Assembly: GCA_914767715.1 (NCBI GenBank)
Contig: OU612075.1
Coordinates: 1,304,001 to 1,368,000 of the forward strand
Reading direction: 5' to 3'
DNA length: 64,000 nucleotides
DNA from: Membranipora membranacea
Taxonomy: Eukaryota; Bryozoa; Gymnolaemata; Cheilostomatida; Membraniporidae
Shown: positions 1 to 64,000 of the stretch, in pieces
How positions within the stretch are numbered: the stretch's first letter is position 1
Layout: each line of letters begins with the position of its first letter
Position numbers and translations under genes: made by a program
Notes under the pieces: model-generated
What the model was told of the DNA's origin: nothing
The model's database searches: none
The model's input: only the letters and a program-made list of their open reading frames with translations

Positions 1-2776
1 TAAGGATGTGGTCTTCATGTAGGTATGAACAGGCTGAGAGGGACATCAGTATATAAATAAGTAACGATGCATGGGATCTACACAACGAGTTCCTAGAGCA
101 GTTGGCATATCTTAACATGTAACTGAGTTATTGAGCTCGGTCAGGTTGCCAGACAACTCATGAAGTTTATAACTTGTGTAAATCACCCTTCAATAATATG
201 GAGTTGTTATCTCTCTGAACTTCTTCTTCAGAGAGTAAATAACTCCCATTTGTAGAAATATTGTGTAATAAGATATTCTATTATCAACCAAATTTCACCA
301 CATGTATACTACAAAGTATAACCTGTTATGATAGATTACCTTTTGACTCTCTGCTGATATTCTTATAAGCTCTCACACAGCCAGCTGTGTCTGGTGATTT
401 GGATTTCATGAACTCCACACAAACTTCATCATCATTATACTATTAGCTGTAATATAAAGTGAAACATATGAGCTCTGACATCAGAATTAATGACCGGGTT
501 TTCATAATTTTTATGTTTTTTGGTTTTCATATTGTTTATGAGAACAACATGCTGTGTGTTGTAGTTGACAGATTTAATGATGTATGAGACGAGCCAAATC
601 AAGTCATTCCATACACCAGTAAATCAGTCAATAAACAATTAAAATATAAGTAAAAGCACATGCTGAAAAAAGAAAATTACACAACGGCGAATGTCAGAGA
701 ACTCCAGATAAACATACAGCAAAAAAACTGACAACTTATCCTGTCAAGTATGACATCATTACTTAGAAGGTGAGGAAGTGCTCACTATCCACATAAAATA
801 GATACTATAAGGATATTGTGTAAATCTAGTGATCCAAAGCTACTGTATATACACTCCTAGGGTTCGGTCAGTGAGGTGGCTAGCCTTAATACTGTGGGAT
901 TGTCATCACATAGGATATATCTAAGACCAAGTTATATCTAGTCGTCCTGTATTCAGCATTGCTCTCCTCCACTGATAAGCTTCAGACCTCCTGATTGCGG
1001 CTTATCAGTGGAGGGGAGCAACCCAATATACGGGCCATCTGTTATCTTGGCTAACTTGAGCTTTAACTACTGCTGCCACTCAGGGAAATACGTGCTTATC
1101 GCATTCTGTATAGCTCAAAACTAACAAAATGAGCAGTTTCACCCACTGGGCAAATAATTTGCACAAACTGACTGTCAAAATCAGGATATACAATTAAAGA
1201 TCTAGCAGAAATAATGAAATAATTACCGCCTTGCTAGTTGGGTTTGATGACAGCAACACCTAGTCCTAGTACATTGATTTCAAACTCTGATTTTGACATC
1301 AGTTTGTGCAAATCATCAATTAGTTGTCTTTGACCTACACAGAGTCCACATAGCACACATTTACCTGGGTGGCAGCAGTATTTTAAGTATACTTGATCTA
1401 GGTATCACTTACTTGGTTCTTACATGTCATGACAATGACAGCGTTTCATTGTATGATTCAGAATATCCCTTTTTCATACAACGAGACAACTGCTGATCTG
1501 AGCATCTCAATGCATCTCTGGTCTGTGTGCTGACCAAATCATTCATCAGCTAGAAGTTACAGAAAATGGGCAACAAATTAGAGTTAGCTCATGATAATTG
1601 GTATTGTGTCATCTTTAGTCGAATCATCATGATAACATATCTCAAGTGTGCAAAAAAGGTGAATTAGTAACCTCTTGGAGAATAGGACTGGAGGCTTACC
1701 TGTCCAGTATAGACAATATGTACAGGTGAGCGGAGTGATAAATTATAACTGACTGATTTAATACAGTATTTATGTTGCTACTCTTTTTATCACGCGATTT
1801 CAGGTCTGTTTACATTGATAAGCTTTAGGTCGCCTTAAGATATCACCGAATGGTGGCTAAGTGTCCTCATCATCTCACCAGTCTGAGTGTTGAGTCTGTA
1901 ATGTAGCTGAGATAAAGGAAGGACTAGTAATATAAGTCACACACCTGTATAGAGATGGTGACTTGTTAGTAAAGTCTCTAGTATCAAAGTGTCTCTCTCA
2001 ACTCTCTGGTGTGTGAGGTAACTTCCTGTTAGTGTAGCCTGAGATCTATAATATGGTTGCATAGCCTGACATCACATCTCCCTTCTTCAATATTTGAGCT
2101 CTGCTGCTGTCTTCTTAGCTCAAAGAAACTTTCAATATCAACCTACAATCGGTGTGTCAAAACACTGGTGACCAACATAAGTAACATACAGTATGACTTA
2201 GCATCAAGCTTTCATACACTTAGCTTGGTAATAGAAATATGTCACCTTGATGTGCTGATCAGGTACTTATTTCTATATTATCTACTCTCAATCTTTTAAT
2301 CGGACAAAAGTATCGTGCAAATACAAATATGCCCATACATGTAGTACATGCTGTGGTGTGCTGACCAGATAGTCCCTTCTAAATTAGCGATGTAGCTGAA
2401 TTTGAGATTAGCTAAATATATCTATCACCATAATTTCCTTAGGTGTTCGGTGAGTTTGTGCACTTTGTAAACCTACCTAACTTTACCTTCGGTAGGTGCC
2501 AATAAAGCCGTCTTATGAAATAAAGCGACTCAATCGACATTGCAAAAATTAAAGCTAACATCAGCTATGTAAGCAAGCTTTTATAAAGTAAAGCAGTTGA
2601 GTAAATATTCAGCTAGTTATAAATTTCACTACTTCAATCATGTATGAAAGGGGTAATTGTCTCCTCTTTTGAATACTTCAATCTTCTAGGTCTAGGGTAT
2701 CACAACATGATAAGACAGTATAGGTACAACAGACCACCTATATCTATATACTACGTAACTGTGATCAATTAATTAC
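1..2776. repeat. Older copy of the duplicated block, no intact gene
   Basis: The window starts with the same TAAGGATGTGGTCTTCATGT found at about 38.65 and 50.63 kb and follows those blocks with more divergence. It holds decayed exon-like pieces near 0.36 and 1.45-1.55 kb and a fold-back repeat near 0.96-1.03 kb, but no convincing gene. Confidence 0.7.
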
Positions 2777-2848
2777 CTTGTGATCCTCTGCTGATATTCT
2801 GATAATCTCAGACACAGCTGTATCTGGTGATCTGAATCTCCTTGACTT
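2777..2848 (-). pseudogene. Short exon-like piece with RSPDTAVSEIIRIS
   Basis: A 72-nt open segment from a TTCTTAG acceptor to a CACAAG-GTAATT donor, 24 codons. The CAGATCACCAGATACAG core resembles CAGATCACCTGAAACAG of exon 10 in the caspase-only paralog. Relatives recur at about 0.36, 11.2, 31.0, 36.7, 39.0, 44.4, 51.0 and 56.8 kb, some with stops. Confidence 0.35.
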
Positions 2849-3021
2849 CTAAGAAACAGGCCTCAATCACACAGCGGGTATATATGATATACAGCTAAAA
2901 CAGATATCCTCACATATAAAACTCAGATTTAAGATCAAATATTGAATCTTATTAAAGATATAAAGCCCAAACCCCCTCCCTACCACTCTGTCATACCCAA
3001 ACCTCACCTTTCACAGTCAGT

Positions 3022-3120
3022 CACTCCATAACCTGGGACTTTGGCAATGTTTGACTGCCCCTCTTGGGGGGGGGGGGGGGGGGGGGACTCAAACATTGCC
3101 AAAGCCCCAGGTTTTGGAGT
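3022..3120. repeat. Fold-back repeat with a 21-base poly-G loop
   Basis: Arms (CTTTGGCAATGTTTGA and complement) flank an uninterrupted G run at 3066-3086. Confidence 0.7.
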
Positions 3121-5156
3121 GGACCTGTGGTTATTATGCTAACTCACTGAACCAATTGACAAGTTTCCCTATTGCATACCTTATCTATATAGGATATAAC
3201 TACCTAGACAATGAAAGGAAATCTGCCCATAATAAATACGACCAAGTCACAAAGTGGTCAATTAATGGATAGTCTTGGTACTAAGTAGAGTAGTATTACT
3301 AGAAGCAAAGGAGCCCTTGCTATAAGTAGTAGTTTATCATGAGCTACTAACTTCTTAGCTAGACCGGTTGAAAGGTCAAAGCACATCTAATACCATGAAG
3401 GAATTCTCCTTGCTAATATCCTTGACAGGTTTTTTTTACAAGAACCCTTGTTTTTTTTATCTGATTTGTCCAGGTTTTGAAAATGATCTAAGTGGACTAG
3501 CTGTCTACAGGAAACAATGTGTAATTGGTCAAAATATTGAATTTTCAACAATGATTGGCTCATGGAAATGCATGAACAGCCTGGTATCAAAAATCATATG
3601 ACTGAGAGTATGTGCACACAACTCCCTCTTCATATTAGACAAGACTTGACACAAAAACATACATGATACAAATAAGCAAGTAACACCTTGATGTCAGACA
3701 TTTGTGGTATCCATTGAGGCCAGACAGTGTAAAGTGTAGAGAATAAAAACACACATATGAAGCAGTAGTGATGTCTAAATGTATTTCCGTTGGGTTTTTA
3801 AACGTTATCATCAAATTAAAAGTGAAAAACCATCATACAACTTTTTCTTGCAGAGGTGAAAAATAAAGCAAATCTACTAGAAAACTTGAGATTAGTGTAT
3901 TTTATTCAACTACTTTGCTTGGATTAAATTATAAGATGTGGGTTAGAAATGTGGGTTAAAATAGCAAGTATATCTCTGTCCGATAACTGAGGAATAAAGG
4001 GCGCGGCCGCCATATTCGGCGCCATGTTGCTCTCAGTTTGTAAGCAGGTCGGAGCACACCCGGGGCGTCAATTGAGCCTTGTGATTTATATTATACAAGA
4101 GCTTTGTTCACTCTTGTTATAAACGGGAGTTTGTTCACACTGTAATATACAAGAGTTTTGTTCTCATCGACCCTAAGTCTGCAAACCTTTGACTTGTGTT
4201 TTCTGCAGTAGTTTATTTATGCCAGGTACCTATATAGCTGACATAACCTCTGCCAGCTTAACCCCAAAATTAGAGAGTTAGAGACTATAATTATGCATGA
4301 GTCGAACAACGATCAAAATTGTCTATTCAGACGATATTGTAGTTGTCTTTGTATATCTTGAGGGAGGATAATGCTTCCAAACTCACAACATCGTTAAACT
4401 CGAAAAATTAATGTATTAATCATTCTAAATGAATTTATTACATAAAAACCAAGTAGACCTTCGCCTGCCGACTCATGAAATCACCTATCTGAAATAGTTA
4501 GAGTAAAAAAAAGGTTAAATCACTTTATTTAATGATAACCAAATGTCTAGATGCTAATTTGCATAATCATTGCCAATATACAATGAACAATAATTATCAA
4601 TTCAATGTTTCAATACACTTAATCATATTTAAAAAGTGGAATAAAATGACTAGTAAAAATTATCATAGGTCATTCGAAACAGGTAACATAGTACAGCATA
4701 CAGGGAGGCAAATGCAGCATATGATTAATTATGTTACACACTATTCAGATCAAAACCGCCATGCGTTGTACAATATGTTGAGCTGTAGACCTATGAAAAC
4801 TACAGTAAATCACACAGCAGTAGGATTGCATAATAGGATAACTGCTGCCTAAAGTATATCTATATCAGCTGCCTCCACATATATAATAATATCATAGTAA
4901 ATAATGTATCATAGATAATTAAAACAATATACAAATATAAGTTGTCTCACCACCATGAAAGGTTTACTACATCATGACTGACGGTGATTGAGGTTAACGC
5001 AATGGCAGCATAGAGAGGATTAATGGAATATACACGCTACACAAAACTCCCTCAGTTAGAATCCGTAATATATTATGATAAGTGGCTAGAATTACTCGAG
5101 ACTCTCTCATCATATAGTTTACAGATAAATAAATAAATGTATCAGGTATGCCCTGT
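3121..5156. other. No convincing gene; local CpG-rich patch near 4.0 kb
   Basis: The stretch is AT-rich apart from about 4000-4065, which contains GGGCGCGGCCGCCATATT. On the minus strand this includes AATATGGCGGC, close to the YY1 consensus. A frame of 106 codons at 4532-4852 resembles nothing I know. Confidence 0.35.
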
Positions 5157-5344
5157 TCATGGGCTTGGAGCCGGGCCTGCTCTCGGCCTAGGAGTAGGCG
5201 CTGTTATCGGTCTAGGAACAGGCGTTATTCTTGGTCTAGGAGTAGGTCTAGGTCTTACCATGGGTGCTGCTGTCCTGATTCTCCATCGTATGTAATTCCG
5301 TACTTGAGGCTGAGCGTTTCCAACCGCCTCGGTGGTTTTCAAAT
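5157..5344 (-). pseudogene. Isolated last exon of a caspase-family paralog
   Basis: The frame has an acceptor (TTATAG followed by AT) in the same phase as exon 12 of the fusion gene, contains VRNYIRWRIRTAAP, which aligns with its YTYIRWNILKRR, and then runs into a Pro/Arg-rich tail to a TGA stop. It encodes about 61 residues. No intact upstream caspase exon follows it at higher coordinates; only a decayed exon-11-like piece lies near 7.5 kb. It is probably a relic, though it could be used by another transcript. Confidence 0.55.
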
Positions 5345-6504
5345 CTATAATGAAACCAAAAAGATTACTTTTCAAAAATCATCTCTGGTCGAATCATCAT
5401 GATAACAAGTCCCAAGTTTGCAAAACGGTAACTGGTAAATTATATTTGTAACCTCTTGGAGAAGAGGACTGGAGGCTTACCTGTCCAGTAAAGACAATAT
5501 ATACAGGTGAGCGGGGTGATAACACATAACTGACTGACTCAATACAGTATTTATATTGTTACTATTTTTATCACGCGATATCAGGTCTGTTTACATTGAT
5601 AAGCTTCAGGTCATGTTAAGATATCAACAAATGGTGGATAAGTGTCCTCATAATCTCACCAGTCTGAGTGTTGAGTCTGTGATGTAGCTAAGATAAAGGA
5701 AGGAATAGTAATATAAGTCACACGCCTGTATAGAGATGGTGAATTGTCAGTAAAGTCTCTAGTATCAGAGTGTCTCTCTCAACTCTCTGGTGTGGGAGGT
5801 AAGTTCCTGTAAGTGTAGACTGATTATAGAAGTATGTCACTTAAGGTGTCTCAGACTTCACTGCGCAGATAAACCTGACAAAATTGGCAATTACGCAACA
5901 TGTATATATCATGAACATGTTAATATGTTTATGGTTAATATACATAGTAGATGATTTCCATGTAAGTGGCAGTGCCCTGATGTGCTGACCAGTTTCAACC
6001 TTTGAGATTGCTGGTAACATTATAAATAAATCATATAAAGGCGCCCTTGAGTAGTCAAGTCATAGAGTTATAGATAATAACTCTAATCAGTCAAGTATTC
6101 ACAGGAGGGAAAGTTCCCATTTTGGACAGACTTGAAATAGCTGAATTTGAGACTAGCTAATACTTACTTATCTTCTTTATTTTATACAAACTACCACCTC
6201 CAAAATTTAGCTAGCTAACATTTAAATCAACCTGAAAACTGACTTATACTAAATTTACTCCCTGAGGTACTAAACATCTAACTGTAACCGTAAAAAGCGG
6301 GATATTTAGATTCTTTTTATCACTATAATTACCTCCGGTGTAAGGTGAGATTGTATCCTTTGCAAACGCATCTAACTTTACCTTTAGTGCCAAAAAACCC
6401 GCTATAAAATAGAACGTCACGATTATCCGTCAACTAAACATCAAAATGGGAAGGCAGACAAGGTTATGTACTTGGTAATGTTTTATTAGGAGTTGTTAGG
6501 AGTA

Positions 6505-6720
6505 GGAGGTGGCGCAGTGGTTAGAGCGCCGGTCCTTCCCCGTGCAAGTGTTAAAGGTCGTGGGTTCGTATCCCACTGCAGTCCACTGACTACTGGGAGT
6601 TGTTGGACCACCGGGTGTCCTCCGACCTGCCTACAAACTGAGAGCAAATTGGTGCAACCTTTGCAGCCTCGCCCTTGAGGCACACACTATTTCACCACCA
6701 CGATGTTGTGAGTGACTAAC
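6505..6720 (+). mobile_element. tRNA-derived SINE, copy 1
   Basis: The head has an A box (TGGCGCAGTGGTTAGAGCG, from 6510) and B box (GGGTTCGTATCCCAC, from 6562). The body has GTCCACTGACTACTGGGAG and CCGACCTGCCTACAAAC. The same head and body order recurs at 60.5 kb, which defines a dispersed family. Confidence 0.75.
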
Positions 6721-6920
6721 CCTTGCAATTTCAACCAACATTTATTCTGGACTGGATAAGTTATCAGCTTTTGTTGGCCTGTGCCTATCATCATTACAGC
6801 AATGTCTTGGAACCTCCCCTTAACTGAAGTGTTACCCAGCTTAGAGTCAGCAACTACTTTGAGTTTTGCATCGTGTAATGCACAAAGCTGATGCTGTCTA
6901 GCACATTATTTACTACCCAT

Positions 6921-7089
6921 TGTTGCGAAACCTTGGTTGCCCTTTAAAGTAGAGGGTCATGACCTTTGACCTTGAGGTTACCCAAATTACAGACAGATAC
7001 AGAAAACTGGACAGGTGAGTAGAACGGAAAAAATAATGTATTACATCATTGTAGGCAAATTCTTTAAAGGGCAACCAAGGTTTCAAACA
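6921..7089. repeat. Inverted repeat with 28-bp arms
   Basis: TGTTGCGAAACCTTGGTTGC...TTTAAAG at 6921 and its complement ending at 7089. A third copy of the motif lies at about 7369-7393. The enclosed sequence resembles block sequence at 41.59 kb. Confidence 0.6.
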
Positions 7090-7501
7090 ACTTCTCATTG
7101 ATTAATAGCAGATTGCACCTTCTGCATGGGGAAAAAGACAAAATATAATTCGGATGATTATTCAGCCAGAATTCTTGTGAAACATTTCTTCCATCGGGCA
7201 CTCAAACTCAGCTAAAAGAGAATACCACAAAGCAGTTTCCTGTTCCTGTTATTATTTAGCCTGTGCTCTATAATTATTACAGCAAAGTCTTGGAACCTCC
7301 CATCGCATTGCGTAATGCACAAAGCTGATGCTGCCCAGCACATTATTTCCTACCCATCAATGCATTGCTGCGAAACCTTGGTTGCCCTTTAATCAATAAC
7401 ATATTTATATATTCGATACCCTAAAATCGGTGAATAAGACCAAAAATATCCAGGTATCACTTTACTTGTTGTTTCCTCATGACGTGATGTGGAAAGCTTA
7501 C

Positions 7502-7592
7502 CTGATAACTATATCCTGTCTACCAGCAGAAAGCAGATAACTCCTGGGCTGAGTCTAGTATCTTCTGTGTGCTGTTTACACCACAGTTCAGC
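7502..7592 (-). pseudogene. Decayed exon-11-like caspase piece
   Basis: The minus-strand frame reads KQHTEDTRLSPGVI, related to the intact-looking piece at 42.3 kb (TEDSRLRPGVV), and ends at a TATCAG-GTAAGC donor in the same exit phase as caspase exon 11. It has an in-frame TAG. Function is unlikely. Confidence 0.35.
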
Positions 7593-9952
7593 CTTAATAA
7601 TAATATATTATTAATATAGTGTAGTAATGGTCACAGGACATGACCTTTACCTTCATTTCACATAGATAGAGCTATGGTTGGATCAGCAGCAGATAATCTG
7701 AGAGAAGGTACAAAGTTTGAAACCCTAAAGGCAGCTTCTCTAAACTAAATCAACTTTCCGCAGTAAATGTGAAACTTCAGTAACAATTAAAACTTTTATA
7801 GGTTAGGTTTCGCAATTGGCGTTTACAAATCATACCAATGATGACCAAGTTCAGTCTAGGGTGATTGAATGGAGTCAGCAGTTGTGAAAACTTGGGCCGA
7901 AACTCATCCTCTTTACTAGTCTACGTACTGTGCAGGATTTGCTTGGATTTTTCCTCTCATTACTTCTACATTAATCTTACTTCATATAGCCTAGGGTCCA
8001 ATAATACACATTGTATGACCTTTTGTCAATGTCATGAATGACCGCCCTTATTCAAAATGAAAGAAATTCTGGCTGACATTTTCTTCACTACTTGGCAGTG
8101 AATATCTCTGCTCATGGGTATTTCCCAAACATGAGGCTACTTTTCCCAGAGTCTGACTGGAATACTCTCATACCTGGAGCAATATAGTAGGTGGCATGAA
8201 TAGAAATCAATAGATATTGCAGTTTTAGTGCTCCCCTTGATTAACTTATAACACTCAAGAGCAGACAACTCCAGCTAAATCCTGCATTGTTCCCAGACTT
8301 TTTCCCCTCCGGGGGGCTGTCGGACAGGGGGCAAAGTCTGGGGGGCTCAGACTACCTCTTTACTCACTGTTTCAAACTGAAGCTGAATGTAGCTGAATGT
8401 ATAGTTACAGAGCTGAGGTATCCAGTCAATGTTCTCTTCTCACTGTTTCAGACTACAGTATAAGTGTTACCATCTACAGAATAAACATGATATTTGTTTT
8501 GCTGCAATCGAGAGCAGAGGTGACCTATCACTGCAACTTGAAGCTTTATATTAGAAGATATTGTAACATTAAGTGAAGCCCTTTACAAAAGAGAGCTGCA
8601 CTGTGTCAATAGACACAAACATAGCAGGGTGTGCTGAATTATAATTCACCATTTTACAAAGTTTCCTAAAATTTTCAGTATTATCTTCCAATTAAAATAA
8701 GGGATATTTGCCATTTTTTCCAGTTTTGGAAAGGTTGTAAAATGGTGAATTATTATACAGCACACCTGTTAGGTTTTGTGACCTGACTCATTTGCCTGTT
8801 GGGAAAGAATGCGCCAAAATTTTGTTGTATTTAGACAGATATCAGACAAAAGAAGAGAGAAACTGAGCTACTGTTGATTTTTCAGCCTCATAAACTCAAA
8901 TCGAGAATTACTTTGTATCTTTATCTTCCGGATTATTCAGCACTCAGTGAAGACATAACCTCAGATTAAAAAACTAACACATCTAAATGCCTTATTATAC
9001 CCAGCACATCATTTGTCACATCACTAATATTGACAAGTGTGACATTCTATACTTCTTCGACTTACCTGGTACATCTTTGGGATGTCTTCAGCTGATCGTG
9101 AGATTATCGCCTCCTTCTTTAGTATCACATGGGAGCTCACTCTGTATCATTCACCATGTGAGGATACCTGTTATAAATATGAAATGGTCAGAAATAAATA
9201 TGAGATCAGACACAAATCATAAATCTAACATAAATACACCTCTACCAGACAACTTCAGTTAGTTGAGTCAGCTAGTCTTCTCAGTCATATATCTACTTGA
9301 CCCGTAACAGTTGATTATCCTCATCCTGTCCGTGTGCTGAGAGATCGTATAACTAAGAGTACTACTATCATAACTTAATATAATGATGATATTCGCACTG
9401 CAAGAATGGAGTTGTGATCTCATTTACCTCAGACAGAGGGAAGCTATAATGTCCGTCTAGAATCGTATACCGGAGAGCTGTATCGTCCACCGGTCTTCAG
9501 GCATCTGATCATCTCACACTACATCTTACTATCCTGTATAAATTCCTCAGCTTCAATCTGTCAATTTATGAAAATATTTTGTGGCTGCATAACGTCACAG
9601 TCCGACCAATATCCTATATATGGTCAGCTATCACATAGAGTGTAACCAGGGTGTAATGTGCTGTGAATCTTTATCGTTATGGTAAAAGTCTTAAAAAATA
9701 AATATTTGCTGAATAGGTTCAGATAATATTATATAATTATATAAAGATATCGTTTTCACTTCCGCTACATCACTTCATTTATAAGTGTAAATCAAGTCCA
9801 ATCTATACATCTTCAGAAAGCCTGTGGTGACGATTCATGTGTGTGTGTGTGTCAGTGGGTATACATAGAGTATATAATAACTCTATGGACATATATTAGC
9901 AATCACGGACCAGGATATCCAAAATCAAAATCCGTGTTTAAAGTAGGTAAGC
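7593..9952. other. Duplicated block, no intact gene
   Basis: Collinear with 42.4-44.3 and 54.8-56.7 kb and as devoid of a convincing gene there. A small hairpin with CCCAGACTTT ends lies at about 8.30-8.34 kb; a related one is at 35.62-35.69 kb. Confidence 0.5.
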
Positions 9953-10110
9953 CAGCCTGAATAGCTCAGTGTGTAGAGCGTCTGCCTGTGGATCAAGAAA
10001 GTTGTGGGTCGAATCCCAACGATGTCATTTTTATTTCAAATGGGTGCTTTATAACTGGAGCATTTTTACTTTTCCCAAGGTGGGTGTCTTATAGGTGAGG
10101 AAATACGGTA
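9953..10110 (+). mobile_element. tRNA-derived SINE-like head
   Basis: TAGCTCAGTGTGTAGAGCG (9962-9980) fits a pol III A box and GGGTCGAATCCC (10006-10017) a B box, at tRNA spacing. The putative acceptor arms do not pair, so it is not a working tRNA. A non-tRNA body follows and abuts the LINE fragment. Confidence 0.55.
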
Positions 10111-10116
10111 CATACA

Positions 10117-10960
10117 GAATTTAGATTTTTCAAAGGCCTTTGACAAGGTGTCCCACAAGAAACTTCTGTATAAGTTAGGTTTTTACGGCATTGACAACTT
10201 CTCAATGAGCTGGATTAAGGGATTTTTGAATGGTAGAACCCAAGAGGTAGTTGTTGATAACAAGTCATCATCTCCATCCAAGGTCACATCTGGCGTTCCC
10301 CAGGGAAGCGTCTTTGGTCCGCTCTTGTTTTTGTTGTATATTAACGATTTACCTTCTTATGTTATAAATGGTTCTCAAATACGACTCTTTGCTGATGATT
10401 GCACAATATATCGTGAAATTAAATCTCCGGTTGATTGTCAACATCTACAGGAGGACCTGAATAGTTTGCTTGACTGGGAACAATATTGGTCATTGGAATT
10501 CCACCCTAAGAAATGTGAAGTACTAACAACAAGTTTAAAAAGAAAGCAAACGCAGGCATCGTATAAATGGCAATCACTAGAAAAGCGAAAAGCAGTTATC
10601 TGTTTAGTAATCTTTTACAAAACACACTATAATCTGATTGATATATCTTCCTCTCTGCTTGTTCCATCCTTTAGTCATAGTCAAAGTTATTTAATTCCAC
10701 AATCGAGGACATAGCTTTTTCAAACAACTTTTTTTCCAAATACCATCCGCCTCTGGAATTCGTTGTCACCGAGTGTTGTCAAGGCCAAATCCCTCAACTC
10801 TTTTAAGTCTCAAATGTCAACAAGTTATTAGTTCCAGAATTATATTTTAGAAACACACTGCACCAAACGCACCACAACATATTATATTTATTGCACCTGC
10901 ACCTTTTAAACTGTGCGAAATACTCACCCGAGTCATGCACAATAATGGCATACTACTACT
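10117..10960 (+). mobile_element. 5'-truncated non-LTR retrotransposon (Jockey/CR1-like RT)
   Basis: The frame from about 10121 has the reverse transcriptase motifs LDFSKAFDKVSHKKLL, SGVPQGSVFGPLLFLLYIND and RLFADDCTIYR, the last with the catalytic FADD. After a deletion or frameshift, the typical C-terminus follows in another frame (FFPNTIRLWNSLSPSVVKAK, stop TAG 10829-10831), then a short TACTAC tail. Thumb and connection parts are missing, so it is dead. It lies in a stretch (about 9.87-11.13 kb) absent from the related blocks at 44.3 and 56.7 kb. Confidence 0.9.
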
Positions 10961-11433
10961 ATACAGAGTTTGACTTTTGACCTTGAGCTGGACAAGCCAA
11001 TCAAAAGCCCGGTGTATTGACACACACCCACACCCTCCCCGCCACGCCTACGGCATGTGGATAGGGCTGCGCCCGATCATTATGCTCATCTCTAAAAAGT
11101 CAGCGAGTGAATTTTTTTAGAATATACGTCCCTGGTGTGTGTGTATACATAGTTATGGCCTATCATGTTCATCCCTAATACTTCATGTGTTATAATTAAT
11201 AACCTTGTGATCCTCTGCTGCTATTCTGATAATCTCACAGACAGCTGTATCTGGTGATCTGATTCTCTTCAAGGTAAACCAAGGAGTAACTCCTTGGTTA
11301 AACATCTCCGTCATCCAGCTTGTACTTATAATAATAAACTGTAACAGATGACCGCACATAAATACCTAGTCTGATATAAGGCAAGATATTAAATCCCTTC
11401 CCCTCCCTTCCCCACCCCTCACCACTAGCCAGT

Positions 11434-11483
11434 GGGCAGGCAGTCGCAGGCTGTTACCCCCGACAGCCTGCGACTGCCTGCCC
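11434..11483. repeat. Perfect 21-bp stem-loop
   Basis: GGGCAGGCAGTCGCAGGCTG followed by T, then an 8-base loop and the exact complement. A GC-rich hairpin in AT-rich surroundings. Confidence 0.75.
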
Positions 11484-12852
11484 AGGCTACCTTACCACTC
11501 TGTTTTAGATATCTCAGGGATATAGAAATTACTTGGGAATTGATCCCTCTGAACAGGACAATTACAATGTCAGCTGTGTACTGTAAGAATGCTCCCAGCA
11601 ACAGATTAGGTATTTTGGCCTCATACCAGGTATATTTTTAAATTTTACTTTGCAAATGAATGCTTACTGAGGTCTGAGTAAGCAGTCATTTGAAAAACAA
11701 AATGTAGTGTTATAATAATAATGTATGTCAAAGAATGTGTAACAAAAAATGGATTGAATAATAATAATAACTTACACACACTGATTTGAACCAATGCAAT
11801 TGAGTAGTTCTTATTGTGAACCTATCTATATAGGCTATCATCATCTAGATAATAGATCAAAATATGCTCAGAAGATACGATAAAACTTTTTAGATACCTT
11901 TGTATTTGTACTAAGTGCAAAGTAGTATTTCTAGAAGCAAGGAGGACTGTCCTTGCTATAAGTAGTAGATCTGTTTTGTCATATTAATGTATTGAAATGA
12001 TCTGAGTGGACTCACTGTCCTCAGAAAAAAAAAATATAATTGGTCAAAATATTGTGTTTTCAACTATGATTGGCTCATATTGAAAAGTATGAAACACACA
12101 AGCACCCACACCAAGCCCTTGTCCATGAACACACAATGCAGAGTATGGGCACACAACTTCCTTCAATAATTTTGACCATGCATGAATAGCCCTGGTTTGA
12201 CTATACCGCTTTGTACTTGCTTGCTGCCCAATTACTATACTAACAATACTATAACATAGTTTTACGCTATTTAACTCCATCCTATATTGTCACTAGCTAG
12301 TGCGTCAACGGATCCATGTAGCTTGTTGTGCTCATGATCTTCCTTTGGCCGAAACAGCAATTTAATCCTGACTCATGTCTCATTATACTGTACAACATAA
12401 ACATTCAGCTAACTGATGTATACTTCAACTTTAGCTTCTCGATAAAGGAGCAATGATACTCCGAGGGAGAATTCTCAGATGAGAGATGAGAGATATTTAC
12501 TGGATTACGTGATTACGCTAATTTAGCGAACATTTGCGGTATCTGTTATACTATTTTGAGAAGGAAATAGAAGTGTTTCTTTGTCAGCCCACTCATCTTT
12601 GCCTCATTGGCTTTTATTCACAACCAAGTGAGATGCTCGAGTGTAGGGTCATGACACAAGTTTTACAAAGCCTTATAAAACTAACATTGGTGTATTTTGC
12701 ATGATGATTAATTGGATCCTTCGGAAGCTTAATCATTCAATATAATATGATTTAGTAGACCACATCTTTTCAAAGTTACTGAGTCTTGGGATAGCTATAC
12801 CACAAGTTGACCACCAGTTAATATTAATAGCGCATCACTATAATAGAGGACA

Positions 12853-12873
12853 TTTATTAATTATACATTTATT
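12853..12873 (-). other. Candidate polyadenylation signals of the fusion gene
   Basis: Two AATAAA hexamers on the minus strand (12873-12868 and 12858-12853) lie about 310-330 nt past the stop codon. They are the nearest good candidates seen, but AATAAA is frequent in such AT-rich DNA. Confidence 0.3.
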
Positions 12874-13179
12874 TGTACAGGATTCTGATGCCGAAAAGCT
12901 TCTGAATTGATATAAATATACATAATGTAAGGTTAGAAAAAATGCAATGAAATAATTTGCACTCTTCGACCCTTACTGTGTGAAACCTTAAATATAAGTA
13001 CGAGCAGTCATTTACTGCAACTCAAATAATATAATACAACATTCCCCAACACTTTTATACAATAAATAGTACAGTGTCTCTGTATATGAATGTAAAATAA
13101 ATCATTGATTAAAATCATATTTCTTTCCACCTCAAAGTAGTAGCTAACTAATTTAACAGTGTCGTTACATGAAGCTCTC

Positions 13180-16100
13180 TCATGGAGCTTGAGCAGCCGG
13201 TGTAGCTGGGGCAGCCGGAGTAGCTGTAGCAGCCGGAGTAGCTAGAGCAGCCGGAGTAGCTGGAGCAGCCAGAGTAGCAGGAGTAGCTGGAGCAGCTGGA
13301 GTAGCTGGCACTCTCCTCCTCTTCAGAATATTCCATCTGATATAAGTGTAAGTTCTAGATTGGGGATTATTCATGTCTTCGTCGGCCATACGATCTGTAA
13401 TGTGACAATAGCAGTAGCTAACTATGATATTTTAGTCCGGCTCCATTTTATTAAAATTAGAGTGAGTTAATCCATATAACCTATATCAAATGTAATATTA
13501 ATTAATCACTGCACTCAAAAAGTCAAAAGTGTACATGTAGAGGGGGTAGGCTAGTTCTTGATGCAAAAAAATTGATCCAGATCTTGAAAAAGTTCTACTT
13601 GAAATAATGAGCCACGAAACCTTTGAATAAATTTTGTTAGATTACCGGACATAAGGTCTGATATCTAACCACAGCAAGCAGCTATTCATCTGGACCCTGA
13701 CTATCATCGGTACCTAAATATTTCAATGATAGGACAGCAGTACACTACTCACCTGGTAACCATTCTAAAGTAGTATCAGTATTACCATCAGGATATCTGG
13801 GATCTGTCAGAGATTGTGGATGTTCTCCAGCCTTTCTCATATTAACTCCAGGTCTGAGGTATAACTTTCTCATATCAGTCAGCGTCGATACAGTCTTTGG
13901 CATCTGAGGTACATTTTCAGTAACTGCTTCTCTTATCTGTGTAATATAGAGTGTGATGTATTCATTAGTTTTTGTGGGCTCAATTCAATTTACGGAATTG
14001 AGGAAAAATTATAAAAGACTGAAGTGATCGACTTTTACTGACCAAACAGGTCTTACGAAGTGATCAGTCCAGTCTATAATCAGAGAAGGGAGTGAAGAAT
14101 ACATGATGGACAGACTTCTAGAGACAACAGTAGATAAAATAGATATTGTTTTTATTTCTGAGTGTGAAGGTATTTTATTGTGTCTCTCAGCATGAGTCAG
14201 AGAGCAAGGAGGATTGTGGGCAGTAACAGGTAACAGTACAAAATTAATAGTATGAGTTATCCTCTTATGAAAGTGAGTACACAACTCCAGAATGATCCTA
14301 CAAAACTACAATATATTCAACAGGTATAGCAAAGGAACTGACAGACAACCTGTAATATTTATGTAGATTTAGGCATTCCTCATGTTCTATTTGTATGTAG
14401 CCTTGTCAAGATGCCACAAAAGATGGCCGCGTGACAAGGCTATTATACATTTGTTTCGTTATTACAAATAAGGTCAGTTTGAATTTAAAGGCCAGTCTGT
14501 CTGAAACAAATTTATACATATCAAATCCGACTCCAAGCTAACGATCTAAGTAAAAGCACACTAGACATTAGTATTTTATTACACTTGCCACTCTGCCAAC
14601 CTTAATATAAATTATCAGTATTTTAAATGACATGCAATTATTGTGCACCTAATATAATAATATGCTTACCATTTCGGCCAAGGTGGCGACATCATATTTT
14701 CCAGCAAACTTGTAGAATGTTACGACAAGAGCTCTGATGAAAGGTGATCCTGTAGCAGCTGATCTCAGGGAAGCAAAAGCTGGAAAAAAGAGGACTGAGA
14801 TAAATGGCAAGCTATTGTTATGGAAGCTTTTGTTTGTAACTTAAAGTCTGACACTATCTCTTGTGGATTGTCTTAAACTAAAAAACATATAGGATGAGCG
14901 AGACCAAAAAGATTATTCAAGATTGTTAATTTCATTATCAGCGCCTTACAAGTCTCAAGTTTTCAGCTAGAGTGCTATGTTGCTACTAATAGGCTTATCA
15001 AAGATTCAGACTTAAATCAGCTATGGTTGGTCAGTCGCTCTAAAACAAGTCATTCGTAGGATATTTTACGTAAATCGCTCGGAATGTTACAGGTCACAGT
15101 TTTTTTTACACTTACTATCAAAGCTAGATTGCATGATGAGTAAATCGGCTATGGATATCTTTTTGTTGAGACTGTCTAACTGGAATAACTCATCTGTGAC
15201 CTCACTTCCTCTCCGGCGCACTTCTACTATTCTAGGTTCTAATGTTGTGATTGGTTGAGGTGCTGCTGCATTCTCTGGACTCGGCAGAGATTGATTTGCG
15301 GAATCTAACAGCATCTCTCTGCGCCCTGAAATGACAAACAAATAAAATATTATAACATCCCTACACAAGTAAATATACTATAACTTAATACTTATTACAA
15401 TTCACAACACAGAAGAAAGTGTGAAGGGACAGGAGTCGTCTGTTCAATCTGAGTGGCTTGATACTGAATTGTTGGGTTATGTGCAGCGAAATTTCCTGGA
15501 AAAGATATCTAAATCATGTACCCACCTCCAGCACAGGCTTGTATTATAATGAGCTTTGGTTTTCCCTGCATGGCTGGGAAGTTACGAGGTGACAACAGGT
15601 TGTATATGTCTGTCAGTTTTACAAGTTTACCATCAACACCTGCTACACAGTTCTCAGCACCATGACTTGTGATCACCAGTACGAACACTCCAAGGTTCTT
15701 ATAAACAGATTCTCCTGTTTCATCCACTAGCTGGGTTTCCTTGTGGATAGCTTCTACAATCCCCTGTAATGATTTTTATAGACTAAGACATTATGTTCAG
15801 CATAACGCTAATATCCAAAAGTAATATGGTGTCTGTAAGCTCTCAGAGTACAAAATCAGCTTCATTTGACTTTTAAATTAGTCTGCGTCCCCCCAGACTC
15901 TTGACCCTGTGCGCCCCCTCACTCATATAATATAAGGGATTACACATTTTAGCCATTTTTAGTATGTGAAGATCAGTAATGAGAAACTCTGTTAACTTTT
16001 GAGAGTAGATCTACCCTTTTTCCAATTCTAATTTCTACACTTCTGATTTTCTCATAAAGCATATTTTGAACTCATGCCTACGTTTTTGTAATCACTATAC

Positions 16101-19100
16101 TAATTCAGTACCTTTACACAATCATGCTTCATGCTTATTTGGCTCATGCGCTCCTCCCGGACCCTCCCCACGCACTATGGGCCTGCGGCCGTCAATAACC
16201 ACCAAGCTATCTTGATCCCCGTAAAATCAACTTTATTTTCAACAGAGATATTTGGCAACTTTGACACTTTATCAACAATGCTTTGTACTATGCTACAAAT
16301 GAGTTGCATTTTGCCATCGATATGATTGAATTGATATTTACCTTTGCTGTGTAGTTCTGATGACCACCTGCAACAACAAACCCGAGCTTCACCATAAGAG
16401 CTCTCATATTTCTGTAGTCATGTTCTGAACCATTCCTGTATGAGCCGTCAGGTAGCTTGTACTCATTAGATATTAGGAGTGCTCTCCCTCGTGTCTCAGT
16501 CATTGTATACTGGAAGAAAAGGGCAACTATATAAGTATCAACAATATCAGTATTATAGTTATATCTGACATCATATTATTGGGGCTGTGATATGTCAGCT
16601 GTAGTCATCAATTTCATCTACATCATTTTTATGATGATAAAGTAAAACAAATTAACAGAAGATAGTGTAACTCATGGAAAGGAATGTCTGCATGTAATTT
16701 ACCGCATTTGAGAGGATCAAAATTAACTTCCTAAGTTGAAAAAAATTATAATTATAATGTTTTCATAAGAAAAAGACATAAAGATATACAGCTGGAGTCA
16801 GTGTAACCTGATTGGCTGAGAGTCCGACAGTATTTATCTGAGGGTCCTGAATTATAAAAGCTGGTTTCTCTCTCATATCCTTCATTATCTCCTCAATCAT
16901 TGCTCTGTCTACGGCTGCAGCTTCTAGAAGAGAGAAAAAAAACAGATCACTTAGCGATCTGTTTAGTCTGATAGAGAAAATTAAGTGAATAACAAGGTTC
17001 TCCATTCCCAGAATATCTAACACCTCACATGTCACCTGACACCATCATCACAAAGACTGTTTAAAAGCTTTAACCTACCATTAGGTACTTCTGGTACAGC
17101 TGGAAGACGGATCAGGTAGTCTTTGATTTGACTCTTCTCTGCAGCTGTCAACTCAAAACCTGTCAAATGGGAGGAATTTATAATCATACAATGGCTCAGA
17201 GCATGACATGTATACAGTAGATCCGGTAATTTGTCAATAATTCAATACTATTCATAAAGGCTACTCACACGGATATCTGAGTGGTGAGGGCACTGTGGGA
17301 GGTCCTCCCTCAGAGCTGTCGTTACCACATGGTACTGGATCGATTCCTGTGAAGTTATCCAACCGCTGGCTGAAAGGCTGGTCTGTCTCAGGATCCTCTG
17401 GTGGTCTGTACCAGTCAGGATCTCTCACCACGTAAGGTTCTAACTCTTCAGAGCGGAGGCAGTGAGCGCAGTAGAATGTACACACAGGATGAGCAGCTAC
17501 CCACACCGATTTCAATTTGTTGAGAATCGTTTCTAATACTTCAAAGACTCTCTTCCAGGCTGCATCAAGCTGTTCTACTGGTGTGTCAGTGTAGAGTAAG
17601 ATCTCATGCCTGATGTGATTGTGAAGGAGAGTTGTTACGTTCTGACCATGAGTAACAGATGATCCATTCTTTGCAACTTTGATCTGATAACGATGATCAG
17701 TGAAAAGGTTCAAAAAGGAAACTACAAGCAGGTGGTAGACGTAAGATGGTGGAGGTAAACTGTCAAACCTCACAGCCATTTTTATTCTCAAAAGACCGGC
17801 AGAAGGAGAACGGAGCACGATGAGATCTGGTGAGAGGTAGGGGATGATGTACTCCTTTCCATGATTTCTCTGGATGGGTCCACAAAGAAGATAGAAAGTT
17901 TTCAGAAGACAGATGGCCCTGTCTTCAGGAAAAGACAGACTCTCAAATAGACCTGTAAGCAGACGCTCGTCAAGGACACCACAACCCTTGAAGGTATCAA
18001 CAAGCTCGCTGTACTTCTCGGCAGTAACTCTACGCCTATCAAAGTAGAAGGGCCTGAAAGTAGCCACTCTTTTGTCCCACATTTCACCACGACGGTGATC
18101 AAACAGCGTAAGTATCACCTTTGTGATTTCGGTGATATTGTGGAAGACAACATCGCTCAGCATACTTTCGTTCTCAAACCACATCAACCTGCCTTCATTA
18201 TGCATATATCTGATTACAATCAGAGGGCCTTGTGTGGGAAAAGATTTCAATATATCCTCAACTCGAATGAAGGGCTCAAGCTGGTCATCGATAAAACGTG
18301 CTATTTTCTCCCAAATAAAGGGAATTTTGATCGAGTGCCTGTTACATCTCAGAATCAATGCGTCGAGTAGAGAAAGGATATTGTCCACCTCATCCAAATT
18401 TTTGCCAAATTCAAATATGTCCTGCAGACTGAATATCTTCACACCTCTTGCTGAGAAGTGATCAATCGTTGTTATCATCTTTCTATCCTGTAACTTTTCC
18501 TTCCTTTGTTTTTCCTGCAGGATGACTGCCTCTTCTGCAAGCATCTCATTCCGAAGTTTCTCAACAGCATCAAGCAGCTCAGCTCTCCTTTCATCAAAGA
18601 GTTCAGGAGACAGTTTGTCTTTATGAGTTAGGACGAGAAATGGAGGACCCAACTTGGGACAGGGCAGGTACAAATGAGCGAGATGTTCAACACACAGCTG
18701 TTTAGTGGCCTCTTCAATGTTCTCTGACCTGACTAGCTGATCAAACTGCTCCATGTTTATAACCACAATCGGGATATAATTTGGCCTAATAAGCATCTGG
18801 TATGATATGCGATAAACTTGGTCACCACCAAAGTCAAACATTCTCAGCATATTCTCACCCATGGATACCTCATTGACTTCAAACACTCTTGTAGTCTCAT
18901 CGTCCTCAGCAGACTCATCTCTATGTGTGAGCTCTCGTGTCCGACTCTTCAGACTTCTTATCAGACTAGTTTTTCCTGCCATTCTGTTCCCGATGACTGC
19001 TGCAGAAATGATCGGTCGCTTGACACCAGATTTCTCAGCTAGATCTGTGTAGTATTTCCTGATTGCAGCTAATCCTTGTCTACAGACTGCATATGGAGGT

Positions 19101-22100
19101 GATTTGAGACCATGAGAATTACTACAGTCCAGCTCTATCAGGTTTGGTAAGTCTATCACTGCTGGATGAAGCTTCTCTAGAGATCTTATGTAAGACAGAT
19201 CCAGATGTGTGAGAGACTTCAGTCTGGTCACAACAGCAGGCAGAGAACTGAAGTTGTTGCCCCAGAGATGTAACTTCTCTAGTCGGGTCAGACTATCCAG
19301 GCTATAAGAATAAGAATAGATGGAATGAAGGTGATGTCAAAAAAGCAATTAGAGATAAACCAATAATCTGTACAATAATGTAGGTGACACTAATGTGGGG
19401 ACTGACAGACTTACACATTTGATGTAAATACCCAATGCTAAAATGTCAGACATAACTACCTATCCATCGGCCATATTTTCTTTCTGCATTTAAACTTTTC
19501 TTGATGGTCTACCCTTCAAACTATCCACTAATATATTTCATACGCCATGAGACCTTTGATCAATATCTTTGTAGGGATATCGGGGTGTTTAATTACAAAA
19601 GGTTGCAAATATTTGGTTACTTTTTTGCAGACACAGACTGCCAAATCTGTAAAAACTATGTCAACTGGTGGTGATCGTTTTATATGTTGTAATTTAGAAT
19701 TAGAAGTTTTGATAATATTAAATTCCTTTAAAGATAGTTGGGTGATTTGTATCATAGCAGGATGCGCTTGAATTTCATCATAAGTAAATTTTAGGATAAA
19801 GCTAAAGTGACCTGTCTTAAAAATTAAGTTGAATAGGGTTGTGTTAGGAGTATTTTCCTCAGATTAACAGATGAGACCATGAATATGCAATTTATTATTT
19901 ATGTTATCATTGGAGCAAAGTGCACATTTTTGGCTGATGGCCAGGGAAATTAGGATAGAATCTAAATGCAAAGATATTATATATGCATCTTATGCTCAAC
20001 TACTTAATTGAACCAGAATTTAATTTAATTTAATATAATAACGACTATATCATTTATTATGATAAGTATTATTCAAAGACAAGCCAGCTTTGAATTTAGT
20101 TCACATACTACATAGGTATTAGGTCATGCCTAAAATGATTTTTTGAAAGAACAACTTTGCATTTTAAGTTCATAATAATCCAAAACAATCCTCCATTTGA
20201 ATCAATACACCTGGAACTTTTCTGTAAGAAAAATTCCCCATATCCTCCTACACTGAGCTTCAAGGCGTTTGATGAGGTATTTATATTTTAACATATATTT
20301 CATATTTCATTTGAATCGTTATAAAAATACAGAACTTCAAAGACCTATTTTTAAAATAATATAGGGCAATTCGTTGGTTATCCTAAAATATGAGAAAAAC
20401 GTGGTAAGCTAAAACTCCAGCAAAAATTGTATTCTGCTCCTTCAATGGTCAACATTAATTTTTGCAGGACTTTGATGTCATCTGATTATCAAGGGACATA
20501 ACGTCAACAAGCACAACAAGCTGAACTATAGGAAAGTTAACTATTGAAAAATAGGAATCAGAAGTGGTGTAAAGGTGAAGACTTCTAACTTGAATACAAC
20601 ACACCTCGCATGCAGTAAAAAGATCCCCTCTGCCTCTTCAATATTCTTTTACTTTACTCATATTTATTTTTGTTATCCCCTGTCTATACAACAGTTTAAA
20701 CACCCAAATCTCTCAGCATATTCAATGTTTGTGACAAAATAAACCATCAAACCAAAGAATTACCAGATCTTTGGCGGGCAAGGGTATGGAGAGCGGTTTG
20801 AGTACCATACCAAACTTTATTGTTGACTTCGCTATATATTTTGCATGTTGATGACTGGTTAATTGGTAAAAGAAATGCATCTATTAATTTACTGACTCCG
20901 CCCATGATAGCCTGTCAGTAATATTATGTAAAATCAAGATGTAAAATGTTCAAGTTTCCTGACACATCTTATATTATAATTTCAAACATCAAATTACATT
21001 AAAAAATTAGAAACTTCAATTTTACTCAATAAAATCATAATATGTTTGATTGATATTTGTATCAATCACAGGACCAGGTTGAGACTTCATTGGTCAACTT
21101 TTTTAGGACCAACAAATTTTCCTAATCTAATTTGAATGCCCCTGCAAACCGCTGACAGTGTAGTGAACAATTTGTATCCCTTTCTGTCTGATATGAACAT
21201 CATTATGATCAGAACTGGTCCTATAAGAGCCTCATGAGTCAAAAATTGAAGCTGATCAAATTTGAAGTTTTAAAATTGTTGATAATCTATTGCTCTGGAA
21301 CCCGCCTATTTGAAAATTCAATTAGTGGTTTTTTTAGCACAGACCAAGATGAAGCTGCACTGATTTTCTTGTCTCGAATAATTCAGCTAAAATAAACTGC
21401 TGTCAAATTGTACCAAATTGATACGTCCTTATGTTTTATGATAAATTAATACAAACAGAACTGACACTAGATGACAAGAGAGCTACTTTATTAGTCTAGT
21501 TCTGTTCCATCATCCCCCTCCCAAATTTTACATATATCTTAAGTATGCACAATTGGTGAGCACAAAAATAGGAATGTGGAATAAATAATTTTGGTCAAGC
21601 TGGTGAAAATTGAAGTTTTAAAGTTGTTGATATTTTGACTTTTCTGGAACGCAACTATTTTTTGTCACAGCTACTTTATTAGGCTAGTTATGATCCATCA
21701 TCTTCCCAAATTTTAGCTTTACCAGAATGCAAAATGGAATTTGTGATGACAGAAATAGAAATCGGGAATAAATAAATTTGGTGATGCTGATAGAATGTGA
21801 AGTTTTAAAATTGTGGATAATATATTCTTCTGGAACCCTCCTATCCTTTTATACAGCCTCGTGAGTCACTTTCAGATAATCATGGAGGGAAAAAGCATTG
21901 AAAAATGTCTGAAGCTCTTATCTATTGAGATACACACACCAGACTCACCTGTCATCTAATGATGATAGCTTACAGTTAGACAGATCCAGCACTCTGAGGG
22001 AGGTAAGACTGGGTATAACAGGAGGCAGACCACCCACTGAGAAGTTATTAACTATTATCCACAGCTCCTCCAGCTGATTAAGCTCAGACAGTCTGTCAAA

Positions 22101-23942
22101 TATGTACAAAATAATGTTATATGCAATCAATCAGTACAGGATACAAGATTTCAGATATTTCTCATAATGTATCATCAAATATCATATTATATTACACAGT
22201 TACTCCATCTAACTTAGTCTATCAAATATAATTAGCCAGTAATTGATTTATCTATGTCCCATTGCTATCATAATATACTAATCAAATAATTTGGACATAT
22301 TATGTCTAAATTATCTATATTTGATTATAAGAATATCATATATCATGTTATCTCTTTTACAGTTAGGTAATTTGAAAACAAGACTTTGTTGAAATGATAA
22401 ACCAGGAAGGCGTGTTATCGTGGATACCAGGCTGGGTTGAGGTGAGATCATTTGACAATTTGTTCCCAGTCGGGACAAGTTTAATATTTTGCACACAAAA
22501 CTGGTGCGCCAGTTTAGGTAAAGTTCATGTATTGCCAAATACCCAAAATATTGCATTCACAACTGATGAATGAATTAGAAATAATCATAACAATGATTAC
22601 AATTTCCATCTAATTCTACTCACCCTGTAAGTGATCCAATGGTCTCAATCAGATAGAGATGTGTAAGATGAGGAGCTATAGACCAGAACAGACTATCAGG
22701 GATCTCACTGTATTCTATATACATGTGAGTTATAGAGTGAGATCCTACTCTACTCTTTATCTCACTGATAGTCTGAGGTTTGGCAGTAACTGTGATCTCA
22801 CCAGCCTCACCTCTACGTCTGATATACAGTTCAACATATCCTACTCTCACACTCTCTATCTCTGCCTCTCCACTGTGTCTGTACCAGACTCTATATTCTA
22901 TAATATAATGGTATTAATCATATATTATCAGTGCTGTCGTCCTAATAAGGTCTTGTCAATGTGTAATCTGGTATTTATCAGATTATACTGATAATCATCT
23001 TGTCCCTTGTGATATGATTATGGGCTATTAGCATCTTATGATGTATGAGATCAAAACTCCTAACATTATATTAAGGTTTTTCTGTACAGCCTGACACTTC
23101 CTGGTATAAACAATTGCTGTGGCGATGGTTTACCAGGACGTTGGTAGGTTATAAAATAACTTATTGGCTTCTGTATAGAAATAACCAACATAAAAATAAA
23201 TTCTTGTTAATGTGTAATCTGGTATTTATCTGTTTATACTGATAATCATCTTGTCTCTCATCGTATGATATGATAATATGATTATGGGCTGATTAGCTAT
23301 TAGCTTATTATGATGTATGAGATCACAACACCGGACTAAATAAAAAACCGCTCTACTGTATAGCCTCACAATTCCTGGTATGACCAATTGTTGTGGTGAT
23401 GGTTTTATCAGGACTTTTAAAGGTAGTGGTTTTGAATAAATTATTGGCTTCTGTATAGAAATAACTAACAGACAATTTGAATGTCTGTTTTCTGTACTGA
23501 AAATATAATTGCGTGCAAATGACTAAATAATCTTGCGAGATGGGAGCATACCCTATTGATTTACAAGCTCAAGATTTGGAATCATCATATCTTGTCGAGA
23601 ACGAAATGGAAATTTTAATTTCATCTGTCTACTTAGCTCCAAAATGAGATCTGCCTTTGATTGCCCCAATCCTAGTGAGAGTCCCCTGAGTAAAGTACAG
23701 GGGGTCATAATAGTGAAGAGGTTTTTTTTGTCGTTATGAAGCTTGTATGAGCGGGGGGGGGGGGGACTAAGCTGGTATTAGCAAAAAATTTGTAGTTACT
23801 TACTCGGTTCCTCATCCCTGTCCTCAGCCTCACTCTCAATCTCACTCTTATTCTCATCCTCATCAACACCATCACTCTCACTCTTATTTTTTTTCTCACT
23901 TTTACTCTTCCTCTTGAAAAACCGTTTCACTGCACCGAGCAT
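13180..23942 (-). CDS. LRR-Roc-COR-caspase fusion protein (Roco-caspase), 12 exons, complete
   Basis: Exons, 5' to 3': 23942-23804, 22897-22624, 22092-21949, 19301-17269, 17159-17079, 16923-16790, 16509-16342, 15763-15526, 15325-15116, 14779-14670, 13936-13753, 13394-13180. All introns are GT-AG and the phases agree throughout, giving 3930 nt and about 1309 residues. Residues 1-47 are Lys/Glu/Ser-rich. LRRs span about 100-265. Roc follows with P-loop GNRMAGKT (290-297), DFGG (342-345) and THKD (411-414). COR runs from about 510 to 800. The caspase domain covers 936 to about 1210, with ITSHG (His 1025), QACAG (Cys 1068) and candidate S1-pocket arginines 960 and 1146. The tail is an Ala/Thr/Pro repeat. 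Roco proteins usually carry a kinase or death domain; a caspase output is unusual. The start is the first Met after a possible 5'UTR acceptor. Function as a GTP-regulated protease is inference. Confidence 0.88.
13194..13312 (-). repeat. 18-bp coding minisatellite (ATPAAP-type) in the last exon
   Basis: The last exon of the fusion gene ends in a degenerate 18-bp tandem repeat that codes six-residue units of the ATPAAP kind and stops at TGA 13182-13180. Related last exons elsewhere keep the YIRW sequence before the tail but have unrelated low-complexity tails. Confidence 0.8.
13753..16509 (-). other. Caspase (C14) domain exons 7-11 of the fusion gene
   Basis: Exon 7 opens with YTMTETRGRALLISNEY, the first strand of a caspase p20, and has YRNGSEHD where caspases place an S1 arginine. 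Exon 8 carries ITSHG and QACAG, the His/Cys dyad. Exon 9 (210 nt) is the p20-p10 linker, with candidate Asp sites EVTD and FQLD followed by SIADLLIMQSS, which starts p10. Exon 10 contains SLRSAATGSPFI, equivalent to the SWRNSKDGSWFI region of caspase-3, with the second S1 arginine. Exon 11 ends the fold at MPKTVSTLTDMRKLYLRPG. The usual QACRG arginine is alanine here. No CARD or DED precedes it; the LRR-Roc-COR occupies the prodomain position. Confidence 0.87.
17269..19301 (-). other. Large exon 4 encoding LRR end, Roc GTPase and COR domains
   Basis: This 2033-nt exon of the fusion gene opens in the middle of an LRR, joins the previous exon in phase and continues with two LRR-type turns. A short linker leads to the Roc GTPase, which keeps G1 (GNRMAGKT), a DETTR stretch near switch I, G3 (DFGGDQVY) and G4 (THKDKL). 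The COR region includes the hydrophobic RYMHNEGRLMWF element. Near its end is CTFYCAHCL (cysteines about 793, 797 and 800), resembling the Cys-rich element seen near the end of COR in other Roco proteins. The exon is one uninterrupted frame with no frameshift, which argues against a pseudogene. No second copy of this exon was found in the window. Confidence 0.88.
21481..21860. repeat. Tandem repeat of about 190 bp inside intron 3
   Basis: Two units starting AGCTACTTTATTAG (21481 and 21669) share a GAAGTTTTAAA...TTCTGGAAC core. A third partial unit lies at about 21180-21330. They sit in the 2647-nt intron 3, the longest of the fusion gene; the rest of that intron shows no gene. Confidence 0.65.
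22952..23470. repeat. Tandem duplication inside intron 1
   Basis: Two diverged direct copies, 22952-23190 and 23203-23470, lie in intron 1 of the fusion gene. Both start with a TAATCTGGTATTTATC stretch and end with GGCTTCTGTATAGAAATAAC. No coding content was seen. Confidence 0.7.
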
Positions 23943-25028
23943 CTTAGCTGAAAGCAGATAGTATATGTAATACAGTCTCCAGTGAGAGATAAAACGGGAC
24001 TTGGATTGCACGAGTCAGAGACAATGACTGATTAGCTAGAGTTTTATTCATTAGTCTGTATTTTGACTGGAGGGGGAGCAACTCCAAAAGCTGGCAGATG
24101 GACCACAATGTACCTATACCTCCCAATATATGCCAATTTATGGAGAACATCAGTCTGAACTAAGTTTTAAACTCACATATAGATTTTGTTCCATCCTTGA
24201 AATTGGAGAAGTAGGTGCAATTTTTCAATAACAAAACATACGCCATATTTCCTAATGGTAAGACAATATAATATGCAATCAATGCACAAATATTTCAAAC
24301 ACATGTATCAACAATTTGAAAAGTTCTTTGAAACATCTTTCTAATGCATTAAAATTTACTAGATCCTACACCAGTTTCCACTTACTAGCTAGAAATACTA
24401 AACTTAGAAACAAGAGTTAGAAAAGATGCTAGTGGATAATTTTATACAGTCTATCTGTCTACTGTCCAGACAACGATCTACAATGTACAGATAAATGGAA
24501 GAGTCTGTGCCACAATGTTTAGGACGGGAACACAAAAGGAGGGCTAGATTTATTCAAAAAAGCTCAATGCTGCAGAACCATTATCTTTGGTCATTCAACT
24601 TTTTAATACAAATAGGTGCCGGGCCTGAATCTCAAGCACTCTTCACTAACCTCTATCGTAGAGTAGAGATGAGAATACTGATAGAGATGTTCACCACTAG
24701 GATTGCTCTGTGCTGAGTATATCTGAAGTCACTATGTGTAGTGATTTATCAATGACGAGATCAGATCACAATGTCCTGTAAGTAATGCGGGTATAAAATC
24801 ATCAGATGTCTGAGGGGGAATATGGACCGAGCCTGATACTGGGTAAAATATTTAATCACAGTTTGAAATATTAATGCAATTTATTAATTAACTATTGATG
24901 CAACAGCATAGAGTTTGGTTTCAGTAATGAAAACAATCTGCCCCTAAGTCCAAAGTTCATCTTCTGTGAGATGTATCCATAAATGCTACATGAAGCATAC
25001 TAAATCTGAAAAATGGTTCTAGAACTAA
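23943..25028. other. Upstream region of the fusion gene
   Basis: A TTTCAG just before the start Met suggests a 5'UTR intron acceptor, so the true promoter probably lies further up in this stretch. No clear promoter element could be chosen by eye. Confidence 0.3.
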
Positions 25029-25449
25029 GGCTTGGTTCACATTGTCCCAGATGACACTAGGATGCCATCCCAGATGCTTATCCCAGATGTTCCCAGTCAC
25101 ATTAAAAAATTCATCCCAGATAGCCATCCCAGATAGCCATCCCAGATAGCCATCCCAGTCAATGTGAATCAGAAAATGACACAATCCCAAACTGTCTGGG
25201 TCCGTCTGGGATAGCATCGGGAAAGTTTGTAAGCGTCAAACTTTCCCGATGCTATCCCAGACGGACCCAGACAGTCTGGGATTGTGTCATTTTCTGGTTC
25301 ACATTGACTGGGATGGCTATCTGGGATGGCTATCTGGGATGGCTATCTGGGATGACTATCTGGGATGATTTATATAATGAGACTGGGACCATCTGGGATA
25401 AGCATCTGGGATGGCATCCTAGTGTCATCTGGGACAATGTGAACAAGCC
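25029..25449. mobile_element. Fold-back element of 421 bp with internal 13-bp repeats
   Basis: Two arms of about 200 bp meet at a tiny loop near 25231-25237 and end in GGCTTGGTTCACATTGTCCC and its complement. Each arm contains 13-bp tandem repeats (CATCCCAGATAGC), with more copies on the right arm. TA lies next to both outer ends, compatible with a TA target duplication. No coding capacity. Confidence 0.8.
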
Positions 25450-27809
25450 ATAAGACACATTTCGTTTGACTGTTACATCAAGGTGGATCAGGACTTGTGT
25501 TCTGTAATCTACAATGGTTATCAATCTTCTAACACTCACTGGTATGTTAGGGAGGCTTCGTGCTGAGCTTTTCTGAAGGTATCAGTGACCAGTTGGGGTT
25601 GATGATATCACAGCTTTGATGATCTCCTAAGTCAATCTTCTCACTATGAGATTTGGTTTAGTAGTAAGATCTGCTCACATTAACTGTAATTTAATAATTG
25701 AGTATCTGATTATGGGCAGAACTGGATGTTTATGACAGTGGTCCGGTTAATGCTAACAAATCACAACCTCATAACCTGATCACTAGATGAACTTTATACA
25801 AGGAAGTTCTGTCATTGGCACAATGCAAAAACACCCGACTCGGCTCATTAGGTCATGAGATTAAAATCTAGTTTTTTAATTCATCAAACAATCCTGTTTG
25901 TGGGGTTTACATTTAACATTTGTTTATTGGATCAAGTATCACCAAAGCACACCAATGACTTTGATTCAAAGTCGTTACCTCCAGTTTTGCTATAAAATAG
26001 CTTTCTTGAGAATACATTTGGTTTCGCAATAAATATGTCCTTATCGCAAAGCAAAAACACCAGACTCAAAGACCACAATGGAGGGGTTTAATCATGAAAT
26101 GAGCCTGTGCTGAGATTTTAGTCGTTTTCATATAAAGGCTGCATGACTGTTTCATATATGAAGAAGGGGAAGACAACACATAGCACTCGCACCAGTTTTC
26201 AGAGATAATATAGTTGTGTGGTTGATGGTGCTGTAGGACTGGTGTTGAGTGTATCAGGTCTGAGCCCTAGGTGGGACATGTTGTGTATGCTTGGCTGCCC
26301 TTATAAGTCAAATCTATATGAGCTCTTAATTTTCTGATACTTACTGAGATGTTAGATAGGTTCTTTGCTGAGTTTTCATGAGAAGAAATTATCCATCAAT
26401 CCAATTTGGAGTTTTCTGATGCTAAGCTCGGACTACACAGTAAATGCAGCCAATGTAAGCTATAAAATAAACAGACAAGATAAGAAAAACACTAAGACTC
26501 TAGAGATGGTAGGACTCCCCAATCAAAGCACAGAACCCTAAGAGCATGACTTCACCGCTCAGATACGCCAGGAAATATCTTTAGCTATGATTCCAAATAT
26601 AAGTCCATTTGTAAGTTTCACTTCATAGAATCTACATCTCAGGGTCAAATGCCTAACACTGAATGTTAGGGTTTAAAATTTTAAAGTTTTTAATGACAGC
26701 TGAATGATTGATGACATTCCTATAAGGAAATTCCCCTTATATCACAAGTTACTTCAAATACCATGATATCATTGTGGCAAAAAATAGAAATAATATTAGA
26801 ATATCTTTACTATGAAGTAATGTAAAAAACCTTTTAAGACCATACTGTAGTGGTATGTTTATCAAATTCATAAACATACCACTGTAAGATCTGCTCACAT
26901 TCATTGCTAAGTGATAAGTATGGGTGAAGGTAAGGGAAGGTTTAATGTTTCTATAAACTCGGAAACAAAATCTGAAAATGTCAGCTATCTAAAAGTTAGC
27001 CTCATTCATCGAATGGTGCATAGAAAAAGGATAATAATTATTGGCTTCACCGCAACTAAACATCACAGATCAGTTCCAAAATATTATAACCAAGAATTTA
27101 TTGTCTATAAATAACTATAACACATTATATCCCTTACCTCGATCAGTGACCAGTGACCGATGACTTGTTACCAGTACCTAGTGACCAGGGTCCAGTGACC
27201 AGTACCCAGCAATCAGTGATCAGTTTTTCTGTAGATGGTCTTCTCAGTATAGGATTTGGTTCATTAGTAGGACCTGCTCTACTCACTGTAATATATCGTA
27301 TCAGAAAATTGAGTTTGGCTGCGGTAAATTTCAATCACAGCAGACATGGCACTGATTAAAAATCACAACTATCACAGCCTGATAGATGGATGAGCTTTAT
27401 ACAAGGAAGTTCTGTCAGTGTCGCAATAAAAACAAAGTGAATGTCATAATTGTTCAATAGGTCAAAAGGTTAACATTTAGTGTGAGCATGTTAACATATG
27501 CATGAAAAGCTCTCGTTTCACACAAAATCCCATCTGATTGAACAAAGGTGCAGAATTTTATAAGGTCAATATAATTTTCTTTTATGATACATTTTGAAAT
27601 GCCGAGGTTATTAAAGAGATTTTCCAGACACTGAAAACTAAGTTGTTTTAAACGACCAGTACCAACTTCTGTTTTACTCACCAATCAGAACAGTTACATC
27701 GATTTCTGTGAATTTATTAGACAGCTTCTGATAGCGTGGCTTTTATAGGTTGACGATAGATGTACAGACTGCAAAAGATAATAACCAAAAAACGAATAAT
27801 CATGATTTT
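25450..27809. repeat. Diverged repeats, no convincing gene
   Basis: Segments around 25.67-25.82 and 27.24-27.41 kb share ATTTGGTT, GATCTGCTC-like and TTTATACAAGGAAGTTCTGTCA motifs, so this is an old duplication. A GACCAGTG-rich stretch lies at 27.14-27.23 kb. Confidence 0.45.
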
Positions 27810-28330
27810 AAAGCTGCGTTTACACGTCCCGACAAATCGGCTAACAATAACAACTTCGACACAGATTATGAATCTGCTCTATAATCGTTGTCTGTCAACA
27901 TGTCAACGATACGTTATTTACACACTGTTCATGCCTAACCGATTTCGACACAAATTTCCAACCCAACTTGTTTCCAACCCAACTTGTCTCTGTTTGGCTA
28001 GTGAGACAACTAGTTGGTTTATTCAGTAGTAGTATTAGCTAGTTAGTAATTCATAGCTGGAGAGTGGAGATTGGAGACTCTCTAGTTGAAAGGCTACTGT
28101 TGTTCCCCTGCAGACTGAGACTGACAGAGAATCATGTATAATGATTCATCATCTGATGAAGATGTTATAATAGCAGCAGCAGCAGCAATAACTGTTATAA
28201 CAGCGGTACACGTTGCTGCTAAGGACAAGTAACCAAGTAACCAAGTAACCCAGCACTGAATCACTGCTGCGCTGTTATTGGCTGAACCATTCATAATCGT
28301 TGTACAGATCATGCTAGACAACTAACTAAT
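27810..28330 (+). mobile_element. Possible PIF/Harbinger-like element fragment
   Basis: AGCTGCGTTTACACG at the left resembles ends common in Harbinger-type elements. A 32-codon frame from 28135 begins MYNDSSSDEDVIIAAAAAIT, an acidic Ser/Asp start often seen in Harbinger transposases, and stops early. No DDE domain is present. Tentative. Confidence 0.25.
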
Positions 28331-28355
28331 ATAAAGATTGTATTCTAATATAGTA
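28296..28355 (+). repeat. 60-bp direct repeat, left copy
   Basis: Starts ATCGTTGTACAGATCATGCT and is identical to 28675-28734. The two copies bracket the 15-bp minisatellite. Confidence 0.85.
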
Positions 28356-28381
28356 GCTAGAATTTTGTTTTACGGGCCCAA

Positions 28382-28562
28382 ATGACCAGTGGCCTTATGA
28401 CCAGTGGCCTTATGGCCAGTGGCATTATGGCCAGTGGCTTTATGGCCAGTGGCTTTATGGCCAGTGGCTTTATGGCCAGTGACTTTTGGGCCAGTGGTTT
28501 TATGGCCAGTGGCTTTTTGGCCAGTGGTTTATGGCCAGTGGCTTTTTGGCAGTGGCCTTTTG
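28382..28562. repeat. 15-bp minisatellite
   Basis: About twelve units of ATGGCCAGTGGCTTT with point variants. Both strands are open as a consequence (MASGF repeats on plus, IKPLA repeats on minus), so these frames are not evidence of genes. Confidence 0.85.
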
Positions 28563-28674
28563 ACCCGAAATCACACCTAGCAACAGTGTCCAATGTCCCA
28601 TCCTATTGTATGATGAAAATTTCTAAGCAATTCTGCATCTCAGGTTTGCAGAATTAGGCACCTTTTTACTTCTT

Positions 28675-28734
28675 ATCGTTGTACAGATCATGCTAGACAA
28701 CTAACTAATATAAAGATTGTATTCTAATATAGTA
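28675..28734 (+). repeat. 60-bp direct repeat, right copy
   Basis: Identical to 28296-28355. Confidence 0.85.
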
Positions 28735-29340
28735 TTTAAAAATGATATAATTTCTAAAGCAACAATATTATCATAACTTTGAACCTTGAAAAAAGGACAG
28801 TCTGGTGACCTTATTCTCACCTATAGAATATAGACTTATGCCACAACATCAACACTTCTATCTTGTTAGGAAAAGAATCGTCAGAGTTGGAGTCTGCTGC
28901 CAGGAATTGAGCTTTTGCAGAACTTGTACAATCACACACATCCCTGGACTCAATATTATGACTGATAAGCTTGAAGCGCGTTATGTGACAGCATATACAA
29001 GGGCCGGTGATCACAGCTTGCAAACAGGTATTGATTTTCTTTTGTTTGTTTTTTTAGCTTTGTAATCTTAATATCTTTGAGTTTGTTGTTTGACTATAAT
29101 ACAGTGCAGATAATAGAACATTACCCTAGAAACGCTCAAATCATTGGCGCTGAAGGTATTTTATTACTGTTTGCATAATAATTATTGTAAATTTGATTAT
29201 TTACTAATGGCTAGGTTATGTATGACATTTTAACCTAGTGTTGATCTGCCATCTAACCTTATATGTTGATCACATTTCAGTTCGATTCTGGTGACCTACT
29301 AAATTTTAAAATTTTCAGTTGAAAAGAGCTCAACACTCAC

Positions 29341-29984
29341 CACCAGAAAGGTAAGCATAATGGAGATTGGCGGCTAAGAACATGGCTTCTCCTGGCTTCA
29401 GCTTCATATGATTGAGGAAGAATGCTGCAAACACTCTGACATCACCTGGGAACTGAGTATACAGTCGAAGTACCAGCTCCTTTAACACATTGTCTATACC
29501 TGAGAATAAGTGACGGAGATGATTGTATGATCTGATACAACAAAATTAAGTTTTCGCAGTGAGGCAGTGAAGAAAGTTTATTGAAGGGCCTTTAATGCTC
29601 TAACATGTTGTGCTCATGTTTAAATCCAAGTGACAAACCAAAGTTAGAAGACTAAAATGAGTCTATCATGGCCATAGAGTTGTTACATAACTCTATGATC
29701 AGGGCACAGAAAACTTTATCTGTCTAGCCAATACTGAATCACCATAAAAACTTTTGTTACATATATTATATGTTTTTAGATATTAATAGAATGCCCAACT
29801 AAATAAAAAGATGTTTAGCTAATCACACACACACACACTCACCTTTTACAAAGTCTCTGATTTCTTGGAAGGGTCTGAAGCTGCACATTCCCTCAAAGTG
29901 TGTGAGAGCCAGGGCCATCTCGGGTTTGTGGTTAGCATCTCTGTACGCATCTGGGAACTTCTTATTCAGCTCCTCTGCGTGTTT
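29341..29984 (-). pseudogene. Mannose-6-phosphate isomerase (type I) fragment, two exons
   Basis: Exon 29984-29843 encodes [20 protein letters not shown] and then [13 protein letters not shown]. Exon 29499-29341 encodes QFPGDVRVFAAFFLNHMKLK, PGEAMFLAANLHYAYLSG and a split Asp codon. Both are clear type I phosphomannose isomerase sequence (fructose-6-phosphate/mannose-6-phosphate interconversion, cytosol). The two exons join in phase, but the roughly 70 residues normally lying between them are absent. The expected next exon (CIECMACSDN region) and all earlier ones were not found nearby. The frames are intact, so the loss is structural: a fragment carried by duplication, or a gene with exons too far away to see. 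Confidence 0.75.
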
Positions 29985-32363
29985 CTATATCAGAAATCGG
30001 ATTGACTGTGAAAGGGGCATAACTCCAAAAAAACACAACGAGAGGCACCAACGTATTGTAATTACATTTTTTTTCTGGCAAGAATAAGACACCATGATCT
30101 TAGGCCACGGAAAAGTTAGATTACACTCTATCAGAAATAATGTATCCCATCTTGAAGGGATTCTTTAAACATACATTGTAGTAACCAACTCCGCAAGCTG
30201 ATATAATGAAATACTCCACTAATGGCTTGATGAGCTTCCATTACAGAATTCATTTTAAGCTAAAAACAGAAAGGAGCATTGGAATACAACAGAGCAATGA
30301 CTGCGTCGTGTTATTATATAATGATCACATGACAGGACTACATACATCTCTAACAAGGCTTGTCATTAGCTGATCTGTGACATGTATTTACAAACCATTT
30401 TTTCGGACTCAGTGAAGTTCACGGCAGACCAGTACCCTATTAGTGATTTCTGTGTGATGTCCATATATGACAGCTTCATCACTCAAGGTCATATATCTAC
30501 AGTGTACTATACAGGCATCTAAAATTAAGGAAATAATGTGGTAATTAATGTTAATGTGTAATTTCCATTGTGACACATAAATTTCTACAAGTCTATTCAT
30601 TGACTTTTCATAGGGGATGTGATATAGATGATATTATTAAATTATATTGAGCATTGAGCACTAATACAGGCTTAGACGGACATAAGTATAAAAATAAATA
30701 ACATCATGTGTATTGGTGTGACTTTTGTTATTGAGTTCATTCAAAAGGTCACTTTCAACACATATCAAAACTGATTGATTGAGTCGAGTCAGCGTTCCAA
30801 ACATCTTCTGAAGTTGATCACCAGTGTAGTTCAAGATTCAACACATTGGAGTTGTTCTCTCTCATTGACCTTCTACTTCAGAGAGTAAATAACTCCTATT
30901 TGTAGTGATAAGACAAAATTCATGAATTACCACTTTGCACCACAAGTATAACCAGTTATGATAGATTACCTTGGGACTCTCTGCTGATAGTCTAATAACA
31001 TCAGGCGCAGCTGCATCTGGTGATCTGGATATGAAAGAAATGTAAATAAAAGTACATGGTACCGCAGGAAAATCAAATAGCATGGAATATCAGATAACTC
31101 AAAATCAGCATACAGCCAAAAACGCTGACAACTATTCCAGCCAAGTATCACAACATTATCAAGAAGGCAAGGAAACCCTAACTACACCATGTAATATTAG
31201 AGTAATAAACGTTCATGTCTGCACAATAATCAATCCAGGGCCCCCATATAATTTCCTGGAAGTTCTATCAGTGAAGAAGCTAGCTTCAATACTGTAAGAT
31301 TCCATTACTTAGGATGTATCTGAGCTCAAGTTTGATCTGTTCAGCATTTCTCTCCTCCAGTGATAAACTTCAAGCCATTTGTCTGCAGCTTATCAGCCAG
31401 GGGAGCAACTCAGTACACAGATAGACTGTGCTCTTAGATAAATTGATGTTATATGTATCTATGCATTGCTTACTTGATTCTTTGGTATCATGAGGAAGAC
31501 ATTTTTTCAGCTTGACGTTCTATCTCTCTTTTTTTCCCTACAGACACTCCTGACTCCTGATCTGATGCTATTAATCTTTCTCTGGTCTGCGTTCTGTTCA
31601 CATCAATCATCATCTACAAATTATAGAAGGAGAGCAACAAGTTAGAATAGAGGACATGAAATCTGCCTGTGTGGCAGCAGTAGTTAAACACAGTATTCAT
31701 GTTGTTATCACTGTACTTTGCTTCAGCCCATGTTGGTTAAATAAGTGTTAACTTTTCCCACAGAAATCAACAAATGATGGCTAAGTGTCCTCATCATCTC
31801 ACCAGTCTGAGTGTTGAGTCTGTAATGTAGCTGAAATATAGAAAGGACTAGTAATATAGGTCACACACCTGTATAGAGATGGCGACTTGTTAGTATCAGA
31901 GTGTCTCTCTCAACTCTATGGTGTGTGAGGTAACTTTCTGTTAGTGTAGACTTCCATACATCTGGCTTGATTATAGAAGTAAGTCGCTTTAGGTGTCTCA
32001 GAGGTCAATATGCAGATAATACCACATTCTCGCATGTCATCTCTTATACATGAAACATGAAGCTGTGTTATTTGGAGTTGTCTGTCTATTTTAAGTGCGA
32101 GGCAACTTACAGAACAAAGTTGCGTATATTTATATATCTGACACCCTCCCTGCTGACACTGATGTGAGGGGTACCATCATAATTGATTTAGACGTCTGGT
32201 AGCCATTGGAAAACTCATAGACATCATACTCATCTAGACAACTCATATAAGCTGCTGGTTACATCACTTCTAAAAGAATAGATAAAAACTGACACAGTTA
32301 TATAAGGATAGAAGTTAATAAAAAATGCGAATTGTACACCCTTGCTTTGCTTGTGTATTAAAT

Positions 32364-32485
32364 TAGAACAAGTGTGTTCCCTCTGTGGTGGTGGAGGTTT
32401 ATTGCAAATGTGTGGTATCGAGGCGCCTCGATACCACACATTTGCAATAAACCTCCACCACCACAGTGGGAACATACTTGTTCTA
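32364..32485. repeat. 122-bp palindrome with no loop
   Basis: Arms of 61 bp meet at GAGGCGCCTC, with about three mismatches. Probably a MITE or an inverted duplication. Confidence 0.8.
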
Positions 32486-33650
32486 GTATCAAATGAAGCA
32501 GGATGATGATTCAAACCTGCCTTATGGAACACAAGCAGATTGTACAATGATTGTTGACTCACATATATTTGATGCACATTTTTAGAGGTTTCACAGCTAT
32601 ACATATATTAGAGTATGTTGTTCGACTCACAAATATATACTAGAATAATAGGTAGAGGAATTCTGTGTTGAAATTTTCATAAACACAGAAATCAGAATCA
32701 AACCCTCAGACAATAGTAACTAAGCCTATAGAAGCTATAGATGCTATAGATAATGAGATATTATTCAGTCAATAACAAAAGATTCACTAACTCTATATTA
32801 TTCTTTATTGTGTTGTAAAACCCTGCTATGTTTTTGTCTATGGCAGCATTAATGAGATGTTAGGCTACTGCAAACATTCAAATGTTATCTCAGGAAACAT
32901 GGGAAAATTTGAGAAATATGTCCACCTTGTTGTTTGTGCTCAAAGATTTTGTGAAAACTTTGGAAGGAATTAAATCTCTTTAAATTTAGTGCAGCGATCA
33001 ATAATGAGGACATTTGTGTAGCAGTGAGCTCCGGTATTTAATCCAGTAAAATGTTTAAAAGTTCGGACACAGCTCACATTCTTATTCTGACACACAGCAG
33101 GAATCATTTTAGCTGCCACTAAATACGGGCATTATAGAGGGCAAAACACTTGAGAATTTAACAATGAACTAAAATAACTCACAACATAAACAACCCAAGT
33201 TATATATTGAATTAATATAATATATACTATAACTATAATATATTAGACTACCTTAGTGTAGTGAAATATTCGCAGAGGGAAAAGTTTGCCATTTGGCATA
33301 GGCTCGAAATTTCTCAATTTGAGGCTTGCCAACATTTTCTCACTCTCTTTATTTTCAAAGTCAAAGCCAAGCGCTAACCCAAAGCTATCTAAACTAAACT
33401 CTAGCTGATATTAACTACTTGGGGTAAAATATAATATAAATTACGATGACCCCGCTCATTCATTGATATTGAGCGCTGAGATGTCAGAGCACTAGCTACT
33501 ACTTGTCCCAACCATATTTCTGGTTCTAATTTACCGCTATTTACAATGAACTATGCACCAACAAGTCAAAAAATTATTGAGAAGTCTAATGGTTGACGCC
33601 AAGACTGGTCATGTGGTATAAACTGGTCATGAAGATACTACTCTGAATTT

Positions 33651-33814
33651 AGTTTAAGCGCTTAAACGATATGGGGATAGCTGGTAGTAGCATTTCATTA
33701 TCAACCACTTTCCCAACCACCGACGTTTCAACTACCAACCACCGTTGGTTTGGGAAAGTGGTTGATAATGAAATGCCTCTACCAGCATCCCGCCACCATT
33801 TGAGCGCTTAAACT
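33651..33814. repeat. Fold-back repeat with AGTTTAAGCGCTTAAA end
   Basis: Imperfect arms contain GCATTTCATTATCAACCACT and its complement; the loop is near GACGTTTCAACTACC. The tip sequence is itself palindromic. MITE-like. Confidence 0.7.
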
Positions 33815-34598
33815 ACTCTGAACTGTATGTTTTATGTGAAGTTGATATCTGATGCTACATAGCTTTATATAAGTGAATACGACCGGAAATCTCTACATTG
33901 TCTTCTCTAATATAACAAGCATCATATTGGAAAATCGAGAACTCGATACACTTCATATTGAGAACTACTTCATACTACTTCACTAAATTCTTGTTATTTC
34001 AACAAGCCCTCAAAGTGTCGCTGTAAGAGATCAAGTTTCAAAGTAAAAGTATGGGCGTCATGTAAAACTAATCCAACAGCGATCCAGGTTTTCTATTTAC
34101 TCTGCTGCCGACATATCGGCAGCGAGACTAAGAGCATGTCAGAAGGCAGCAGTTTGATTGTCAGGCAGTGCTCAACTTAAGCAAACCCATCTCCACTACT
34201 GGGCACCTGCAGGGTCAGATAGGGATTTTTTCCCAAAGTTTATTTTTGGCCATTTTTTGAAGCCGAAGCAGGCTAAAATTTCCAGCTTATTGGTATAGAT
34301 TTTCACTTGCAGTACGTATCAGATTATTTCTGGTTGTGTTAAATTATTTGACCCTGGTTGATGCTTTGAAATTTGGAATTTCGAAACTTTCATGCTATTA
34401 TTCTGATGTAATCATCAAATTAATCAACAACAACAAACTTCAATTGAAGTATATTGAAGATCATTTAGTATCATTCATTCCATAATATAGGAATATGACA
34501 ACTCCTCTGCTCAACTGAAAATAATAACAGTCTCGCGTTGACATAATTTAGCATTTGGTCCTGAACGGTACGGTTATGGCAAGATATACAGTACTTAC

Positions 34599-34711
34599 TC
34601 TGCAAAGCAGATATATCACATCAGCAAGATAGTACTGTAAATACCCTTGAGATAGCTCCATTACCGATCTGCCTGTCATTGATTCATCACTCGTGGGTAC
34701 TATGGATATAT
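34599..34711 (-). pseudogene. Exon-like segment resembling caspase p10
   Basis: 113 nt between a TTTTTTACAG acceptor and a GTAAGT donor, with the same entry and exit phases as caspase exon 10 (110 nt). It reads SDESMTGRSVMELSQGYLQY and then LADVIYLL, which fits the TGS-x-FI helix pattern of p10 loosely. No catalytic exon lies next to it. Could be part of an unrecognised gene. Confidence 0.3.
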
Positions 34712-34846
34712 CTGTAAAAAAACCTGAAGTTGCGACGAGTATGAATGAACCGGTGTGACTGAATTCTAAAAACAAGTTTTAATTAGAATAGGGAAGCGGT
34801 ATGTAAGTAGCTTTAGATGAATGCGGCAGTAATTTAGAAACAATAG

Positions 34847-34920
34847 TATCTCACTTTACTTTCCCTACCTGCTTTCCTTACACATGAAGGGAACACAAGT
34901 AGGGAAAGCAAAGTGAAATA
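34847..34920. repeat. Short fold-back repeat
   Basis: TATCTCACTTTACTTTCCCT pairs with AGGGAAAGCAAAGTGAAATA; loop near ACACATGA. Confidence 0.65.
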
Positions 34921-35441
34921 TTATCATCATACTAATAATAGTCGAAATATATGAGGTTTTGAGGTCACATGGGGGGAGAGGGTTGGGTTGAAAGCTGCTC
35001 AACACCAATATAAAAATTAAACAATGGGGAATAACTGATGATTATAGTTCATACATGATTCATCATATTCATGGTATTGTCGGCTTCTTCTAAAGGCAGC
35101 TGAAGTTATAATTAAGCTCGCTGTGTTAACTGAAACATACGTCTATTACTTGATTAAATTACCAATTATATCATGTCACACATTTTCAGTGTAAACTTAA
35201 TTTTGTCCAATACGCACATTTTCACAACGACATCAATATGCAGCAAACAGTAGCGGAACAAAAAGGCATTCTTTTCTTGGCTAAATATGAATTTAATTTT
35301 TTGATAATTCAAAAATGTCAAAGCCTCTTTTACCAGCCACCCTAGGTTATTATATGTGAATTCAGGGATTAAGAATCCAGTTGATAAACAAAATGCAATG
35401 TACATTTTCCATCTGTAGAACCCACGAGATAAAAAACTAAC

Positions 35442-35551
35442 CTGAACATCATCTAGGAAGGAGAGCAGCTCATTTTTTAGCGTGACATCTGTACTCTGGG
35501 GGCCGTGGTAGTTCTGACTAATTCTTACATCATGTACTGAATAACATCTTT
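35442..35551 (-). other. Unrecognised exon-like segment
   Basis: 110 nt from a TTATTACAG acceptor to a CAG-GTTAGT donor, reading HDVRISQNYHGPQSTDVTLK and then NELLSFLDDVQ. The IS-x-x-Y...D...L...V spacing is like the start of a caspase p20, but the S1 arginine is absent and the match is weak. Its exit phase does not join the exon-like segment at 34.6 kb directly. Confidence 0.3.
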
Positions 35552-35845
35552 CTGTAATAACATTGCGCACTTGTAAGTGCAACATACAAGGTGGTGTACC
35601 TGCCTAACTGATCACCCCGGACTTTATATCCCTCGCCGGGGGGGGGGGGGGCGTCGAGCGAGGGGCAAAAGTCTGGGGGTCCCAGACTATATCCCACTTA
35701 GTGTGAGAACTAGAGTTTGGATTGCTACTTGATATGACACACAAGAGGGGATAATCCGCGAGTGAAGTGTGACTCGAGAGCTTCTCATAAGTGGACAGTG
35801 TTTTCATAGTCATATCAATGTCTGTTATGTCTATGTGAATGAAAG

Positions 35846-35973
35846 CATGGGCCCCTGGAACTTGCATGTCTTTACTTTGCCAATGTCCACTATTTGGTGG
35901 TTGATAGTGGACATTGGGCCTGGCAAAGTAAAGACATGTAAGTCCCAGGGGCCAATGGTCCCAGGGGCCCATG
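35846..35973. repeat. Fold-back repeat, CATGGGCCCCTGG ends
   Basis: Arms share TGTCTTTACTTTGCCA and its complement around a short TTGGTGGTTG loop. No coding sense. Confidence 0.75.
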
Positions 35974-36694
35974 AATGAAAGCTAGTCTAGTCATAAAAGA
36001 CAATGAAGCAAGAACATCTCTTATATATGTGTGGATAAAAAATTTCCTTCATAGTGATGCCATTTTGGAGGCTGGTTTACTTAGCCTTCTCACGCGGCCA
36101 ACAAACCAAAAAAACATAAGAACCAAAGCTCGCCGTGACAAGGCTATGGATTACCCTTGTAAAATGTTATATTTGATTTGGTCCGATTGGATGAGTTTGG
36201 AGCCTGGGTTTTGTATACAAACTGGTTAATACTATATGGTTTTTGTTATTGTACTCATTTCAATCAGTTGAATAATTTGATTTTTACTCCTGATTGTGGC
36301 ACGGGATATATCAAAATGGTGGAACACCTGGCCGTTACCTGGCTAGGGTTTGGTTTTCAGGCTAACTGTACTACCGAAACAAACTCACCATGAATGAGCC
36401 GAGAGAGGATAACTCCTGGGTAGAGAACTCCTGGATAGATAACTTCAGCCTAGAGAGGGTCGTGCTGGTGGCCAAGCCAACCTAGCAGAGCTGTTTGCTG
36501 AGGGTCGTACTGGTTAAACAGTTGAGTAAATATTTAGCTAGTTATAAATTCCACTTCTTCAATCATGTATGGAAAGGAAATTGTCTCCTCTTTTGAATAC
36601 TGCAATCCTCCAGGGTATCACAACATGATAAGACAGTATAGGTACAGCAGACCACTTATATCTATATACTACGTAATTATGATCAATTAATTAC

Positions 36695-36766
36695 CTTGTG
36701 ATCCTCTGCTGATATTTTGATAATCTCAGACACAGCTGTATCTGTTGATCTGAATCTCCCTGACTT
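36695..36766 (-). pseudogene. Short exon-like piece, copy of that at 2.8 kb
   Basis: Same 72-nt segment with the same splice signals. Flanking sequence 36505-36900 also matches 2590-2940, so it moved as part of a duplicated block. Confidence 0.35.
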
Positions 36767-37003
36767 CTAAGAAACAGGCCTCATCACACAGCGGTTATAT
36801 ATGATATACAACTAAAACAGATATCCTCACATATGAAACTCAGATATAAGATCAAATATTGAATCTTATTAAAGATATAAAGCCCAAACCCCCTCCCTAC
36901 CTCAAAGTCAGTCAGTATTAATAAGTGAAGTATGTCTCAGACGTCACCGTGCAGATAGACCTGGGAAAAGAAACACAGATAGTTATAACTATTCTAATTG
37001 GTT

Positions 37004-37482
37004 GCTAACTTGAAAATCCTCATCTACAAGACTGCTATACGGCCAGCTCTGGCGTATGGGAATGAGACCTGGCCCGTAACAGAAACCCTTATAGACAGGG
37101 TTAGCTCTTGTGAAATGCGAATGCTAAGGTACTGCATGGGGATAAGCTTAGAGGAACATCGAAGGAATGAAGAGATAACAGTCGAAGCAAATATAATGCC
37201 AACCAGGGATGTCATGAGCAAAAAGAGGCTAGAATGGTATGGTCATGTTTGTCGACGTGAGAGTGATGAAGATATCAGGAGAGTGTACGAGATGAGGGTA
37301 GAGGAAAGCAGAGGGCGTGGACGGCCAAAACAGCGCTGGAGTGACACAATCAATGCCGACCTTCGCTGGCTAGATCTAGAACGAGGTGATACAAGTGACC
37401 GAATAAGGTGGAGAAGTTTGGTGGAACTAGGAGTCAGGCAAAAACCCGCCACCCGATCAGGACATGGCGGTGAAAGGTGAAC
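37004..37482 (+). mobile_element. 3' end of a LINE ORF2, inserted with target duplication
   Basis: The frame reads LKILIYKTAIRPALAYGNET, then EMRMLRYCMGIS, KKRLEWYGHVCRR and GRGRPKQRWSDTI, the usual C-terminal part of an RTE/related LINE polyprotein. The 479-bp insert is flanked by AATTGGTT at 36996-37003 and 37483-37490. The duplicate block at about 48.85 kb has the empty site. The 5' truncation is typical of LINE insertion. Confidence 0.85.
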
Positions 37483-37999
37483 AATTGGTTCCATGTAAAT
37501 CTTACCGTTATTAAAGCAGCCTAATTTTGGACCACAGTTACAAGGGTAGATAAATATTCATATGTTTTTCATGAATTCTAAACTAAACTTCAGGCAGTTC
37601 ATATATTCACTCCATCTATTTCGAGTCTCAAGGCATATATGATTTCATGCTGCAACATCGAGGACGGTTGTTTTAAGGGTAAAAAATCACCTCATTTTAT
37701 CATTTCTTTTACTGTCAGACCAGACCATGGGCTTGGTAATCAGGAAGGATATCTCAGCCATGTGTGACAGATTGAAATAAGGAACTCTATGTTATTATGT
37801 CATGTTTAAAGCATTTGTACGCAGTGAGTGACCACAAAAACCGAGCTTTTATGGTCTGCAATTTGGCTGTTTTTTTTACAATTCTCAAACTAAAATAATT
37901 GCCAAGTCATATAGGACCTGAGATGCTCAACTCAAGTTAAATTGAATACGACAGACCGGTGACTGCGTTATGTAAAGACGTTATGACAGGACTACATAC

Positions 38000-38096
38000 C
38001 TGGAGGTGTAGTGATATTTGTTCCGGTGACTTCTCCGTATTGTACTGTATACATACTGAGAGGAGTACGCGGACACTGGAGCCGGTCTCCTGATTC
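38000..38096 (-). pseudogene. Diverged p10-like exon (exon-10 relative)
   Basis: A 97-nt segment between a TTGTTAG acceptor and a GTATGT donor. One frame reads NQETGSSVRVLLSVCIQY, resembling exon 10 of the caspase-only paralog (SPETGSAFIRALVVTLYKF). Comparison with its duplicate at 49.4 kb shows more synonymous changes in this frame than in the other fully checked frame. All three frames are open, so assignment is uncertain. Confidence 0.4.
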
Positions 38097-40042
38097 CTAA
38101 CAAACTTCTCCAGTCAGCTTATATGTCACTATCTACAGAATAAAGACCAGATAAATTATCATAACTTTTACTAGCGCAAAGCTAAATAGGAGTTATGGTA
38201 GTTGTCACCCCTGTGAATTGGCCAGTATGCGTTGTGCTACAGCCTGAGATAACATGGACCTACAGTGAGTATTAAAATATACTACTTTACAGCCTAGATC
38301 TAATTATTCACTTTCCATCAGCTGTATCAGTAGTTTATCATACGATACACATGGAACGAAGACAGACTTTGTCGGTGCTGAGTCTGGGTAACTCTTAGAG
38401 GTCAAGAGGTGATCCTACCAGGTTCTGTGAGGATCTTTCTTATGAAGACAACTATTTACGTTTGAGAGGCACAGAGTCAAGAGTGACTCAGTAGAATAAC
38501 CTAAGAGGGTTAAACCTCACACTTACTGGTGAATAGCTATATCTACAGCGAACTATACAGGCATCTGAAATTAAGGAAATAATGTGGTAATTAGTGATAA
38601 TAGTTGTGTAATTCTCAATATTACTATACTGTATTACATATTGACTAGACATTAAGGATGTGGTCTTCATGTAGGTATGAACAGGCTTAGAGGGACATCA
38701 GTATATAAATAAGTAACAATGTATGGGATCTACACAACAAGTTCATAGAGCAATTGGCATATCTTAACATGTAACTGATTAATTGAGCTTGGTCAGGTTG
38801 CCAGACAACTCATGAAGTTTATAAATTGTGTAAATCAGCCTTCAATAATATCGAGTTGTTCTCTCTCTCTCTGAACTTCTACTTCAGAGAGTAAATAACT
38901 CCCATTTGTAGTAATATTGTCTAATAAGATTTAATATTATATTAACAACCAAACTGCACCACATTTATACTACTAAGTATAACCAGTTATGATAGATTAC
39001 CTTGTGACTCTGCTCATATTCTAATAAGCTCTGACACAGCTGTATCTGGTGATCTGGATTTCATGAACTCCACACAAACTTCATCATCAATCTATTAGCT
39101 GTAATACAAAGTGAAACATAAAAACTCTGACATCAGAATTTCTGACTGGGTTTGCATATTTTTATGTTTCTGTGAACAATTTTCTGTGTGTTGTAGTTGA
39201 CGGGTTTGATGATGTATGCAACGAGCCAAATCGACTCATCTCATACATCATTAAATCAGTCAATTAACCATTAAAAAAATAAAAGTAAAGGCATGTGATC
39301 ACACAACGTAGAATGTCAGAGAACTCCAGATTAACATCCAGCCAAAAAAACTGACAACTTATCCTGTCAAGTATGACATCATTACTAAGAAGGTGAGGAA
39401 GCTCTCACTATCTACATAAAACATAGACTACAAGGATATTGTGCAAACCAAGTGATCCAAAGCTACTGTATATACACTCCTAGGGTTCGGTCAGTGAGGT
39501 GGCTAGCCTCTATACTGTAAGTTTCTCATCACATAGGATATATCTAAGATCATGTCTGATCTAATTGTCCTATATTCAGCATTACTCCTCTCTACTGATA
39601 TTAAACTTCAGGACTCCTGACTGCGGCTTATCAGTAGAGGGGGAGCAATTCCAAATACAGGCCATCTGTTATGTTGGCTAACTTGTGCTTAAACTATTGC
39701 TGCCACTCAGGGAAATGTGTGCCTATTGTAAAGCTCAAAAATATCAAAAAGAGGCTACCATCTCATCATTGTCACCAAATGAGCAAGTTATTTGCACAAA
39801 CTTATCGCCAAAATCAGGGTATACAATTAATGATCAGGTTGAAATAATGAAATAATTATCGTCTTACTAGTTAAAAACAATGACGTCAACAACCAGTGCA
39901 TTAATTTCATACTCTGATTTTGACATCAGTTTATGCAAATCATTTGCCCATTGGAGCCTCAATTAGTTTTCTTTGAGCTACACTGAACTCAAAGAGTACA
40001 CATTTCCCTGAGTGGCAGCAGTATACTTGATCTAGGTATCAC

Positions 40043-40440
40043 ATGCAAGCATCCATGCAAGCGACAAGAAGTGCTTACGCAAAATATTTAAAGATGCCGC
40101 CAAGTTAGGGATTGAGCACCCCGATATAGATGCTCTGGTTGCCAACCGGATCAAGACACTTGGACTACGGTACATACACGATGAAGAGCACTTTATCAAT
40201 GACTTTCTAACTAAATGCCCCTCAGGTCGCTACCGCACCGTTAAATATCGGGTACATGGGGTAGAGACAGCTTTTTAAGACATCTCATACATACACTTAA
40301 TAATATACTATTCTAAAAAAACTTTTTATACAACAGAGATCTGATTTTTCCATGTTTTTCTTTCTTGTCAGTATTAACAACGTATTTCGTGACAAATTTT
40401 TGTCTATGATAGTAATAAATCCATCCATCCATCCATCCAC
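40043..40440 (+). mobile_element. 5'-truncated LINE tail ending in a TCCA microsatellite
   Basis: An open frame of about 78 codons (DKKCLRKIFKDAAKLGIEHP ... RYRTVKYRVHGVE, stop TAA 40276-40278) is followed by an AT-rich 3'UTR and a TCCA repeat. The copy at 52.66 kb goes straight from GGTATCAC to TTACTTGG, so this is an insertion after the block duplicated. The LINE class is not certain; a microsatellite tail suits CR1/L2-like families. Confidence 0.7.
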
Positions 40441-40458
40441 TTACTTGGTTCTTACATG

Positions 40459-40588
40459 TCATGAGATTGACAGCGTTTCATCATATGATTCAGAATCTCT
40501 CTGTTCACACAAACTACAGACAACTCCTGATCTGAGGATCTCAATCCATCCATCTCTGGTCTGTGTGCTGACCACATCATTCATCAAG
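40459..40588 (-). pseudogene. Exon-like piece ending in a stop, possible exon-11 relic
   Basis: After a CTTCTAG acceptor the frame reads LMNDVVSTQTRDGWIEILRS and ends with ETLSIS and TGA. The ATCCTCAGATCAGGAGTTGT core resembles exon 11 of the caspase genes. Diverged relatives lie near 1.45-1.55, 31.5 and 41.55 kb. The link to caspases is tentative. Confidence 0.3.
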
Positions 40589-42286
40589 CTAGAAGTTACA
40601 AGAAATGAGCAACAGAATAGAGGAGAGGTCATGATAATTGGTCTTGTGTCATCTTTAGTCGAATCATCATGATAACACATCCAAAGTTGGCAATAAGGCA
40701 TAAGACATAACTGACTGACTTAATACAGTATTTGTAGTGTTACTCTTTTTATCACTAGGGTATCAACAAATGGTGGCCAAGTGTCCTCATCATCTCACCA
40801 GTCTAAGTAGTGAGTCTGTGATGTAGCTGAGATAAAGGAAGGACTAGTAATATGAGCCACACACCTGTATAGAGATGGTATCTTGTCAGTAAAGTCTCTA
40901 GTACCAGAGTGTGTCTCTCAACTCTCAGGAGTGGAAGGTAACTTCCAGTTAGTGTAGTGTGATCAGAGAAGTATGTCACTTTAGGTGTCTAACTTCATTG
41001 CGCAGATAAACCTGACAAAATTGGCAATGACGCAATATGTTTATATCATAAACATATTAATATGTTTATATCATAAACATAATAATATGTTTATGGTTTA
41101 TATAATATAGTAATGAACACAGTTTATATACCCTAGGGGATTAAAGCTCGTGATTTAGTGCTGACTTAATCTTAGCTAGCACCGTATGTTCAGCACATAC
41201 GGTGGGAGCTTATATCAAGTTAAAAAGGTGAGTGAATTTTAGCTAGTAAAGGTCTCAACATATGAAACACATTTGTAACATTTTTCCCTGCAGATGCTTT
41301 ACTACTCAAGGCTATTAGGTTCTCCAGAACACTGGTACACTACATATATATATATATACATACATACATACAATGTAACTATGATTTCGCTAAGACAGGT
41401 TTCTAAATTAGATTTTCATCCCATAGTGTAGATCAAGGAATTATTTACATCGATCATGCATACATGATGTTAACAGATTATTACTCATACATCCGTATTA
41501 TCGCCCCTCCCTCACAGACAGCAGACAACTCCAGATCAGAAGGTATTAATGTATATCTTGGTCCTGATCACATCATCAGTCAGCTATAAGTTAAAGTAGA
41601 GGGTCATGACATTCTACCTTGAGGTTACCCAAATTACAGAGAAATACAGCAGACTGGACAGGTGAGCCAATCGATTATAACATAACTACTAGACACTCCA
41701 TCAAACTTTGGTGTTATTGATCCTTTGGTGTCATTGAGGTTGTAGAGTTGTCTGACACATGAACACTTTTGTAACAACTCTAACTGCAAAATAGAATGGT
41801 TGTTTGGTGGTATCAAGATTTTTGAGTTTACATGTTTTCGCGTGTGGTACTTGATTTTCTCATGTATAATTCGAATCACATCAGTCACGCCAACAGATTG
41901 ATATGACTCGACTCATACACCAGCCAATCAGCTTCATTACTGCAACTAAAAAACATAAGTTCACCGCACCACAAGACAATCAAACTATTCGGTCTGATAT
42001 ACCTAACCAGATAACAACAATGAGGTGTCAGACAACTCCGAATAAGCAGCCAACATCAAATACTGACAACAAATCAAGTACAGTATTTAAATGTTACAAG
42101 GAATGTTGCAATGAAACCCCGGCTACTATCTAAGGGAAACAAAAGTATTACATTGTTGTAGGCTAATTTCTTAATCAAAAATTTGTGAACATATATATTT
42201 GATACCTGAAATTGGTGAGTATGTACAAAATATCAAAGTATCACTTTATTTTCTCGCATGCTCATGACGTGATGTGGGCAGCTTAC

Positions 42287-42376
42287 CTGGTAACCATATA
42301 CTGTTTACCCGCGGACAGCAGACTACTCCTGGTCTGAGTCTACTATCTTCTGTGTGCTGTTTACACCACAGCTCAA
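42287..42376 (-). pseudogene. Short exon-11-like piece
   Basis: This 90-nt segment runs from a CTTTAG acceptor to a TTACCAG-GTAAGC donor and reads EDSRLRPGVVCC and then IWLPG. At base level CTCAGACCAGGAGT and TGGTTACCAG match exon 11 of the fusion gene (CTCAGACCTGGAGT, TGGTTACCAG). Exit phase is the same and the middle is shortened. It looks like an old relic of the same family. Confidence 0.4.
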
Positions 42377-44719
42377 CTAAAGTAATAATAAATAAGATGT
42401 TACACGATACAACCTTCACCTTCATACTGATACAGATGGAGTTATGGTTGGATCAGCAGCAGATTATCTTAGAGAAGTTGCATATAAATGTTTGAAGCTC
42501 TCAAGGCAGCTTATCTTAACTAATTCAACTTTCAACAGTAAATGTTAAACTTCAGTAACAATTGAAACTTATGAAGGTTAGGCGTCACGGTTGCAGTTTA
42601 CAAATCAACTTAGCTGATCAAGTTCAATCATAGGTGAATGAAAAATATCAGCGGTTGTGAGACACTGTGGGAGAGGGTACGGATATTATACTCAACCTCT
42701 TTACTCACTGTTTCAAACCAGTGTTCTCTTCTTACACTCTCGGACTACAGTATAAGTGTAACCATCTACATAATATACATAATAGGTTTTTTTTGTTGCT
42801 GCAATCAAGAGCGGAAGTTAATCTATTTACTGCAACTCGTAGCATCATATTAGAAGATATCGTCTGTAACATAAGTGAAGCCCTTTACAAAAGAGAGCTG
42901 CACTGTATCAGTAGACACAAACATAGCAGGGGCGCTGAAATATAATTCACCATTTTACAACCTTTCCTAAAATATTCAGTATTATCTTCCAATTAAAATA
43001 AGTGAAAACTATTTCCGATTTGTTCAGTTTTCAAAAGGTTGTAAAATGGTGAATTATTATACAAAACACCTGTTAGGTTTTGTGACTTGGACTCATTTGC
43101 CTGCTGCGCCAAGATTCTGTTGTGTTGAGACAGATATCAGACAAAAGAAGAGAAAAACTGGGCTACTGTTGAGTTTTCAGCCTCATCATCGAGAAAAATT
43201 TGGTGCCCTAAGTTTCTCAATTATTCAGCACTCATGAAGTCATGACTTTACATAATAAACTAACATAACAATACTCCCCGTTATACCCATCACAACATTC
43301 GTCACATCGCTAACATGTGTGACATTCTATACTTCCATCTACATACCTAGTACATCTTTGGCATGTCTTCAGCTGATCGTGAGCTTATTCCCTCCCTCTC
43401 CAGTATCACATGGGAGCTCACTCCATATCATTCACCATGTGACAATACCTGTTATACATATGAAATGGTCAGAAATAAATATGAGATCAGACAAAAAATT
43501 CAACAATGACCAAAGTAACTGACTGCCAAACAGCTTCAGCTAGTTTAGACAACTTTCCTCGTCATATGTTCAATTACTGAGCATCCTGATCCAGTTTATG
43601 TATTGAGAGTTAAGGAGTAAGGTCTTGTCATATATCTGACAATACCTGTTATAGTTCAGAAGTGGTCAGATATAAATATGAGATCAGACACAAATCATAA
43701 TTCTAACATAAATACACCTCTACCAGACAACTTCAGTAAGTTGAGTCAGCTAGTCTTCTCAGTCATATATCTACTTGACACGTAACAGTTGATTATCCTC
43801 ATCCTGTCCGTGTGCTGAGAGATCGTATAACTAATAGTACTACTATCATAACTTAATATAATGATGATATTCGCACTGTTTGCGTATTACAAAGAATGGA
43901 GTTGTGATCTCATCTACCTCAGACAGAGGGAAGCTATAATGTCCGTCTAGAATCGTATACCGGAGAGCTGTATCGTCCACCGGTCTTCAGGCATCTGATC
44001 ATCTCACACCACTTCTTACTATCCTGTATCAATTCCTCAGCTTCAATCTGTCAATTTATAATAAAAATATTTTGTGGCTGCATAACGTCACAGTCTAACC
44101 AATATCCTATATATGGTCAGCTATCACATAGGGTGTAACCAGGGAGTAATGTGCTGTGAATCTGTATCATTATGGCAAAAGTCTTAAAAAATAAATATTT
44201 GCTGAATAGGTTCAGATAATATTATATAATTATATAAAGATATCGTTTTCACTTCCGCTACATCACTTCATTTATAAGTGAAAATCAAGTCCAATGGTGA
44301 CGATTAATGTGTGTGTGTGTGTGCGTGTGTGTGTATACGTAGTAATGGCCTTTCATGTTCATCCCTAATACTTCATGTGTTATAATTAATAACCTTGTGT
44401 TCCTCTGCTGATATTCTGATAATCTCACAGACAGCTGTATCTGGTGATCTGATTCTCTTCAAGGTAAACCAAGGAGTAACTCCTTGGTTAAATATCTCCG
44501 TCATCCAGCTTGTACTTTTAATAATAAACTGTAACAGATAACCGCACATAAAAACCTAGTCTGATATAAGCACAGGCAGCAGGTCACTGACAGTTGATTT
44601 GATGAGTTGCAGCCTTGTGTGTGTGTGGTTTGTGTTTGGAGTGGTGAAGATGTGAAGCTGTGCATGAACCAAGTCATCGCAGCTGCGCAGCTTCTGTACC
44701 TGCCAAATGCATTGCTCAG

Positions 44720-44784
44720 ATGAGTCACTTCTCTCTCATTGGTCAGAATATTATATTCTGACCAATGAGAGAGAAGTGACTCAT
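44720..44784. repeat. Perfect 65-bp palindrome at the caspase-only paralog's stop
   Basis: Two 32-bp arms around one central T, starting ATGAGTCACTTCTCTCTCAT. The right arm ends in TCAT, which on the minus strand provides the TGA stop of the caspase-only paralog. Confidence 0.9.
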
Positions 44785-47700
44785 TCCATTCTAGACTGGG
44801 GATTATTCGTGTCTTCGTCGGCCATACAATCTGTAATGTGACAATAGCAGTAGCTAACTATGATATTTTAGTCCGGCTCCATTTTATTAAAATTAGAGCG
44901 AGTTAATCCATATAACCTATAACAAATGTAATATTAATTAATCACTGCACTCAAAAAGTCAAAAGTGTACATGTAGAGGGGGTAGGCTAGTTCTTGATGC
45001 AAAAATATTGATCCAGATCTTGAAAAATTTCTACTTGAAATAATGAGCCACGAAACCTTTGAATAAATTTTGTTAGATTACCTGACATAAGGTCTGATAT
45101 CTAACCACAGCAAGCAGCTATTCATCTGGACCCTGACTATCATCGGTACCTAAATATTTCAATGATAGGACAGCAGTACACTACTCACCTGGTAACCATT
45201 CTAGAGTAGTATCAGTATTACCATCAGGATATCTGGGATCTGTCAGAGATTGTGGATGTTCTCCAGCTCTTCTCATATTAACTCCAGGTCTGAGGTATAA
45301 CTTTCTCAGGTCTGTGAGAGTAGATATCATCTTCGGCATCTGAGCTATGTAAGCTGCATTCAGACCAGGATTAGCTGCAAGAAAAGCCTGTGTTTGCTCT
45401 ACTCCATATCTACTGACAGCCTCTCTTACCTTTGTGTAGAAAATAAACATTGTATAAAAGACATCAATATGTAGACGGGACCATACGCTATACAATTCAA
45501 ATATAAGCTTAATCAAGTCGAGATCAAATGTTTATGTGGAATGTAAGGTCAATACATCTCACATCTGGTGTGGATGGCGTTCTCGTAGCTGAGGGTTTTT
45601 GTTGACCCTGACAGAATCAAGTTTTATATGGCAAAGTTTAACTCTCATTCAAGTTCACACACCTAGTCCATATTAAATTAATGCGTTATAATACTCACTA
45701 GCTCCCCCAAAGTTACGACATCAAACTGTCCTGCGAACTTGTAGAGCGTTACGACCAGTGCTCTGATGAATGCCGATCCTGTTTCAGGTGATCTGGGAGA
45801 CACAAATGCTACAAAACAAGTATTCATTATGATGTTAACCTGAGTACAATGGGCATTAAACCTGTTTTTATGACATCACATAGATTGGGAGAGGGAAATT
45901 CTAGAACAGACAATTATAAATAGTTGATAAAGTAAATTATGTAGAAAAGGCTCGAATTTGGACTCATATACTCTCGAATACCTTACTCCTTTGTAATTTT
46001 TGTTAGCAGCCAATGTATGAGAGGAACTTCCAAATATAAAATTTACTGTCAAAACTTGACTGCATAATTATCAGATCAGCCACTGATATTGTCTCATTGA
46101 TACTGTCTACTTCAGGTAACAGCTGTATGACATCACTTCCTGTCTGATACAGATCTCCTTCTTTAGGTGCTGGTGATGTCACTACTAGATCAGATGTAGG
46201 GGGGAGAGGTTCAGGTGCAGCTGCACTCAGCTCTGAGATTGAGAGAACTGAGTCTGTAGTATCTAACAACATCTCTCTGCTACCTTTAAGGACAATCACC
46301 AGAAACTGATACCAGAACACAGTAGTATTCACACATCATATAGATAGACACATACACACAGTAATCTAATGTTTTTAGTGGAAGTTGTATCATACCTGAC
46401 AAGTCTCCCTTTTTGGTAGGGAGGCTCCCAGTTTTTAGGGTCTTTTTCCACCCCCTCCCTTTCTCCCTTTTTCCTCCCTTTTTTCAGCTTCCTTTACCAA
46501 GAACATTTTTTAAGCTTCTCTTTGCAAGGGAAACTATGTTTTCCTAACTCAACAGAGCATATACCTATGTAATTGCTTATTACCATTACTGCTTGTATGT
46601 TAAATCAGGTACTGAAATGACGCAATTCATAATATGAAAGCTCAAGTTTTGGCTTAGAAATAGGACAAACGTTGGCTGAAATGCACCGGCACTGCGGGAC
46701 GCAGAGTGGTATTACAGGTTGGGAGTTTGTCCGCAGAGACCTCCTGATTTCTGGGTCTACCAACTTGTCATGTATGAGTTGTATTGACCTACTAAATATG
46801 TGTCAAATCAGATCTCTTTGATTTGTATGGAGTTGCTTATACTTGACTGCACAGTTGACAGACCTGGGAGAGCAACTCCAAATTAGAACTATGAGTTCAG
46901 ACTTGATCGACATAGCAACATGGCAGTGCAGCATTGAGTAAATTTTATATATTTAATAGATAAAGTTTGATCCATTTGCCTGCATTTGGAGTTGCCCCTC
47001 CTCTACTGCGACATGACCAGTAGAGAGGGGCAACTCCAAACACAGGCAAATGGATCAAACTTGATCTACATTATTACCATCAACAATAACACTTACAACA
47101 TGTTTAATATATGTAACCAATACTTTCAATGACCCCTGTGTTGATATTGGACAGCTTTCAAGATTGTGAAATATTTCAGATGCTGCTCATTACTTAACAC
47201 GAGATAAACTTTACCTGGAGACCGTGGCCGGCTGCTCAAGCTAAAAGATAGGTTAATATTTCACTTACTTCCAGCACAAGCTTGTATTACGAGGAGTTTT
47301 GGTTTGCCTTGCATGGCTTGGAAATTTCTTGCAGAGACCATCTTGCTGATGTCTGACAGCTTGACCGGTTTACTGTCCACACCTGCTACACAGCCTTCAG
47401 TGCCATGACTTGTGATCATCAGTACACACACTCCGAGGTTCTTATAGACAGATTCTCCTGTTTCATCTACCAGTTGTGTCTCTCTGTGAATTGCTTCCAC
47501 CATTTCCTGAAATATAAATCAAGTTGTGACATCAATAAGCTACACCTGCAAGGTTAACAACATTATCACAAAAAATGTGTGTGCGTGTCAAGAAAAAGTA
47601 TTTTTAGTTACGGATAATGATTGCGTCTATAAGTAAGGTAAAGAAATAGATAAGTGAATGCAACTATATTTTACACTCATATTAGATTTACACGATCAAT

Positions 47701-47870
47701 ACCTTTGCTGTGTAGTTCTGATGACCACCTACAACAACAAACCCAAGCTTCACTAAAAGATCTCTCATATTTCTGTAGTCATGTTCTGAGCCTTTCCTGT
47801 ATGAGCCGTTGGGCATTTTGTACTCATTAGATATTAGGAGTGCTCTCCCTCGTGTCTCAGTCATTGTATA
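44781..47870 (-). CDS. Caspase-only paralog of the fusion gene, 5'-truncated
   Basis: Exons 47870-47703, 47506-47269, 46283-46047, 45808-45699, 45429-45189 and 44830-44781 correspond one-to-one to exons 7-12 of the LRR-Roc-COR-caspase gene, with the same phases and open frames. The domain has ITSHG and QACAG; counting from the internal Met at 47864 these are His 88 and Cys 131 of 345 residues. The S1-type arginine is in SYRKGSEHD and the p10 arginine in SPRSPETGSAFI. The p20-p10 linker has PEVD before SINETISVADL. No LRR, Roc or COR exon lies upstream: homology runs to about 48.08 kb and ends at an AT-rich satellite. It is either a small caspase starting at the internal Met or a beheaded copy. 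The last exon is cut short by a palindrome that supplies the stop. Confidence 0.75.
46957..47068. repeat. Fold-back repeat inside an intron of the caspase-only paralog
   Basis: Arms start TAGATAAAGTTTGATCCATT and meet at a CGACATGAC loop. The corresponding intron of the fusion gene lacks it, so it was gained after the paralogs separated. Confidence 0.75.
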
Positions 47871-48126
47871 CTGGAAATAAAAGGCAAATATATAAGTACC
47901 AACACAATCTGTGTTTTGTTCCTACTCGACTTAATAAATAATTGAGGCTGTGATAAATCAGCTGAGATCAAAAAGTTTATCTTTCTTGTAAAATGATATA
48001 AAAGAATTTCTGAATATTGTGTAATTGATAGGGAGGGAGAATGTACGCATGTAATTTTAAGCACATGAGATTCACAGCATCTTGCAAAAGATATAATTAT
48101 CACATTAAATAACATAATAAAAAAAC

Positions 48127-48392
48127 ATATATATTGGATATATATATATATTATGTTATATTGGATATACATATTATGTTATATTGGATATATATTATGT
48201 TATGTTGGATATATACATTATGTTATACTGGATATATATTATGTTATACTGGATATGTATATAATATGTTATACTGGATATATATATATATATTATGTTA
48301 TAATGGATATGTATATAATATTATATTGGATATATATTATGTTACACTGGATATATATATAATGTTATATTGGATATATATATTATGTTATG
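48127..48392. repeat. AT-rich satellite, TATATTATGTTATATTGGA units
   Basis: About ten degenerate units of 19-30 bp. It lies exactly where homology of the caspase-only paralog to the fusion gene stops. Confidence 0.8.
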
Positions 48393-49342
48393 CCTATTGA
48401 TGTTTAACCAAGCTGCTGCCTGTTTCTTCGTACTTTGCGGCAGCTTAGACTGAATACTGGACAAATAATTATAAGAGGATTTAGTATCAGATGTACTAAT
48501 AGAGTTATATCAATGAGGCAGCGAACCCAGCATATCACTATGTTAATATGTGTTCACATTTAGAGTCAGACTCTGATCTTAACTAACACGAGTTCACATT
48601 GCTTGAACTTAAGTTGATAGTAGTAGTTTAGAGTCAGACTCCGTTGACATGGTGATATTCATACCACATCTGTCTTTAAACTCTTACTGCAACAGCAGAG
48701 CTGCATATAGTAAACTGATAGAAGACGTTCTCAAAGTCAGTCCGCGACTACGTCACTATATACTTGTATCGATAAGGGAGTATGTCTCAGATCTCATTGC
48801 GTAGATAGACCTAGTAAAGTTAACAAAGATATATAACTCTTGTGATTGGTTCCAGGTAAATCTTACCCTTATCACGGCAGCCAATTTTTGGACCACAGTT
48901 ATAAGGGGAAGTTCATCTTTTCATCAATTTTAAACTCCAGGCAGTTCACATATTTGCTCAGTCTATTTCCAGTAAGTTTTTGTCAAGACAGTCTCAAGGC
49001 AAATATGACATCATGCTGCAACATTGAGGGAAGAGTAATTAGGTGATACATCTCAGCCACGTGTCACAAACTGAAATCAAAACTCAAAATTTATTTTTGA
49101 TGTTCAATTCATTTTTATTCTCAATGGGTGACCGCAGAAACCGAGACTAAGTGGTCTGCAATTCTGCCATTTTTTGATTCAATTTTCGAACAAAGGAATT
49201 CGCCGAGTAATATAGGAGCTGTTGCTGAGATGCAGGAAAAACACCTAATTTTTCACCCAAATGCTCAACTCGAGCTAAAATACTACATGCATTTGAATAC
49301 GACAGACCTGTGACTGTGTTATGTTATGACAGGACTACATAC

Positions 49343-49439
49343 CAGGAGGTGTATTGATATATGTTCTGGTGACTTCTCTGTATTGTACTGTATACATACT
49401 GACAGGAGTAAGCGGACACTGGAGCCGGTCTCCTGATTC
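49343..49439 (-). pseudogene. Diverged p10-like exon, duplicate of that at 38.0 kb
   Basis: Same 97-nt exon-like segment in the second block with about eight substitutions. Splice signals are kept. Confidence 0.4.
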
Positions 49440-51726
49440 CTAACAAACTTCTCCAGTCGGCTTATATGTCACTACCTACAGGAAATAAAACAGATATATT
49501 ATCATACCTTTCTAGTACCCCTAAGTTAAATAAGAGTTATAGCAGTCGTCTCCCCTGTGAACTGGCCAGTATGCGTTGTGCTACAGCCTGATATCTCATG
49601 GAGCTACAGTGAGTATTAAAATATACTACTTTACAGCCTAGATCTAATTATTCACCTTCCACCAGCTGTATCAGTAGTTTATCATACGATACACATGAAA
49701 CAAAGACAGACTTTGTCGGTGCTGAGTCTGGGTAATTCTGAGAGGTCAAGAGGTGATCCTACCAGGCTCTTTGATGTCCTTTCTTATGAAGACAACTATT
49801 TACGTTTGAGAAGCACAGAGTGAAGAGTGACTCAGTAGAATAACCTAAGAGGGATTATACCTCACACTTACTGGTGAATAACTCTGATATCAGGTGATCC
49901 AGTAGAGGCTTATATACATTCTCTTTGTGATATCCTTTCATCAGAATGTCTTCTCTGTGTGTTGAGTCGACACAAATCCTGAGTATAACTTGGCTCTCAA
50001 TGTAGAATTGTCACAATTATATAGAAATCTCTGGTGGACTCCATCTGCAAATGCCACATTCAGCATAAAATGGAAGTGTGCTACTATGGAATTCAAGTTT
50101 AAATTTTATTTGCATTGTGGGATTGATGTTAACATGTTATATTGATCAATGATCAACGTGGAAAAAAACAACCATTCAACTGTATCCCAAAGACTTGCTG
50201 TCAGCTTTTGTTCTTTCCCATCATCAGAAAATATCCACATTAACAATATCTATTGCGATTTTATATTAGGCAATTGTTTAAATAATTTATGTTTCAAAGT
50301 CAAATAGCTTATATTGACAAGCCTTGTTTGTGGTAGAGGGAAGGGGTCTCATCTCTCACAAGGCTTGTCAGTATATGTTGATAGCTGATATGTGACAAGT
50401 GCTTACAAACCTTTCTGTTGGCCTTAGTGAAGACCACAGCAGTCCTGGTACCATATTAACGATTTCTGTGTGATGTCCATATATGACAGCTTCATCACTC
50501 AAGGTCATATATCTACAGCAAACTATACAGGCATCTGAAATTAAAGAAATAATGTGGTAATTAATGATAATAGTTGTGTAATTCTCAATATTACTATACT
50601 GTACTAAATATTGACTAGACATTAAGGATGTGGTCTTCATGTAGGTATGAACAGGCTGAGAGGGACATCAGTATATAAATAAGTAACGATGTATGGGATC
50701 TACACAACGAGTTCATAGAGCAATTGGCATATCTTAACATGTAACTGATTAATTGAGCTTGGTCAGGTTGCCAGACAACTCATGAAGTTTATAAATTGTA
50801 TAAATCAGCCTTCAATAATATGGAGTTGTTCTCTCTCCCTGAACTTCTACTTCAGAGAGTGAATAACTCCCATTTGTAGTAATATTGTGTAATAAGATTT
50901 AATATTGTATTAACTACCAAACTGCACCACATTTATACTACTAAGTATAACCAGTTATGATAGATTACCTTGTGACTCTGCTCATATTCTAATGAGCTCT
51001 GACACAGCTGTATCTGGTGATCTGGATTTCATAAACTCCACACAAACTTCATCATCAATCTATTAGCTGTAATATAAAGTGAAACATAAAAGCTCTGACA
51101 TCAGAATTTCTGACTGGGTTTGCATATTTTTATGTTTCTGTGAACAATTTTCTGTGTGTTGTAGTTGACGGATTTGATGATGTATGCAACGAGCCAAATC
51201 GAGTCTCATACATCATTAAATCAGTCAATTAACCATTAAAAAAATAAAAGTAAAGGCATGTGATCACACAACGTAGAATGTCAGAGAACTCCAGATTAAC
51301 ACCCAGCCAAAAAACTGTCAAGTATGATAGCATTACTAAGAAGGTGTGGAAGCTCTCACTATCTACATAACACATAGACTACAAGGATATTGTGCAAACC
51401 AAGGGATCCAAAGCTACTGTATATACACTCCTAGGGTTCGGTCAGTGAGGTAGCTATCCTCAATACTGTAAGTTTCTCATCACATAGGATATATCTAAGA
51501 TCATGTCTGATCTAAATGTCCTATATTCAGCATTACTCCTCTCTACTGATATTAAACTTCAGGACTCCTGACTGCGGCTTATCAGTAGAGGGGGAGCAAT
51601 TCCAAATACAGGCCATCTGTTATCTTGGCTAACTTGCGCTTAAACTATTGCTGCCACTCAGGGAAATGTGTGCCTATTGTAAAGCTCAAAAATATCAAAA
51701 AGAGGCTACCATCTCATCATTGTCAC

Positions 51727-52403
51727 TGTAACAGTCAGCAAATAGCATACCATGACTGATAACTATGACTTATCACATAAACAAATCCTAAAGCTATCTC
51801 ATGCAAAACTTCCTATTATAGCATAGTGAAAGCTTTCTTCATTGTTCAATTGTACACTGCCTACATATACCATAATGATTTCACTCTTTGCCATGAGCTC
51901 CTCTGGCGCAGATCATCATCTAGCTATTAGCTCATGGCAGATTGTCACATACAAAACATTTAACCTTTACTTTAACTCAGCTGACGTAATGTACTGTGTG
52001 CTAATAAGGCTAATAAGGTAAATAATCCTTCCAACATACTTGATTTTATACGTCCTACAATTTGATGTATTGAAACATTCTCTATTTTGTATGTTATTGC
52101 AAAGCTATTTCTCTGCTTTATGATGTGCCTTTTACCACATAAATTTCACTGTACGTCAACTTACTTATCTTTCAACTGTTCTTTACAGTTATTACGAATC
52201 AACATGATCCTGTAAAACTACACCTATAATACACCACGCACTGTAAACGTTACATTATGGTATATGTAGGCAGTGTACAATTGAACAATGAAGAAAGCTT
52301 TCACTATGCTATAATAGGAAGTTTTGCATGAGATAGCTTTAGGATTTGTTTATGTGATAAGTCATAGTTATCAGTCATGGTATGCTATTTGCTGACTGTT
52401 ACA
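51727..52403. mobile_element. Non-autonomous DNA transposon with 151-bp terminal inverted repeats
   Basis: Arms 51727-51877 and 52253-52403 are inverted copies beginning TGTAACAGTCAGCAAATAGC. The 677-bp element is flanked by GTCAC on both sides (51722-51726 and 52404-52408). The matching site at about 39.77 kb lacks it. No transposase frame is inside. A 5-bp target duplication limits the likely superfamily, but I cannot assign it. Confidence 0.85.
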
Positions 52404-52693
52404 GTCACCCAATGAGCAAGTTAGTTGCACAAACTTATCGCCAAAATCAGGGTATACAATTAATGATCAGGTTGAAATAATTACCGTCTTACTAGTTAAA
52501 AACAATGACGTCAACAACCAGTGCATTAATTTCATACTCTGATTTTGACATCAGTTTATGCAAATCATTTGCCCATTGGAGCCTCAATTAGTTTTCTTTA
52601 GCTACACAGAACTCAAAGAGTACACATTTCCCTGAGTGGCAGCAGTATTTTAAGTATACTTGATCTAGGTATCACTTACTTGGTTCTTACATG

Positions 52694-52823
52694 TCATGAG
52701 ATTGACAGCGTTTCATCATATGATTCAGAATCTCTCTTTTCACACAAACTACAGACAACTCCCGATCTGAGGATCTCAATCCATCCATCTCTGGTCTGTG
52801 TGCTGATCACATCATTCATCAAG
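52694..52823 (-). pseudogene. Exon-like piece, duplicate of that at 40.5 kb
   Basis: Same segment in the second block with a few substitutions; the frame remains open to the same stop. Confidence 0.3.
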
Positions 52824-53246
52824 CTAGAAGTTACAAGAAATGAGCAACAGAATAGAGGAGAGGTCATGATAATTGGTCTTGTGCCATCTTTAGTCGAATC
52901 ATCATGATAACACATCCAAAGTTGGCAATAAGGCATAAGACATAACTGACTGACTTAATACAGTTTTAGGGTATCACCGAATGGTGGCTAGGTGTCCTCA
53001 TCATCTCACCAGTCTGAGTGTTGAGTCTGTGATGTAGCTGAGATAAAGGAAGGACTAGTAATATAAGCCACACACCTGTATAGAGATGGTATCTTGTCAG
53101 TAAAGTCTCTAGTACCAGAGTGTGTCTCTCAACTCTCAGGTGTGGAAGGTAACTTCCTGTTTGTGTAGTGTGATCAGAGAAGTATGTCACTGTAGGCGTC
53201 TAACTTCATTGCGCAGAAAAACCTGACAAAATTGGCAATTACGCAA

Positions 53247-53332
53247 TATGCTTATATCATAAACATATTAATATGTTTATATCATAAACATATTAATATG
53301 TTTATATCATAAACATATTAATATGTTTATGG
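53247..53332. repeat. 24-bp tandem repeat, three units
   Basis: TTATATCATAAACATATTAA units. The other block has about two at 41.04-41.09 kb. Confidence 0.7.
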
Positions 53333-53693
53333 TTTATATAATATAGTAGATGATTTGGGGTAGTTATCAACTCCAAATCAACACACCACAAAACAATGCA
53401 GAGACCACTTATCCAGCCTAGTACTAAAACATTACCAAGTGTGGAAAAAGAACTCTCTTTTATATCCAATGAACACAGTTTATATACCCTAGGGGATTAA
53501 AGCTCGTGATTTAGTGCTGACTTAATCTTAGCTAGCACCGTATGTTCAGCACATACGGTGGGAGCTTATATCAAGTTTAAAAGGTGGGTGAATCTTAGCT
53601 AGCAAAGGTCTCGACATATGAAACATGTTTGTAACATTTTTCCCTGCAGATGCTTTACTACACAAGGCTATTAGGTTCTCCAGAACACTGGTA

Positions 53694-53730
<37 letters not shown>

Positions 53731-54644
53731 ATGTAACTATGATTTCGCTAAGACAGGTTTCTAAATTAGATTTTCATCCCATAGTGTAGATCAAGGAATT
53801 ATTTACATCGATCATGCATACATGATGTTAACAGATTATTACTCATACATCCATATTATCTCCCCTCCCTCACAGACAGCAGACAACTCCAGATCTGAAG
53901 GTATTAATGTATATCTTGGTCCTGATCACATCATCAGTCAGCTATAAGTTAAAGTAGAGGGTCATGACATTCTACCTTGAGGTTACCCAAATTACAGAGA
54001 AATACAGCAGACTGGACAGGTGAGCCAATCGATTATAACATAACTACTAGACACTCCATCAAACTTTGGTGTTATTGATCCTTTGGTGTCATTGAGGTTG
54101 TAGAGTTGTCTGACACATGAACACTTTTGTAACAACTCTAACTGCAAAATAGAATGGTTGTTTGGTGGTATCAAGATTTTTGAGTTTACATGTTTTCGCG
54201 TGTGGTACTTGATTTTCTCATGTATAATTCGAATCACATCAGTCACGCCAACAGATTGATATGACTCGACTCATACACCAGCCAATCAGCTTCATTACTG
54301 CAACTAAAAAACATAAGTTCACCGCACCACAAGACAATCAAACTATTCGGTCTGATATACCTAACCAGATAACAACAATGAGGTGTCAGACAACTCCGAA
54401 TAAGCAGCCAACATCAAATACTGACAACAAATCAAGTACAGTATTTAAATGTTACAAGGAATGTTACAATGAAACCCCGGCTACTATCTAAGGGAAACAA
54501 AAGTATTACATTGTTGTAGGCTAATTTCTTAATCAAAAATTTGTGAACATATATATTTGATACCTGAAAATGGTGAGTATGTACAAAATATCAAAGTATA
54601 ACTTTATTTTCTCGCATGCTCATGACGTGATGTGGGCAGCTTAC

Positions 54645-54734
54645 CTGGTAACCATATACTGTTTACCCGCGGACAGCAGACTACTCCTGGTATGAGTCTA
54701 CTATCTTCTGTGTGCTGTTTACACCACAGCTCAA
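54645..54734 (-). pseudogene. Short exon-11-like piece, duplicate of that at 42.3 kb
   Basis: Counterpart of the 42287-42376 segment in the second large duplicate block, with the same length, splice signals and nearly the same frame. Confidence 0.4.
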
Positions 54735-57116
54735 CTAAAGTAATAATATATCATCAATAAAGTAAATAAGATGTTACAAGATACAACCTTCACCTTCATA
54801 CTGATACAGATGAAGTTATGGTTGGATCAGCAGCAGATTATCTTAGATAAGTTGCATATAAATGTTTGAAGCTCTCAAGGCAGCTTATCTTAACTAATTC
54901 AACTTTCAACAGTAAATGTTAAACCTCAGTAACAATTGAAACTTATGAAGGTTAGGCGTCACGGTTGCAGTTTACAAATCAACTTAGCTGATCAAGTTCA
55001 ATCATAGGTGAATGAAAATAATCAGCGGTTGTGGGACACTGTGGGAGAGGATACGGATATTATACTCAACCTCTTTACTCACTGTTTCAAACCAGTGTTC
55101 TCTTCTCACTGTCTCGGACTACAGTATAAGTGTAACCATCTACATAATATACATAATAGGTTATTTTTGTTGCTGCAATCAAGAGCGGAAGTGAATCTAT
55201 TTACTGCAACTCGTAGCATCATATTAGAAGATATCGTATGTAACATAAGTGAAGCCCTTTACAAAAGAGAGCTGCACTGTATCAATAGACACAAACATAG
55301 CAGGGGCGCTGAATTATAATTCACCATTTTACAACCTTTCCTAAAATATTCAGTATTATCTTCCAATTAAAATAAGTGAAAACTATTTTCGATTTGTTCA
55401 GTTTTCAAAAGGTTGTAAAATGGTGAATTATTATACAAAACACCTGTTAGGTTTTGTGACTTGGACTCATTTGCCTGCTGCGCCAAGATTCTGTTGTATT
55501 GAGACAGATATCAGACAAAAGAAGAGAAAAACTGGGCTACTGTTGAGTTTTCAGCCTCATCATCGAGAAGAATTTGGTGCCCTAAGCTTCTCAATTATTC
55601 AGCACTCATGAAGTCATGACTTTACATAATAAACTAACATAACAATACTCCCCGTTATACCCACCACAACATTCGTCACATCGCTAACATGTGTGACATT
55701 CTATACTTCCATCTACATACCTAGTACATCTTTGGGATGTCTTCAGCTGATCGTGAGCTTATTCCCTCCCTCTCCAGTATCACATGGGAGCTCACTCCAT
55801 ATCATTCACCATGTGACAATACCTGTTATACATATGAAATGGTCGGAAATAAATATGAGATCAGACAAAAAATTCAACAATGACCAAAGTAACTGACTGC
55901 CAAACAGCTTCAGCTAGTTTAGACAACTTTCCTCGTCATATGTTCAATTACTGAGCATCCTGATCCAGTTTATGTATTGAGAGTTAAGGAGTAAGGTCTT
56001 TTCATATATCTGACAATAGGCCTACCTGTTATAGTTCAGAAGTGGTCAGATATAAATATGAGATCAGACACAAATCATAAATCTAACATAAATACACCTC
56101 TACCAGACAACTTCAGTAAGTTGAGTCAGCTAGTCTTCTCAGTCATATATCTACTTGACCCGTAACAGTTGATTATCCTCATCCTGTCCGTGTGCTGAGA
56201 GATCGTATAACTAATAGTACTACTATCATAACTTAATATAATGGTGATATTCGCACTGTTTGCGTATTACAAAGAATGGAGTTGTGATCTCATTTACCTC
56301 AGACAGAGGGAAGCTATAATGTTCGTCTAGAATCGTATAACAGAGACCTGTATCGTCCACCAGTCTTTAGGCATCTGATCATCTCACACCACTTCTTACT
56401 ATCCTGTATCAATTCCTCAGCTTCAATCTGTCAATTTATGATAAAAATATTTTGTGGCTGCATAACGTCACAGTCTGACCAATATCCTATATATGGTCAG
56501 CTATCACATAGGGTGTAACCAGGGAGTAATGTGCTGTGAATCTGTATCATTATGGCAAAAGTCTTAAAAAATAAATATTTGCTGAATAGGTTCAGATAAT
56601 ATTATATAATTATATAAAGATATCGTTTTCACTTCCGCTACATCACTTCATTTATAAGTGAAAATCAAGTTCAATCTATACATCTTCAGAAAGCCTGTGG
56701 TGACGATTAATGTGTGTGTGTGTGCGTGTGTATACGTAGTAATGGCCTTTCATGTTCATCCCTAATACTTCATGTGTTATAATTAATAACCTTGTGTTCC
56801 TCTGCTGATATTCTGATAATCTCACAGACAGCTGTATCTGGTGATCTGATTCTCTTCAAGGTAAACCAAGGAGTAACTCCTTGGTTAAATATCTCCGTCA
56901 TCCAGCTTGTTCTTATAATAATAAACTGTAACAAATAACCGCACATAAAAACCTAGTCTGATATAAGCACAGGCAGCAGGTCACTGACAGTTGATTTGAT
57001 GAGTTGCAGCCTTGTGTGTGTGTGGTTTGTGTTTGGAGTGGTGAAGATGTCAAGCTGTGCATGAACCAAGTCATCGCAGCTGCGCAGCTTCTGTACCCGC
57101 CAAATGCGGTGCTCAG

Positions 57117-57181
57117 ATGAGTCACTTCTCTCTCATTGGTCAGAGTATTATATTCTGACCAATGAGAGAGAAGTGACTCAT
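57117..57181. repeat. 65-bp palindrome, second copy (one mismatch)
   Basis: Same element in the second block, again supplying the stop of the remnant's last exon. One arm base differs (AGAGTAT against AGAATAT). Confidence 0.9.
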
Positions 57182-57826
57182 TCCATTCTAGACTGGGGAT
57201 TATTCGTGTCTTCGTCGGCCATACAATCTGTAATGTGACAATAACAGTAGCTAACTATGATATTTTAGTCCGGCTCCATTTTATTAAAATTAGAGTGAGT
57301 TAATCCATATAACCTATAACAAATGTAATATTAATTAATCACTGCACTCAAAAAGTCAAAAGTGTACATGTAGAGGGGGTAGGCTAGTTCTTGATGCAAA
57401 AAAATTGATCCAGATCTTGAAAAATTTCTACTTGAAATAATGAGCCACGAAACCTTTGAATAAATTTTGTTAGATTACCTGACATAAGGTCTGATATCTA
57501 ACCACAGCAAGCAGCTATTCATCTGGACCCTGACTATCATCGGTACCTAAATATTTCAATGATAGGACAGCAGTACACTACTCACCTGGTAACCATTCTA
57601 GAGTAGTATCAGTATTACCATCAGGATATCTTGGATCTGTCAGAGATTGTGTATGTTCTCCAGCTCTTCTCGTATTAACTCCAGGTCTGAGGTATAACTT
57701 TCTCAGGTCTGTGAGAGTAGATATCATCTTAGGCATCTGAGCTATGTAAACTGCATTCAGACCAGGATTAGCTGCAAGGTAAGCCTGTGTTTGCTCTACT
57801 CCATATCCACTGACAGCCTCTCTTAC
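57178..57826 (-). pseudogene. Caspase paralog remnant: exons 11 and 12 only
   Basis: Exons 57826-57586 (end of p10, with YIAQMPKMISTLTDLRKLYL) and 57227-57178 match the last two exons of the caspase-only paralog almost base for base and have the same lengths (241 and 50 nt). Upstream, homology stops at about 57.85 kb, where sequence resembling 38.1 and 49.44 kb takes over. All p20 exons are therefore missing and no catalytic residue remains. This is a copy broken by the segmental duplication breakpoint. Confidence 0.8.
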
Positions 57827-58779
57827 CTTTGTGTAGAAAATAAACATTATATAACAGACTTCTCCAGTCAGCTTATATGTCACCATCTACAGGATATAGA
57901 TCAGATATATTATCATAACTTTTACTAGCCCAAAGCTAAATAAGAGTAATAGCAGTCGTCTCCCCAGTGATTCGGCCAGTATGCGTTGCGCTACAGCCTG
58001 ATATAGCGTGGAGCTACGGTGAGTAATAGAATATACTACTTTACAGCATAGATATAATTATTCACCTTCCATCAGCTGCACCTATATTTTATCATCTGAT
58101 ACTCATGAAACAAGACCGACTTCGTATATGCTGAGTCGAGGTAACTCTGAGAGGTCAAGAGGTCATCCCACCATGCTCTGTGAGGATCTTTTTTACTAGG
58201 ACAGCTGTTTATGTTTGAGAGAAGCAAAGTCAAAAGTGACTCAGTAGAATAATCTAAGAGAGTTTATACCTCACACTTACTGGTGAATAGCTCTGATATC
58301 AGGTGATCCAGTAGATATATATATTACATATAAATTCTTGGCTCTGATGTAGAATTATCACAATTTCGTAGACTTCCCTGATGGGTCCCATCTGCAAAAA
58401 ATGCCACCCTCAGCATAACATGGTGTGTGTTACATGTATCTCCTGAGTGATTCAAGATCAATAATAGTTGCATTGTGGGATTGATGTTAACACGCCATAT
58501 TGATCAATGTTGGTAATGCGGAAGAGAACATCCAATTGACATTCAGTCATTCTTTCATCTGTTGTTTTGTCCAATAGTCAGAATATGTCCGTTTTACCAA
58601 TATTTTTTGTAATTCTTCATTTGGCTATTTTTAATATAATTTCTGTTCTGTTTCAATGTGGCATAGCTTATATCGACAAGCCTTGTTTGTGGTAGAGGGA
58701 AGGGGTCTCATCTCCCACAAGGCTTGTTAGTATATGTTGATAGCTGATATGTGACATGTGCTTACGAACAATTTCATAG

Positions 58780-58860
58780 GCCTCAGTTAAGACCACAGCA
58801 GTCCTGTACCCTATTGGTGAATACTGTTTGATGTCCAGAATTTCTGACTGGGTTTTTTTA
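58780..58860 (-). pseudogene. Exon-like piece with IGYRTAVVLTEAYEI
   Basis: An open minus-strand frame reads DIKQYSPIGYRTAVVLTEAY. Related segments at 30.40-30.48 and 50.40-50.48 kb carry a Met start (MKLSYMDITQKSLI), and the 50.4 kb copy is frameshifted. The RTAVVLTE part is loosely like the RALVVT helix of caspase p10. Identity is not established. Confidence 0.25.
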
Positions 58861-60521
58861 ATTTCTATGTTTCTGTGAGCAATTTGCTGTGTGTTGTAGT
58901 TGACAGATTTAATGATGTATGAGACGAGCCAAATCAAGTCATCCCATACACCAGTAAATCAGTCAATAAACAGTAAAGCAATATAAGTAAAAGCACATGA
59001 TAACACAAGCAAATCACACAACTCAGAATGTCAGAGAACTCCAGATCAACACACAGCAAACAATACTGACAACTTATCCTGTCAAGTATGACATCATTAC
59101 TAAGAAGGCGAGGAAGCTCTCACTATCCACATAAAACATAGACTACAAAGATATATGTAAAAATCCAGTGATCCAAAGCTACTGTATATATATTCCTAGG
59201 ATTCAGTGAGGTAGCTATCCTCAATACTGTGAGATTATCATCACTGATTTAATCGTGATTTCAATAAGACATGTAGCTAAATATTATACAGTCTGCATTA
59301 TAGGAATCATTTGAATAGATCATACATGTTATCATGTTGACAAATTATTACCTGGATATCCGGTAATTCTCTTTCCCTAAAGATCCTAATCCATCTCAAG
59401 TTTGTGTTCTGTTCAAATCATCTGTCGGCTATAAATTATATGAGATAATCTACAAGCCAAGATAGAGGGTCATGACTTTCAATAGTGCGATGAACCAAGG
59501 AGTAAAAGACATGTCTTTAACTCCGTGGATGAACCAAGTTACACAAAAATGCAGTGAGTAAATTAATACATGCTCTGACTTCAGGTAAAAGATGAGTAGA
59601 GGGGGGAGCTCATCTGTAGTGTGGTATGGGCAAATGGCGAAGGCTGATTCACCACTTATTGGCTAGGATTGGGACCAATTCAGCTCCCTACAGCTCCCAC
59701 ACCTCTTATGTTTAGGCCTTGAGTATTGTAAGACATGTCCCACTTGAGACACTTTTGTGGTGTTGTGAGGTAGCAAAAGGAGCCAATGCCATGTCACTGA
59801 AGGCACAATTTGAAATACATTATACATTCCACTATAAATTAAGTCAATAGTTACTGTCAGAGAAAATACTACTTCTGACCTGGCATTGATTGAATCATTA
59901 GCTCTCTTCCACCCAACCAATCACAGACACAGCATTAATGAGAAACCAGTAGAACAATCAAGTAAGCATCAACTTAAGCTGTAACCAGAGGCCAGGGTAG
60001 TAAGCAAGAGTCATATTCATTATATAATAACCCTTGTAGAAAGTAAGCAGTTCCCCATTCGAGTGTGAAGGAGGACGGCAGTTACACCTACCAAAGATAT
60101 AAAAACAGCAGGTGCGATGTCTCCTGTGGCCAGAACAGCCCAATAAACACTGTTATCAAAATGTGGCACTCCATTTACTGAATTCCTAAGTGTTCAAAGG
60201 TGAGGCAGTCAAGATCAAGATAGAATCAGTTGAATAATTTGATTTTTACTCCTGATAATATCTAGAAATGAAATGAGTTGGCTCACTGCTATACAGTAAA
60301 CAACATGTGATTGGTCAAAATATGTAGTTACGTGCAACTATTGGCTTATGTTAGAAGATAGGAATGCTCAACATTTTACAACAATGAGCACACAACTTTG
60401 CTAATGATTTCATTTGTTGACGTGTTTCACAAGGCACAAAAATATATGGTGTCAAGCCAGCAATCTTATCATGACCACTCAACTAGCTTTCATAACAAGA
60501 ATGTATGCCAAGTTCATCCTT
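58861..60521. other. Decayed block sequence, no convincing gene
   Basis: 58.85-59.25 kb follows the same sequence as 0.48-0.95 kb. An exon-like piece near 59.35-59.43 kb resembles the decayed exon-11-like pieces. The remainder shows no gene. Confidence 0.4.
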
Positions 60522-60722
60522 AGTAGGAAGTGGCTCAATTTGGCGAGGCCTTCAGCATGAAAGTGTTGAGGTAAAGGTCAAGAGTTCGAACTGCACTGGG
60601 GTCCATTGACTACTGGTGTCTAGATTATCCCCATGAGCTCCCTGACCTGTCTACAAACAAGGAGCAATCTGGCCTAGATATTGTAGCCTGCCCTAAAGGC
60701 AACCAATATTTTGCGAGTCTGA
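60522..60722 (+). mobile_element. tRNA-derived SINE, copy 2 (older)
   Basis: Diverged copy of the 6.5 kb element: GTAGGAAGTGGCTCAATTTG head, GAGTTCGAACTGC near the B box, then GTCCATTGACTACTGG and CTGACCTGTCTACAAAC in the body. The A box has decayed. Confidence 0.65.
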
Positions 60723-61688
60723 CATTCTAGATTGATACATGCTCGATAATATTCTCTGCTGTACTTTGCTTATTATCGGCAACTTTAAACTTATCTTCTC
60801 CACGATTCCAGCGGTGACTTGCTCATCAGACCTTACTTCTCAATCTTTGTTGCATGTTAGATATTAGTTTATTTAGAATTTACTGAAATTACATTAGATA
60901 CATAAATTAGCTGATTATATGTTTAACTACCAGTATCAACGACAAAACATTCATCAAATAATAAGTAATGCGACGAGTGCAACAGAATTTACAACTAACA
61001 AATCAGTGCACTAAATATTACAGGATAAGACAATCATTATCAATGTTTGAACGACGGTTGTGATATATTCAAATACTCAGAGTATTTGACCAAGACTAAA
61101 ATAAGCATTCACATGACAAGAAAACCAGCATATTTGAAAGAGAAATGCAACACATGCGATAACTATTTTACAATATATTTACAGATCATTGATACGATCT
61201 TATCTAATTGAAGAATAAAAGTAAAGGTCGAGACACAGGGGGTCACAGATTGTCTCATCATGAAATATAAAACATGAATGTACTTACCAGAAGAATTTAA
61301 AAAAACATATTTTACTAATAAATATGAATATCAGAATTGTTATAGCTAATTGTGATGCTACAAGATAAGAACAGTTGTACACAAGGGATATGTTGCGATT
61401 GTAAACTGCTATCAAAATAAAATAATGAAGGAAAATCACAGCAAAAATATAGGAATATATCTTTGTTCATGAAAACTAAATATAATACCCATCACAGGGG
61501 AGAAGGTAAGAGTGAGAGACTGATATATAGCATGTGGCTTGATTTGAGATCACTGGAGGTGTGGATATCCACTGTGTAACATAAATGTTAATGTTTCAAA
61601 CCTCTTGCCTGTGTCATGAAGGAGGCCTCGTATCTATACGATGGCAGACATGTTGTGAGTTGAATACTAATCTGATAGTGATCACATG
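60723..61688. other. Intergenic AT-rich sequence
   Basis: Nothing recognisable; it lies downstream of the right-edge paralog's stop codon and should contain its 3'UTR. Confidence 0.4.
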
Positions 61689-64000
61689 TTATGGGCGGCT
61701 GCCTGCAGCAGCAGTAGCAGCAGTATCAGCAGTAGCAGCAGTATCAGCAGTAGCAGCAGTAGCAGCAGTTGCAGCAGTAGTAGCAGCAGTTGCAGCATCC
61801 CTCTTATTCACTTTCCATCTGATGTAATGATATGTTGTAGGTGGCTCTGCACTACCTCTAATCGACTCTGTTGAAATACCATCTACATAAGTAATAACAT
61901 CATTAATAACTTGAGAATCAATGCGGTAAGAACACAGTCCTGGTTTAATTGGTTAGTGATCCCTGCCAGATTTCCTCGCTCATCAATAAATCCCCCCTGC
62001 ACAAATTTATAATGAAGCCCAATACACATTATAATACAATAAATACAAACGAGCTAAGCTGTAGGTAGTAATGAAAATCTAGTCACGCGATAAGCTCAGA
62101 CCAGCCTAGAAAAGAGTGTCCAGAAAAACAGTGGTGTAGGATATCTGATATATTATAAGGCAGGGAAAAATGACAGCTTTTAGGGTGAAACAAAGTTGAG
62201 CCTAAAAGAAATGAGGTTGACTAGAGTCTTAGTGTTTGTCAGCACCACATTTGACCTGTAGCTTACCTGGTAACCATTCTAGAGTAGTATCTGTATTACC
62301 ATCAGGATATCTGGGATCTGTCAGAGATTGTGGATGTTCTCCAGCCTCTCTCATATTAACTCCAGGTCTGAGGTATAACTTTCTCATATCAGTCAGCGTC
62401 GATACAGTCTTTGGCATCTGAGGAACATTGTCAGTAACTGCTTCTCTTATCTGTGTAATATAGAGTGTGGTGTATTTATTAGTTTTTGTGGGCTCAATTC
62501 AATTTACGGAATTGAGGAAAAATTATAAAAGACTGAAGTGATCGACTTTTACTGACCAAACAGGTCTTAAGAAGTGATCAGTCCAGTCTATAATCAGAGA
62601 AGGGAGTGAAGAATACATGATGGACAGACTTCTAGAGACAACAGTAGATAAAATAGGTATTGTTTTTATTTCTGAGTGTGAAGGTATTTTATTGTGTCTC
62701 TCAGCATGAGTCAGAGAGCAAGGAGGATTGCGGGCAGTAACAGGTAACAGTACAAAATTAATAGTATGAGTTATCCTCTTATGAAAGTGAGTACACAACT
62801 CCAGAATGATCCTACAAAACTACAATATATTCAACAGGTATAGCAAAGGAACTGACAGACAACCTGTAATATTTATGTAGATTTAGGCATTCCTCATGTT
62901 CTGTTTGTAGCCTTGTTAAGATGCAACAAAAGATGGCAATGTGACAAGGCTATTATACATTTGTTTCGTTATTACAAATAAGGCCAGTCTGTCTGAAACA
63001 AATTTATACATATCAAATGCGACTCCAAGCTTACAATCTAAGTAAAAGCACACTAGACATTAGTATTTTATTACACTTGCCACTCTGCCAACCTTCAGTA
63101 TCAGTATTTTAAATGACATGCAATTATTGTGCACCTAATATAATAATATGCTTACCATTTCGGCCAAGGTGGCGACATCATATTTTCCAGCAAACTTGTA
63201 GAATGTTACGACAAGAGCTCTGATGAAAGGTGATCCTGTAGCAGCTGATCTCAGGGAAGCAAAAGCTGGAAAAAAGAGGACTGAGATAAACGGCAAGCTA
63301 TTGTTATGGAAGCTTTTGTTTGTAACTTAAAGTCTGACACTATCTCTTGTGGATTGTCTTAAACTAAAAAACATATAGGATGAGCGAGACCAAAAAGATT
63401 ATTCAAGATTGTTAATTTCATTATCAGCGCCTTACAAGTCTCAAGTTTTCAGCTAGAGTGCTATGTTGCTACTAATAGGCTTATCAAAGATTCAGACTTA
63501 AATCAGCTATGGTTGGTCAGTCGCTCTAAAACAAGTCATTCGTAGGATATTTTACATAAATCGCTCGGAATGTCACAGGTCACAGTTTTTTTTACACTTA
63601 CTATCAAAGCTAGATTGCATGATGAGTAAATCAGCTATGGATATCTTTTTGTTGAGACTGTCTAACTGGAATAACTCATCTGTGACCTCACTTCCTCTCC
63701 GGCGCACTTCTACTATTCTAGGTTCTGATGTTGTGATTGGTTGAGGTGCTGCTGCATTCTCTGGACTCGGCAGAGATTGATTTGCGGAATCTAACAGCAT
63801 CTCTCTGCGCCCTGAAATGACAAACAAATTAAATATTATAACATCCCTACACAAATATATATACTATAACTTAATACTTATTACAATTCACAACACAGAA
63901 GAAAATGTGAAGGGACAGGAGTCGTCTGTTCAATCTGAGTGGCTTGATACTGAATTGTTGGGTTATGTGCAGCGAAATTTCCTGGAAAAGATATCTAAAT
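61689..64000 (-). CDS. Roco-caspase-type paralog, partial at window edge (p10 and tail exons)
   Basis: Exons 63811-63602, 63265-63156, 62450-62267 and 61882-61689 match exons 9-12 of the fusion gene, with identical lengths for the first three (210, 110 and 184 nt). Introns between them are also near-identical by eye, so the copy is recent. The exon with the catalytic dyad would begin about 12 bases beyond the right edge, so activity and any LRR-Roc-COR part cannot be judged. The last exon is different: it keeps phase and YIRW (YHYIRWKVNKRD) but ends in an Ala/Thr tail coded by a trinucleotide-rich repeat, with stop TAA at 61691-61689. Confidence 0.8.
61700..61800 (-). repeat. Coding GCT/ACT repeat giving an Ala/Thr tail
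   Basis: An interrupted run of ACTGCTGCT-type units forms the end of the partial right-edge paralog's last exon, coding Ala/Thr with occasional Asp. On the plus strand it reads as GCAGTAGCA repeats. Confidence 0.75.

Follow-up and report, generated by a model that had tools for sequence, protein, structure and literature searches.

Bacterial LRR-AP-GTPase-COR proteins carry at least 24 kinds of C-terminal domain, the caspase included, as stated in PMC8195603. The LRR-Roc-COR-caspase architecture has a bacterial precedent, which the initial annotation of the present locus overlooked in stating that no well-described Roco-caspase was known. Group 3 Rocos of brown algae are described with a C-terminal peptidase of a different kind (IPR009003) in PMC11378527. 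In the Roco cycle proposed in the review PMC6337361, the GTP-bound form is a monomer and dimerisation follows hydrolysis, which makes the annotated role of a 'GTP-controlled dimeriser' doubtful; the mechanism is called debated there, and therefore a coupling between GTP and the caspase could have either sign. The open-access literature, surveyed mostly at overview level, yielded no example of an animal Roco-caspase in print. Activation of animal caspases is usually explained through separate platforms and adaptors.

We analysed a window of 64,000 nt from the bryozoan Membranipora membranacea (contig OU612075.1), in which an LRR-Roc-COR half and a caspase half are encoded in one frame. This Roco-caspase fusion is very likely real, because two genes of the same layout (products P0009 and P0019) were found in another bryozoan, Watersipora subatra. 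With a probability of roughly 0.7, we propose that a single gene with the order LRR-Roc-COR-caspase encodes a self-contained protein that combines a sensor, a GTPase switch and a protease specific for Asp and acts in innate immunity or regulated cell death.

Gene model and domain order

The gene was rebuilt as 12 minus-strand exons (23942..13180) whose acceptors are AG, whose donors are GT and whose phases agree. Joined, they yield a coding chain of 3912 nt including the stop and a protein of 1303 aa without internal stops, which bears out the twelve exons in one frame of the initial annotation. The exons are as follows.

23804..23942, minus strand: exon 1, predicted start, followed by an N-terminus rich in Lys/Glu; the weakest exon, with no homologue support
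22624..22897, minus strand: exon 2, pre-LRR region or first LRRs, based on frame and splice sites
21949..22092, minus strand: exon 3, LRRs (Pfam LRR_4 27.6 bits; 48-54% to the LRRs of P0019)
17269..19301, minus strand: exon 4, LRRs, Roc GTPase and COR
17079..17159, minus strand: exon 5, post-COR segment
16808..16923, minus strand: exon 6, linker, donor revised to 16808
16342..16509, minus strand: exon 7, start of the caspase large subunit (YTMTETRGRALLIS)
15526..15763, minus strand: exon 8, caspase His and Cys (Peptidase_C14 43.2 bits from the frame alone)
15116..15325, minus strand: exon 9, intersubunit linker, then start of the small subunit
14670..14779, minus strand: exon 10, small subunit with the S1-pocket Arg
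13753..13936, minus strand: exon 11, end of the caspase domain (TDMRKLYLRPG, similar in P0009 and P0019), tail after it
13180..13394, minus strand: exon 12, Ala/Pro/Thr-rich tail and stop

Both P0009 and P0019 can be aligned with exons 7-10 and with exon 11 up to its middle, and exon 5 aligns with these two and with the Watersipora paralogue P0016 across the conserved exon 4/5 joint. No bryozoan homologue supports exons 1 and 12, the second half of exon 11, or exon 2 apart from a few residues at its end that align to P0016.

Pfam on the whole chain gave 51.5 bits for LRR_4 and 27.0 bits for Roc (cut-off 27), with Roc reaching 28.0 bits on the exon 4 frame. The chain belongs to the Roco proteins by its Roc GTPase, in which G1 (GNRMAGKT), G3 (DFGG) and G4 (THKD) are present.

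18326..19027, minus strand: Roc domain, approximate limits, from invariant columns in alignment A1 (model residues 92-325)
18991-18968, 18835-18824 and 18628-18617, minus strand: Roc motifs G1, G3 and G4, respectively, in columns invariant in A1
17321..18334, minus strand: COR domain, approximate limits, from the fold match to 3dpu/3dpt/6hlu; below the Pfam cut-off

The A1 profile found CtRoco (3dpu) at 2.4e-15. In a phmmer search of the PDB with Roc-COR, small GTPases matched weakly and 3dpu reached E 0.4. COR-A stayed sub-threshold on the exon 4 frame (14.2 vs 35.3 bits), and COR was not among the Pfam matches on the whole chain at E 0.1. The absence of COR hinted at by Pfam alone was overturned by the AlphaFold model of exon 4, which matches LRRK1, LRRK2 and the Chlorobium Roco over LRR-Roc-COR and thus predicts COR directly after Roc. 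The Pfam search suggested with the initial annotation accordingly succeeded for LRR, Roc and Peptidase_C14 and failed for COR, though the fold matches.

Peptidase_C14 scored 102.6 bits on the chain (cut-off 21.4) and covered profile positions 1-230 of 233, which makes the domain a complete animal caspase (Peptidase C14A). Its dyad is formed by His in SHG (codon 15664-15662) and Cys in QACAG (codon 15535-15533), and the alignment with CED-3 keeps the catalytic residues together with Arg/Gln/Arg (R of YRNG, Q of QAC, R of SLRS), positions that we take to form the S1 pocket for Asp. The best solved match of the domain is CED-3 (E 1.1e-18), and the closest solved chains are CED-3 and caspases 2 and 9. 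LRR, Roc, COR and caspase in one chain, with G1/G3/G4 and His/Cys intact as initially annotated, are confirmed by Pfam, motifs and the exon 4 fold; chain order, LRR-Roc-COR fold, motifs, and catalytic and S1 residues are all established from sequence or fold. The death-fold prodomain of an initiator caspase is missing: Pfam detected no CARD, DED or death domain on the whole chain at E 0.1, nor in P0009 or P0019 at E 0.05.

The fused caspase could instead be a scaffold or pseudo-enzyme, or serve development (e.g. polypide regression) rather than immunity. Its motif QACAG, against QACRG in CED-3, and the fact that caspases also have non-death roles speak for such a function, but His, Cys and Arg/Gln/Arg are kept in the Membranipora chain, P0009 and P0019. 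These residues are compatible with a role in development. We regard this reading as rather unlikely.

Watersipora relatives and caspase copies

P0009 matched the chain with 32% identity over 1099 aa (E 2e-164), which by sequence comparison is not a chance match. P0009 and P0019 are NCBI models, presumably automatic predictions, on two contigs that differ in length, each with the order LRR-Roc-COR-caspase in a single chain, so that the same order in a related genome, proposed as a check, was indeed found. Their Roc domains scored 18.4 and 26.2 bits, respectively, both below the Pfam cut-off of 27. PF00656 was present in these two of the 17 distinct proteins found. Across three protein searches, each scoring the roughly 8000 candidates with most shared words, the family has so far been seen in bryozoans; the four proteins that the first full-chain search returned from 7993 scored candidates matched through LRRs and lie outside the 17. 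A scan of genome contigs with A1, which bears on a sequence relationship to the bacterial LRR-Roc-COR-caspase proteins over the whole chain, produced 62 pattern matches, of which tblastn confirmed none.

Two Watersipora paralogues, P0016 and P0018, have no caspase and stop roughly four residues beyond the aligned position, and the post-COR segment of exon 5 is missing in P0018. A Roc-COR tree of 17 rows (P0013 excluded, P0001-P0004 unused), used solely for placing these paralogues, grouped them with P0009, P0019 and P0017. Five of its 14 inner branches are open forks, P0021 and P0010 have long branches, and the caspase-bearing rows are unclustered (2 changes, a number no higher in 306 of 500 shuffles).

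Further caspase sequences lie in the window beside the module of the fused gene (copy A).

44781..47870, minus strand: copy B, intact caspase module of six exons with the phases of copy A
62267..63811, minus strand: copy C, caspase exons 9-11
57186..57745, minus strand: fragment D, exons 11-12, within a 97% segmental duplication

The stretch 64000-62262 around copy C shares 96.7% identity with copy A and extends to the window end. Copies A and B are under purifying selection, with a dN/dS of 0.24 over exons 7-10 (242 codons), and share the exon 7 start and acceptor. No significant Roc-COR match was found elsewhere in the window, no exon 6 homologue near copy B, and nothing by Pfam at E 0.01 in 10 other ORFs of the window. 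Given the caspase-only copies in the neighbourhood and the two paralogues from Watersipora that stop close to the corresponding position, separate gain and loss of the caspase module seem likely.

The exon 6/7 join and the proposed mechanism

The weak point of the gene model was the join of exons 6 and 7. Donors 16808 (CAG|GTTACA) and 16790 (GCT|GTATAT) are both in frame, and 16808 appears better than the 16790 chosen earlier because its alignment to P0019 is gap-free at the join (score 67 vs 63), while P0009 did not discriminate (50 and 50); the annotated in-frame join is kept with 16808 as the preferred donor. Exon 6 is entered in phase 1 from exon 5 and its length leads into exon 7 in phase 0; a direct join of exons 5 and 7 is out of frame and was rejected. 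The linker alignments to P0009 and P0019 did not exceed shuffles (78 and 462 of 500 scored as high), and GTTACA, judged by eye against AG|GTRAGT, is the poorest of the 11 donors.

Such a donor would also fit two adjacent genes, a Roco ending after exon 6 at the stop 16765-16763 and a caspase starting at the exon 7 ATG (16503) behind an upstream non-coding exon, as would copy B, which has the exon 7 start and acceptor yet neither Roc-COR nor an exon 6 homologue upstream, and the Roco-only P0016 and P0018 that end near the matching site. P0009 and P0019 are, however, continuous over the border, and these fused relatives led us to reject a spurious merger of two genes. Moreover, no AATAAA or ATTAAA occurs in 17300-16300, between both parts, and the residues YT, encoded in exon 7 ahead of the ATG, align to VYRMT, where the caspase of P0019 begins; if the ATG is taken as the start, the P0019 score drops from 67 to 57, with P0009 at 50 both ways. 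We regard two genes as very unlikely.

Both forms could also be made, intron 6 retention giving a Roco-only regulator and splicing the Roco-caspase, so that alternative splicing would determine how much decoy is made relative to active protein. Read past its donor, exon 6 reaches the stop with a short in-frame end, QVTLTPAVYLYVFFL, and P0016 and P0018 end similarly; but plain loss of the caspase exons could account for these paralogues, and neither polyadenylation motif lies near the stop. We consider this unlikely, though less so than two genes. It overlaps with the single-gene reading.

Under the single-gene reading, the LRRs would bind a ligand or keep the protein closed, and the nucleotide state of Roc might alter COR-COR pairing. 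COR could then bring two caspase domains together or free them from a locked dimer, after which the caspase may mature in trans through cleavage at Asp residues in the linker between its subunits, where ...GSEVTD and ...FQLD are candidate sites, and act on downstream targets. A CARD/DED adaptor would be unnecessary because platform and protease form one chain. More tentatively, and with somewhat less than even odds, we suggest a bryozoan 'apoptosome in one chain', in which LRR-Roc-COR senses danger, its nucleotide cycle directly turns on the covalently attached caspase, and the caspase exons are a cassette copied off and again lost in tandem arrays. A Roco switch and a protease in one chain would allow a direct test of whether Roco nucleotide cycling drives effector proximity. 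Such a chain would also bear on Roc-COR control of attached enzymes in LRRK2 and DAPK1, and connect animal Rocos with the bacterial effector proteins of LRR-Roc-COR type, which have been described as conflict systems.

Comparison with known systems

P0009 (1419 aa) and P0019 (1219 aa), NCBI/UniRef records whose names mention only MFHAS1 ('MFHAS1 homolog'), share with the Membranipora chain the domain order, the caspase catalytic residues and the post-COR segment. P0009 has more LRRs, and both have longer linkers and lack the Ala/Pro/Thr-rich tail, which is absent from copy B as well.

Roc-COR is common to MFHAS1, LRRK1/LRRK2 and DAPK1, and the LRR-Roc-COR fold is that of LRRK1/2. The C-terminus holds a kinase in LRRK, a death domain in DAPK1 and nothing in MFHAS1, and in none of them a caspase. 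MFHAS1 has nothing catalytic after LRR-Roc-COR, whereas a caspase follows COR here, and the MFHAS1 label stems solely from the Watersipora records. With CED-3 and the initiator caspases, the chain shares a caspase domain of large and small subunits; their prodomain is a CARD or DED, and in Membranipora LRR-Roc-COR occupies its position.

The brown-algal peptidase IPR009003 we take to be a PA-clan serine type peptidase. Group 3 Rocos of brown algae likewise place a protease after LRR-Roc-COR (PMC11378527). Its peptidase fold differs from that of the caspase. The bacterial LRR-AP-GTPase(Roc)-COR proteins, compared here by their published description, have a like order and logic of repeat sensor, GTPase switch and C-terminal effector; unlike them, the Membranipora gene has introns and a caspase that, among solved chains, is nearest to CED-3 and caspases 2 and 9.

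Predicted Roco-caspase chains in Watersipora subatra

The initial protein-database search was dominated by LRR words and returned 4 proteins (7993 scored). A Roc-COR-caspase query yielded 9 proteins at E 0.001 (7989 scored), and a profile from the homologue alignment A1 yielded 12 at E 1e-6 (7996 scored), together giving 17 distinct proteins. PF00656 follows LRR-Roc-COR in two of these 17, P0009 and P0019, both predicted proteins of the bryozoan Watersipora subatra, with Roc scores of 18.4 and 26.2, respectively, under the Pfam cut-off of 27. P0009 shared 32% identity with the predicted window protein over 1099 aa (E 2e-164), and the alignment spans the LRR, Roc, COR, post-COR segment and caspase to a common 'MRKLY' end. 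P0009 and P0019 are separate loci, as the lengths of their contigs differ (64.0 and 67.1 Mb). Since two separate loci carry the same chain, accidental fusion in the window model is unlikely. The domain order read by the initial annotation recurs in another genome. The Watersipora records are named only as MFHAS1 homolog.

Among the other homologues, P0016 and P0018 (Watersipora predicted proteins, 75.9 Mb contig) are Roco-only, and P0021 from Plakobranchus has no caspase among its listed domains. The remaining 12 of the 17 look like single-exon frames and are uninformative on caspase fusion; 11 of them align as far as the exon 4 end, at window-protein residue 863-867, and P0013 ends sooner. 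P0020, which comes from a JGI source, is 99% identical over 462 aa and probably stems from the same species or a sister species, which makes a bryozoan origin of the window probable. P0009, P0019 and P0016 share the post-COR segment of exon 5, with conservation running over the exon 4/5 joint; P0018 lacks the segment. Four Cys in a CxxC...C...C pattern, 90% or more conserved in A1, lie at about 17475-17268, close to the COR end in exon 4; they may form a metal site.

The exon 6 to exon 7 join

The step from exon 6 to exon 7 was the doubtful one in the gene model. Exon 6 (116 nt) is entered in phase 1 and exon 7 in phase 0; the frame is carried by exon 6. Two rival in-frame donors of exon 6 were found, at 16808 (CAG|GTTACA) and 16790 (GCT|GTATAT), neither of them strong. 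In alignment to P0019, the 16808 join scored 67 and was gap-free at the join, compared with 63 for the 16790 join and 57 when translation begins at the ATG of exon 7; against P0009 all three scored 50. The donor at 16808 is preferred to the one given by the initial annotation, 16790. The linker as a whole could not be aligned above shuffles, which scored as high in 78 of 500 cases for P0009 and 462 of 500 for P0019. No AATAAA or ATTAAA was found on the minus strand from 17300 to 16300, and three AATAAA lie about 310-560 nt downstream of the predicted stop. Exon 1, exon 12 and nearly all of exon 2 are predicted from splice sites and frame, with no match in the bryozoan homologues; exon 11 and the beginning of exon 12 were found again in the caspase copies of the window.

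The caspase domain and its copies

Among solved structures, CED-3 matched the caspase best by sequence (E 1.1e-18); caspases 2 and 9 came next. Alignment to CED-3 showed both residues of the previously noted His/Cys dyad to be kept, together with the Gln of QAC and two Arg, which presumably form the S1 pocket. No CARD, DED or death domain was detected in the window chain at E 0.1, and P0009 and P0019 showed none at E 0.05. Further copies of the caspase exons, all on the same strand as the window gene (copy A), are present in the window.

Catalytic residues and caspase copies
15664-15662, minus strand: catalytic His codon, read from DNA
15535-15533, minus strand: catalytic Cys codon, read from DNA
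47870-44781, minus strand: copy B, six exons, same phases, dyad intact, 111 bits to Peptidase_C14
63811-62267, minus strand: copy C, exons 9-11, in a stretch 96.7% identical to copy A, introns included, reaching the window end
57745-57186, minus strand: fragment D, inside a 4.4-kb duplication

Across 242 codons of exons 7-10, copies A and B gave dS 0.72 and dN 0.17, a ratio of 0.24, so the caspase domain is under constraint. The search gave neither a significant Roc-COR match nor one to exon 6 next to copy B. The 4.4-kb segmental duplication (41112-45465 and 53468-57862, 97% identity) takes the last copy B caspase exons to fragment D. An inverted repeat seen by eye (44700-44830) starts at the copy B stop, the point at which copies A and B begin to differ in their tails. 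The window also holds a dispersed repeat family (1-1408, 38538-40042 and 50508-51726; copies 81-96% identical) and a reverse transcriptase fragment (10055-10711, plus strand; RVT_1, 86.3 bits).

By protein alignment alone, P0016 and P0018 end about four residues beyond the position matching the exon 6 end, and in the Roc-COR tree they group with P0009, P0019 and the homologue P0017 (97/94 support), which is consistent with the caspase exons having been lost secondarily. Caspase-bearing rows were not clustered in this tree (2 changes, a count no higher than this being reached in 306 of 500 shuffles). Given the extra window copies and the Roco-only proteins ending near the exon 6 end, the caspase seems to behave as a cassette.

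Proposed mechanism and known Roco proteins

Of the proposed mechanism, sequence and fold show the architecture, the switch fold and the catalytic residues. The LRRs may sense or inhibit, the nucleotide of Roc-COR would alter its pairing, this change would bring the caspase domains together or free them, and the caspase domains would mature at aspartates of the linker. The initial annotation spoke of a 'GTP-controlled dimeriser' joined to the protease, the sign of which may be wrong, because a Roco review (PMC6337361) gives GTP-bound Roco as proposed to be monomeric, with dimerisation following hydrolysis, and calls the mechanism debated. Activity could lie with a dimer that is GDP-bound or free of nucleotide, or with a chain opened by GTP and recruited by other molecules.

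In the accessible portions of the open-access literature searched, no description of an animal Roco-caspase was found. PMC4104024 places MFHAS1 in deuterostomes only, not protostomes, and the domains named in a figure legend there on ROCO proteins include CARD and TIR. TIR proteins of Aplysia that contain Roc-COR (PMC9334734) and algal Rocos carrying another peptidase (PMC11378527) have been described. AP-GTPases with COR are named in bacterial conflict systems (PMC7159879), and the C-terminal domains of bacterial LRR-AP-GTPase-COR proteins are of 24 or more kinds, including caspase (PMC8195603).
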